Shown here piece after piece: positions 1 to 64,000 of a stretch of 64,000 bases of DNA; the first letter of the stretch is position 1; every line of letters begins with the position of its first letter. Under the pieces are notes generated by a model that did not search any database, was not told the DNA's origin, and saw nothing but the letters and a program-made list of their open reading frames with translations. The DNA comes from Conchocele bisecta. Lineage: Eukaryota; Mollusca; Bivalvia; Lucinida; Thyasiridae. Both the position numbers and the translations under genes were made by a program. Location: positions 12,822,042-12,886,041 of the forward strand of contig CM055272.1 in assembly GCA_029237695.1 (NCBI GenBank), written 5' to 3'.

Positions 1-1473
1 GAATAGGTATGATTGTAGCTTCCCGCCATGAAGGCGGAAAGATGCCTTGTTCCCAAATGGTATTAAATATTTCAAGGAGGTTGTCTAAAGAGTGTTCATG
101 TAAATGTTTAAGCAGTTGGTAGTGGATATCATCAGGGCCAGCTGATGTATCATGTGCTTTCTGGAGGGAAGCTTTTAATTCCCTCTTAGAGAAAGGAGCG
201 TTGTAGTGTTCTGAATTGTCTGAATTGAAATTTAATTTGTTTTTTTCTTGCTCAGATGTCACCTTCAAGAACTCCTCAGAATAATTATTGGATGAGGACT
301 TCTTGGAGAAGTTATCTGCTAATGTGTTTGAAATGTCTGCTTTGGACGATACTTTATGTCCTTCTTTGTTGATGTGATTGCTAGAAGTCGATTTACCGTT
401 ATTGTTTATCTTACGAATCATGTCCCATGTTGTTTTCATTTTTGATCGAGAGTTCAACTTATATATCCAAAATATATCCAAGTCTTTCTCTTGCTAGCTT
501 TGATAGTGTGTCAAGCTTTAGCTCTAAAAATTCTATGAGCATTCATATTTTCTGGTGTTTCGTTATTATTTATTTGACGAATAGTCATTGTCTATTTGCA
601 TTCTTCGTCAAACCATGGTTTAATGACACGTTTGGGCTTTGCCCAGGTTTTTGGTATTGTCTTTTCTGCAATATCGTGTAAAAGGGAAACGTAGTTTTCT
701 AGTGGATCTTCCGAATCTCGAAAGCGGTCAAAATCTAGTTCAATCATGCACATATTACGAAATGTGTCCAAATCGGCTTTATGTAATTTCCACCTCTGAA
801 CTCTGTCAGTGGATGGTGGCCCATTACTCTGTAAGAAGACAGGAAAGTGGTCACTCCCACAGGGGTCGTCACCAACTTTCTACGTAAAGTCTAAATACAG
901 AGAAGGATTACTCAGAGTTAAATCCACAGAGGAATACGAGTCGGTTGCGGGATGTAAATATGTGCTAGATTTATCATTAAAAATGCTGAGATTGTGATCG
1001 GAAATAAAATTTTAAATAAGTTCCCCCTTTTTGTTTGTGTCTTTACAACCCCAAAGCATGTTATGTCCGTTAAAATCCCCAATGAGAATGAAAGGCGAAG
1101 GGAGCTGAGAGACAAGATCATCTAGTTCTGATTTTAACAGAACTGTAGATGGTGGAATGTAAATAGAACATATTAATGTAATAGTCTTGTGCATCGTAAC
1201 ACTAACAGTCACAGCCTGAAGATTAGTGTTAAGATTCACCAGACTATGTGGGGTGCTCAAGTTAATAAGGATTGAGACTCCACCAGATGCGCGCTCAGCG
1301 TTATCTGAACACTTACTGTATAATGCATGCGATTTAAAAGAAAATGTATCGTCATCTTTCAGGAATGTTTCCTGAAGACAAACATCAATGGGGTTGTGTT
1401 GAGTTAATAATATTGTTAAATCATCACGATTTGCTTTAATTCCTCGACAGTTCCATTGGATAATAGTATCCAT
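1..1473 (-). pseudogene. LINE ORF2, endonuclease and start of RT, copy N1
   Basis: The first 153 codons (1,012-1,473) are the N-terminal part of an apurinic-type endonuclease. They include the start motif QWNCRGIKAN, the Mg-binding E in CLQETFL and the GDFNGHN motif. A TAA at 1,012-1,014 replaces a GAA seen in copy N8, a nonsense mutation. The endonuclease C-terminal part and the linker follow in broken frames. The beginning of the RT (SWREATIIP) is at the left edge. The catalytic RT motifs lie outside the window. Confidence 0.85.
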
Positions 1474-1475
1474 GT

Positions 1476-3003
1476 TTATGTAGGTGGAAGTATGGGCTTG
1501 CGGGGTGGAACAGGTTTGGGAGTTGTAGTGTCAGAAGACTCTTCAGTCTTCATCGAGTCCAACGACTCAAACCTGTTCTGTACTGAAATGGGGCCGTCAG
1601 TCCCCTTGTGCGATCCAGGGTCATCAGACCCTTTCCTGGGCGGTTTGGCAGGGATCCTCTCCTTCGCAGTGGGCCTACCCCTGATTGGTAGAGGAGAGGC
1701 CGACCTGTCATCCTGCCCTTGCCACAGGAGACACGGCCGTCATTTGTTCTAATGTCTTTTTAGCCCACCTTTAGGGCTTTTGGAAGGCATGACCTTTGCA
1801 CTTTGTCTTCCGAAGAAGGTTTTGCAGTTGTGGCCTTTGGGCTCCGGCCTCGGGGAGATTATGTCTGTGAAGACGATGAGTTAGATGTGGAAGGCTTGTA
1901 GTGTGGCGGATTATAGGGCCACGTTATAGTGGGTTGTTCAGCTGGTTGCCAAGAAACGTCCGTTTGAGTTGAAATTGTTCTGCTGGTCTTGCGAGAGAGT
2001 GCAGCCGAAGCGTAAGAGAAGCCAGGGATAGGAGTTGTTGGCATTTCAACAATCTTCCTGGCATCAGGGAATGATATGTTGCGTGTATGTTTCACGCAAA
2101 CTATCTCCTTCTCGATCTTCCACTTCGGGCAGTCTTTAGAATATGCCGAATGGTTAACGCCACAGTTGACACAATGTTGCCTCCACACAGTTGTGATTGC
2201 TGTGCTTAGCAATGCCACAGCGTGCACATGCAATATCTCTTTTACATGTGTCTTTGTGGTGGCCGTACAGTTGACAGTTGTAACATCGCAACGGGTTTGG
2301 TGTATATGGATCAACTGTGATCAGCAACCATCTGGTAAGTTTAAGTTCTTTTGGTAGTACAGTGAGGTTGAATGTCAGAACGAAGATATTGGTAGGGACT
2401 AGTTGTCCATTGACTTTTCTACTAATCCTTCTGGCATCAGCGACTCCTTGCGGTTTGAGTTGTTCGATCACCTCTTGCTCAATTACATGAGCAAACTCCG
2501 GTGATCGGACAACCCCCTTGCAAATGTTCAATGATTTGTGTGGCTGAATGTCGACAGGAGTGTCCAAGAATTTGTTGCAGAGAAGTAAATTTTATCTGCA
2601 TGGCTCTTTCTCTCGACTTCTATGAGAAGATCACCAGAGCGCAAACGCTTCAAATTAGTTGGCTCTCCTGCCACACCATTCATGATCTTTGACAAAACAA
2701 AGACAGACAATCAGTTGCATGGACCACAAGGAATCGAGGCCATGTGGCTACATGTTTTTGTTCTGACTGTTGTTGGGTTAGTCGTGTTGGAAAAACAGGT
2801 TCGTTGTCGGGTGGAAAATTGAATTCTGCAGGTCGCGTCCGTTTCTTGGACGGACCAGCTGAACACGGTTGGCTGGACGAATTTGTGAAGTCCGAAGCCT
2901 TCCAATCGATTGGCATTATCGATAATTGTGATGAGGTTTGTTTTTTGTTTTTCTGGCGATTCATATCAGTAGGCCCTATATCACTATGTTCCCCACCCTC
3001 CAT
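1476..3003 (-). pseudogene. LINE ORF1 (gag-like, CCHC zinc knuckles), copy N1
   Basis: The reading frame starts with MEGGEHSDIG and ends four bases before the ORF2 start, as in copy N8. After a polar N-terminal region comes a conserved block (GEPTNLKRLRSGDLLIEVE, then KSLNICKGVVRSPEF). Next are Cys/His knuckles of the CYNCQLYGHHKDTC and CARCGIAKHSNHNC type around 2,170-2,320, and a Ser/Pro/Lys-rich tail. Family knowledge: such proteins bind RNA and form the retrotransposition particle. Frameshifts near 2,160, 2,530 and 2,700 split the frame. Inside it, TTA at 1,771-1,773 is the intact counterpart of the site where element A inserted in copy N5. Confidence 0.82.
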
Positions 3004-3030
3004 GGAGCCCTACAAGGGGATGTGCTAATG

Positions 3031-3721
3031 GCGCGGGTCTCCGCGCTGCACAAAAATGATACATAGTGATATATTCGAGCAAGACACAAAACTCACTCGT
3101 ATAGCACTAAACTGTGACACCTACTAGAGCGGCGGACTGGTCACACAATGTAAAAGGGAACAAGATAAAGTACTCACGTATATATGACTCCAGCACCGGT
3201 TAATCCCATTGGGCTTGCTCACACAAGGACCTCCCATTTGCCGTGAAGTCAGGGCCGAAGTGGTGTATTGTAGTAATGCGTGACATCTTGGCCAGAAATT
3301 CTGCCAGCCACGCAATATACTCACCCACCAGGATCCCTTCCTCCAAAACGTCAGGGTCGCAGGCCACGGCAAACGGCCAGCCACAATCACGCCCAAAGAC
3401 AAGTGTACCTACCTTTGTGCGGAAATGCATAGAGTAGCTACCAGTACCTACGAGTCACCAAGGGGTGTTTAGGTAATATGTTTATGCACCAATAGCTAGT
3501 ACACGCACACAACCCAGTAATTTCTTAGTAAACCCACCCCTTGTTAGATCTCTGGGAATTGCAACCGCAAACCCTAGGAATTGCGATGACAATTCCAAGA
3601 TTTAGCCCGCAGACCGCGTCAAGGTCAGGGGTCACATGTGCGGAGTTTTATCGGAACATGAATCACATACATGCAAGTATGTTTTAACTTCTCTTGTTTA
3701 CCTCTGTATTCCTGACATCAC
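3031..3721. other. Non-coding stretch upstream of LINE N1
   Basis: No convincing coding sequence is visible here. The part next to ORF1 (about 3,004-3,480) may be the 5' UTR and promoter of LINE N1, but no other copy in the window reaches this far upstream, so the boundary cannot be set. Confidence 0.35.
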
Positions 3722-3905
3722 TCAATTAGGTAAAATTGAAACAACATAAACGAGAGAGTATTTATAACGATCCTTGTATAAAATGATAGAAATGAGAAAC
3801 ATGTATAAAATGATAAAATTAAATTTTCCGATACAAGTTAGTTTCATGGAGAAAGCGAAGCAAACCTTCAATGTTCTCCACCTGGAATAGCTCATTTGAA
3901 ACATT
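3722..3905 (-). mobile_element. LINE 3'-end fragment (ORF2 C-terminus and 3' UTR)
   Basis: The minus strand encodes the C-terminal ELFQVENIEGLL-type end of ORF2, ending near the LYRKI-type terminus, plus part of the 3' UTR. It matches the ends of copies N7 and N8. It is a short, dead fragment. Confidence 0.7.
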
Positions 3906-3939
3906 TCGGGTCTACGCTTAAATTATTATAAATAAATAA

Positions 3940-5330
3940 TATTTAGAACTGGATCAATTAAGCATTCAACTACAACATACTGTGATGAAAAACAATTATC
4001 GTGGACTGCAGACAGGGCAAAAACATTAGGTATTTATTTTTCAAATGACAAAAACAGAGTTCATGAATTGAACCTAATCCCAAAAATAAGGGAATTTAAA
4101 CAATGCTTAGATGTATGGAAACGTAGGAAACTTACGACAATGGGGAAAATAACAGTTATTAAGAGTTTTGCATTTCCTAAACTAGTATTTCCTCTATCAG
4201 TATTATAATATCCAGGAAAAGATACTTTGAAAGAAATTATAAATATTATGTTTGACTTCCTCTGGGATTCGAAACCAGATAAAATCAGGCGAAAAATTAT
4301 TGTTCAAACTCTTGAAAAAGGTGGACTTAAAATGATTGAACTGGAATAATTTATTAATGCATTAAAGGCTACATGGGTCAAACGTCTTACAAATATACAA
4401 TCCCATGCACAATGGAAATATTGTACATGTATTTAAAATTGTTAAATCATTTTGGCGGTGTTGGTGTGTTTGAAGGAAATTTTAATACAACGGATGCAAA
4501 ATAAAATGGTAAAAAACTAATTTTTAACGGAAATTCTTGAAGCCTGTAGTAAATTAAATTTCATAGCCCATCCAGAAAATATATCAAAGCAAATTATGTG
4601 GAACAATTCGAAATTAAAAGGAAATGGCAGAATGTTTTTCTATAAGGATTGGTATACTTGTGGGATTAAATATATAGAACAGTTATATATGATAACAGTA
4701 ATAACGACTATTTAAAATATTTCAAAGTAATTACAAGCATCACGCAAGACTGGCGAAGGCGGATTAGGAATGAGGAAATAAACGCAGTAATCACAAACAT
4801 ACCATTATTAGAGAGAATACAATCTACAAAAGAATGTAACAAAATGTTATATAATATGTTTCTTAATAACCAAGAAAATATCGTTTATAAAGCTAGAGAT
4901 AAATGGAATACAAAATTCGTAGATAAACATATAAATTGGAAGGTGGTAAATGCACATTATTATAAAAGCACAATCAGTTCTAAACATCGAAATTTTCAGT
5001 ATAAATTTCTCATGAAAATTGTCACAACAAATTATTACTTATACAAATGTAATATTGTCAGCTCTAATTTGTGACTCACGAAACCAATAAATCTGTTTTG
5101 GGAATGCATTAAAAGTCAATATTTTTGGTCACAGTTTAGGAAAATATTTCATCTATTCTTGCAAATTAAGAAATATGGAACCGAAATCCTTTTAAAGTAT
5201 ATTTAAGAAAAACAAAATATATTGAAAGAGTAATAGCAATTAATAAAAATAAAGTGACTTTTCATGAACGAAAATGGGATGACATTCAATTCGAGTAAAA
5301 TCGTTGTTTGTTTCATTGACTACTGATACA
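3940..5330 (+). pseudogene. L1/Tx1-like non-LTR retrotransposon relic (post-RT C-terminal region)
   Basis: Translating the plus strand with many frameshifts and stops gives KTLGIYFSNDKN, then W-KRRKLTTMGKITVIKSF, FPKLVFPL, FDFLWDSKPDKIRRK and GGLKMIELE. This is the order seen downstream of the RT in L1/Tx1-type ORF2 proteins. The last open piece is at 4,844-5,074. Base composition is much more AT-rich than in the neighbouring LINE family. The RT and endonuclease parts are missing. Assignment to the L1 group is by motif recognition only. Confidence 0.62.
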
Positions 5331-5439
5331 GTTTTAATTTAATATTTTTTCATAGATTAAATTATATGCAGATGAGAAGAAAAAACATAGATATGTTCAT
5401 TGCGATGTTGCTCAACTCAAACTTTCAACTCTCTGTATC

Positions 5440-5465
5440 TCTATCTCACACGCTCTCCCTCCCTA

Positions 5466-5536
<71 letters not shown>

Positions 5537-5572
5537 GTCTCTCCAAACTCTCTCTCTCTCTCTCTCTTCGCT
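5440..5572. repeat. (CT)n microsatellite
   Basis: A long CT-dinucleotide tract occupies about 5,469-5,533, with a second shorter tract near 5,549-5,569. Apparent Ser/Leu- or Arg/Glu-repeat frames over it are not genes. Confidence 0.97.
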
Positions 5573-5799
5573 CTTCTCATTAACTCTGTTCTCCCCATTA
5601 TATCGTGAAATCATTATTTCTCTGACATAATCATTTATCAATGCATATTGATGCATAGTGATACATGCATACAAATTGGTACATTTATGGTATGTTTTCT
5701 GTATGTTTACATGTTGTAATTGATTTGTGTTTATACATGACTATGTTTGGAGAACAAAATAAAAGAATAAAAAAAAAAGATGTCAACACTTTAAAAAAA

Positions 5800-8700
5800 A
5801 ATAATAAAAAAAATGAACAATGTATAGAATGGTACAATTATAGTATGTGAAACATGTATACAATGATAACAATCAGATCTTCCGATATAAGTTCGTTTCA
5901 TGAAGAAAGCTAAGCAAACCTTCAACGTTCTCCACCTGGAATAACTCCGTAAGTGAAGCAACATTGAAGTGTTTGCGTCGAACATCGGCAAAGTCAATAC
6001 AGTCCAGTAGGATGTATTTCACGGTAAATGCGCTGTGGCATGGAATACACCATGGACGTGGCTCACCCTTGAGCATATACGAATGCGTTAGTCGTGTATG
6101 TCCAATGCGCAATCGACTAAGGACAACTTCATCCCGGTGTACATGTCTGTGAAGATAGTGCAGATAGTGAATCTGAAAATAAAATGAATTGCTTTCTCCA
6201 AGATATTTTCGCAAAATCAAGGTCGAATAAAACTGCCCTCAATTCCGCAGAAAATATCGAAGATTTGTCTGGGAGTCCGGATTGAAGATCTCCCTCGGGG
6301 ACAGCGGCAGCAGCTGCTACCCGGTCCCCGTCCTTTGAACCGTCAGTAAAAAGTGGAGTGTATGTATTGTATCTAATTTTAACTTCAAGACAAAAGTGAT
6401 TTAAAAATGGATGGATCAGTAGTTGCTTTCGTGTGCTGACTAAGATCGAAGATCACCTTGGGCTGCTCCAACTGCCACGATGGAGTATCTGGAACAGCGT
6501 ATTTGGCAATGTGATCCAGATATAAGCATCGTCCAGATCCAGCATCGTCTATCAAATGATCCATTCTCTTGCCGAATGGTGACTTGAAGTTTGGTTTCTT
6601 ATCAAATACAGCATCTGTAGTTCGATGAAAGACAGTGTCATAAGCTGGATTAGACGGATTGGAATGTAGTTTAGCGGCGTATTGATAATTTGGTGCGTCT
6701 GTCGTGGAGAGAATGCTCATTTGCCTCGGCATATAAGCTATGTGCGTTAGAAGTACGGAGTCGTAAGCCTAAGTGATGTATTGGATCGAGCATCCGAAGA
6801 TCGGATTTACTGGCAGATCCATAAACAGTGCATCCGTAGTCTAGTTTTGAGCGAACATGTGCGATGTAAAGGCAGTGCAGCACCTTTCGGTCTGCATCCC
6901 AATCATGATTTGCTACCACTCTCATTTAAGTTGAGTGCTTTCTGGCATTTACCTTTCAAGTATCATAAATGAGGTTTAAAAGTGAGTTTAGGATCAAAGA
7001 TAAGACCAAGAAATGTCTGCTCCCGAACAACTGGGACTGGATGTTATCCCAGTTTAAGTTCGTGATCAGGGTGAAGACCGCGTCTTTTGCAAAAATGCAA
7101 TGCAATTAGTTTTCGAAGTCATTTTCTGTGGCGCAATTGTTAATTTTATTTAGGCTCACTTGTAATTGGCGCTCAATAATTTGCATGTTCTTTGATTTGT
7201 AACATATTAAGAAATCATCAACATATAAAGAACAGTCAACACCTGGTGGCAGGCATTTTACAATGTTATTGAGTTTAATGTTAAAACGGGTAACACAGTA
7301 TACTTCCCTGCGGCACACCCATTTCCTGTTCGTGGGGATCGGAAAGGGTTGTACCGACTCGGTCTTGGAATTGTCTGTCTTTGACAAAATTATAAATAAA
7401 ATCAGGGAGATGACCCTTCAGATCGAGGTCATGAAGGTCCTTCATAATCCCAAACTGCCACGTCGTGCCATATGCTTTTTGTAGGTAAAACAATACGGCA
7501 CAACAAAACCGTCTCGAATGAATGCCACGAGTCTAACCAGATTATCGGTAGTGCTTCTCTGGCAACGAAATCCAGACTGGTATTCAGATATCAGTCCATT
7601 GGATTCCAGAAACCAGACAAGCATGTCGTTAATCATTCGTTCCATGGTTTTACAGACGCAACTAGTAAGTGCGATGGGACGGTAACTTGATGGGTCGGTG
7701 TGATCCTTGCCCGGTTTGGGGACAGGTATGATTGTAGATTCCCGCCATGAAGGCGGAAAGACGTCTTGTTCCCAAATGGTATTCAATATTTCAAGGAGGT
7801 TGTCCAAAGAGTGCTCATGTAAATGCTTAAACAGTTGGTAGTGGATATCATAAGAGCCAGCTGATGTATCATGTGCTTTCTCGAGGGAAGCTTTTAATTC
7901 CCTCATAGATAAAGGAGTATTGTAATGTTCTGAATTGTCTGAATTAAAATTAAGTTTCGTTTTCTCTTGCTCAGATTTCACCTTCAAGAACTCCGCAGAA
8001 TAGTTATTAGATGAGGAGTTCTTGGAGAAGATATCTGCTAAATTGTTTGCGATGTCATCTTTTGAAAAAAACTTGGTGTCCTTCTTTGTTGAGGTGATTG
8101 ATGGAAGTCGATTTACCTTTACCGTTTATCTTACGAATCATGATGTCCCGTGTTGTTTTCATTTTTGATCGACAGTTCAACTTGGAGACAAAATATATCC
8201 AAGTCTTTCTCTTGCTAACGTTGATAGTGCGTCGAGCTTTAGCATTTACATTTTCTGGTGTTGCTTGATTATTGACTTGACGAATACACTGCTTATAAGC
8301 TGTCATTACTCCTTTGCATTCTTCGTCAAACCATTGTTTGTTGACACGTTTGGGCTTTGCCGAGGTTTTTGGTATTGTTTTTTTCTGCAATATCGTGTAA
8401 AAAGGAAACGTAGTGTTCTAGTGGATCTTCCGAATCTGGAAAACGATCGAAATCTAGTTCAATCATGCACATATCACGAAATGTGTCCCAATCGGATTTT
8501 ATGTAATTTCCACCTCTGTACTCTGTCAGTGGAAGGTGGTCTATTACTCTGTAAGAAGACAAGAAAGTGGTCACTTCCACATAGGTCGTAACCAACTTTC
8601 CACGTAAAGTCTAAATACAGAGAAGGATTACACATAGTTAAATTCAGAGAGCAATATGAGCCGGTTGCGGGATGTAAATATGTGCTAGATTTATCATTAA

Positions 8701-8855
8701 AAATGCTGAGATTGTGATCTGAAAGAAATGTTTCAATCAGTTCCCCCTTTTTGTTTGTGACTTTACAACCCCAAAGCATGTTCTGTCCGTTACAATCGCC
8801 AAGGAGAATGAAATGCGAAAGGAGCTGAGAGACAAGATCATCTAGTTATGATTTT
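5800..8855 (-). mobile_element. LINE copy N2, 5'-truncated, internally deleted
   Basis: This minus-strand copy of the same family starts inside the endonuclease (GQNMLWGCKVTNKKGEL, near 8,780). It runs through the linker (8,055-8,470), RT (about 7,100-7,990), the post-RT region (6,390-6,930), a truncated RNase H (6,170-6,390) and the C-terminal Cys/His domain (5,873-6,165). The RT keeps the catalytic YVDD box near 7,220 and the GVPQGSIL motif near 7,310. A few hundred bp of RNase H sequence are lost at about 6,150-6,185. Multiple frameshifts make it non-functional. The 3' end near 5,760-5,810 is diffuse and lacks the usual tail signature. Confidence 0.85.
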
Positions 8856-8859
8856 ATGA

Positions 8860-9341
8860 AAACATAAATTGGTAGATCCTCATCCATTTTTTTGCAAAGG
8901 TGTGGTGGGTGTGAAACATTAATTTATTGAACATTATTCCAAATTACTGTACAAATAGACTAATGCCTGGATTTTTGGAAAATATTTACTTGTAACCAAA
9001 ATTAATTTGGCAGTTTATTTTAGGGGCGGTGGGAATGAGAATCTATAAAATACTTTTCTCCGGTCTACATGCCATAACTTCGTGCTCATGCAGGTGGGGT
9101 AATAACTGTACGTAACTTACAGGTCCCAAATGTCACAGTGAGTCTTGAGACAGCGTTGAATCTCAATATAATCCAAAATTTAAATCCTTCTTTTCAGAGA
9201 AATGAACTTCACATTTTTCACAGAAATGAATTTCACATTTTTGACACAAATTAAATTTCACATTGACACACAATTTGCAACATGATGATGCACACTTTTA
9301 TTTACACTTTATATAAATACAGGAGTAGGCAGATTTTGTAG
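8860..9341. other. Non-coding spacer
   Basis: AT-rich sequence with GTGGGG-type motifs (near 9,028 and 9,105) and a short repeated TTTCACATTTTTCACA tract near 9,205-9,265. No coding sequence or RNA gene is visible. Confidence 0.4.
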
Positions 9342-9640
9342 TTAACGTTTCAACATATCAGGATACCACGACGCACAGCATATTGAACTGTTGACAACCT
9401 CGCGTCTCGTCTTTTTCATTGTCGGCAACGGCCTTTCTTCTCGGCTCTCTTTGGGAAACCAGACTGACGTCTTGCTGTGTTTTTCGTGCAGATGTTTTCG
9501 TGCGATCACTAGTGTGGAGGTATCGGGATATCTTGTCAAAACGGTCTGTTTTCATGACTCTCGGACTCCTGGTGTTCAGATTTCCGAAGAGGGCATCAGT
9601 CGACCAGTACATTGTCGTTTGTCGTGCAAATGAAGAATGA
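9342..9640 (-). pseudogene. piggyBac-type transposase fragment
   Basis: Two overlapping minus-strand frames together give YWSTDALFGN, then a Met-Lys-Thr-Asp-Arg-Phe-Asp-Lys-Ile stretch, then SRYLHTSDRT. This matches the early part of the piggyBac transposase domain (W..nplF..imsrdRFd.I.ryLHfsD) as I know it. Only about 60-80 codons survive, with a frameshift, and the catalytic Asp residues are absent. Two TTAA-flanked MITEs elsewhere in the window (33.0 and 60.8 kb) suggest that piggyBac-type activity once existed in this genome. Confidence 0.6.
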
Positions 9641-9676
9641 ATTATATACTTATATGTGTCCTGTTAGCATAATGTG

Positions 9677-9790
9677 ATATGTGGCTGCAACTGGAGAAAT
9701 AGATTCATTTGTTGCGACCAGTGTAGATCCAGACCAGCCTGTGAAATCGTACAGTCAGATCAGGGTCAGACCCGACCTCGCTCTACCTCT
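9677..9790. mobile_element. Partial palindromic MITE (GTGTAGATCC family)
   Basis: It starts ATATGTGGCTG and contains GACCAGTGTAGATCC, as in the complete copy at 54,261-54,510. The other end is not recognisable. Confidence 0.55.
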
Positions 9791-10354
9791 GCTGCAATTA
9801 AATTTTATAACGAATAAACATTTTCTCGTTCTGTCCGTCAATTTTTACCGTCATCAAAAAAAGCTTCTTGATACTTTCTGTGAAAAAAGCTAATTTATCC
9901 AAAAATACTACTTATTAGTCCAGGTCAGATCATGGATTTATCTAATGGGGGTATGTACACGGGTAACATTGAATATTACCCCACCCACTTGAACCTACAG
10001 TAAACAATATGACCTTTACAATGAGTATTGACTGGAACATTTCGACTTACTTCAGGAGCCCTGTTGGTATGTGGGTGGGGAGTACAATCACATGTGATGT
10101 AAATAATAAAATCAACTCACCTGCAACATGCGCATAAACACCCAGATCCGAGACAGGCTATAATCTCCTCTTCAACCACTGGCCGCCAGTTGGGATCAGG
10201 CTGTTTGAGCACAATTATTCGCTATTTCAATTGTAAATTTCGATGCTTTCCTGCGTTGTAAACATATTAAAATTAAGAAATCTGGCTGAATTTACGTCGA
10301 TCTCTAAATAGCTATTGACAACCACCAATAGCAAACGACGACATAACTCGTCGC
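9791..10354. other. Non-coding spacer
   Basis: No gene is visible. It contains an ATTACCCCACCCAC motif near 9,975, similar to one inside element A (19,370, inverted) and inside element B (27,053). Confidence 0.35.
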
Positions 10355-11320
10355 AGCTGCCACACAGTCCCGACCTTTGAGCCATCAGTAAAAAGCGGAG
10401 TGTATGTATTGTATCTGTCTTTAACTTCAAGAAAAAGTTATTTAAAAATGGATGGATCAGTTGTTGCTTTCGTGTGCTGATTAAGATCGCAGATCACATT
10501 GGGCTGCTCCAACTGCCACGGTGGAGTATCTGGAACAGCGTATTTCGCAATGTGTTCCAGATCCAAGCCAGCATCGTGTATCAAAGGATCTATTCTCTTG
10601 CCGAATGGTGCCTTGAAGCTTGGTTTCTTATCGAATACAGCATCTGTAGTTCGATGAAAGACAGTGTCATAAGCTGGATTAGATAGATTGGAATGTAGTT
10701 TAGTGGCGTATTGTAAAGCTAATTTGGTGCGTCTATCGTGTATAGAAGGCTCATTTGCTTCGGCATATAAGCTCTGTGCGTTAGACGTACGGAATGCACC
10801 CAGGCAGAGTCTTAAGCCTAAGTGATGTATTGGATCGAGAGTCCGAAGATCGGATTTACTGGCAGATCCATACATACAGTGCATCCGTAGTCTAGTTTTG
10901 AGCGAACATGTGCGATGTAAAGGCGGTGCAGCACCTTTCGGTCTGCACCCCAGTCATGATTGGCTACCACTCGCATTAAGTTGAGTGCTTTCCGACATTT
11001 AGCTTTCAAGTATCGGAAATGAGGTTTAAAAGTGAGTTTAGGATCAAAGATAAGACCAAGAAATTTCTGCTCCCGAACAACTGGGATGGGATGTTATCCC
11101 AGTTTAAGTTCGGGATCAGGGTGAAGACCGCGTCTTTTGCAAAAATGCATGCAGTTAATTTTCGATTTCGAAAATTTGAAGCCGTTTTCTGTGGCCCACT
11201 TGTTAATTTTATTGAGGCTCAGTTGTAATTGGCGCTCAATAGGTTGCATGTTCTTTGATTTGTAACATATTACACAATCATTTTACAATGTAATTCAGTT
11301 TAATGTTAAAAAGAGTAACT
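10355..11320 (-). mobile_element. LINE fragment N3 (post-RT region)
   Basis: The minus strand encodes the region between the RT and RNase H (YGSASKSDLRTLDPIHHLGL, then LYAEANEPSIHDRRTK, in the frame at 10,438-10,884) and the RT end up to about 11,320. It stops at the start of the RNase H (10,355). At 11,320 it is joined head-on to plus-strand fragment N4. Confidence 0.82.
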
Positions 11321-12215
11321 GGCAAGGACATGATTTTTTGTTGGCTCCCCAGTCATACTGGTATCAAGGGCAATGTCAGGGCAGATAGTGCTGCCAAGGT
11401 CGCCCTGGAGCTACCTACTTCTAATTTTCCTGTTTGCTATAATGATTTTAGATGCTATAATGATGTGAAGAACATTGAAGGTTTGCTTAGCTTTCTCGAT
11501 GAAACCTAGCTGTATCGGAACATTTTATCATTGCATACATGTTGTTCATTTATATTGTTCATCATAGTTTTATTTTTACCCTAATCATTTCATTACCTAG
11601 CGCATCTCATTTTCCTGTTTGCTATCATGATTTTAAATCATCCATTGACTCATTAGCTCTCATACAATACAGACCCGGTTGGATCTACTCACCGATAACA
11701 AACTTCATGCTGTGAAACAGACTTTGGGCGAATGGACTCCTGGCTACAGACATGTTCGCCGGGATGAAGTTGTCCTTAGTCGATTGCGCATTAGACATAC
11801 ATGACTTAACGCTTTCGTATATGCTCAAACGTGAGCAGCGTCCATGACGTATTCCATGCCACAGCGTATTTACCTTGGAACACGTCCTACTGGACTGTAT
11901 CGACTTTACCGATACTTGACGCAAACACTTCAATGTTACTTCACTTGCGGAGTTATTCCATGTGAAGAACATTGAAGGTTTGCTTAGCTTTCTCCATGAA
12001 ACCTACATGTATCGGAAAATTGTATCATTGCATACATGTTGTTCATGTATATTGTTCATCATAAGTTTTATTTTTACCCTAATCATTTCATTACCTAGCA
12101 CATCTAACATACTATTTTACTATTATTTTCTTATTCATCTAAATTGCTTGGCCCTAAACGAATAGTTTGTGTTGATGGGCCGTTAAGTACAATTCCATTC
12201 CATTCGAAATATTTG
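11321..12215 (+). mobile_element. LINE fragment N4, two partial 3' segments in tandem
   Basis: The first part (11,321-11,604) encodes the RNase H end (FCWLPSHTGIKGN) joined by a deletion at about 11,455 to the ORF2 C-terminus and 3' UTR. The second part (11,605-12,215) restarts at the RNase H end (SHFPVCYHDFKSS), continues through the Cys/His domain (IPCHSVFTLEHVLLDC) and 3' UTR, and ends in GATGGGCCGTTAAG plus CCATT repeats. Both parts are dead. Confidence 0.8.
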
Positions 12216-12587
12216 CAGGGTAGTGTCATTCTAAACGGAATTATAACGTGTGTATGATCGTAATCTATAATTTTTCAGCGCCGGTTTGTGTATGTTTGAT
12301 TACTAATTAGAATGTCGATAAAATGAAAGTATGAAACCTTCCACCCCGAATTCGCTGTGGAAAGTTCAGTGTGTAAAATGGCTGTTGGCTCTTCCACGGA
12401 GAAGGGAGCGACACAGCAAGCGGACTGAAATCGTGGAATACCTTGCTCTACCAACAAATAGCCATTTTAATAGCCAACGTGCATGATCACGTGGTTACAA
12501 CAACAACAAAATCGCTGAAAATGTTGAATGCGCGCCAACATAAAAATAAGGTGTTTTTTTCCGAACTACATTGTACGAGCACGGTAC
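12216..12587. other. Spacer without recognised gene
   Basis: It contains a run of CAA units near 12,500 and a GTGCATGATCACGTG motif at about 12,479 that recurs at 50,348. Possible remains of unique host DNA between LINE copies. Confidence 0.35.
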
Positions 12588-12719
12588 CTGTATATAGCCG
12601 GAGGTATTCATGAACACCTTGAATCCTTTGGGTACGGTCGTAGGGTCAGAAAGGCTCCCACGGAGAACGGGTAAATGAGCACTGGTTACGCAGCGTGGAT
12701 ACTTTTCTGGAGCAGGACC
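12588..12719 (-). CDS. Isolated candidate host exon (44 codons)
   Basis: On the minus strand an open stretch of exactly 132 nt is bounded by a good 3' splice site (TTGTTTCAG just before 12,719) and a 5' splice site (ATACAG then GTACCG, at 12,588). The phase is 0 at both ends. The peptide begins GPAPEKYPRCVTSAHLPVLR and ends KGFKVFMNTSGYIQ. It is not low-complexity and not part of any transposon family seen here. I do not recognise the protein. No partner exon is obvious within a few kb, so it may be the leftover of a host gene split or duplicated by the surrounding LINEs, or an exon with very long introns. Confidence 0.45.
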
Positions 12720-12868
12720 CTGAAACAACATGGGGCATCGTGTACACAAGTGTACAGTAGGAATAACATAGCTAAAACCTACCTAGAATTGTCCTAGTAC
12801 ATTCTCTGCTCGCTATGTAAATCACGCAAGAAAATAAGAACAATGTAAGCGTGCACGTGGAAACGCTC
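12720..12868. other. Spacer without recognised gene
   Basis: Sequence between the candidate exon and the LINE N5 tail. It would be intron or intergenic DNA of the minus-strand exon. Nothing else is seen. Confidence 0.35.
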
Positions 12869-13760
12869 GAATTGAATTGAATGGTGCTTAACGGCCCATC
12901 AACACAAAAGAGTATAATTTAGGGCCAAGCAATTTAGATGCAGAAGAAAATGATAGTAAAATAGTATGTTAGCTGTGGTAGTAATCAAATGATTAGATTT
13001 GCCGATACAAGTTGGTTTCATGGAGAAAGCGAAGCAACCCTTCAATGTTCTCCACCTGGAATAACTCCGCAAGTGAAGTAACATTGAAGTGTTTTCGCAG
13101 AAAATCGGCGAATGGAATGGTGCTTAATTTACCTTTATCGTTTATCTTACGAATCATGTCCCATGTTGTTTTCATTTTAGATCGAGAGTTCAACTTGGAG
13201 ACAAAATATCTCCAAGTCTTTCTCTTGCTAGTGCTCAAATTAATAAGGATTGAGACTCCACCAGATGCGCGCTCAGCGTTATCTGAACACTTACTGTATA
13301 ATGCATGCGATTTAAAAGAAAATGTATCGTCATATTTCAGGAATGTTTCCTGAAGACAAACAGCAATGGGGTTGCGTTGAGTTAATAATATTGTTAATTC
13401 ATGACGATTTGCTTCAATTCCTCGACAGTTCCATTGGATAATAGTATCCATGTTCATATAGGTGGAAGTATGGGTTTGCGGGGTGGAACAGGTTTGTGAG
13501 TTGTAGTGTCAGAAGACTCTTCAGTCTCCATCGAGTCCAACGACTCAAACCTGTTCTGTACTGAAATGGGGCCGTCTGTCCTCTTGTGCGATCCAGGGTC
13601 ATCAGACCCTTTCCTGTGCGGTTTGGCAGGGATCCTCTCCTTCGCAGTGGGCCTACCCCTGATTGGTAGAGAAGAGGCAGACCTGTCATCCTGCCCTTGC
13701 CGTGATCGCACTGGAGACACGGCCGTCATTTGTTTTAAGGTCTTTTTAGCCCGACCTTTA
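12869..13760 (-). mobile_element. LINE copy N5, left portion (rearranged), interrupted by element A
   Basis: Reading the minus strand from 13,760: the C-terminal half of ORF1 (13,457-13,760, with DDRSASSLPIRGRP and ESLDSMETEESSD), then the endonuclease start (13,232-13,457). A deletion then joins it to the linker region (13,120-13,232), followed by a stray copy of the 3' tail (near 13,103-13,120), the ORF2 C-terminus and the normal 3' tail (GCACCATTCAATTCAATTC) at 12,869. Its ORF1 continues at 19,728 on the far side of element A. Confidence 0.82.
13758..13760. repeat. Target-site duplication TTA, left, of element A
   Basis: The uninterrupted ORF1 of copies N1 and N8 reads ACCTTTAGGGC here (N1 at 1,767-1,776; N8 inverted near 28,649-28,659). 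In N5 the left flank ends CCTTTA and the right flank starts TTAGGGC, so TTA is duplicated (13,758-13,760 and 19,725-19,727). Confidence 0.85.
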
Positions 13761-13912
13761 TAGTCCAGTCAAATACAAGTCGACCCAGGACAAATTGAAA
13801 CATGTTGTATCTTACCGGGAAGTTGTTCTATATGCATTACTGTATATCAGGAAAAAAATCGGACAACCAGAAAAATCGGGTAAATGTTTTTTTCGTATCA
13901 TATCGTGTAGGG
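13761..13912 (+). repeat. Left terminal inverted repeat of element A
   Basis: Starts TAGTCCAGTCAA. It matches the reverse complement of 19,566-19,724 in three blocks: the outer 12 bp, the GACCCAGG...TTGAAACAT block, and an AAAAAAATCGGACAA block. Confidence 0.85.
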
Positions 13913-14461
13913 GGTGATTCTAGTTTTTTTTTTAATTCAGCATATTTCATTAAATTGCATAACATGTACTTTTATTTTTATGTTATCAATATATTTTAGC
14001 GATAAAGTTTAATGACTTGTACGTTAAAATGTAATAAAACAATATCCTATATACTACATTTGATCATATATCGCGGAAATCGTCCGTAAAAAATAACCCA
14101 CCCACACCGATTTCCGTTGTAATATATATATAGTGTACTTCACAAACCGAGTGGAATATGCCACTTGTTGGGTTTGTTTCATGATATTGCTTACACATAC
14201 TATGCAGTTGCATATCCATCGTCGAATAACCGATATATGTATATACATAGATATATATGTGACATTTGTGGGCCTAATACGACATTGCTCACGAGTCGGT
14301 GCTTTTTCAGCAGAGTTCCAATCGTGATATATTTTCCTGAACATACTAGTATATAGTGCATTGTTTTTATCCTTAATTCTTTTATTTTGTATCGTTTTAA
14401 TTTAATAATATTGAATTAACATGTGTCGAAGCAAAACGAAAGTGGGTATTGGTAAGTTTGC

Positions 14462-14515
14462 GAACAGTGTAGCTCCAGATCAGACTGCGTATGCGCGCCT
14501 ACACTGTTGGCCATC
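14462..14515. repeat. GTGTAG...CACTG hairpin core inside element A
   Basis: It reads CAGTGTAGCTCCAGATCAGAC near its start and CCTACACTG near its end, an imperfect palindrome of the same type as the MITE cores at 54.4 and 62.8 kb. The rest of 13,913-14,898 shows no coding sequence. Confidence 0.55.
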
Positions 14516-17500
14516 AAATTTAGAAAACATTCCCTATATAACACTTAAAAAATCTGTATCTGTATCAGACTACATGAGTGGGATAGTTGAGTAGAATCTA
14601 CACATAACAACACCTCAATAATTCATGGCGAGCCACAAACACGTATAAAGTATATAACGATAAAAATCCGAGCGTTGTTAATCGACAATGGGCCAATTGG
14701 GCGCGTAGTGAGTAATTGGCGCGTAAATATTTGTATATACCGCCAACTATTGCATAAATACGACACGGCATACTCACAATATAGTGTTATTAAACTCTGT
14801 ACAACTTTTCCTTTGGGATTCTGGTAGATAATATCATATTCCCGTCCATATAGTGTAAGTTAACTTAAGTTTTGCTCTGTGTGTTTGTTGCGCACAAGAT
14901 GGAAACGTACGTGTTGTGTGATGCAATTATAGAAGATGGGTGCGATATTGTTACATTGCGCGCCAATGGGTGTGGTGGTATCAATATCGCATCTAATAAA
15001 CGTGGTGATAACAACTATGTTAGACAAAGTTCACACTAACTGTCGTAGAGAGTATATCAATGCGAAATCCATAGAAATATTGAAACATAAATCGGACGAT
15101 GAGCACGGCCAAAGTACATCACATTCACTGAGATCAGAGTCACACTTCGACTGTCTGTTTTGTGGACAAGACGTAACACCCACACAAAAGAGAGTCGAAT
15201 ACGTTGTTTTTAACGTGCGTACGTACGACCTTCAAAATACGGTGTTAGATACGTGTCATAAATGAAATGATGAATGGTCTAATTTAGTTCAAGGAAGAAT
15301 ACAATTCGCCCAGGACCTTCATGCAAACGATGCCGTTTATCATAGAACATGTAGTGTGAGCTTTCGTGCTGGTAATCACATACCAATGCTGCGTACTAGC
15401 AGAAAAAGGGGCCGACCCCGCGTTGCCGATACAACTGGAAAATGAGGTAGACGATCAAATACAAATAGAGATGACGTATTTCTGTCTAGAAAATAATGAC
15501 GAGGAACAAACGACAATAACGGACTTGATATCAAATATGGAAAATCTACTGGAAGGTACAGGAGAGGAACCGTATAGCTTCAAGTATATGAAAATACGCT
15601 CAAAGGAACATTTTGGGGAAAATATATCAATCACAGAGATCAACGGTAAGTCAAATGTCGTGACGTTACGAACAACAGCTGCGCAGATTCTTCATGATTA
15701 CTTTTCCGCCGATAAAAATGAAGATGAGGAGTCGGAGAAAAAACGAATAACTGTAGCATCTGCACGAATAATCAAAAGTGAAATAAAGGCATTTGAAGCA
15801 AACAAAGAATCATAACCAAATATATCTGAAATGGAGAGCAGTGTCTCCAATATCTACCGAATACACTCAAACTTCTCCTTCGTGAATTGTTCGTTGGCAA
15901 AGATATAGACTGAAACGTGGCATCTATCGGTCAAGCAATAATGCAATGTGTTCGTCCTAGAGTTATAATAGTCCCATTGCAACTAGGACTTGCCGTACAG
16001 ATGCATCGGCAGTTTGGCTCAATATTTATTGTGGATTCCCTTAATAGTCATGGATTTTGTTCGTCTTACTCAGAAGTGCAGACATATGAACGTAGCGCTA
16101 CAGTACACCAAGGGACTGATATATCTAGCTTTTCCCCAGGAAGTTTCATACAACATGTAGCTGATAATATTGACCATAATATTAGAACCCTCGATGGGTT
16201 CCATACATTTGATGGAATGGGTATCATACGGTAACACCTGCGTGCCGTATAAAGACAGGTCGTGCCCAAAGTAACCGTATCATCAGAGGACATTGTGGCT
16301 GTCGGGAAACTAAACATCACTTTATATCGTAGACCTTGTGCAGAAAAGTCTAATTTGGCATATAAGTCTCTTCCCGTATTTGTTGCGGATGATGACACAT
16401 GCAATACTGACTTCCTCTGGAAAACGTCGTGGTTGTTACATCCACATAGACCATCATGGAATGGGTTTATGCAAACAGTGCATGGTGGAAATCACCCTGG
16501 CGTATTGTGTGTGTGACCAATCAAGACGATATGATGTGACACCGATCTTAACATTTGACCAGCCGCTGTGGTGGAAAACCATGGAAATACAAAATGATGA
16601 ACCCTCTGGCAGTAAGCTACATACTATCGTTCTCCGACTTGATGGGCTCCATACGGAAATGAGCTATTTAGGTTGCATTGGACATCTAATGGGTGGATCA
16701 GGACTCCGTGAAGTGTTGAAAACAATATATGCAGAAACAGCAGTCGGACATATATTAAGTGGTAAAGCCATTGCACGCGCAACGCGGTGACATATTATTA
16801 TAGAAGCAGTGATCAACGCCATGCTTTTGTCAAAACTATATGCCATACCAGTACCTGAAGAGAAACCAGACGGTGCTCCAGAGACGGAACCGGTAGTGGA
16901 AGTCGATCAGGATAATGAGGAGGGTCAACACATGGCCGCAACTGGTATAATCTCGAACGTCAACGCTTTGGCTGCAGTACTTAGACATGGTTGAACTACT
17001 CAGACGTTTTATAAAAGCAGAGAGAACTGGAAATTTGGCGCTTCATCTTCAAGCAGTGGCTGAGATGTTGCCATATTTCGCTGCTTCTGGCCATAATCTG
17101 TATACAAAATCAGCATATATGTACCTGCAAAAGATGTCGATGCTCGAGCAGGAACATCCTGATGTACATAGGTTCTTCCAAAATGGATTCCATTTAATTA
17201 GACGGACGGATAGGTACTGAGCCGGCATTTCTACAGATCTTGCCATTGAACAAGTTCTTATGCGAAGCGTGAAAACAAGTGGGGGCTCACAAGAGGTAGA
17301 GGTATGTCAGATGTACCCCAGCGCGCCGAAGCAGAGATCAACATGATATGATGCTGATCGTGCAATATCTTGAGCCACGTAACCCATTTTTTGACAATGA
17401 TGCACTATGCAGCATAACCAATGGAGTGACAGCTGATGTTTCTGTGAACGTAGATCAAACAAAGACAGTTGGAAAATCAGTTATTCAGTCAATGGCGGGA

Positions 17501-17699
17501 AAACGCGTATACGAGTTTACATTTAAAAAGAAAGAAAAGACGGTTATGCTACTCATCAAAGAGGCAGTCAAGTGTGACAATGAGGAAATCCACGTAGATC
17601 CACAGCTACTATTACAGAGACTTGTATCTTCAGCTAGATACAATTTGACATGAGGTGATTTAGAGCGGTTGTTCACATATTAGTTGTCTATGTACGTCT

Positions 17700-18560
17700 T
17701 TGTTTACCATGGACGGGCTACTCCGTGAAGCAAATAAGTCACCACTGGCAGATGCTATAGAAAAGAACGTCGATTCTATACCCACAGAACCACCATCCAC
17801 AGTCAAATATGTGATTGATGGCGGGTCATTGTTACAAAGAATTCCCTGGCCAAAAGGCACTTCATATGATGGACTGTGTGGAATTTATATCAATCATATC
17901 AGGCACAAATATGATGACAATGCCACTCTTGTTTTTGATGGATATACAGATGAACCTACCACTAAGGACACAACCCACCTTAGACGGTCAAAGGGACAGA
18001 TAGGAAAGACGATGAAGTTTACGAGTAGCATGAGTATGATCTTGAACAAAAAAAAAACAATTCTTGAAAGTCCTATGAACAAAAAAGGTTTATATCCATG
18101 CTTAGTGAAAAGATGGAGACTGAAGGCATCACGGCAAAACATGCAGAGGGAGATGCTGATTGTCTAATTGTACATACTGCCGTCAGTGCTGCAATTATGT
18201 CTGCAGAGGTGGTAGTGGGCGAAGACACAGACTTGTTGGTCCTATTGTGCTACCATGCCAAGAAGCAGAATAACATAATTTGTTTGAAGTCAGAAATCAA
18301 ACCAAGCAGAACAAAGACTCAGCGTGCATGGAACATAACACGTACAAAGGAAAGCCTAGGTGAAGATGTGTGTAAGAATATATTGTTCATACATGCCATA
18401 TTAGGTTGTGACACCACTTCGCGCATATTTGGTCTATGAAAGCCATTGTCATTAAAACGATTTGAGAACGACTCGGATTTTCTTAAACATGCATCCGTGT
18501 TTAATAACAAGGCATCCACGAAAGACAGTATTGTAGAAGCCGGAGAACGGGTATTGGTCA
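17700..18560 (+). pseudogene. XPG/FEN1-like PIN nuclease region of element A
   Basis: The acidic motifs appear in the order of FEN1/XPG nucleases: YVIDGGSLL (first Asp), LVFDGYTDEPTTKD followed by RR (compare VFDG..P..K of XPG-N), EGDADCLIV (compare EAEA of XPG-I), VGEDTDLLVLL (compare SEDSDLL) and HAILGCDTTSRIFG (compare LLGCDY..GI.G). A frameshift in an A-run near 18,085 splits the first two motifs from the rest, and TGA at 18,437 ends the second frame. The nuclease assignment is my inference from motif order; family members are generally annotated as hypothetical. Confidence 0.72.
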
Positions 18561-18720
18561 TATTGTACAATGGAAGAGCATCAAAAACACTTGATATGCT
18601 ACGGCATACTCGCTTTTTCCAGAAAGTTGGAACGAGCAGTAAATTCGTAGGACCAGAAAATATTCCACCAACGTCCGCAGCTGCCAAATATCACAGTTAT
18701 AGGGCATATCATCAAGTGCA

Positions 18721-19075
18721 AGTATGGCAAGGGCGAGATGATATGCAGCCTGAAGAATAGGGATGGACCGTGAAAGGAGGGTCCATGTTCGGAATCCAGA
18801 ATGACAAACCTCCCGCTCCGGATAGCCTGTTGAATTTCATCCGATGCAAATGTAAAACTGATTGCCACACTAATCGTTGCTCATGCATCATGCATCATCA
18901 AGTATGGCAAGGCCGAGATGATATGCAGCCTGAAGAATTGGGATGGACGGTGAAAGGAGGGTCCATGTTCGGAATCCAGAATGACAAACCTACCACTCCG
19001 GATAGCCTGTTGAATTTCATCCGATGCAAATGTAAAACTGATTGCCACACTAATCGTTGCTCATGAAAGAAACAT
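18721..19075 (+). repeat. 180-bp tandem duplication of the CXC-coding segment
   Basis: The stretch 18,721-18,886 is repeated at 18,901-19,066 with only a handful of differences. It encodes the end of the gene: QVWQGRDDMQPEE, then FIRCKCKTDCHTNRCSC, a tesmin/TSO1-type CXC motif. Copy 1 has a TAG after QPEE; copy 2 has TTG there. Copy 2 has a TGA inside the CXC motif where copy 1 has TGC. The duplication is much younger than the other damage. Remaining CXC cysteines follow at about 19,066-19,160. Confidence 0.88.
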
Positions 19076-19190
19076 GGACTTGAGTGTTTCGTTATGTTCT
19101 GTAATGTGCGGGGAATGCAAAGGCGTGAGCTGTCTAAATTCTCCTGCTGTCAGTTTAGATGTCAGTGACGAAGTTGTTCTAGAATAAAGA

Positions 19191-19565
19191 AAAATACCCA
19201 GACAATGTGGTCATCATCAAGCTCGCAACCAAAGATAAAAACAATATATATGTGCATAATCAACAGCTCTAAATGCAGTCAGCATGTATATTTTACATGT
19301 ACAATAAATATGTGCTAAAATAATAAGTATATAGATTTCATTGATATTCCATATACATGCTAAAAAAAAGGTGGGTGGGGTAATGATACCGATTTTTTAA
19401 AATTCTATTGGCTATTTGATCATAACTTTCATTTCAATAGTTGCATGAAGTTGTATAGCCTTTAATACACTACATTTGTTCAAAAACACACATTATCGGC
19501 GGGATATATGGGAATATACGCTGTTTTGCAAAGTTTCATATTTTGACATTTTTATATTTTACAGC
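19191..19565. other. Non-coding 3' part of element A
   Basis: AT-rich, no genes. It has a GGTGGGTGGGGTAATGAT motif near 19,370 whose inverse (AACCCACCCACACC) lies at 14,095 on the left side. Confidence 0.5.
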
Positions 19566-19724
19566 CTACACAAACATGTCGAAAAAAGAATTTTCCTGAT
19601 TTTTCCCATTGTCCGATTTTTTTCCTGTAACAGTCACATAGGTATACTATCAGAAAATGCACAGCGACAAAATGTTTCAATTTGTCCTGGGTTGACCTAT
19701 ATACATCTCAGATTGACTGGTCTA
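19566..19724 (-). repeat. Right terminal inverted repeat of element A
   Basis: Inverse of 13,761-13,912, ending GACTGGTCTA at 19,724. It is slightly longer than the left copy because of extra bases at about 19,697-19,712. Confidence 0.85.
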
Positions 19725-20634
19725 TTAGGGCTTTTGAAAGGCGTGACTTGAGGTTTTGCCTTCCGAAGAAGGTTTTGCGGTCGAGCTCTTTGGGCTCCGG
19801 CCTCGGGGAGATTGTGTCTGAAGACGATGAGTTATATGTGTTGGAAGGATTGTAGTGTCGTGTACTATAAGGCCACGTTATTGATTGTTGTTCAGTTGGT
19901 TTCCAAGAAACGTCCGTTTGAGTTGAAATTGTTCTGCTGGTCTTGCGAGAAACTGCAGCCAAAGCGTAAGAGAAGCCAGAGATAGGAGTTGTTGGCATTT
20001 CAACAATCTTCCTGGCATCAGGGAATGATATGTTGCGTGTATGTTTCACGCGAACTATCTCCTTCTCGATCTTCCACTTCGGGCAGTCTTTCGAATATGC
20101 CGAATGGCTACCGCCACAGTTGACACAATGTTCAGCCTCCACACAGTTGTCATTGCTGTGCTTAGCAATGCCTCAGCGTGCACATGCAAGATCTCTCTTA
20201 CATCTGTCTTTGTGGTGGCCGTACAGTTGGCAGTTGTAACATCGCAACGGGTTTGGTATATATGGATCAACTGTGATCAGTAACCATCTGGTAAGTTTAA
20301 GTTATTTCGATAGTACAGTGAGGTTGAAAGTCAGAACGAAGGTATTGGTAGGGACTAGTTGTCCATTGACTTTTCTGCTAATCCTTCTGGCATCAGCAAC
20401 TCCTTGCGGTTTGAGTTGTTCGATCACCTCTTGCTCAGTTACATGAGCAAACTCCGGTGATCGGACATTCCCTTGCAACTGTTCAATGATTTATGTGGCT
20501 GAATGTCGACAGGAGTGTCCAAGAATTTGTTGCAGAGAAGTAAATAATCTGCATGGCTCTTTCTCTCAACTTATATGAGCAGATCACGCTTCAACGCCTT
20601 CGGCTCTCCTGCCACACTATCAATATCGGCGAAG
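19725..20634 (-). pseudogene. LINE copy N5, right portion: N-terminal and middle ORF1
   Basis: This is the upstream part of the ORF1 interrupted by element A. It encodes EPKALKRDLLI (20,560-20,620), the KSLN..KG..RSPEF region, CCHC knuckles (20,055-20,270) and HCVNCGGSHSAYSKDCPKWK through TISTQTDVSWKP (19,708-20,142). Frameshifts are present. TTA at 19,725-19,727 is the right target duplication of element A. Confidence 0.82.
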
Positions 20635-20818
20635 TCGATACAGTCCAGTAGTATGTGTTGCACAGTAAATGCACTTTGGCATCGAATACACCATGGACGC
20701 GGCTCACACTTGAGCATATACGAATGCGTTAGTCGTGTATGTCCAATGCGCAATCGACTAAGGACAACTTCATCCCGGCGTACATGTATGTAGCCAGGAG
20801 TCCATTCGCCCAAAGTCG
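20635..20818 (-). mobile_element. LINE ORF2 C-terminal fragment fused to ORF1 of N5
   Basis: The minus strand encodes GEWTPGYIHVRRDEVV through HILLDCIDFADI, the ORF2 C-terminal Cys/His domain. At about 20,634 it runs straight into the ORF1 VAGEPKAL segment in one open frame of 80 codons. This chimeric junction is not seen in other copies. The other end (20,818) abuts plus-strand N6, making a fold-back. Confidence 0.78.
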
Positions 20819-21475
20819 GTACAATGCATACACTCCGCTTTTCACTGATGGTTCATGGGACGGGGACCGGGTAGCAGCTGCGGCTGCTGTCCCCAAGGGA
20901 GATATTCAATCCAGACTCTCAGATAAATCTTCTATATTTTCTGCGGAATTGAGGGCAATTTTGCTTGCCCTTGATTTTGCAAAAATATATTGGAGAAAGA
21001 AATTCATTTTATTTTCTGATTCATTGTCTTCACTACAAGCTTTATACAACATGAAGCTTGAGCATCCACTTATCCGCCAAAATATTGGGCTACACCATCT
21101 TTGGGCGAATGGACTCCTAGCTACAGACATGTACGCCGGGATGAAGTTGTCCTTAGTCGATTGCAAATTGGACGTACACGACTAACACATTCGTATATGC
21201 TCAAGGGTGAGCCTCATCCATGGTGTATTCCATGCCACAGCGCATTTACCGTGCAGCACATACTACTGGACTGTATCGACTTCGCCGATATTCGGCGAAA
21301 ACACTTCAATGTTACTTCACTTGCGGAGTTATTCCAGGTGGAGAGCATTGAAGGTTTGCTTCGTTTTTTCCATGAAACCAACTTGTATCGGAAAATTTTC
21401 TTCTTCATCTAAATTGCTTGGCACTAAATGATACTCTTTTGTGTTGATGGGCCGTTAAGCACCATTCAATACAAT
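20819..21475 (+). mobile_element. LINE fragment N6 (RNase H, C-terminus, 3' tail)
   Basis: The plus strand encodes RNase H with TPLFTDGS (first Asp), FSAELRAILLALD (Glu) and FSDSLSSLQAL (Asp). It is then joined by a deletion and frameshift at about 21,096 to GEWTPSYRHVRRDEVV and the Cys/His domain (IPCHSAFTVQHILLDC). It ends with TGATGGGCCGTTAAGCACC and a CAATT-like tail at about 21,475, where N7 begins. Confidence 0.82.
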
Positions 21476-23465
21476 TCCCAGTCCGAGTCGGTACAATCCT
21501 TTCCGATCCCCACGAACAGGAAATGGGTGTGCCACAGGGAAATATATTGTCTGTTACTCTTTTTAACATTAAACTGAATAACATTGTAAAATGCCTGCAA
21601 CCAGGTGTTTACTGTTCTTTATATGTCGATGATTTTTTAATATGTTACAAATCAAAGAACATGCAAACTATTGAGCGCCAATTACAACTGAGCCTCAATA
21701 AAATTAACAAGTGGGCCACAGAAAACGGCTTTAAATTTTCGAAATCGAAAACTAACTGCATGCATTTTTGCAAAAGACGTGGTCTTCATCCTGATTCCGA
21801 ACTTAAACTGGGATCACATCCCATCCCAGTTGTTCGGGAGCAGAAATTTGTTGGTCTAATCTTTGATCCTAAACTCACTTTTAAACCTCATTTACGATAC
21901 TTTAAAAGCTAAATGCCAGAAAGCACTTAATGCGAGTGGTAGCAAGTCATGACTGGGGTTCAGACCGAAAGGTGCTGCACCGCCTTTACATCGCACATAT
22001 TCGCTCAAAATAGACTACGGATGTACTGTGTATGGATCTGCCAGTAAATCCGATCTTCGGACTCTCGATCCATACATCACCAAGGCTTAAGACTCTGCCT
22101 GGGTGCATTCCGTACGTCTAACGCACAGAGCTTATATGCCGAAGCAAATAAGCCTTCTTTCCACGACAGACGCACGAAATTATCTTTACAATACGCCACT
22201 AAACTACATTGTGTCATTCATCGAACTACAGATGCTGTATTCGATAAGAAACCAAGCTTCAAGCCACCATTCGGCAAGAGAATAGATCCTTTGATACACG
22301 ATGCTGGCTTGGATCTGGACCACATTGCCAAATACTCTGTTCCAGATACTCCACCGTGGCCGTTGGAGCAGCCCAAGATGATCTTCGATCTTAGTCAGCA
22401 CACGAAAGCAACAACTGATCCATCCATTTTGAAATAACTTGTTCTTGAAGTTAAAGACAGATACAATATATACACACCGCTTTTTACTGATGGTTCAAAG
22501 GTCGGGGACCGGGTAGCAGCTGCTGCCGCTGTCCCCGAGGGAGATCTTCAATCCAGACTCCCAGACAAATCTTCGATATTTTCTGCAGAATTGAGGGCGA
22601 TTTTACTTGCTCTTGATTTTGCGAAAATATCTTGGAGGAAGCAATTCATTTTATTTTCAGATTCATTATCTTCATTGCAGGCTTTGTACAACATAAAGCT
22701 TGAACACCAACTTATGCCAAATCATGGAGCTACACCATATTTTACTTTTGTCTGTTGGCTCCCCAGTCATACTGGTATCAAGGGCAATGACAGGGCAGAT
22801 AGTGCTGCCAAGGCCGCCCTGGAGCTACCGTCTTCTCATATTCCTGTTTGCTATCATGATTTTAAATCATCCGTCAACTCATTCATCTCCGAAACAATGC
22901 AGACCCAGTGGGATTTGCTCACATATAATAAACTTCATGCTGTGAAACCGACTTTGGGCGAATGGACTCCTGGCTACAGACATGTACGCCGGGATGAAGT
23001 TGTCCTTAGTCGATTGCGCATTGGACATACACGACTAACGCATTCGTATATGCTCAAGGGTGAGCCGCGTTCATGGTGTATTCCATGCCACATCACATTT
23101 ACCGTGCAACACATCCTACTAGACTATATCGACTTTGCCGATATTAGATCCAAACACTTCAATGTTACTTCACTTGCGGAGCTATTCCAGGTGGAGAACA
23201 ATGAAGGTTTGCTTCGCTTTATCCATGAAGCTAACTTGTATCGGAAAATTTAATTTTATCATTGTATACATGTTTCTCATTTCTATAATTTTATACACGT
23301 TGTTCATTTATATTGTTCATCATATTAATATTTTTACCCTATCATCTGATTGCCTACCACATCTAACATACTATTTTACTATTATTTGTATTCTTCATCT
23401 ACATTGCTTGGCCCTAAATGATACTATTGTGTGTTGATGGGCCGTTAAGCACCATTCCATTACAT
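21476..23465 (+). mobile_element. LINE copy N7, 5'-truncated in RT
   Basis: It starts abruptly in the RT just before GVPQGNILS, directly in the tail of N6. The RT keeps the catalytic SLYVDDFL box (near 21,617-21,640), followed by the conserved KINKWATENGFKF region. Post-RT sequence has frameshifts (21,912; 22,015; 22,200). RNase H keeps FTDGSK, AELRAIL, FSDSLSS and GNDRAD (22,480-22,800). The C-terminal domain ends LYRKI at 23,253. The 3' UTR ends with the GGGCCGTTAAGC signature near 23,440-23,465. Confidence 0.87.
22591..23253 (+). pseudogene. RNase H and Cys/His end of LINE ORF2, copy N7 (220 codons open)
   Basis: This is one of the longest open LINE frames in the window. It begins inside the RNase H (AEL motif just upstream), keeps FSDSLSSLQALYN and the IKGNDRADSAAKAAL helix, and continues into RRDEVVLSRLRIGHTRLTHS and IPCHITFTVQHILLDY. 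The final Cys of the HILLDC motif is Tyr here. About ten residues before FVCWLPSHTG are altered relative to N8. RNase H activity would need the upstream Asp, which lies in another frame. Confidence 0.75.
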
Positions 23466-23574
23466 TCTTTATTTCTTCTGGCGCCCAAAATGACGGATGC
23501 CTTTCTAACCGAATGTGATTGTTGCGACATAAGGCTGCAGTTTATATTGGATCTTGCAGATCAATTTGTCATAT

Positions 23575-24112
23575 AACGGTCCGCGGAAATAAAATTTAGG
23601 GTTTCTTCTTTATTTTAGTAGCAAGAAATTGAAACATACTAGAACATGCCAATGAGTGCGCCTCTCCTCGTGTCCTACACCCAATGTCCAGAACGCATTT
23701 TAAGAAATATTGAAATGTTTATCTCTGTTTCAAGTAAGGCATACAATTGACGAACGCTGGACACTTTTATTACACCATACCTGATACTTATCATCAGAAA
23801 CCAAATGAGACATGGTCTCCAGATATATATGTTTTATTTGTATTAAGAAAATGCATATACTAACTATCACAGATAATTTCAAAAGAGGGGCACGGAAACT
23901 GTTAACGCAGTCTAAAATAACGTTTTATGTGTCGTCAACAGAATGGCAGCCGGCGTGTCAACTTGCCGAGAATTATTTAGAAACTAAAGAGATGTTAGGA
24001 GATAAGTAAACGTTTCAGTCAATGTTATATAATATCCATATAAGTTGTTTATGTTATTTATGTTACATTTGTTTCCTTAAGGGCATGAAAACCGGTATCT
24101 CCCCGGTAAGTG
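23575..24112 (+). repeat. Interspersed repeat R, copy 1
   Basis: This stretch is repeated in the same orientation at 49,539-50,080, roughly three-quarters identical by eye. Shared landmarks are AATGAGTGCGCCT, GACGAACGCTGG, ACGTTTCAGTCAATGTTAT and CCGGTATCTCCCCGGT at the end. Short related peptides can be read from both copies but have stops, so I treat it as a non-coding repeat. Confidence 0.75.
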
Positions 24113-24709
24113 TTTTTTCCCCAAAAAAAACATCACAATTAAAAACACCTTAAAAATTCGTCTACCAGATAAACACGTACTGGTACCGGACCAGCCCAGT
24201 TGCCGCGATTTTAACATGGTCGAAAAAGTGCACTCTGGAATACTCGGATTTCATCGGTCATTATTGATTTACAGTCGGAAATTCCCGTCGCGTAATTTGG
24301 TTCTGATCGTATACAGGAACCAGTCGGCCAATGGATAATGTGACCATAAACCAGTCATGGTACTGCTGAGAAACAAGGAGTAAATTCTCAGCACAACTGC
24401 ATTGAGTGTTATTATTATGGCATAGATATAAATAAAATAGATGCTTCATGAAGGTATGTTTTTGCCAAATATTTTACTATTATTTGCATGCTCTACACAT
24501 GCAGGTTACATTTTCTGTGTGCGGCTTAATGTGTAGGTGAGATGGAGATTTCGAAAGTGAAAGTAGACGGTTCCGTCAAAAAATGGGAACTAACTCATGA
24601 AATTCAATCCGCATGATCCCGTGTTTGGCATGGATCTAGAACCGGCTTAGGTCGCTGACTCCAGGAATGGAAGTAACACAATTGATTTTGCCGCAGGTAG
24701 TTTGTGACT

Positions 24710-24834
24710 GTCATGTTTGTGTGAATGTGGGTCTATGGGAAATCAATTGCCTGCCTGTTTCCTACAGCGCAGGGCCTTATAGAAAAGAGGATGGCAATTG
24801 ATTTCCCATAGACCCACATTCACAGAAACATGAC
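24710..24834. mobile_element. Perfect-stem palindromic MITE
   Basis: Inverted arms at 24,710-24,751 and 24,793-24,834 match at nearly all of 42 positions (start GTCATGTTTGTGTGAATG), around a 41-bp loop. Transcribed, it would form a long hairpin. Confidence 0.85.
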
Positions 24835-24839
24835 AACAA

Positions 24840-26340
24840 TATATCGACACTCAGAGGCTATGCACACTTGTGCCTGCGTGTTTGAATTCACACGTTACGA
24901 ATGCAATTATATATGTATATAGCGCTATACTAATACCAACTTTTCATCCATGTAGAGAACCCTGACAAAGCGAGTGACATGTTCGTATGAATGAATGGTG
25001 TTTACTGTACATTGTATGTTTACCAGCAATGTCATATACAGACACGGGACCGGGTGAAGCCAGTACACATTGTATATTGGTGTGGTTCACAGGGCGCTGT
25101 ATATTCAATATGGAATGCACATGATCTGTGAGTCTATGATTGCCGTGTATGTGGTTGATTTCACCCCAAACTACCACAGAAGGATGAAGTTAATTGGAAA
25201 CTCAGAAAACTGAAATACGAATACACACATAGCTGGTCACGTGTGTGGTCGATTACTTGTCTCTTATCATATCGGGTTCTACTTTCTATGAACTGTGTGC
25301 GAACTGAGTATTATCATGGGTTGTGGACAAGGGATAGACCATTCGACTACAATATCAGAGGTTGTAAGTTCAATCCCAACCCTAGACGCAAACAAATGTA
25401 TTCTTTAATACCATTCTACTGGGTGTATTTGTATACTACACTACGGGATACAATTATATTTCATACAACAATTAAACACCTGTTTATGTTCCATTTAGTT
25501 CCCAATATATAGAGAATAGTAGGTTAGTGTCGTGACTGGGAACAAATATCTGGCAAGGTTCAGGACACTGGATGGGTGAGGCTCTGAATGAGTTCGTCGG
25601 CAGCAAAACGTGGAACAGACAGTAGACGAAGTTGTATATACGTTTAATATACAGTATATTCTGCAGGTAGCTGAATGCAAATTTGTCAGGGATCCGGCCC
25701 CTAATTCGACGTGAAACATGTTTTGCTGGTGCGGGGTGCAGCACCAGTGATTACCATTATATCAACACATCACGACACAACTGTCCAATATCATTAACAT
25801 GACAATTCTTCAATACACTATGTCTCAGATAATGACATAGATATTGTGTTGTTTTCCTGTCCCACCCACGCTAGTGGAAATTGAGCATAGGCTGCATATG
25901 CTCAATACATTTTACAAGAACACATTGTTAATGTGAAATTTACAGACTATCATAATTTTGCACGTACGAACATTTTAGTCGTACGAAGTTTAGTGAAACG
26001 GGTCCCAGTTTCATTCCTCATATTGGTGGTCGCTAACCACCCTGTGTCACTCGGTGACAGGGACCTTCCTGGGTAAGACACTTGCCGTGTTCACCTATGG
26101 ACTGCACATTATCTACATGAATATCAACCAAATGCACCGTATTATTTGATCAACTTCTGAGGTGTTGGCGTTTTGTTCTACTGGATGTATAAACTATGAT
26201 AAACAGGGGAGGCAATGTGTAATGCATGTCGGCAGTTACTATACCAGGACGAATAATTTGTGGAAAATAACGGCTTCTATATACTACATGTAGTTAATGG
26301 AATGTTACATGTTTATACGTGTAGAATATTATTTCATGTA
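24840..26340. other. Non-coding region with a half palindrome and a tRNA-like box
   Basis: At 25,500-25,560 lies one arm of the palindrome complete at 57,433-57,580 (shared AGAGAATAGT and GTTAGTG). At 25,367 AGTTCAATCCC resembles a tRNA B box with an A-box-like TGGACAAGGG 44 bp upstream, perhaps a SINE head. No protein gene is convincing. Confidence 0.4.
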
Positions 26341-26343
26341 TAT
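26341..26343. repeat. Target-site duplication TAT, left, of element B
   Basis: TAT directly precedes TAGACCGGTGGGG; TAT also directly follows the inverted right end (49,371-49,373). Confidence 0.82.
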
Positions 26344-26870
26344 TAGACCGGTGGGGGAATTAAATAAGAGCTCTAGAAATCGATGCATGTAGGACGGAAT
26401 GTTAATGACAGGCACTCTAGTGGAATATATTCAGTAGACCATGCTGCAAAAAGAACCTGGGGATGCTATGCGGATTTTGACCTCTAGAGGTCAGAAAAAT
26501 CAATAAATCAAGATGACCGCCAAATATTTACTGGTTTCCATAAATGTGCTCTCAAATTACCTCCTTTAATAATTTTCAAGTCCAGATTCGTGTATCTGGA
26601 TTCAAGAAGTCATTAGCCTCGCATTAAAGTGTCATTTGATAATATATTAATTCTCATAAATCCAAGATGGCCGTCAATATTTTGTCCTAAATTTGCATTC
26701 TGATGATATTGTAATCAATTTTAAAGTCCAATATAAATTGTCTAGATGAAATAAACCACGTTCTTAACTGCTGAAAAATAACTACACTCATTCGTGAGTA
26801 TTATGCTGTTTATCTTCTTTCGAAATCTCCATGGATGAATATTGGACACCATTGTGAAGTATGCCACCTA
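26344..26870 (+). repeat. Left terminal inverted repeat of element B
   Basis: Starts TAGACCGGTGGGG and pairs with 48,835-49,370. Landmarks are GTAGGACGGAATGTTAATGA, GACAGGCACTCTAGTGG, AAGATGACCGCCAAATATTT (26,511) and CCAAGATGGCCGTCAA (26,663). Confidence 0.87.
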
Positions 26871-27665
26871 ATGACTTTTTGTAAACTTAAAAAAGTGACA
26901 TATTTGGCAAAATTCAACAAACGTGCGTTGTTAAACAGATGGGATGTAGTAGTTTTATTATATACATTCGAGACATGTGCATATCTGTGATTTTCTAAAA
27001 TGTATAATTAAATGCTGTTTGACAATTTCAAGTAAGCCCACTGCATTCCTAATTACCCCACCCACTATTTTTTAATGGCAAAACGGACATATTGAGTTTT
27101 GTTATTTCATGGGTGGAAGTACATTTTAGCGTGCCTATTAAATGACTACATGCGATAGTTTTACATTTGAAAGTGCATTTCCTGTGGTAAAACGTTAATA
27201 GAAAGGAACTTTGTACTTATTACCCCACTCACTAGTTTCACAATGGATACTCTATGCATTTGTGTTTCACAAATTTTCTTCGCTTCAATTTAAATGTATT
27301 ATATGAGTAAATAATGATCTCAACAGGCATATTATCTTGAACTGTCAACATACCAAACCCATACAGTCTAAGTGTACATTAATTGTGTACGTTGCCCGAG
27401 TGCCACGATAAATAAGTGCGGGGAATTTATGAACAACAACAACAACAACATAGTTGGTAGCCGCTTTCAATTCCAAAAATAAATGGGTCCCACACACACA
27501 CCACTGGTACTCAGTAATATTGTATATCAATTAGCCACTGTTTCATTTATTTTGTAACCCGACTAGAAGTTTCCTCAGTGCATCATTTTTTGTAAATAAA
27601 TGTTTGGTCCGATGCAGAGATAGTCCGATCCGACCAAGTTCGAACCGATGCCATTTCTAAGGGGA
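26871..27665. other. Internal non-coding part of element B
   Basis: AT-rich, no genes. It has TTACCCCACCCAC (27,053) and TTACCCCACTCAC (27,219) motifs resembling those in element A, and an AAC microsatellite at 27,433-27,450. Confidence 0.45.
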
Positions 27666-27775
27666 TGGATGGACAGGGGGGTGGGGGGGGGGGGGGTCAT
27701 GTCTCCCACGTTCCTCCCCCACCCCCCCCCCCCCCCCACCCCCCCCCCCACCCCCACCCCCCCCCCCCCCCCTCC
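27666..27775. repeat. Poly-G / poly-C tract at the 5' junction of LINE N8
   Basis: A G-run (about 27,676-27,695) is followed after about 20 bases by a C-rich tract to 27,772. It could fold on itself or form a quadruplex, or reflect an assembly or sequencing artefact. Proline- or glycine-rich frames across it are not genes. Confidence 0.9.
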
Positions 27776-27784
27776 TATATTGTC

Positions 27785-28985
27785 TGTCTTTGTTTTGTCA
27801 AAGATCTTGAATAGTGTGGCAGGAGAGCCAAATAATTTGAAGCGTTTACGCTCTGGTGACCTCATAGAAGTTGAGAGGAAGAGCCATGCAGAGAATTTAC
27901 TTCTCTGCAACAAATTCTTGGACACTCCTGTCGACATTCAGCCACATAAATCATTGAACAGTTGCAAGGGGGTTGTCCGATCACCGGAGTTTGCTCATGT
28001 AACTGAGCAAGAGGTGATCGAGCAACTCAAACCGCAAGGAGTCGCTGATGCCAGAAGGATTAGTAGAAAAGTCAATGGACAACTAGTCCCTACCAATACC
28101 TTCGTTCTGACTTTCAACCTCACTGTACTACCGAAAGAACTCAAACTCACCAGATAGTTACTGATTACAGTTGATCCATATATACCAAACCCGTTGCTAT
28201 GTTACAACTGCCAATTGTACGGCCACCACAAAGACAAATGTAAGAGAAATATTGCATGTGCACGCTGTGGCATTGCCAAGCAGAGTAATGAAAACTGTGT
28301 GGAGGCCGAACATTGTGTCAACTGTAATGGTAACTATTCGGCATATTCAAAAGACTGCCCGAAGTGGAAGATTGTTGAAATGCCAACAACTCCTATCCCG
28401 GGCTTTTCTTACGCTTCGGCTGCAGTCTCTCGCAAGCCCAGCAGAAGTATTTCAACTCAAACGGACGTTTCTTGGAAACCAGCTGAACACCCCACTATAA
28501 CGTGGACCTATAATACGCCACACTAAAAGCCTTCCACATCTAACTCATCGTCTGCACAGACAAAATCTCCCCGAGGCCGGAGCCCAAAGGCCTTAACATC
28601 AAAACCTTCTTAGGAAGGCAAAACCTCAAAGGTCACGCCTTCCAAAAGCCCTAAAGGTCGGGCTTAAAATACCTTAAAACAAATCACAGCCGTGTCTCCT
28701 CTGCGATCACGGCAAGGGCCGGATGACAGATCGGCCTCTCCACTACCACTCAGGGGTAGGCCCACTGCCATGGAGAGGATCCCTACAAAACCGCCCAGGA
28801 AAGGGTCTGATGACCCTGGATCGCAGAAAGGGTCTGATGACCCTGGATCGCAGAATGGGGCAGACGGCCCCATTCCAGTTAAGAAAAGGTTTGAGTCGTT
28901 GGACTCGATGGAGACTGAAGAGTCTTCTGACATTCCAACTCCCAAGCCTGTTTCGCCCCCCAAACCCATACTTCCACCTACTTAA
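27785..28985 (+). pseudogene. LINE ORF1 (gag-like, CCHC), copy N8
   Basis: The first recognisable residues are SVFVLSKILNSVAGEPNNLK; the start codon and about the first 100 residues seen in N1 are missing. KSLNSCKGVVRSPEF and the RISRKVNGQLVPTN segment follow. A TAG near 28,156 interrupts the frame just before the knuckles. CYNCQLYGHHKDKC, CARCGIAKQSNENC and CVNCNGNYSAYSKDCPKWK sit at 28,200-28,370. About 20 residues present in N1 after PKWKIEKE are deleted here. The Pro/Ser/Asp-rich tail contains a near-perfect duplication of GSDDPGSQ (28,803-28,855). It ends three bases before the ORF2 ATG. Confidence 0.83.
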
Positions 28986-28988
28986 AAT

Positions 28989-31900
28989 ATGGATATTGTT
29001 ATCCAATGGAACTGTCGAGGAATTAAAGCAAATCGTGATGAATTAACAATTGTATTAACTCAATACAACCCCATTGCTGTTTGTCTTCAGGAAACATTCC
29101 TGAAAGTTGACGATACATTTTCTTTTAAATCGCATGCACGATACAGTAAGTGTTCAGATAACGCTGAACGCGCATCTGGTGGAGTCTCAATCCTTGTTAA
29201 TTTGAGCACCCCACATAGTCTGGTGAATCTTAACACTAATTTTCAGGCTGTGACCGTTAGTATTACGATGTACAAGACTATTACATTATGTTCTATCTAC
29301 ATTCCACCATATGCAGTCCTGTTAAAATCAGAACTAGATAATCTTGTCTCTCAGCTCCCTTCGCCTTTCATTCTCCTTGGCGATTTTCATGGACATAACA
29401 AACTTTGGGATTGAAAGACACAAACAAAAAGGGGGAACTTATTGAAAATTTTCTTTCCGATCACAATCTCAGCATTTTTAATGACAAATCGAGCACATAT
29501 TTACATCCCGCAACCGGTTCATATTCCTCTCTGGATTTAACTCTGTGTCATCCTTCTCTGTATTTAGACTTTACGTGGAAAGTTGGTGACGACCTATGTG
29601 GGAGTGACCACTTTCCTGTCTTCTTACAGAGTAATGGACCACCATCCAATGACAGAGTCCAGAGGTGGAAATTACATAAAGCCGATTGGGACACATTTCG
29701 TAATATGTGCATGATTGAACTAGATTTTGATCCCTTTCGAGATGCGGAAGATCCACTAGAACACTACGTTTCCCTTTTACACGATATTGCAGAAAAGACA
29801 ATACCAAAAACCTCGGCAAAGCCCAAACGTGTCAATAAACCATGGTTTGACGAAGAATGCAAACAGGCAATGACTGCTCGTAAGCAGTCTATTCGTCAAA
29901 TCAATAATAACGCAACAGCAGATAATTTAAATGCTCATATAATTTTTAGAGCGAAAGCTCGACGCACAATTAAAGCTAGCAAGAAAAAGACTTGCAGATA
30001 TTTTGTCTCCAAGTTGAATTCGCGATCTAAAATGAAAAGAACATGGGACATGATTCGTAAGATAAACGGTAAAGGTAAATCAACTATCAATCACCTCAAC
30101 AAAGCAGGACATACAGTATCTTCCAAAACAGACATTTCAAACACATTAGCAGATACCTTTTCCAAGAACTCCTCATGTAATAACTATTCTGAGGAGTTCT
30201 TGAAGGTGAAATCTGAGCAGGAGAAAACTAAACTTAATTTTAATTCAGACAATTCAGAACATTACAACGCTCCTTTCTCTATGAGGGAATTAAAAGCTTC
30301 CCTCGAGAAAGCACATGATACATCAGCAGGCCCTGATGATATCCACTACCAACTGCTTAAACATTTACCTGAACACTCTTTAGACAACCTCCTTGAACTA
30401 TTTAATACCATTTGGGAACAAGGCGTCTTTTCGCCTTCATGGCGGGAAGCTACAATCATACCTGTTCCAAAACCGGGCAAGGATCACACCGACCCATCAA
30501 GTTACCGTCCCATCGCACTTACTAGCTGCGTATGTAAAACCATGGAACGAATGATTAACGACAGGCTTGTCTGGCTTTCTGGAATCCAATGGACTGATAT
30601 CTGAGTATCAGTCTGGATTCCGTCGCCAGAGAAGCACTGCCGATAATCTGATTAGACTCGAATCATTCATTCGAGACGGGTTTGTTAACAATGATCATAT
30701 AGTTGCCGTATCTTTTGACCTAGAAAAGGCATATGACACGACGTGGAAGTACGGGATTATGAAGGACCTTCATGACCTCGGTCTGAAGAGTCATCTCCTT
30801 GATTTTATTTCTAATTTTTTGAAAGACAGACAATCCCAAGTCAGAGTCGGCACAACCCTTTCCGATCCCCTTGCACAATAACTGGGTGTACCGCAGGGAA
30901 GTATATTGTCTGTTACCCTTTTTAACATTAAGTTGAATAATACATGTATTGTAAAATGCCTGCAACCAGGTGTTGACTGTTCTTTATATGTCGATGCTTT
31001 TTTAAAATGTTACAAATCAAAGAACATGCAAACTATTGAGCGCCAATTACAACTGAGCCTCAATAAAATTAACAAGTGGGCCGCAGAAAATGGCTTTAAA
31101 TTTTCGAAATCTAAAACTAACTGCATGCATTTTTGCAAAAGCGGTCTTCACGCTGATCCCGAACCTAAACTGGGATCACATCCCATACCAGTTGTTCGGG
31201 AGCAGAACTTTCTTGGTCTTATCTTTGATCTTAAACTCAATTTTAAACCTCATTTACGATACTTGAAAGCTAAATGCCAGAAAGCACTCAACTTAATGCG
31301 AGTGGTAGCAAATCATGACTGGGGTGCAGACCGAAAGGTGCTGCACCGCCATTACATCGCACATGTTCGCTCAAAACTAGACTATGGATGCACTGTATAT
31401 GGATCTGCCAGTAAATCCGATCTTCGGACGCTCGCTCCAATACATCACCAAGGCATAAGACTCTGCATGGGTGCATTCCGTACGTCTAACGCACAAAGCT
31501 TATATGCCGAAGCAAATGAACGTTCAGAACCTCCACGACAGACGCACCAAATTGTCTTTGCAATACGCGACTAAACTACATTCAAATCCATCTAATCCAG
31601 CTTATAACACTGTCTTTCATCGAACTACAGATGCTGTATTCGATAAGAAACCAAGCTTCAAGCCACCATTCGGCAAGAGAATGGATCCTTTGATACACGA
31701 TGCTGGCTTGGATCTGGATCACATTGCGAAATACGCTGTTCCAGATACTCCACCGTGGCAGTTGGAGCAGCCCAAGGTGATCTTCGATCTTAGTCAGCAC
31801 ACGAAAGCAACAACTGATCCATCCATTTTTACAATACATACACTCCGCTTTTTACTGATGGTTCAAAGGTCGGGGACCGGGTAGCATCTGCTGCCGCTGT

Positions 31901-32642
31901 TCCCGAGGGAGATCTTCAATCGAGACTCCCAGACAAATCTTCGATATTTTCTGCGGAATTGACGGCGATTTTACTTGCTCTTGATTTCGCGAAAATATCT
32001 TGGAGAAAGCAATTCATTTTATTTTCCGATTCATTATCTTCACTACAAGCTTTGTACAACATGAAGCTTAAACATCCACTTATCCGCCAAATCATGGAGC
32101 TACACCATATTTTACTTTCGTCTGGCAAGGACATTATTTTTTGTTGGCTCCCCAGCCATACTGGTATCAAGGGCAATGACAGGGCAGATAGTGCTGCCAA
32201 GGCCGCCCTGGAGCTACCGACCTCTCATTTTCCTGTTTGCTATCATGATTTTAAATCATCCATCAACTCATTCATCTCCGATACAATGCAGACCCAGTTG
32301 GATCTGCTCACAGATAATAAACTTCATGCTGTGAAACCGACTTTGGGCGAATGGACTCCTGGCTACAGACATGTACACCGGGATGAAGTTGTCCTTAGTC
32401 GATTGCGCATTGGACATACACGACTAACGTACTCGTATATGCTCAAAGGTGAGCCGCGTCCATGGTGTATTCCATGCCACAGCACATTTACCGTGCAACA
32501 CATCCTACTGGACTGTATCGATTTTGCCGATATTCGACGCAAACAATTCAGTGTTACTTCACTTGCGGAGCTATTCCAGGTGGAGAACATTGAAGGTTTG
32601 CTTCGCTTTCTCCATGAAACCAACTTGTATCGGAAACTTTAA
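28989..32642 (+). pseudogene. LINE ORF2 (EN, RT, RNase H, Cys/His), copy N8
   Basis: Domains in order: endonuclease (28,989-29,640; QWNCRGIKAN, CLQETFL, GDFHGHN, GSDHFPVFL), linker (29,680-30,230), RT (30,240-31,300; GPDDIHYQLLK, SYRPIALTS, GFRRQRST, VSFDLEKAYDT, GVPQGSILS), post-RT region (31,260-31,840), RNase H (31,850-32,230; FTDGS, SDSLSS, GNDRADSAA) and the C-terminal Cys/His domain (PCHSTFTVQHILLDC). Frameshifts lie near 29,412, 30,570, 31,520 and 31,840, and a stop at 30,880. The YVDD box is changed to YVDA (near 30,990), which removes a catalytic Asp. The longest piece is 399 codons (29,405-30,604). Confidence 0.87.
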
Positions 32643-33041
32643 TTTTATCATTGTATACATGTTTCTCATTTCTATAATTTTATAATTCTATTCTATACAC
32701 GTTTTTCATCTATATTGTTCATCATATTAATATTTTTACCCTAATCACATATAGCATACTATTTTACTATTATTTTTTATTCTTCGTCGACATTGCTTGT
32801 CCCTAAATGATACTCTTTTGTGTTGATGGGCCGTTAAGCACCATTCCTTTCCATTCCTACCTCGCCCCTACCGCCCCTCATCTGCCACCTCCCCTTCTAG
32901 AAACGAACCCTGTACATCTAGCATGCTTAGTGTTCGTGCTATTCAGTATTGTCATTCAAAATAATGTTTCCGTAAATGTGTCCCACCCCCTACATTGATG
33001 TTTTACCGGGGGCTTTACCCCGAGAGGCTGGCCCGCTTTAA

Positions 33042-33269
33042 CCCTTTCACCGCCAAATAACTTAATGGACACTTTTCCATGCTAATGCTGTCAAGCGATT
33101 TCATTGGTCCATTCAACTTTTTGATAGCGGTGTTTTATTAAAACAGATGATAATTAATTAATTATCGTCAAACAGTGCAGATCCTGATGAGACGGCTCAT
33201 TATGAGCCGGCTCATCTGGATTTACACTGTGTGCATACGTTCGAATAGTCGCCTATGGTGGCGAAAGGG
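33042..33269. mobile_element. piggyBac-like MITE (TTAA-flanked), copy 1
   Basis: A 228-bp element flanked by TTAA (33,038-33,041 and 33,270-33,273). Ends read CCCTTTCACCGCCA and, inverted, CCCTTTCGCCACCA. The core holds a hairpin GAGACGGCTCAT/ATGAGCCGGCTC. The second copy is at 60,848-61,068. TTAA duplications and a CCC start are typical of piggyBac-mobilised elements. Confidence 0.82.
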
Positions 33270-33273
33270 TTAA

Positions 33274-34017
33274 CAGCAGCAAAGTTTAATATCCTGTTAT
33301 TCGGGGGAGGCTGAAACATGAAGACAGCGATTGCGATGATGGATATATGTGCCTACTATTCAGTACACTCCTAAAAGCTACGCATGTATGGAATGTCAGA
33401 CATACAGAACTAAACTAATCAAAGCTACAAATATAGCTCTAATTATTAAATTTATGTATACCAAATTATTTAGACCTAGGTTGAAATCAATTACTGCTAA
33501 TTCAATTTAGCGTGTGGTGAAATAAATCAATGTTATATTTTTATTTCATCCAACATTACTTGAAATGAAAGTTAGAGCTAGCATTAATTGAGTTTCACAT
33601 TGATCTAAATGACTTAGAACTATCATACAATGTAGATTTAATTCAATTAGACCTACTTTTTGTCGCGCCCGCTTGCGGAAAGCGCGATATAGTCGGCACT
33701 TTGGCGTACACGTACGTACGTACGTACGTGTGTCCGGTTAAAGTTTTTGGTTAAAGTTTTTTGTTATACTGTATCTCTGCAACTGCTTCGCCCATTACCT
33801 TGAAACTTCACATGGGTGTTTATCATCAATGTCACGCCCGCTTGTGGAAAGCACGATATATTCGCCACTTTGGCCACTTTGGCCACTTTGGCGTACTTCC
33901 GTCTGTCCTTACGTCCGTGTATCCTGTTAAAGTTTGTTGGTTTAAGTTTTTTGTTTAAAGTTTTTCCAAGGCGCGACATGCAGGCTGCGGTCATCTAGTA
34001 ATTGATAGAGCTAGCTT
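33274..34017. repeat. Spacer with two ~170-bp tandem units
   Basis: Units starting TGTC(G/A)CGCCCGCTTG lie at about 33,661 and 33,830. Both contain GGAAAGC(G/A)CGATAT, a CACTTTGG-type segment and GTTAAAGTTT. A GTAC-type tetranucleotide run sits at 33,709-33,728, and CACTTTGGC is repeated three times near 33,867-33,892. No gene is seen from 33,274. Confidence 0.75.
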
Positions 34018-35499
34018 TAGGGGTGTTTCACAGTTATATAGGGAATTTGTATGTCACATTAGTAAAATAATAGATCAAATACAATTCAATGTTTTCATGC
34101 AAAAATATTAACTTCGATATTTTGGCCATATTGTGTGAAAACAGTTTTTGGATCAGGTTCTTTGTTTTGAAACTGTGCTGCCTAAAACACGCCTGGCTGC
34201 ATGGGCCTACAGACACTGCATTTAAATATATAACATGGGCTTGTAATAATGTACAGTGTGTATTTATGATGTTTATAGTGTTTTTGTAAAGAACTGGTCA
34301 GGAACAAACTAATTTCACAATGTTACAGTTATTTTGAGTCGATATATATATAATATAATACCTTTCAAAAGTGTCTGATGTGCATCGCCAAATAGCATGC
34401 GCTTGCATATAGCAATACTACCTGCAATCATGTCACTATATATACAAAATCAATTCTTAATATAGTACCTTCATCGGTTAATGAAATAAAACACATAGTG
34501 AAATTACAATTGCATGTGCTACAGATAAATATGACGTTACACCAACTTCGGCAGAGGGGCTACAGACACTACACATGTTATTATATCTGATAATGCCCAT
34601 TTTACCACAATTAATTGTGTGCAATTAACTTGGTTATGATTTATTTCATGCACAGGTAGTAAGGTAGTTATTAAGCAGTGAAAAAGCAATTACCTGACAA
34701 AACATGTCTTATTTATGTTTTCTAACATATGTTACTTAGACAAAATTGTCAATTATATGTGTTCCCAAATTACGGTAATTGGCTAAAGTGAGTCAGTCAG
34801 TGTCAGAGGTATAGAACTACAATACCATTGTATTATTAAGCTAATCATCTTTCTTATATGACAGTGAAAATGACAAGTAGTGCCATTTTGTGAAATCACA
34901 TTATGGGGCTACAGACACTACCAATTGTACATGTAACTACATGTGGTGCGGTATGGTACAACTATGCTATTATATAACATTTGTGTACACTAAATTGTCA
35001 CAGACACTACATGTACATAAATGTCACACATATTGTTGATATAAGCAGACACTTTGTTTATGAAAGGAGGCAACTTTTTATTAACAGTAAACTAGTAACA
35101 CCAACAGTTGAACACTTTAACAATTAACACCATACATTGTCAGTTGTTTTGTGCATTTTGTGTCACTTTGAAAGTTTTAGAAAAAACACTTAACATGCAC
35201 ATTATTATTTAAACACAAATAATTCCTCCTGTTAGTGCTTTTCTGTGAAAGTGTTGTTCTGGAAGAATGTCAGTCACACTATTCATTGGTTCCTGTGATA
35301 CATCGGACCACGTGGGTGGTGGTCGGGCGAACGAGACTGCGTAAATTAACGGTAGGGGTTCCTTCTTAATAGGAATCACGATTTGCCTGGTTTGGACCTC
35401 AGGTACGTTTTTATCTTTGGCTCTTTAGTTACCTGGGAGTTGAATTGGGTTATTGCCCATTATAAAAGTAGTAAGATTATTACTGATACTACTGTTTTT

Positions 35500-35752
35500 G
35501 GGAGGGGCTAAGTGATTCTGGTGTGGCGAGGACCTGGCATCAGATCAGGATTATTCTGATTTCAGGGCTGAATATGCAGTTTTGTTAATGTAAATATTCA
35601 GTTCTGATTTTGGGATTTTCCCCCCATTTGTATATGTACTTGAACATGTACAGGTAATATATGGGATTTAGTACTAAACCCATTGACCCGGCCTTAAATG
35701 ACCTTAGCTGTTGATAGGCCGTTAAACCCAAACAAACAAACAAACAAACATC
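35500..35752 (+). mobile_element. SINE copy 1 (AAAC-tailed)
   Basis: From CTAAGTGATTCTGGTGTGG through TTTCAGGGCTGAATA and GACCTTAGCTGTTGATAGG to GGCCGTTAAACCC and an AAAC repeat tail at 35,727-35,750. The same sequence order is found inverted at 61,612-61,836. Confidence 0.75.
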
Positions 35753-36354
35753 GGGCCACACATGCACTCCACCTTTCTGGGCCATAAACGAAATTTTGGC
35801 TTTGCTGGTTTATGTGTCCTGGTCAACAACCTGTGCATAGAAAAGTGTGTATTATGCAGTGCTTCTCGTGAACAATATATCATTACATCATACATGTATT
35901 ATACATGATGCAGATGGGAGTGTGCAAGATAATCAAGAGCTATATCGGTCAACAACACCAAGTGGTCCCTTGGTGTGATGGTGCGTCAGTTATAGACATT
36001 AATTACTTCAAAAGAACATGTACTATCATGCTTATGTTGTATTATTTTGATACGATACTGTTTTGGTATGTGGTTTTCTATAATACCTGAGAGACACATC
36101 TCTCTTAGCTACTTGACTTCTAACCGCTGAGGCTGACTGAGACGTATCCATTTAACTTTCTTTATTAAACTGGTTAGAGCGTCTGCCTTCAATGCAACAT
36201 TGCAACATATTTGGCAGAGGCATGATCGTCTGCTGGTCTCTGAAACTCTACGGACTTGGATTGGTTAAAGCTTCCAAAAACTTGTGTAAGTCCCAATTTC
36301 ACGTCTGTGTTTTGTAACATGAATGTTTTAGACCTTGAGCCAGCAATAACCCCC

Positions 36355-36410
36355 TCCCCTCCCCCCCCCCCCCCCCCCCTCCCACCCCCCCCCCCCCCCC
36401 CCCCCCCTTG
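36355..36410. repeat. Poly-C tract
   Basis: A C-run of about 50 bases with two or three interruptions inside element D. Confidence 0.95.
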
Positions 36411-36517
36411 TGGGATTTTTGGTGAGTATGCTTTTCGGATTCAGTAGTCTATTGTCTATCAATGCTGCTTGTCTGCGCTCAAAAAGTCGCTGGATGAACA
36501 AATGGCGGCCATTTTAC

Positions 36518-37205
36518 AAGATGGCCTCCGAACAGTATTATTTTGTTTTATCAAGGACTGTTAACTTTCAGTCTAATCACTATTAACCAGGTAAATTGCT
36601 ATAATTAAGTCACAATTTGAATGTAAAATGATTTAGAATACATTTTACATTTAATTACATCCGTAAATGGCAATATATTTCAAAATGGCTGCCGAAATAG
36701 TCTGTTTTACAATATATTTCTGCGAGTCGTGTGTTGTTAATAACACATACAGACATTCATAAAGTTGAAACACACATACATTGCTTTTCCTCACAAATAA
36801 ATGGAAAATACAGGAGATAGTCATGCAATAGCCTTCCACAATTGTCAGAACAGTCAAAATGGCCGCCAAAATGTTCTTGTTTTGTTCTATTCTTTACTGT
36901 ATGAGTTGTTATAAACAGCATTTCATGCACCTATTACATGTATACATACCAGTTTGAGGTATACAAATCAAATCATTTGATAACATATACATATCCAGGT
37001 ATACAATGCTATAATATATATTCAAAATGGCCGCCAAAATGATCAGATGTTCAATAATATTGATGCAGTTTTCAATAATTTAACAACACTAACATTGTTA
37101 TGTATAGAGTGTGATATTCTGCCTATTTTCAAAGACAAATACGGATGTATTTCAATCAGTTTGAGTATTGAAGAACTGTTTCAAAGTGTGTCCAAAATGG
37201 ATTGA
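36518..37205 (+). repeat. Five-unit ~170-bp array with ATGGCCGCC core
   Basis: ATGG starts at 36,521, 36,685, 36,859, 37,027 and 37,197, spaced 164, 174, 168 and 170 bp. The shared core is CAAAATGGCCGCCAAAAT; the rest is AT-rich and only weakly alike. Confidence 0.8.
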
Positions 37206-38789
37206 ATGTTGACAAGGAATACAATGTTATTATCGTTAACGAGCACACTTCTGATAATTAAGCGAGCATGATGATCATTGGCCAAGGCAGTTTGTAGTAT
37301 GGTATGATGAATGACATGGGTATGCTTATTGCAAACATGCATAGCTTTCACCCACATTAAGCATCCCGCATATGTCTTCACATGTGACAATAATTTAAAT
37401 TAACCCTTGGTCGTGAGTTGGATTGGTAAATATATACAATACATAGTAACGATATGTAAGTCATGCAGTCACTGATGTAATCAGTTCTACATTAACCACT
37501 ACATGTGCTGTATTCATTCTTCTTATTAAACATTATTGAAACTAATACACCAAATTGTACATGTAGTTGAAAACACGACACTGTTTAAGTACCTGATGCC
37601 AATTAAGTATTGTCACTGTTCTAATTTACCTACAAATATATATACATTTGTATATAATTTGCACTGCCTCGTGGGCCATTGTAAATTGGTAGTGTCTGTA
37701 GCCCCTGTCACACTTGGTTAGAACATAATCATGTTCAACCATTTAAATGTGTAAACAGTTAATCCTATCATAGTTATTTAACAATAGACTGCTTATGGAA
37801 GACTTTAAGCCATTAATATGAGCTTCGTATGTACACTAACGGATAACACTGTGATGATTTTGAATGATTTCAATTGTGCAAAATCATGGAATTACTGATT
37901 TTTCTTCTTTCGAATGCTTTGATAACTAATTCTGGTTGTTTATTCACAGTGGAGCATGATTTCAAGATGTAAACATGTAAAGACTGTGTACATAAGGTCC
38001 AAATGGCTTTAATATACTGGGTATTATGTAGGGGCTACAGACACTGCAAGCTACCTAGATAAATATTGATGGAATTGCTGCCACATGTCTGCTCCATAAT
38101 CTAAGTTGGCTAGATGCTTGTATATCTGTTGTTCTTGTAGATCAGAAAAATGGAGCCAAATGATAGTCATGAACTAAAATATAAAAAATAGCCCTAATTG
38201 CAAATGGGGGCTACAGACACTACGGAATACATGTGTTCAGAATATTTTTGATATTTTATATGCAGAATATTTGGATGTATTTAAGTTAATATATTGAAAG
38301 TATTATATATGTCAGAATTGTAGTATATATTTTTGACTGCATTCTCACAGTTAAATTGTCAGTATGGGTATGCTAATAAAAATTGCAAAAATATAACAAA
38401 GACCTATTTTGAGGAAGTTATGACTATGTTGTGGCTTTGCTATATAGTGCGGAAAGAAATCGAATAAAATACAGAGCACATACCTCATTACCAATACAGA
38501 CATATATATTGATGATAAATTATGTATATATCGAATATAGCTCAGTAAAGTTTAGGTAATTTTAAATGACACAATATAACTATGAAAAAAATACCATTTT
38601 TCAACATTATAATTATTCCTGTGTCAAAACCGCTCAACGTACAGAACATTATTATATATCGTTAGAAAGCTTTCACCGAGTTATATTCAGATAAAATATA
38701 TACAAAGACACACACACAAATTAACATGTATTTAATACATAAACAGGAGAAATCCTGTTTTCCCTATATAACTGTGAAACACTCTTTTA

Positions 38790-39235
38790 ATTATTTGAGC
38801 TTCTGTAGATTTGGCGTTTCATACACTTGGTGCATGGTTTCTTACATTAGCTTGTAATTTCAGGAATGACGTCGTGATGGGTTGTCATTATACTACTTTA
38901 CCCAGCGGAGCTGGCAGAGTGCACGACGGCATGGTGTAGATCTGCTTTACATATTATACTGTAACATTAGCCTGCATGAATGACATTGTTATCCAGCAAC
39001 CTGTCTACAACTATCGGCATCACAAATATGTGCATGATGTAGTTTGGAGCCCATATAACAGTGCGGCTGTAGATACCTGCTTTAGTAGATTAGTGCTGCT
39101 ATATACTAACACTTAGCACATACGTTGTTCACTACCACATACATCGCTCGCATTAGTTGACCAGTGATGAGACTAACCCTGCATGAATGACACCGTTGTA
39201 AGTATGCACTAACTGTAATTTACCAAATACTAATA
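38790..39235. other. Non-coding lead of the element B gene
   Basis: Holds two GCCTGCATGAATGACA/CCCTGCATGAATGACA copies (38,970 and 39,178) and nearby repeated words such as GATTAGTGCTG. It is probably the 5' untranslated or promoter part of the element B gene. Confidence 0.4.
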
Positions 39236-40320
39236 ATGGAGCCTGCCGTTGTGGTGAACAGAAAACTTTCTATTGACAAATGTACTAACGGTAACATGTG
39301 TATCATATGTCAAAAAGGATTCCGTAGTAAGGCAAAGCGGAAAATGGGGGAAGATGGAATTGGACGCTTAAGAGAGGTGGCAAACGAGCGATGGCAGATT
39401 CAGGATTACGAAAACATTGATGTTATAGACCGCATTAGAGACATGGACCGTAATAATATGTTGGAGAAAAACACTACATTGATACATATATCGTGTTATG
39501 GTTCGTTTACCAGTTCATCCCATATAGATCGGATTAGGAAGAAGAAACAGAAAGAACAACAGGAACTTGAAAGTAAATGTGCAGGAACAAGCAGTGAACC
39601 CGTTAGGGTATCAAGAAGTGATGTCCCGCCATGAGATAAAAACCTGTGTATGTTTTGCCAAATCGACGCACGAAAACATACATGTAAAGTAATGGAATTA
39701 GATGTTTCAAAAATAATATTAAATGCATCAACACACGATTTTGTAATGCGCCAGAGACTAGCAGGAATTATCGACTTGGTTGCAGCAGATGGGATATATC
39801 ATCCTCAATATAAAGTTGAGTTTCTACGAAAAGTTGAAAAGAATGAAACCGGTGAGACTTCTACTCCAAAAGGAGTATGTGTCAATGCAGTTGTACGCGA
39901 ACTCAGGTGTGGGTTAGCACGTGGCCATGTGTATACGCTCGTGAATATTTGGGAACGATATTCATACAAACTTAGTGTTGAATTTGAAGTTGACGCTGGC
40001 TGCTACAAATATTGCAGAACCTGGTTTAAGGAAAATCTTGAGAAAACCTCTGCGGGGTGATTGAAATTGTCCCACAACTTGATACAAGTACACCACATAT
40101 TTTATTCGCTACAAAAGCAGCAACATGTAGTAGCTTGATACAGATCCTGAAAAACAAATCAGATGAAACTGACGAGAAAACAGCTGAGCAATGTCTACAA
40201 CCTATTGATACATCTGCTGAGGAATCTAATTTCATGATCGAGATTTATCGCACTGCAGCACGGCTACGAGCTGATATCTAAACAGCACCTACGTTTAACC
40301 GCTGCACAGGCATAACTAAA

Positions 40321-41811
40321 GTGAATGCATCAAAAGTTGTACCTGAACGACTTTATTTCTTCTACAGATGTCTTTGTTCTAGTGAATATGACAGCATGAT
40401 ACATGGGGAGGATGAGGAGGTTTGTGACAAAGAGGACAGTTCTATTCACAACAGCGCTATGAGTATGTCACAGTATGCTGTATTTGTTGTATCAAAGGGG
40501 CAGAAACTAACACCCAAACACATTGGGTTAGGTCTGTCCATTCACTTGACTACTAGATCAAAATCACTTGTCGAGCTGTTACACAGTGCGGGTCATTTCA
40601 TCAGTTATGATATGGTATGGCGTGTCGATACAAGTCTGGCTGCAAAGGAAATCGAAGTGCTGAAAGCTATTGAGACAAATAGCTTTATCCAGTTCGCTGC
40701 TGACAACATAGACATGATGGAGGAGACTCTTGATGGAAAAGGCACGGTTCATGCCACACAGATGGTCGTACTTCAGCGCGAACAGCACGAAGAAGTAGCA
40801 ACAAGTGATCTTATTCCCATTGGCACAGCAAGACCCCTCCAGTTTCCAGAGGAGTTCAACGAACTCAAATGTGCACCAGTTGGCCCTATCAGACAAAAAC
40901 CAACCTTCAGCAAGGTAGTAGAGATCAAGTGGTATGAACCAGAAAGATCTGTGTTTAATGTAGGGGATACCACTGACCTAGCATGGGTACATTCTCGAAT
41001 TGCTGGTTCGGAAGCTCACAGCGTACCGGCATGGACAGGGTTCAACAGCATAATTTCAAAGGTATTAGCAGAGAAAACGAATGTCGGGTACCTGCCCATT
41101 ATAAATGCACCGGCACACGAAGAAGACACACTTTTGACTGTGATAGACCGTTGTATACGCATTTCTGAAAAGGTCAACTGTAGTCAGTCTACCGTTCTAA
41201 CTCTTGATCAGCAATTATACTGCAAAGCCAACGAGCTGCAGTGGGCAAATCCTGAAGCATGTACATCACGTGTAATACGACTCGGTGGATTCCACACTGT
41301 ACTGAATTTCATGCATGCCATTGTCCAGCATTGTACAGACTCTGGATTGGCACATATTTGGGTTGAGAGTGGTGTCTTTGGAGACAACACAGCACAGAAC
41401 AACATATCAGCAAAGTTGTACAACAAGACGGTTCGGGCACACAAGTTAACGTACGAGGCGCTGTGGCGTGTAATGTGGGGAATGCTGGTCAATTGGGCTG
41501 AAGAGCATGACATGGCAATTGATACAGACATCATGGAGAAGGCTCATCCCGTGGCGGAAACGATGGACGATACAAGGGACATACCTGGCATGCGCGAATC
41601 GGTGGATATTCTCAGGGAAACATTGGATAGCTCTGGGTTGAAGGAGGTTCTTCGACAATTTGATCAGGAAAGGCCGGCTGTATTTACATATTGGCGTCAA
41701 TACATGGACATGGTCTCCATTCTATTGCAGTTTATCAGAGCAGAGGGAAGGAAACTGGAAACTCCACTTAGCCTCGTTTACAGCCATGCTCCAGTGGTTC
41801 GCCATATATGA
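40321..41811 (+). CDS. Uninterrupted 496-codon core of the element B gene
   Basis: A single open frame encodes the conserved family core. Recognisable stretches are FIQFAADNIDMMEETLDGKG (about residues 120-140), GDTTDLAWVHSRIAGSEAHS, VPAWTGFNSII, LPIINAPAHEEDTLLTVIDR, STVLTLDQQLYCKANELQW, RLGGFHTVLNFMHAI, DSGLAHIWVESGVFGDNTAQ and VRAHKLTYEALWRVMWGML, ending YWRQYMDMVSILLQFIRAEG. I recognise the pattern from many unnamed invertebrate proteins. The fold is unknown to me. The invariant LTxDQ and GGFH stretches with nearby acids could form an RNase H-like transposase centre, but that is a guess. Long openness amid damage suggests either relative youth or selection. Confidence 0.78.
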   Translation: MNASKVVPERLYFFYRCLCSSEYDSMIHGEDEEVCDKEDSSIHNSAMSMSQYAVFVVSKGQKLTPKHIGLGLSIHLTTRSKSLVELLHSAGHFISYDMVWRVDTSLAAKEIEVLKAIETNSFIQFAADNIDMMEETLDGKGTVHATQMVVLQREQHEEVATSDLIPIGTARPLQFPEEFNELKCAPVGPIRQKPTFSKVVEIKWYEPERSVFNVGDTTDLAWVHSRIAGSEAHSVPAWTGFNSIISKVLAEKTNVGYLPIINAPAHEEDTLLTVIDRCIRISEKVNCSQSTVLTLDQQLYCKANELQWANPEACTSRVIRLGGFHTVLNFMHAIVQHCTDSGLAHIWVESGVFGDNTAQNNISAKLYNKTVRAHKLTYEALWRVMWGMLVNWAEEHDMAIDTDIMEKAHPVAETMDDTRDIPGMRESVDILRETLDSSGLKEVLRQFDQERPAVFTYWRQYMDMVSILLQFIRAEGRKLETPLSLVYSHAPVVRHI

Positions 41812-42659
41812 TCATACGAATTATACAAGATGGGGAACCGTATACCTGGCTGACATGAGTGTTAAGTGACACACACCCAGATGTCTTCCGTGAGTTTATG
41901 AATGGAAACTTTGTTGTCAAACGATCGTAGAATCAGTTCAACCAAATCTCGACAGACCAGGCATTGGAACATGTGAAGAATAAGATATGCAAAGTTGCAG
42001 GAGGGTTGATTGGAATCACTCGGTCTGACAGTGCCAGAGACCGCTGGGGTTTGACTTTTAATGCAAGAAGTAGAATCGTTGAAGAAACATATTCCATTTT
42101 TCACATAGTTGTCGAACACCCAGATGTCACGATCAACAAAAAGGAAACGGGGTTTGCACGAATTACCAGAGACGAAACGGACGTACAAAAGATATAAGAA
42201 CAATGCAGCGCTTTGAAGTGTTTAAACAGGGTCAGCAATCCCTGGTGTCGCTAGCTAGTCATGATGTTGCCACTGACGACATTACCAATGCACTGCTCGG
42301 AGCCGAAACAAGAGGAAGGGAGAAACTACAAGACTTTGTCGAACAAAGGCTGCAGACACAAACCGTAGGCTTATATTAGACACTGCCAAAGTCTAGTTCA
42401 TTGACTTTCAAATATATGTACCTAAAAAAGGCAACGGCGAAGACAACAGAGAAGACCAAAGTATTGACAGCAGACAGAACTCTTCTTCAAAGGTTGCTTG
42501 TGGCCCAAGTATCTGGCAGGAAAATAGATATCTCTCGTCTAATGCAGCATGAATTATTCCCTGTACTACTTTCTTTGGCTGATACGGCAGTCAAATTGCG
42601 ACCAGCTAACACGTCTGTATTGGGGCACATCCTTCAGGCGGATGCATGCAGTGAGAAAA

Positions 42660-43400
42660 ACCCTCCAGCAAATGGTATGAAGACGTGCGCAATCATTGAT
42701 GGACAGTCATTTGTACAGGCAATCAGAAAAGCCAAAAGGGGCACACACATTTGGTGAACTTTCTGATGTGTTTGTGTCCTCAGTCTTCTTCAAGTATGTC
42801 AGAGGGGATTGTACTCGTGTATATGTCGTATTTGATAGGTATGACGTTCTGCCAATTAAGAGTGGAACAATGGATCGGCGGATGGGGACTGGCAGGAGAG
42901 CAATTAGACGCATAATCGAACATGGAGATGTTCCACTACCTTCAAACTGGTCGGAATTCATCAGCATGCCAGAAAACAAAGAGAATATTGCAAAGTTTCT
43001 GTCTGACGAGATCGTCAGAAAATCCCAGGATATTGATGACGAAATTATCACTGCTGGTGGATTTGAAGATGTTCGTGATGCCAAATCATCTGGACGGGAA
43101 ATATCAGCTCTCCATGCTGATCATGAAGAAGCCGACACGAGGATTGTTCTCCATGCTGTGGAAGCACGGACTCAACAGTTCCAGCGGACAATAGTAGCTT
43201 GCTGTGACACAGACATGCTCGTGCTGTTGCTCTACTTCAAAAACCTGCAGACCAATGAAGTATGGTTTCAATCAGGAACGTCAAAGAAGCGGAAATTCAT
43301 AGCTGTGCACAATATTAATATGACCAAGTGATTTCTTCCAGCATTCCACGCCTTGACTGGATGTGATACCGTAAGTCAATTATCTGGACACGCCAAGAAA
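42660..43400 (+). pseudogene. PIN-type nuclease region of element B
   Basis: In order: TCAIIDGQSFVQAI (Asp), VYVVFDRYDVLPIK followed by RR (Asp), HEEADTRIVLHAVE (Glu/Asp), CCDTDMLVLLLYF (two Asp), and after a stop at 43,329, FHALTGCDTVSQLSGHAKK. This is the same motif series as in element A, and the acidic positions are kept. A frame change near 42,757 and the stop at 43,329 break it. The H-x-x-x-GCDT motif aligns with the LLGCDY-type turn of FEN1. Confidence 0.72.
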
Positions 43401-43765
43401 TCATCTGCATGGCATGTCTTTCATAATCAGTTGGATTTGCTGGATGGGCTTGGTGTAGGGGAACCGTGTGAACAAGTGACAATGAACGCTGAGAAATGTG
43501 TGTGCAAACTATACTCCCCCTCAGATGATGTATCATCATCAGATGCACTGCGATGCAAATTGTTCATGAAAGAGAAATGCGAGCCGGAACATCTTCCACC
43601 TACATCTGATGCTGTAGACCTACACATAAAACGCGCACATTACCAGACGGCTGTTTGGTTATCTGCAGCGGAGCCAATACAGAACTTGCATTCTGCAATC
43701 GACTATGGGTGGTATGAATCCGATGGTGCCCTGAAACATTTGTTGATGCGAAAAGACGCAAGTCA

Positions 43766-43921
43766 TGCGTGGACATTCTGACATGCAATTGTAAAGAATG
43801 TGCGACGTCTTGATACACGTGCCCCTCTCACAGACTGAAATGTACCAGTGCTTGTGGTTGCAGTGGTGGTGCAACCTGCAGAAATCCATTGAATGGGGAT
43901 CGGGAGAGCGACAGTAAATGA
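43766..43921 (+). pseudogene. CXC (tesmin/TSO1-like) end of element B gene
   Basis: In a third frame the stretch reads CVDILTCNCKECATS, a stop, YTCPSHRLKCTSACGCSGG, then CRNP and a terminal TGA. Spacing of the cysteines matches a CXC module (CxCK...C...CxC...LKC...C.C). Family knowledge: CXC domains bind zinc and DNA. One stop codon and a frameshift relative to 43,353-43,781 show decay. Confidence 0.7.
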
Positions 43922-44649
43922 ATAGGAATCTATATGTGCCGTATTACAAAATTATTTTTGGCATATGATACAATTATGTGTAACAAGACTCGGCGACTAC
44001 ATGTAATAATCGGACACGTATATATGTAGTAATACATGCATTCAGGTACAAATGTTTACTAATATTCCCATACATGTACATTGAACCTCAGGAATGCATA
44101 GTGTTATTTGTTGCTCATATTCAACATCATAATAATATTTTGAAAATAAAACTGTAACAGGATACAAACTGTTCATAGTACTGAGATTTTCAAAATTCCT
44201 GAGTGCATATTTCGGGGTTGATATTTGGTGGCCATCTTGGATGTATGCAAACTATATACAACCAGGTTATACATTCATGGTATCCAAATGCTTTCTTGTC
44301 TTCAGAAACACCATTCCGGACTCATACGCTCGTGCTTTCATAACATAATCCTCCTTGAGCAAATACAGGGAAAGCATTTATTATTTGGTGACCATCTTGC
44401 TTATTGATTTTCTGACGTTTAAAGCTGAAACACCGCCTGACACTTTATTTTTAAGCAAAGTCTACTGAATGCATTATACTTGATGAGTGTTTACCCATCT
44501 GCCCATTTAAATGAATGTTGGAGCGAATACGGCTGGTAAAACACAAATTGTCCATAGTAATATTAGTGGGGGGGTGGGGGGGGGGGGTGGGGGGGGGTGG
44601 GGGGGGGGTAATTTTATAAAGTTCCGGTGTTATTATCCTTATTGTGCAA
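43922..44649. other. Internal 3' part of element B, with ATGGCC motifs and a poly-G tract
   Basis: Inverted GGTGGCCATCTTGG at 44,227 and GGTGACCATCTTGC at 44,387 are 160 bp apart. A G-run with T interruptions covers 44,569-44,608. No gene is visible. Confidence 0.55.
44647..44649. repeat. Target-site duplication CAA, left, of element C
   Basis: CAA directly precedes TAGTTAGGT at 44,650 and directly follows the inverted end ACCTAACTA at 48,626 (48,627-48,629). Confidence 0.78.
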
Positions 44650-44812
44650 TAGTTAGGTTGGTTAGGGCTATATTTAGAGATTACCGTTACCTGACTGATA
44701 AAAGCACCAAATTTGGCATGAGGCTTCCTTAGGGCATATTAATCAATGTTAGCCTAGGAGCCCTCCGGAGATTTTAACATAAGTACCAAAATTCAAGATG
44801 GCCGCCATCTAT
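44650..44812 (+). repeat. Left terminal inverted repeat of element C
   Basis: Pairs with 48,472-48,626. By eye about 80-85% identical, with a short indel near the outer end. Confidence 0.83.
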
Positions 44813-45544
44813 GGAATATAACACTTTTCTCCAGTCATGTGAGTCATAAGAAGACGAGATTGGTTTCCAAATATTGATTTTTAAGTCACTGAACATACTG
44901 AATCAGATTTTTACTATTGCAATTTTCACATGTCATGCCCATTATCATGACGAAATTCCAAGATGGCCACCAAAATCACCAAAAGATGTCTGTAATCTTT
45001 GTAAATTCGCATAGTTCTGTAAGGAAAATAGCAACAACTGATTTTAAATACACATTTCAAGCTTTTTATATAGTTTCGTGGTCCTATCATGCGTCTACTG
45101 TCTGTTCCAAGAGGATTGGTCAGTCGAGGATTCACTGGATGGGTACAGGGAGTCCTGACCCAGCCCTGTTCTTGGTAATTTTATCCACAATGTCCGAATA
45201 GTTGAATGAATTTGACGGCTGTAAATATCGCCCTGTTACCTTTATAATACGATGTGTTCATTTTGAATTGGCAGTTAAGACTCCGACAAACTGTACATCA
45301 AATACACCATCCCATTTCGGGCGGTGCCACAGAATATAAGCGAGGGAAGTTCCGCAACAACAACAACAACAAACAACAACAACAAAGTTTTGTTTCTACA
45401 AGAATTTTAAAAAATACAACAAATATGTTGTAAGGTAAAAACTGTAAATACTTAATGATACATGTATATGGATAGTGTCGAAATCATTTAATTTTACCCA
45501 ACGCCTTTGTAGTTATGTTAGGTGGTCTGCACACATAAATGGCC
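44813..45544. other. Non-coding left part of element C
   Basis: Contains a second CCAAGATGGCCACCAAAATC at 44,958, 165 bp from the one in the terminal repeat, and a CAA microsatellite at 45,356-45,384. The N-terminal half of the gene expected here is absent. Confidence 0.5.
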
Positions 45545-47875
45545 CTCTGGAATACACTGGGAGATGTATTGGATAGTTCCGGCTGAACAACGGCACTCAC
45601 AGATGCAGCAGTAGCATCCTCTGGCACAGCTAATTCATATCTCAAGGCAGCATGCTCGAACCAGGCATGCCCACCAAGTCACACTCTTGACCCTGCATAA
45701 TCTCCAGAAGGAGGCTTTAGTGCAGAGCGACGGACCCAACGAGTCTGTCATGGCTTGGAGAAACGACATGCTGAAGAAGAGTTCGACTTTCATGTACTGG
45801 GACTTGATCATGAGATATGAAACCCTAATTCTCATCTTCATCAGGGCTCACAGAGAATAATTTACCTCTCTATGTGGACGTCTTGGAGGTACTCACACCA
45901 GTTCTTTGCCTTGGATCATGTGAATTACTCACGGTGGGTGTCTGTCCACATCAGGGATATGAAGTCCTTGCCCGACACTATCAAGTATGAGTTTGAAAAG
46001 TGTTCTCATTGGGTCCTTTCCAAGACCACCAACAAGTTATCTACGATCCAATTTGACCAGGCTCATGAGCAGGAGAACAAGATTGTGAAAGGTTCGGACG
46101 GTACTGTTGGGCTTACAGAAAACGCCTTTCGACGGTGGATGCTCCCGAGGCGAGAGATGGCCAGATTGCTGAATCAGTTTGAGGAAGAATACCTTCCTGA
46201 TGATGACACAGAAATCCACCAAGAACTTTCAGCACCACGAGCAGGGTCTCTCGACACAGAAGACCTTCCAGCTACAGGTTACCAGCCTCTCCGAAACCAT
46301 CAGAAGAATGGGAAACCCATTCTTGGATGATTTCCCTGATCTAGTAACTCTCGATAATTGCAACTGTACAGACAAAGCAGTGTTAACCACAGTGCGCACC
46401 ATGGAAGATATAGGCAAGAACCAGTACCAGGAATTCGTCAAGAATGTACGCAGCCACTTTATCCATGACCCAATCAAGAGGAATTCTCTGGCACTCAACA
46501 CAAGGCAACATCTAAGCAGAGGAAGAAGATCAAAGTGCTTCAGAACAATGTGGCACTCTTTGGCCAGCTATACATATCCATGCAGAATCGTGAAGGTGAC
46601 TTGGCCGAGTTATTTGCACATGGGATACAGTCCTTCCCTCCTTCCCTCTCAAACTTTGGCAAGCTTCATCTTCCAGACACGAAGTCTGACTTGCTGCAAT
46701 GTATTAAGCAGCTCGGGCAACCAGTGCTGTCATCGTCCACTGCTTGCCCACTACCAGCGTCAGCTCCTTCCACGAGTATGCAGACAGGGTTTTCATACCA
46801 TACCTAGAGAAGCATCTACAGGCTGCCGCAAGGTTGGATGTTGTGTGGGACACACACCTGCCGGACAGTTTAAAGGAATCTACCCGGGAAGAAAGAGGCA
46901 AGGGCGTGCGCAGGAAAGTGTCTGGCGATACAAAACTTCCAGGCAATTTGGTGGACTTCCTCCGTGACCCAGACAACAAGAGGGAGCTGTTTTCCTTTTT
47001 GACTTCCAAGGTTGAAAAGTTCAACTGACCACCAGCCAAAGCTGTATATGTCACATCAGGGCAATCTATGACATATATTGGAACCAGCATCCCCATGCAA
47101 AGCTGCATTCATGAGCAGGCGGACACCAGGATCGTGGTTCATGTACTGCATGCACTGGAGCATGGAGAAAATACTATTCAAGTGCGTACAGTGTATACAG
47201 ATGTTGTAGTCATCCTTGCAGGCACATTCCATGATCTCATTGCGACTCAACCCTTGGCCGACATCTGGGTGGCATTTGGCATGGGCAAGAGTTATAGGTT
47301 TTACCACAACAACTTTATCTGTGCGAGCCTGGGGGTGCCACAATCACGAGCATTGCCTGTGTTCCACGCATTTTCAGGTAGTGACACAGCATCTGCCTTC
47401 AATGGCAAGGGCAAGTAGTCTGCTTGGCAGGCCTGCCAAGTCACCCCTTCCAGCGACTGGATCCCGACGACGACCCTTTCCAGAAGCTCGAGAGACTGAC
47501 TGTTATCATGTATGACAAAACAAGTCCTTTGAGCTCTGTCAACGAGACACGAAGGGAACTCTTCTGCCAGAAGAATCGAGCAATGGAGAAACTGCCACCC
47601 ACCAACGATGCGCTACTCCAGCATGTCCGACGCGCAGTGTATCAAGCAGGAATATGGACGACAAGCACACAAACACAGCTAGTGGTTCCTTCTCCACAGG
47701 ATATTGCCTGGACCAAGGTATCAGAGTCGTAGCTACCAGTTTGGGTGACAATTCCAGGTTTCCAAATCGTGCTCCCGCAAAGGGACTGCTCAAACTGCAA
47801 ATGTGTCGAAGCAAAACTGGACTGCTCACCACTTTGCAAGTGCAAATGTACTCCATAGAACATTGTAAACTGTGT
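45545..47875 (+). pseudogene. Element C gene: partial core, PIN-type nuclease, CXC end
   Basis: The remains start in the middle of the core: GDVLDSSG, a TGA where Trp is expected, TTALTDAAVASSGTANSYL, then LIMRYETLILIFIRAHRE, VNYSRWVSVHIRDMKSLPD, TIQFDQAHEQENKIVKGS and GLTENAFRRWMLPRREMARL (45,872-46,330). A nuclease-like part follows: RLDVVWDTHLPDSLKESTRE with RGKGVRRKV (46,744-47,028), HEQADTRIVVHVLHALEHGE, VYTDVVVILAG and FHAFSGSDTASAFNGKGK (47,068-47,418). The GCD of A and B is GSD here, and the DTD box is YTD. The end reads CSNCKCVEAKLDCSPLCKCK (about 47,789-47,860), a CXC-like cluster. Frames shift at least six times, and the N-terminal modules are gone. Confidence 0.8.
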
Positions 47876-48471
47876 GTTCCTGCAAGAGACATCACATAAT
47901 AATGTCACATATAATAATGTAAGAACTATGGCTGTTGTTATAAACACATTGCATTCCAACTCAACACCATGCAATGGTCTAGCCGGGGTGGTATACAATA
48001 TTAAGGTGCAAGTAGAACTACCCAGATACCTATTAATAAAGCATTACAGCAGTTACTTGCTTGAAAAATGAGTTTTGTCTGTACCATTTAAATTACTGTA
48101 GATGTTCTAATAAGTGACTGCCTTGGACATCTTTAATGTCATCTTCAAAATTGTGTCTGTAAGACACAGCAATGCCCCCATTGGTCAAATCAAGGTCACA
48201 TGCTACATATTAGTTGTGTAGCACACCACTAGGCAAGTATGTTGTGCAAGTTTGGTGGCTGTGGGTGTTGCAGTCGCTGAAAATACTTTTCAAACAAGGT
48301 GAACCAAACGTGTGACGGACGGACGGACACACACACGGACGCACGCAAGCACAGACAGACAGGTACAAAACATACTGCCCCACTGACATTCCGTCATGGG
48401 GGCATAAGTACATTGAGCGCACAGTCGGTGGATATTCGGCGCAAAAAAAACATTATTATTATGATTATTAT
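47876..48471. other. Non-coding right part of element C
   Basis: A repeat with ATGCCCCCATTGG (48,171) and its inverse CATGGGGGCAT (48,395), including GGAC/CACA-rich sequence at 48,313-48,362. Short inverted ends suggest another small inserted element. No gene. Confidence 0.5.
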
Positions 48472-48626
48472 TATATATGGCGGCCATCTTGGATTTTGGT
48501 GTTTTACATTAAAATCTCTGGAGGGCTCCTAGGCTAACATTAATTAATAGGCTCTAAGAGAGTCTTATGCCAAATGTGGTGCTTTTATCAGTCAGGTAAC
48601 GGTAATTTCACTATGCCACCTAACTA
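48472..48626 (-). repeat. Right terminal inverted repeat of element C
   Basis: Inverse of 44,650-44,812, ending CCACCTAACTA at 48,626. Confidence 0.83.
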
Positions 48627-48834
48627 CAAGAAGCACCCATCAACAATGCGTAACTTGTTGCATCAATTGTTTAATAAACACACTTAATCGTATGTGGCAG
48701 GAAGTTATTCATACATTTCCATGAAGTTCAAATACAACATGTCCCTAATATACAAAATAACTGCATTCTGTCTGCTTCACAATGTATATATTTATAATTT
48801 TGCTAAATATGCGATTTTTGAAATTTATAGAAAG

Positions 48835-49370
48835 TTATCGGTTGACATATTTCAAACTGAAGTAAAATATTCATCCATGGAGATTTCGAGAGTAGATAAA
48901 CAGCATAATACTCATGATAGAGTGTAGTTATTTTACAGCAGTTATGCAGATGATTTATTATATATAGACCATTCATTTTGGACTTTAAAATTGATTACAA
49001 TATCATCAGAATGTAAATTTATGACAACATATTATCTTTTGGCGGCCATCTTGGATTTATGAGAAATAATATATTATCAAATGACATTTTAATGCGAGGC
49101 TAATGACTTTATGTGTCCAGATACACGAATCTTGAAACTTGACTTGAAAATTATTAAAGGAGGTCATTTGAGAGCATATTTATGGAAACCGGTAAATATT
49201 TGGCGGCCATCTTGAATTATTTATTTTTCTGACCTTTAGAGGTCAAAATCCGCGTGGCATCCCCAGGTTCCTTTGTCAGCATGGGATACTGAATATATTC
49301 CACTAGAGTGCCTGTCATTAACATTCCGTCCTACCTGCATCGATTTTTTATTTTTTTCCCCACCTGTCTA
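48835..49370 (-). repeat. Right terminal inverted repeat of element B
   Basis: Inverse of 26,344-26,870. Contains GGCGGCCATCTTGGAT at 49,041 and GGCGGCCATCTTGAAT at 49,202, and ends CCCCACCTGTCTA followed by TAT. Confidence 0.87.
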
Positions 49371-49538
49371 TATCGCCTAATGAAAATAGATTTCCAGCTT
49401 AGACACTAGTTACATTATTTAATCTATATGAACTCAATTTGTACAAAATCTAACTTTGTTTTCCAGTATTATGGACATTTATTTCACCAAACCCGTGTAA
49501 TTGTGTTACACTTCTGCAAGTAAAGTATACTTTTCTTC

Positions 49539-50080
49539 AACGGACCGTGGAAATAATATTTAGGGATTCTTCTTCATTTTAGTAGCATCAAATTTAAATA
49601 TACCGGAACATGTCAATGAGTGCGCCTGTCCTCCAGTACTGCACTCAATGCACAGAACGCATTTTAATACATATTGAAATGTTTATCTCTGTTATCTAGT
49701 AATGCATACAAATTGACGAACGCTGGGCACTTTTTTACATCATGCCAGATTCTTATCATCACAAATCCAAGGAGACATTGTCTCCCGATATGTATATATA
49801 TTATTTACATTAAAAAAATTCAAATACTAACTTTCACAGACGAATTTAAAAGGGCACTGAAACTCGTACCGCAGTCTAAAATACCGTTGTTTTCTGTCTC
49901 ATCAACAAAATGGCAGCCGCCGTGTTAACACGCCGAGAATTATCAAGAATAATATATGACATGTTAGGAGATACGTAAACGTTTCAGTCAATGTTATAGT
50001 TCTGTTCAGCTAAGTTGTTAATGCTATTTATTTTACATTTCTTTCCTTAAGGACACGAGAACCGGTATCTCCCCGGTATG
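49539..50080 (+). repeat. Interspersed repeat R, copy 2
   Basis: Same-orientation copy of 23,575-24,112. It ends in CCGGTATCTCCCCGGT, after which the 148-bp tandem units begin. Confidence 0.75.
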
Positions 50081-50347
50081 TTGCGTGATAATGGGATTAT
50101 TGCAATTTTAACATGTGTCGCTACTGATCAGCTAGCACCATGCTTACTGTCTGTACCACGTTTTTCTGCCGACAAACGTTTGGCCATTTGTTTCCTTAAT
50201 GACACGAGAACTGGTATCTCCCCGGTATGGTCATGTTACGTCATAAGGGGATTATTGCAGTTTTTAACACGTGTCGCTACTGATCAGCTAGCACCATGCT
50301 TACTGGCTGTACCACGTTTTTCTGCCGACAAACGTTTGGCTATCAAG
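50041..50347 (+). repeat. Two ~148-bp tandem units
   Basis: Units start TTTCCTTAA(G/T)GACACGAGAA at about 50,042 and 50,190. Both contain GGTATCTCCCCGGTATG, GTCGCTACTGATCAGCTAGC and CGACAAACGTTTGGC. They read open as a repeated peptide in one frame (50,078-50,563), but nothing supports a gene. Confidence 0.85.
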
Positions 50348-51316
50348 GTGCATGATCACGTGTTTACAATTATAACAATTAATGACTTCCAGAAGCACCT
50401 CCGATTCAAAGTACGTATTATTTTATATTGTCCTTATTATGTAACGACAATTAAGCTGCATTTGGTGGTTTCGGTACTTCGGCCCAAACTTCTATCGTTC
50501 TTGCGAAGAATCGATTTCCGTGTTTACCGACACAGAAATCGAGTCTTCACAAAAACGACATAAGTAAGTGACAAAGTCCACGAAACCACCAACTGCAGCT
50601 AATGACGACGCGTTTGCTGCGCCATCTTTCATCAAAATCAGTTGCATATTAAGGCATAGGAGTAGGAGCGTTTTGATTATTGGGGGGGGGGGGCAAGCTA
50701 TTTGAACACAAATCATGCAGTGTCAACTTATAAACATATAACACACATTATAAATCATATTATACAACCCACCAATACAAGGCGCACGCTCTACCACTGA
50801 GCCATACGCTGTGGTAATACATTTGTAGTTATATTCCTTCAATGAACAGCTTGGTCTGATATTTGAATAAGTTGCGGACATATGGACGGTGCAAACAAGG
50901 TGTAGATGCAGTGCGATGGACGAAACGGACAGGACGGACGGACAAGGTTAATCATATACGCCCCTTTCACTCACATGGTCGGACATAACAAACCCATCCT
51001 GTTCATTGTCCAGGATAATCCCTGGTGCATTAAAGAATTTGACGCTGGCAAACAATGTTTACTTGTAAGCAAGTTTATAATATGGAATAACAGTACAACT
51101 GTATGATGGACACGAGATGGACGGACAAGCTGACTCCAGTTTATATGTACTACACTCCGCACCATAGCCGACAAAAGCAAACAAGATTACACAAGACCCC
51201 TTCACCATAAGTAAGTGTAGCGCCTTAAACTAAACCACGTATATTTTATTTTCTAAGTTAGACTAGTCTATGTCACTTTAAAATCCAATTCCATGTGCCG
51301 ACAACACTGACTACGG
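50348..51316. other. Spacer without recognised gene
   Basis: Includes a G-run at 50,682-50,695, GGACGGAC-type repeats near 50,927-50,942, and on the minus strand at 50,790-50,812 a TGGCTCAGTGGTAGAGCG that resembles a tRNA A box without a matching B box. Confidence 0.4.
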
Positions 51317-52560
51317 TTACAGATGACTGCCAAAGAATGCTATTCTTTCTACATTTCTGGTGACAAATTCTGATGCCAGTGCATTCATATTTAGCCTGTC
51401 CGTCTCCTCTTTATGACAATGGAGAATCATTATATTGTTCAGGCGTGGCTGAGACATCGTACTTCTCAAATATGTTTTCAAGCGCCTGAGGCAAGAAAAC
51501 GACCGTTCTGCCGTTGCAGTTGTGACGGGAATCGTGAGATATATCTGCATTAACTTGGTTACTGATGATAACAGTTTCTTTGTGACAGGTTCCTTGTTCA
51601 TTACATCACAGACTGTCCGGATACTTGTTACTGTCTTTATGTTCAAGTCACTGATTTTAACTATGTTATTTAATAGCGGCAGTTGTATTTTGAGTGTGTC
51701 AAACTCTACATCTTTACTATACATGTCTTGTAGTGTTGGCGACACCGTGACAGGCTCACCATTTGCCGCATCTATGATAAGTTGTTCAATGCCAACAACA
51801 ACATTTACATTGTCACCAGAAAACCTATGATCCATGTGGCCTTTGACAGAATCAATTGATTCGTAGAACTGATGTCTGTAATAGTCTCTCGGAGTAGCAT
51901 AGGTAGAATCAAATCGTTTTGGCACTCGCCTAATCCTAGGTAGGCATGGCGGATCCGTAATCTCGTTTGCTTCAAGACGTTCATACAATATATTAAATGA
52001 TTTCTCATTCCTATTCTGTTCACAGAATCATCCAACCATAGCAGCTCCTTTCACTGCATCCATCACACATGCATCCTTACGTTGTAGCGATATTGACAAT
52101 TGTTCTGTGGCCGAGAATAGCATGCGTGATACATGCAGTGCAAAGAAGACCCCAAACTTCTGCATCAGTGCAGCGACACCACCTGCACGACGCGAGTAGT
52201 CATCATTCCCAGTTTTGTTTATGTGGTCCATAGTTTATATAAGGACTTCGTAATTATCAATCACACTCGCGATGGCGGCTGTTCGGACAGTCCACCTAGT
52301 GGGACATAGGGGTTTTATTCCCACGGACGTTCCTGCTTCCAACTGAAATCCTTCAAACATGACCTGACGTTTTGGCGAATACTTCAATAACGACACAATT
52401 TCCTTTACCAAATCAATAGCATCCCGAATTATTTTGATTTCTTTTGATGCATCTTGTAGACTCAAGTTTAGACAATGCGGAAAGCAATGCATAGTTACTG
52501 CCGCTGGAACGTCTCGTCGTATCTGTGCAGAAACACCGTTGATTCGACCCATGAAATTTT
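51317..52560 (-). pseudogene. hAT-superfamily transposase relic
   Basis: Reading the minus strand from 52,560: INGVSAQIRRDVPAAVTMHC with HCLNLSL, then KYSPKRQ and PLCPTRWTVRTAAIASVI (52,235-52,552), further pieces at 52,028-52,231 and 51,805-52,035, and a clean 223-codon frame at 51,317-51,988. That frame ends in the hAT dimerisation region: YLTIPVTTATAERSFSCLRR then LKTYLRSTMSQPRLNNIM and LHCHKEETD. It resembles the ZMYM1-like hAT group. The zinc finger and the first catalytic Asp region are missing, and three frame breaks are present. Confidence 0.82.
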
Positions 52561-52616
52561 AACATCTAGATCGTCACAGATGCGATTGCCAGGCACTTAG
52601 ACCACCGGATACGGCA

Positions 52617-52910
52617 TTAAATATAATGCCCTGAAATCGCATATTTTTTCCAGCAACATTGGCGTAGAGTAAAAAAAAAATGTCGAGGGGAGGTTGGCAC
52701 ACCTGTACTTTTGTTATTTTTTGCAGCAACATCGGGGTTGGAAGTGAAATCGCATATTTTTTCCAGCAACATTGGCGCAGTGAAAAAAAACAACAAAGTC
52801 AACACCCCAGAAAAAAATGGCGAGGGGAGGTGGGCACAAATGTACTATTGTTATTTTTTCCAGCAACATTGGCATCGAGTGAAAATAACACTTAAGTCAA
52901 CACCCCAGAA
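52617..52910 (+). repeat. Short tandem/minisatellite block in hAT relic
   Basis: Repeated words ATTTTTTCCAGCAACATTGG (about 52,642, 52,752 and 52,853, with a variant at 52,716) and AATGGCGAGGGGAGGT (52,810; variant ATGTCGAGGGGAGGTT at 52,680) form roughly two units of about 125-135 bp. Confidence 0.75.
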
Positions 52911-53040
52911 TGCGCCGACAGATCGCCTCAACTTTTTACAGAAATCCAAACATACCGCAAAACGATCGAGTGTTAAAATTGTAAAAAAAAAAATCGGCAA
53001 AATCTGAGACTCTTTTTTCTTTCGAGGCGGCTGCCTCGTC

Positions 53041-53064
53041 TGCCTCATCCTGGCTACGGGCCTG
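53041..53064 (-). repeat. Candidate hAT terminal inverted repeat
   Basis: On the minus strand it reads CAGGCCCGTAGCCAGGATGA, typical of hAT ends that start CAGG. It lies upstream of the transposase relic, as expected for its 5' end. I did not find the partner end. Confidence 0.5.
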
Positions 53065-53195
53065 AACACTGTCACAACAGTTGAGCACTGACTTCTTGTA
53101 CCTCTATGTCAGAAAAGCGGACGTTAAACCCTATTCACTCACTCTTTATTAATTGATATGCACGATTTCGTGTGTGTGCCTGTGAGGACTGTGTG

Positions 53196-53256
53196 TGGGG
53201 CTGGGGGGTGGGGGGGGGGGGGGGGGGGGGGGGGTGGGGGTGGGGGGGGGGGGGTT
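53196..53256. repeat. Poly-G tract
   Basis: G-run with T interruptions, about 55 bases. Confidence 0.95.
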
Positions 53257-53797
53257 GTTGAAGGGTGTCAACACCTGTCGCATTATTGAAAATTATATCA
53301 GCAACACCCCAACCTCATAAACCCTATAAAATCATAATCGTTCTGCACGCATCTGTTTTTGTTTAATATGTCGACGTTAGGCACCCGTCGAAATTCGGTC
53401 GTCCTAGCTGTGATCAACATGCTTAGTCTAACATTAGATTGACTGATAATCATCCTTATCAAAGGTCATATTGTGTGAAAACACAGGCTAGGCAATTACT
53501 TACAACATGCTCATAGTGCTGATAGATTCTGGCAGACACAGAACAAATTTAAAAGGGATTCGTTCAGGATAACTTTTTTGTTGTTGTTGTTGTTGTGTTG
53601 TGTTCCGCACTTATTTTTCGGCTCGCAGCCCACACATAGCATAATTCCAGTAAAAGTAAAGGCTGGATCACTTACATGTGTTTGACTCCGCATGATAAAA
53701 ACTGGCAGATGATTAAATGGTGGATTTGTTTCTTGGAATTGTCTCGTAGCTAGGAACCCTCAAAATGTGTCATTATGTATCACATAATTCAAGTCAA
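53257..53797. other. Spacer without recognised gene
   Basis: Non-coding; a TTG trinucleotide run lies at 53,578-53,597. Confidence 0.4.
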
Positions 53798-53800
53798 TTA

Positions 53801-54020
53801 TTGGGGGGGCCAAAGCATACTCTGGCCCCCCCCCCCCCACCCCCCACTCTGAACATTGGGGGGGGGGGGGCAGGCTATGGGAGCATTCCGTACATCTAAC
53901 GCACAGAGCTTATATGCCGAGGCAAATGAGCCTTCACTCCACGACAGACGCACCAAATTATCTTTGCAATACGCCATTAAACTACATTCCAATCCGTCTA
54001 ATCCAGCTTATGACACAATT
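53801..54020 (+). mobile_element. Short LINE fragment N9 beside poly-C/poly-G tracts
   Basis: From about 53,879 the plus strand encodes GAFRTSNAQSLYAEANEPSL and RRTKLSLQYAIKLHSN, the post-RT region of the LINE family, in an intact frame of about 46 codons. It stops at about 54,019. Directly before it lie a C-run (53,826-53,847) and a G-run (53,858-53,870), similar to the tract before N8. Confidence 0.8.
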
Positions 54021-54260
54021 TCAATTGTTGTTACTACTTGAATTATTATCAATGAAATTAAAATTATTAATTTGACTGCATACAACTAGCGGATGCAACG
54101 CTATATATTATTCAATTTTATACATACATAACATAATTAAATTATTGATTTATTAAATCTGTTTCATCACTTTCTGTACAATCTGAGCCTTTCCACATCA
54201 TGTTATAAATTCAGTACACTGACCGATATAGAGTGACTCCCAATGTGACAAGGTCCGCTG

Positions 54261-54510
54261 ATATGTGGCTGTGACTGGATAAATGGGGCTTATGGGTGTT
54301 GTGACCAGTGTAGCTCCTGATCAAATAGTACCGTACTCATGTAGCCTGATAACGATTTACGTTGCTTCTTAGAAGCATGTCGGGTGTTTCATTGATGGAA
54401 TAGCGAACAGTGCAGATCCTGATCAGACTGTGCGGATGCATGCACAGTCTGATCTGGATCTACGCTGGACGCAACACCCATAAGCCCCATTTCTCCAATC
54501 ACAGCCATAT
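54261..54510. mobile_element. Palindromic MITE directly upstream of the lectin gene
   Basis: Ends are inverted: ATATGTGGCTGTGACTGG and, inverted, ATATGGCTGTGATTGG, both continuing AAATGGGGCTTATGGGTGTT. The core holds the GTGCAGATCCTGATCAGACT hairpin. Related copies are at 9,677 and 62,744-63,283. Confidence 0.82.
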
Positions 54511-54514
54511 ATAC
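54508..54514 (+). promoter_or_regulatory. Candidate TATA box of the lectin gene
   Basis: TATATAC lies 53-59 bp before the start codon, at the junction of the MITE end and flanking DNA. A start of transcription about 30 bp downstream would give a 5' UTR of roughly 25-30 nt. No experimental evidence. Confidence 0.35.
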
Positions 54515-54566
54515 GTCATACACGTAGACGTGAGATACGGTTGGATTTCTGGCCATCACATACACC

Positions 54567-54609
54567 ATGGCGGTGACACACACAGCCTTGCTCGGCCTAC
54601 TCTTTATAG
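54567..54609 (+). CDS. C-type lectin gene, exon 1 (signal peptide)
   Basis: ATG at 54,567 encodes MAVTHTALLGLLFI and one extra base, then the 5' splice site GTATGT at 54,610. The split codon (G + CC) is completed by exon 2 to Ala, giving a signal peptide ending AVQCA with a plausible cleavage before AGAAPTC. The exact phase fit and hydrophobic core support the exon. The product would be secreted. The first intron of 5,974 bp is filled with MITEs and satellites. Confidence 0.75.
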
Positions 54610-55726
54610 GTATGTAATCATTCATTTGTGTATCCCATCATGCAGCCATTGCCCCCACCCCATCCCACTGCACCACACCCCATCCCACCCTACCACACAC
54701 CACCCACCCAACCAATGAAATGGATACTAAACTACGATATGATGAAGTTAATTAAAGGTACATGCCCACTCAGTAGGCACATGTTCTTTATATCAGAGAC
54801 ATCATCTGAGACATTTCCTGGCAAAATAAACATTAATTTACCATTTCCCCACGTATTTATTGGCAGTACATGTATTATACATTTTATTTCCACACTGATA
54901 TCAGGGGCGATAACCGTGTTTCCTTAAAATTTTAACAGACATTACTATTTATACTCTGTCATTATTTTTTGATGTGCAATGATCATACTTTATAATCTGT
55001 CGAAAATACTATTTTTCAGATGACGCATTTAATTTGTATAAATAATTAAAAAAATAGAACTGGTGGAATAGCGACACAATTATACACTTATTTAAATTAT
55101 ATAACGAACAGTTTGTGCCACTGAGTGGGCATGTACCTTTAAGGAATACAACCACGGGCTATTGCGTTTTCTATGTCATGTAAAACACTTGGTCTGTGCC
55201 GTAACATGATCATGGGCATGTGCTAAAGTAAGCATCACAAAAATAATCAGAGTAGTGCATGCTTTAAACACGAAAAAGGTCAAGGGTAAATACACCTTTC
55301 GACATAAAAATGTGAAGGTAAAACATGTCAAGGTCATGTTAATGACGGCATGCGTGTGTTCCAATTGCTTACTTATATCCAAATATTCAAGCAATCCATC
55401 AAGTAACATTAAAGTTATACAATGATGAAGAAGCTTGTACAAACGTTTTGACATTTGTTGAAGTCGCGCCTTCTGCTAAAGCCGGCTCCACAATGAAGCA
55501 GGACTGAACGTTTCTCTGTGTTCCTACATGAGACAGGTCATGTGAAATTGTACCTTCGGACATCTGCGTAATTTCATTAAATACGCTCACAAAATGTACA
55601 ATAGTTTTAATAAATAGAATCAAAAGTTGACAGAGTACATGCGGAATATACTGATAAATTTTGTAAACGTATTTCATGAAAATATCATTTTCAGTAGTGA
55701 CTTTGAAATCCTTTAAAATTGCACAA

Positions 55727-55748
55727 TAATAATAATAATAATAATAAT
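55727..55748. repeat. AAT microsatellite
   Basis: Seven or more AAT units. Confidence 0.9.
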
Positions 55749-55920
55749 AGATGTTGTATTTTTTGTTTATTCTACAAAATCGTAATTTGTCGGAAAAAAA
55801 AACAATATAATATGTAAATAAATATTTCTTATTTCTCCAATAAAATATGCAAGTCGTGTTATCCTTTAAAACTATATAAAAATATAAAAAGCGAACAAGG
55901 ACTTTGCTGGTGACAAAATT

Positions 55921-56650
55921 TTATACGGACGGACCGGACGGACGGATGGACGGACGTTCAAACATTTGTGGGAGTTATGAGCTATTTGTTCTTTAAAAGA
56001 TCGAAGGAATAGCTCCTAAATTTCAATAGAATTACGAGCTAACTGAATAATACAAAGGAATCTGTTGTTCCTAACCCCGCCCTTAAGCTCCTAAACCCCC
56101 GATGTTGGCCCGGACGGACGGACCGGAGACGGACGGACGGACGTTCAAACATTTGGGAGCTATGAGCTATTTGTTCTTTAAAAGATCGAAGGAATAGCTC
56201 CTAAATTTCAATAGAATTACGAGCTAACTGAATAATACAAAGGAATCTGTTGTTCCTAACCCCGCCCCTAAGCTCCTAAACCCCCGATGTTGGCCCGGAT
56301 GGACGGACCGGACGGACGGACGGACGGACGTTCAAACATTTGGGAGTTATGAGCTATTTGTGGACGGACGGACGGACGGACGAACGGACGGACGGACGGA
56401 CGGACCGGAGGACTGGACGGACGGACGGACGGACGGACGTTCCAACATTTTGGGTTTATGTTGAAGAACAAAGAAAAAGCCCCTAAACAACAATAGAGTT
56501 TATGAGCTTACGGAATATTACAAAGGAATATTTTGTTCCTAACCACGCCCCTAAGCTCTCAAACCCCCGGACGTTGGCCCGGACGGCCGGACGGACGGAC
56601 GGACGGGGACGGACGGACGGACGGACGGACGGACGGACAGACAGACAGAT
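55921..56650. repeat. Composite satellite: GGAC tetranucleotides in ~185-bp units
   Basis: GGAC-type runs at about 55,924-55,956, 56,113-56,143, 56,298-56,329, 56,363-56,440 and 56,578-56,637 alternate with a shared non-repetitive segment (GTTCAAACATTTG...GGGAG, AATAGCTCCTAAATTTCAAT, CCTAACCCCGCCC, AACCCCCGATGTTGGCCCGG). Arg/Pro/Val-repeat frames across it are artefacts. Confidence 0.92.
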
Positions 56651-57178
56651 AGACATACAGTGCATAATAATGCCAATCAATACGTGGGGTATTGGTGAAT
56701 GAATGGTTATTTGGCCAGAAAATGTCTCTTTTTTTAAAGAACATGGTGTGCCTACTGAGTGGGCATGTAGCTTTAAATAATGTTACTTCGTGTATGCTCT
56801 TGCCATTGTCAATTGATTTGTTATCACTGGTCAGAAATGGGCAGATATGAATGTAGGGTACGTAGTGACAATACCCGTCAACAGAAACAGGTTTTTTCAG
56901 GGGGTATTAAAATTTAATTTATTTCAGAGAAAACAAAAGGTTGGGAACCAGCTTGCACCATGACGTCACGTTTTCGTCTGTAACAATGCTTGAGAAAATC
57001 TGTAACTTTTTGTCTCTAGTTCCGCAAGTGACATGGCATGAAGTGAGGGTGCATTTTCACCTTGGTATTTGATAATTGTAAAGAACCGTATCAAAGATAT
57101 TTCACATTTCTGTCTACATGTAATGTAAGGAGCACAAATAGAGCACCATTTATTGATCATGTGCATGTTTCTGGTATA

Positions 57179-57378
57179 CAGTGGAACCTCTCTAAACCGG
57201 ACACACTGGGAGGTCGCCAGGGTCTCCGGTTTTCTGAGGTTCCACTGTAGACCACTCCAAGACATGTCATGTTTTGCAATCACGAACAGACATTTCAATC
57301 GGAGATAAGAAACAAAGCAACCCACAAAATGACCTATAAAGCGAGTTAATTGATGTCCGGTTTAGAGAGGTTTCACGG
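57179..57378. mobile_element. TA-flanked MITE (pogo/Tc1-like ends), copy 1
   Basis: Left end CAGTGGAACCTCTCTAAACC and right end, inverted, CCGTGAAACCTCTCTAAACC, flanked by TA (57,177-57,178 and 57,379-57,380). An extra inner inverted end CCGGTTTTCTGAGGTTCCAC lies at 57,228-57,247. It shares an internal segment with copy 2 in the opposite orientation (CACGAACAGACATT). Confidence 0.75.
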
Positions 57379-57432
57379 TACCTTATTCTCAAATGTCATC
57401 ACATTATGCTCGCTGCCTACTTAAGTAGAATA

Positions 57433-57583
57433 TAGAGAATAGTGTGTTAGTGCCGTGAATGGGAAAACAATATATGGCAAAGCTGAGGAAACGGGATGGG
57501 CGAGGCACTGACGAGCACATCCCGTTTCCGTGCCGCGCCAGATATTTTTCCCATTCACGGCACTAACCTACTATTCTATTTAT
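57433..57583. mobile_element. Palindromic MITE
   Basis: Arms AGAATAGTGTGTTAGTGCCG and, inverted, AGAATAGTAGGTTAGTGCCG, both continuing TGAATGGGAA. Half of it is also at 25,500-25,560. Confidence 0.8.
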
Positions 57584-57826
57584 CCCGTCAACACCTACAA
57601 ATGGCTTTAAAATGCAAAAAAAAATAACACCAGCCACCGCACATATTCATACGCAGTGATTATGTCGTATTGATAGGATATCAAAAATGTTTCACGGCAC
57701 ATACGCACTGTGTTGACGGGATCAATTGCATTAAATGTATGCTGTCCGAGGGCGTGAAACGGATACAAAATACTGGGCACTGCTCCCAAAGACAAACACT
57801 TCCAAAACCAAATGTATAAGTATGTA

Positions 57827-58122
57827 GCCTATTTCATCAACATTGCAAAGTATACTTTACTAGCAAAGTATACTTTGAGGGAGTAATCATTTATTTTTCC
57901 TGAAATGCATTATTTCATATAGAACTAACAAATGCATATATTTCATGATTAAAAGTATGCAGAATTATTATACTGAATTTATTACATTATCACAGCCAAA
58001 TTGGCTGTGATAATGTAATAAATTCAGTATAATAAAAATTAATAAATTTATCATAAAATTGAAAATTTCTCCCTCAAAGTATACTTTCCTACAGTATACT
58101 TTGCAATGTTGGTGAAATCGGC
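57827..58122. mobile_element. Palindromic MITE F, copy 1 (TA-flanked)
   Basis: Arms start GCCTATTTCATCAACATTGC / inverted GCCGATTTCACCAACATTGC, followed by AAAGTATACTTT. The centre is CAGCCAAATTGGCTG. TA lies at both flanks. Confidence 0.85.
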
Positions 58123-58450
58123 TACTGATGTGACTGGTCCAATTTATTCAGCCCATGCCATCGTGTGCTTTTAACACTAGCTAGCAGTTTAATGAAACGT
58201 TATACATGTACACTTAGAACGGTTAGAGGTACAGAGAGGATATATACCAGTGCGGCAATCATACAACGTATCGAATCATTCACGGCACCGTTACGATAAC
58301 TTCCCCGGAATTCTTTACAAAAACCTATTGAAATTATATTGTGATTATACATTGTATTTGTTCTGAAAAGTTATAACCCCAAATATCAGCTCCATAACAA
58401 AGAATAGGTGTAATCATAGTATCAGACAATTTAAAAATAACATTCGAGTA

Positions 58451-58692
58451 GCCTATTTCACTTTGAGGGAGAAATGTTCAATTTTAGGATAAATTTATTA
58501 ATAAAATTTATTGTACTGAATTTATTACATTATCACAGCCATTCAGTATAATAATTCTGCATACTTGTAATCATCAACTATATGCAGACGTTAGTTCTAT
58601 ATGAAATAATGCATTTCAGGAAAAATAAATGATTACTCCCTCAAAGTATACTTTGCTAGAAAAGTATACTTTGCAATGTTGGTGAAATAGGC
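58451..58692. mobile_element. Palindromic MITE F, copy 2 (shortened)
   Basis: Same ends and TA flanks as copy 1, but one arm has lost the AAAGTATACTTT part. Confidence 0.83.
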
Positions 58693-59508
58693 TACTGATG
58701 TATGTAGATACAAATGTATTGCCATGATCGACTTCCTTTCATGTGCTGCTAATGCGTCTTTTGCACGCGTCCTTTTCAATTTTGGAGTAAATAGAACTGT
58801 CTGCCGCCATTTATATGTCCAGTTTTCACAAAACCGCAATGCTCAGAGCATATATATGTTACATGTACATGACTGTCGTTGTTCGACACCGCTGACAGCC
58901 GTGTTTAAACGTACAGTGCGTGCTGTTTGACCATGGCTGTAGACAATTCTCATTCCCGGTCCAAGTTAACACCTACGTAATGCATGTTACTCATGACGTT
59001 ACTAGAATTCGCCATTACGTCACCAGACCAGTTCACAACGGTCTCACTAAACTTTTGAAATTGGCGCGCCTGCATCACGCGACGTGTATGCCGGAATTTG
59101 TATGTGTAAATTACAGCAGCTGTTTGATTGAAAGTACCGAAAGTAATGCATATATGCTCAAATTGCATGATATTTCCAACGGAAATGTAACAATAACGTT
59201 CGGCAATGTCCAGCCGTGGGTAAACGTTTGAGGTGACACTCAGGAACTGTATTAATCCGCGGCGTTCGGTCTTGGGGTTCAAACAGTTCCCTCGTGCCAT
59301 GGCAAACGTTTAACCACGGATGGACATTGTCGAACCTTATATTTATGGATAACAATTGTTAGGTTAAACGCACTGTGTCTCAGATATGCATAGAAAGTGA
59401 TGAGAAACAGAATATAATACAAACTAGTCTTTAATTTTAGATTTGAATCGTATTTCTGAACATAAGGTTACATATAATTCACCTGTAAAAAATGAGGATT
59501 GGTTACAA
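58693..59508. other. Intron segment with an inverted repeat
   Basis: Arms at about 59,194-59,250 and 59,281-59,341 (shared CAATGTCCA and GTAAACGTTTG/GTTAAACGTTTG words) form an imperfect palindrome. No exon is seen. Confidence 0.5.
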
Positions 59509-60368
59509 AATGTATGTGGCCGTGATGTTCCACGTTTAACATTGCAGCCGTCCAGTATCTGGCCGTGATGTTCCATGTTTAACATTACAACCGTCCAGTA
59601 GGTGGCCGTGATGTTCAATGTTTAACATTACAGTCGTCCATTGTGTGGCCGTGATGTTCCATGTTTAACATTGCAGCCGCCCAGTATGTGGCCGTGATGT
59701 TTCATGTTTAACATTACAGCCGTCCAGTATGTGACCGTGATTTTCCATGTTTAACATTGCAGCCGTCCAGTATGTAGACGTTATGTTCAATGTTTAACAT
59801 TGCAGCCGTACATCATGTGGCCGTGATGTTCAATGTTTAACATTGCAGCCGTCCAGTATGTGGCCGTGATGTTTCATGTTTAACATTATAGCCGCCCATC
59901 ATGTTGCCGTGATGTTCCATGTTTAACATTACATCCGTCCAGTATGTGGCCGTGATGTTCCATGTTTAACATTGCAGCCGTCCAGTATGTGGCCGTGATG
60001 GTCCATGTTTAACATTACACCAGTCCAGTATGTGGCCGTGATGTTGCATGTTTAACATTACAGCCGTCCAGTATGTGGCCGTGATGTTCCATGTTTAACA
60101 TTACAGCCGTCCAGTATGTGGCCGTGATGTTCCATGTTTAACGTTATGTACAGCCGTCCAGTATATGGCCGTGCTGTTCCATGTTTAACTTTACAGCCGT
60201 CCAATATGTGGCCGTGATGTTCCATGTTTAACATTACAGCCGTCCAGTATGTGGCCGTGATGTTCCATGTTTAACATTACAGCCGTCCAGTATGTGGCCC
60301 TGATGTTCCATGTTTAACATTATGTACAGCCGTCCAGTATGTGGCCGTGATGTTACATGTTTAACATT
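59509..60368 (+). repeat. 43-bp minisatellite, about 20 units
   Basis: Each unit contains GTATGTGGCCGTGATGTTCC, ATGTTTAACATTACAG and CCGTCCA. A partial last unit continues at 60,550-60,592, where CATTACAG is the 3' splice site of lectin exon 2. Some units have an insertion in CATTATGTACAG. Units differ by a few substitutions. Confidence 0.95.
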
Positions 60369-60369
60369 G

Positions 60370-60548
60370 CAGTGGAACCTCTCTAAACCGGACACCAAGA
60401 AAACACATGTGATCTTATTTTCGATGAGTTTCTCAGGTGATAATGTCTGTTCGTGATCCGCGCAATGCACACATCTATGGCTCAGAATGATCAAATGTCT
60501 AATCTACCGGGGACCACCCAGGGTGTCCGGTTTAGAGAGGTTTCACTG
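60370..60548. mobile_element. TA-flanked MITE (pogo/Tc1-like ends), copy 2, inside the minisatellite
   Basis: Ends CAGTGGAACCTCTCTAAACC and, inverted, CAGTGAAACCTCTCTAAACC. The right flank is TA; on the left the host sequence jumps from CATTG straight to CAGTGG, so the TA and about ten host bases seem to have been lost between two CAG words. Confidence 0.75.
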
Positions 60549-60583
60549 TATGTGGTCGTGATGTTTCATGCTTAACATTACAG

Positions 60584-60753
60584 CCGTCCAGTGTGCGGCG
60601 GGGGCCGCCCCGACTTGCTCCACCGGGTGGGTGGCGGCTAACAACAACTGTTACAAGTTCGTTAACACCCGGAAAATGACGTACCAACAGGCCCGGACCG
60701 AGTGTCTCACCACCGACGCCAGCCTCATATCATTCGAGAACGCGGACGAACTG
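60584..60753 (+). CDS. C-type lectin gene, exon 2 (start of lectin domain)
   Basis: The 3' splice site TTAACATTACAG precedes 60,584; the 5' splice site is CTG then GTATGG at 60,754. It encodes AVQCAAGAAPTCSTGWVAAN, then NNCYKFVNTRKMTYQQARTE and CLTTDASLISFENADEL. These are the first cysteines of a long-form C-type lectin domain (C-x-x-GW, NCYKF, A-x-x-EC) and the conserved LISFENADE strand. The phase matches exon 1 (43 + 170 nt = 71 codons). Likely role: secreted carbohydrate or microbe recognition, from family knowledge. Confidence 0.87.
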
Positions 60754-60847
60754 GTATGGGAATCACTCATAGCGCTGACTGATAACGGAAATTTTACATT
60801 TGTCCCTTGGTGGGTGGGTGTGTCGGTTATTCCACACACTCAGTTAA

Positions 60848-61068
60848 CCCTTTCACCCCTAAGTAACTGGAATGGATTTTCATATGTTAATTTTGCAACT
60901 AATCCAACCGTCACAAAACGATTTTCAGAGGGGGTATTTTTGTTCTCAAAAATATGAAAATTACTTGCAATAAGTGCTGATTCTGATGAGACGGCTAATC
61001 ACGAGCCGGCTCATCTGGATCTACACCTTTTCCCTATACCACTATACAGGTATGTGCTGTTGAAAGGG
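60848..61068. mobile_element. piggyBac-like MITE (TTAA-flanked), copy 2, in intron 2
   Basis: TTAA at 60,844-60,847 and 61,069-61,072; ends CCCTTTCACCCC and, inverted, CCCTTTCAACAGCAC. The core hairpin (GATGAGACGGCTAAT / GAGCCGGCTCATCTGG) matches copy 1. Confidence 0.82.
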
Positions 61069-61084
61069 TTAATGCACACACTCA

Positions 61085-61250
61085 ATCACCCACTATGTCG
61101 CTCGCTTGTTCATTCGTTCATTCGTGCGTGCAAACGTGCGTGCGTTCGCTCGTTCAGTAATTTTGTATTCATTCCTTCGTTAGTTCGTTCATTAATTCGT
61201 TTGTCCTTTCATTTGATTGATTCATTCATTCATTCATATGTTTGCATGAC
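61085..61250. repeat. ATTC-type tetranucleotide-rich region
   Basis: Imperfect TTCG/TTCA repeats. Ser/Arg-rich frames across it are not genes. Confidence 0.8.
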
Positions 61251-61315
61251 ATAAACTATGTAGTAATTCCATTCGCCAAGTACTGATGCTACACGCCGTC
61301 CGTTTCCCTCTACAG

Positions 61316-61461
61316 GCCTGGTATGTTCGGACTGTGTCCGGCTACCCGTCGGCCGCCTACTGGACAGACCTGAACGATATCACGCCCGGGGGCACGGTGA
61401 GCAGCATGGGCACGGGCAAGTGGCGATGGGGGAAATACATGTACGCCGATATGACAATCCT
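61316..61461 (+). CDS. C-type lectin gene, exon 3
   Basis: Preceded by CCCTCTACAG and followed by GTAAGT at 61,462. It encodes AWYVRTVSGYPSAAYWTDLN, DITPGGTVSSMGTGKWRWGK and YMYADMTI. Joined to exon 2 it gives ENADEL-AWYVR, the usual helix, and then YWTDLND and KWRWG, the counterparts of WIGL and W-x-W of C-type lectins. It ends with two bases of a codon. The exon(s) with the last two cysteines and WND-type segment were not found in the remaining 2.5 kb, so the gene continues off the right edge. Confidence 0.87.
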
Positions 61462-61611
61462 GTAAGTAACAGCACGCAACAGTCAATGACGTTCTGCATA
61501 ATAATGAGACACGCCATGTGATTTTGTACCTTTTGTAATTTCATGAAATACGTTTACAAAATTTACAATATTTTCCGTAAATTATATTACGCATGTAATC
61601 TGAAGAGTTTG

Positions 61612-61836
61612 TCTTTCTTTTCCTTTCTTCTTGTATTGGTGTTTAACTGCCTATCAACAGCTAAGGTCATGTAAGGCCGGAGCAACGGGTTCGATCCCGT
61701 TTTAACCTGCTCCATTGGGGGAAAAATACCAAAATCAGAACGGAATATGTACATCGAGAAAAAATATAGTCAGCCCTGAAATTAGAATAACCTGACCTGG
61801 TGCCAGGTCCATACCACACCAAAGTCACTTGGCCCC
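61612..61836 (-). mobile_element. SINE copy 2
   Basis: Minus-strand copy of the SINE at 35,500-35,752 (shared GTGACTTTGGTGTGG, TTTCAGGGCTGA, CCTTAGCTGTTGATAGGC). It retains CGGGTTCGATCCCG, a strong tRNA-type B box or palindrome. Confidence 0.75.
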
Positions 61837-62164
61837 TTCCTTTAAAATAGGATTACGAATAATCGTAATTTTCACATACGGGGTATAACCAGATTCATCT
61901 GTCACATACAAAATGCCAAAGACGTATGTGAGGGCCAAACCAGGTACATGTATCCAGTCGGAATTCCGGTAACGATGAACCCCGATCGTTAAATTACCCA
62001 TCGTATGCTCCCACCTGCCACCCACAAATTGTCAACTTTTGACTTTATTTTTGAAAAATATTGTAAATTTTGTAAACGTATTAAATGAAATTACGTAGAT
62101 GTGCGAATGTACACAATCACATGACGTGTCCACCTCATGTGATTTTGTATCTAAGCATATATGT

Positions 62165-62535
62165 GATATCTCAGGCTCCAGATAAGCTGCGTATTTGCGT
62201 AAATACCCAATTAAAATTGCCAAAAACCCAATTGAAATCAGAAGTAGCGAATATCAAAAAGCAATAATAAATTTGTGGTACCTTTATCATGCTATATAAA
62301 ACAATAAACAGACCACAAATATAGCACATTTTTCTTATTTTCCATGAAAACACATCTTGGTATTATGTTTTCATTTCGAAGAAAAATATTCAATAATTGC
62401 GGTCTGTTGATGTTTAAACGATAGCGTGATTTTATTTTACCCAATTAAAATATTGAAATACCCAATTGCTTCAGATATGATGGAGTGAAAATACTCAATT
62501 ACTAATTCCTTATCTGGAGCGCTGATATCTCATGA
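62165..62535. mobile_element. Candidate MITE with GCTCCAGATAAG ends
   Basis: GATATCTCAGGCTCCAGATAAG at the left end, inverted (GATATCAGCGCTCCAGATAAG) at the right. The internal words CCCAATTAAAAT and ATACCCAATT also recur inverted. A further piece may lie at 63,466-63,535. Confidence 0.55.
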
Positions 62536-62743
62536 AAAATATTTATACATTTTACGACAGTTTCCATAAATTACATGTACGACGAATGTTGTGGACATTG
62601 TCATTTTGCGGAATTCTATACCACATTTGTTATGGGAATCTCGCCAAGTCATTTACCGATGATATACCAGTTTCTGTAAATATAATTATGTCGTGAAAAA
62701 TCGCACATGTTCTTAGGTACAAAATCACATGGCGTGTCTCAAG

Positions 62744-63283
62744 TATGTGTCGATGACAGGAGAAATGGGGCGTATGGGTTTTACGACCAGTGTATATCCA
62801 GATCAGCCTGTGCATCCGCACAGTCTGATCCGGATCTGCACTGTTCGTCAGTCATTCAATGAAACACCGGTCATGCTTCGAGGAAGCAATATAAATCGTT
62901 ATCCGGTCACTTGATTGTGCTACATTTACGACCAGTGTAGATCCGGATCAGCCTGTGCATCCGCACAGTCTGATCCGGATCTGCACTGTTCGTCAGTCAA
63001 TCAATGAAGCACCGGTCATGCTTCTAAGACGCAATATAGATATTGCTACATATATAAATATAAATCGTTATCCGGCCACTTGATTGTGCTACATTTACGA
63101 CCAGTGTAGATCCAGATCAGCCTGTGCATCCGCACAGTCTGATCCGGATCTGCACTGTTCGTCAGTCAATCAATGAAGCACCGGTCATGCTTCTAAGACG
63201 CAATACAGATTGTGCTACATGTATTTGATCAGAAGATACCCTGTTAACAAAACCGTATGATCCCCATTTCTCCAACCACATAT
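62744..63283. mobile_element. Palindromic MITE with three internal tandem hairpins
   Basis: Outer ends TATGTG...GGAGAAATGGGG at 62,745 and inverted at 63,263-63,283. The GACCAGTGTAGATCC...GATCTGCACTGTTCGTCAGTC hairpin unit occurs three times (62,789, 62,929 and 63,098), giving tandem units of about 140-170 bp. Confidence 0.8.
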
Positions 63284-64000
63284 CAGTATATGCAATGTGC
63301 ACGTGTCTTCCATTAGTTACTAGTGGCAACAGAAGAGTCAGAGATGTGGGTGGCGCAATGCACCGGTATGTGTGATAGGAGAGAGTAAATATTTTGTTTG
63401 CTTTTTTACTCCACTTATTGATGTTTTTTTGGGTATATTTAATGTATTTATATAGTTACTAGATCTCCAGAAAAGGTGCGTATTGGCGTATTTTACGCAC
63501 GTATCTAGCTGAATACGCATTGAACATCAACAGTGGGAGTACAAAATACTCACACCAATGTGAAGATACGCATTTATTTTCAAATTGAGTAGTGGAAATA
63601 CTGTAATAAAGTTGAAATTTACCTAACTGTGATAAAGTTGAAACAGCTGCAAAAAACACAAAGTTGAAAGTTTACTAAATTGAGCTGCAAAAAGCTGTTT
63701 ACTTTTTGAAGCTCAACTAAGTAATTTTTTTAACTTTATTACAGTATAAATACGTGAATAAGTAATAATACACTCAACTATGAGAATACTCATGATCCGT
63801 TTCTTCAACCTGTGGTCACAGTCAGAGATAACTACATACAGTAGTGTCAGAGTTTTTGTTTTGTTCGAGTTTACACTTGGCGTTTTTGGTTTGAAACCAG
63901 CCTTGACTCACGCTTGCCATACACCAACTTTTGTGGTTTCTGTGCGCTTCCCCGTTCTGGCCAAAAAAAAGGTGAAACGTTTCACCGTTTTTACATCACT
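63284..64000. other. Right-end stretch, no gene recognised
   Basis: Probable lectin intron. It contains GTGCGTATTGGCGTATTTTACGC (63,476) and AAAGTTGAAA repeats around 63,608-63,672. No exon or RNA gene is visible. Confidence 0.4.

Follow-up and report, generated by a model that had tools for sequence, protein, structure and literature searches.

The locus considered here raises the question of whether two inverted ends that lie 23 kb apart in a bivalve genome delimit one giant DNA transposon or an ordinary one that was stretched by later insertions. The window analysed is a 64,000-nucleotide stretch of the Conchocele bisecta genome (contig CM055272.1), to which all coordinates refer. An earlier note, made from the sequence alone, had described a 23-kb transposon, here denoted B, hosting several later elements, one of them a relative of its own. 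In all likelihood, judging by the comparisons below, B is a real, well-bounded and old transposon of a known superfamily, and the locus is a nest of ordinary elements, not a giant transposon.

The outer limits of B, previously placed at 26344 and 49370 and flanked by TAT on both sides, hold to the base: the trinucleotide is present at 26341-26343 and at 49371-49373 as a 3-bp target-site duplication, although a match of this length by itself is expected by chance in about 1 of 64 cases. The left inverted repeat starts with TAGACCGGTGGGG and occupies positions 26344-27040 on the forward strand; the right one, aligned to it, occupies 48684-49370 on the reverse strand and ends with CCCCACCTGTCTA. 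The length of about 530 bp that was claimed for these repeats is borne out as well, with 88.1% identity over 528 aligned sites (K2P 0.130). By blocks of 100 alignment columns, the identity is 89-95% in blocks 1-4 and drops to 83% and then 75%, with no clear similarity left past about 700 bp. It is far above chance: the local alignment score is 870, compared to the maximum of 53 among 60 base-composition shuffles. Besides the ends themselves, an nhmmer profile built from both has a single strong match in the window (44483-44199; E-value 3.8e-23), and the extra match ranked second has an E-value of 0.0034. When the joined flanks of B and of the two internal elements described below as C and E were compared to the window, no match spanned any of the junctions, and a search for relatives in viral contigs returned none. 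B is flanked by two direct copies of a sequence of about 540 bp that are 83% alike, one about 2.2 kb to the left (23575-24111) and the other 170 bp to the right (49539-50081).

Between the ends of B lies a decayed transposase gene (39236-43921, forward strand), which is broken by stop codons and frame changes and which belongs either to B or to the candidate nested element D discussed below. Its predicted product combines a DUF6589-type transposase part, a FEN1/XPG-like nuclease part and a Cys-rich tail. In the Pfam comparison, DUF6589 was identified in 15 of the 30 aligned relatives but not in the window frame itself, and there was no Academ label; the match to an RNase H-like DDE transposase fold is below significance, and a PDB sequence search with the profile A2 gave no match at an E-value of 0.1. 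The nuclease of Academ transposons is known as XPG-like. AcademX elements are described as generating duplications of 3 or 4 bp and AcademH elements of 9 or 10 bp, a difference that is related to nuclease and helicase (PMC10045372). In the window, the coding region includes an XPG/FEN1-like nuclease, and the duplications are TAT in B, CAA in element C and TTA in element A, that is, 3 bp in each of the three elements, with none of 9-10 bp. Both the nuclease and the length of the duplications are as expected of AcademX transposons, and on this basis we assign B, with considerable confidence, to the AcademX type of the Academ superfamily, a presumed cut-and-paste transposon. The resemblance extends to a transposase gene fused to the nuclease, the Cys-rich tail and the inverted ends, whereas the repeats of up to about 700 bp, the 23-kb span that would result from later insertions and the second, inner pair of end-like sequences set this locus apart. 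The long span between long inverted repeats is reminiscent of Maverick/Polinton elements, which, however, are reported to produce 6-bp duplications (PMC10045372), in contrast to the 3 bp of B, where the bases beyond the flanking TAT differ. No Polinton proteins were detected among the 14 window frames that were run against Pfam (47 frames were listed).

How such an element inserts can be read directly from element A, a sister of B that lies outside it (13761-19724, forward strand), within a LINE copy. A is a complete element of 5,964 bp with TAG..CTA ends, flanked by TTA at 13758-13760 and 19725-19727, and its decayed gene belongs to the same family as the B-region transposase gene (169 of the 194 retrieved proteins match). 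When the flanks of A are joined with a single TTA, the resulting sequence matches the LINE copies at 2634-1263 (92.9%) and 27824-29199 (84.3%), and both alignments cross the junction without a gap, so that these are two paralogous empty sites. The uninterrupted LINE counterparts thus show that an element of A's kind inserted with a 3-bp duplication, which makes A a clean natural experiment on the insertion reaction. The flanks of A, B and C share this pattern of 3-bp duplication. A putative DDE transposase with a FEN1/XPG-like nuclease would have excised B at the TAG..CTA termini and ligated it into a target cut with a 3-bp stagger, yielding the TAT duplication; it is the outcome of this presumed reaction that is directly seen in A. 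The LINE family that hosts A is represented by many copies and fragments, in both orientations, in positions 1-24000 of the window.

Several passengers can be delimited inside B. The LINE that had been reported there is well supported, by Pfam matches to endonuclease, reverse transcriptase and RNase H; it extends over 27779-32856 (forward strand; the limits are alignment ends), is probably 5'-truncated and differs from the three other copies compared by K2P distances of 0.067-0.094. Element E (34020-38785) has 26-bp inverted ends (24 of 26 positions alike) and a TTTA duplication at 34016-34019 and 38786-38789. It has one exact inverted pair of 23 nt and, nested, another of 22 nt, and it contains no reading frame of 90 codons or more. 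E carries six GG[GC]CTACAGACACT motifs between window positions 34204 and 38208, in mixed orientation and some of them about 350 or 175 bp apart, as well as four CAARATGG-type motifs arrayed at intervals of 164-174 bp (36517-37035, forward strand). Within E also lies a repeat at 35312-35748 (forward strand), with a second copy at 62025-61614, an A/C-rich tail and an imperfect terminal direct repeat in which 11 of 13 positions are alike, a value reached by 5 of 500 random pairs; the 16-nt tail motif, GTTGATnGGCCGTTAA, recurs at 5 other sites in the window, all of them LINE 3' ends. This repeat is the one candidate found for the TTAA MITE that had been listed among the contents of B, and it looks like a SINE instead, so the MITE as described lacks confirmation, although another stretch might have been meant, given that no coordinates accompanied the claim. 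Element C, in contrast, is exactly as announced, with TAG..CTA inverted repeats and a CAA duplication: it occupies 44650-48626 (forward strand), with CAA at 44647-44649 and 48627-48629, and carries a decayed relative of the transposase gene at 39236-43921. Its inverted repeats are 85.2% alike (K2P 0.168 over 162 sites).

The element with the least certain limits is D. Its right end, similar to the right inverted repeat of B, is located at 44187-44575 on the reverse strand, with an uncertain terminus at about 44554-44575. The alignable part, 44483-44201, is oriented as a right end, lies shortly downstream of the stop of the transposase gene and is 64% identical to the left and 63% identical to the right repeat of B. 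A probable left counterpart, about 110 bp long, is found at 27222-27332 (forward strand; terminus uncertain), which matches 44575-44475 in inverted orientation with a score that is reached by 0 of 300 dinucleotide shuffles and, without the G tract, by 1 of 300 shuffles and none of 200 pieces drawn at random from the window. The left match ends where a repeat starts (27333-27773; other copy at 53698-53207), so that the left end was probably severed by that insertion. The match does not resume past the LINE (the score of 32857-33600 is equalled or exceeded by 141 of 300 shuffles), and no target duplication was found at either inner end. When three further regions were compared to the three ends, the best of the nine comparisons was that of 27050-27715 with the right end of D (1 of 100 shuffles). 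CCCCAC is located just outside both ends of D, in inverted orientation relative to each other, an arrangement that longer arms of B would explain as well. With a left counterpart at hand, yet with no duplication and with the inverted CCCCAC, we favor, by a modest degree of belief, the reading of D as a separate nested element over that of an inner part of B. Of the D described here, the right end is clear and the left counterpart weak. The D of the earlier note lacked coordinates, and E, unless it was overlooked there, may be the element that was originally meant.

Two other placements of the D ends were rejected. The region 36408-37300, considered as a left end, outscores all of 100 shuffles against each known end, but the score is driven by shared motifs; once these are masked, 35, 49 and 22 of 200 shuffles reach it for the three ends, and the region lies inside E. 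The C- or G-rich tracts near 36.35 and 44.57 kb were dismissed as an inverted repeat of D on account of comparable tracts at 27.7 and 53.2 kb; the four tracts, of about 41-58 bp, are at 27716, 36350, 44568 and 53203, three of them inside B. A weak direct repeat, 27049-27151 and 27216-27312 (167 bp apart, starting with ATTACCCCACyCACTA; 0 of 300 shuffles), is sandwiched between the left repeat of B and the probable left end of D.

The most serious competitor of a nested D is the possibility that the gene between 39.2 and 43.9 kb is B's own, in which case B would be autonomous, with a length of at most about 9.2 kb and with arms containing outer, active and inner, diverged end-like units. Inner units are indeed present in both arms, in inverted orientation, a separate D is unmarked by any duplication, and 9,199 bp are left once the LINE, E and C are taken out. 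However, the inner right end is equidistant from the two ends of B (64% and 63%), as it would be for a separate family, the outer ends of B are far closer to each other than to this inner end, and 9.2 kb exceeds both the 5,964 bp of A and the mean of 5,565 bp given for curated bivalve Academ elements (PMC10294476). We therefore regard a gene of B's own as the less likely arrangement, albeit one that deserves to be taken seriously.

The unity of B itself could be illusory if its two ends were derived from two damaged elements of the same family that happen to lie in opposite orientation, given that the ends are 12% diverged, that no second copy of B was seen in the window and that many dispersed repeats there are paired in inverted orientation (269 pairs). 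This seems improbable because TAT is identical at both limits, the ends are paired in the orientation of a single element, and the profile search of the window detects no close partner end near either of them, which argues against two small complete elements. Even less credible, in our assessment, is the arrival of B as a composite that already bore some of its passengers. Nesting alone leaves the last move of B undated, and the repeats of C are at least as diverged as those of B (0.168 vs 0.130), but the C figure comes from 162 sites only, which makes the difference weak, and the divergence of the LINE from the compared copies (0.067-0.094) is lower than that between the ends of B.

We thus retain one transposon with later elements inside, a relative among them, as the best reading of the locus, while the term 23-kb transposon is misleading: it is valid for the span (23,027 bp) and not for the size. 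The LINE (5,078 bp), E with one duplication (4,770 bp) and C with one duplication (3,980 bp) together account for 13,828 bp of this span, which leaves no more than 9,199 bp for B itself. If D is nested and extends over 27222-44575, subtraction of D and C leaves an element of about 1.7 kb without a gene of its own. As for the relative ages that had been drawn from nesting, the order of arrival inside B stands, and the date of B's own insertion does not follow from it. Nesting shows that the LINE, E and C entered after B's sequence existed, and the same is probably true of D. The inverted-repeat divergences lend this order no independent support and cannot decide the relative ages of B (0.130, 528 sites) and C (0.168, 162 sites). 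In the most likely order, B would have landed first as a short, gene-less element of about 1.7 kb; its relative D, which carries the gene and extends from about 27.22 to about 44.57 kb, would then have entered B; subsequently, the LINE, E with its SINE-like copy and further repeats would have entered D, and the related element C would have settled beside the right end of D. A nest as such is expected in a repeat-rich animal genome, and the locus is a worked case of how repeated insertions push the ends of a transposon apart until their pairing becomes hard to recognize.

The ends of B, C and D have a further feature in common. The window contains 12 sites that fit the pattern CAA[AG]ATGG[CT][CT][AGT][CT]C, whereas 50 dinucleotide shuffles gave 0.2 on average and never more than 1; 4 of the 12 belong to the array of E, and the other 8 are in the ends of B, C and D. 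Sites of this type, such as CAAGATGGCCGCC, are located at 26509-26675, 44227-44399, 44794-44971, 48479-48491 and 49041-49214, and all those in the ends point inward. Counted from the terminus, they lie at 166 and 320 bp in the left end of B (one of them a looser variant), 157 and 318 bp in its right end, 145 and 310 bp in the left end of C, and 155 and 315 bp in the right end of D (from 44553). CAAGATGGCCGCC contains the reverse complement of the YY1 consensus GCCATCTTG. This reverse complement, the core CAAGATGGC, has 8 matches in the window, of which 1 is in the array of E and 7 are in the ends of B, C and D; with one degenerate base there are 13 matches, of which 2 are elsewhere (34890 and 49906). 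The repeats of C are otherwise poorly alignable with those of B, yet share this placement. The generality of the feature is weakened by the right end of C, with a single site (136 bp), and by A, with no YY1-type site.

In the lancelet ProtoRAG transposon, a YY1 site, GCCATCTTG, within the inverted repeats is reported to affect transcription and recombination (PMC7481187). A YY1-type site is likewise found within the inverted repeats of B, C and D, although the transposase family is different, and most ends here have two predicted sites, about 160 bp apart. It is conceivable, as a tentative proposal, that AcademX-type ends in this genome hold a host-factor switch, with putative YY1 sites about 150 and about 315 bp from the terminus. 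As in ProtoRAG, YY1 would attach to these ends and control either the expression of the transposase or the pairing of the ends, and the spacing of about 160 bp may equal one nucleosome. If confirmed in other copies, the sites would connect the host control described for ProtoRAG with a second family of transposases; in the open-licence library searched, no paper contains both Academ and YY1 as whole words. In the window at large, an Rfam search at gathering scores gave no match and ARAGORN detected no tRNA; at 59512-60372, a 43-bp unit is repeated in tandem about 20 times.
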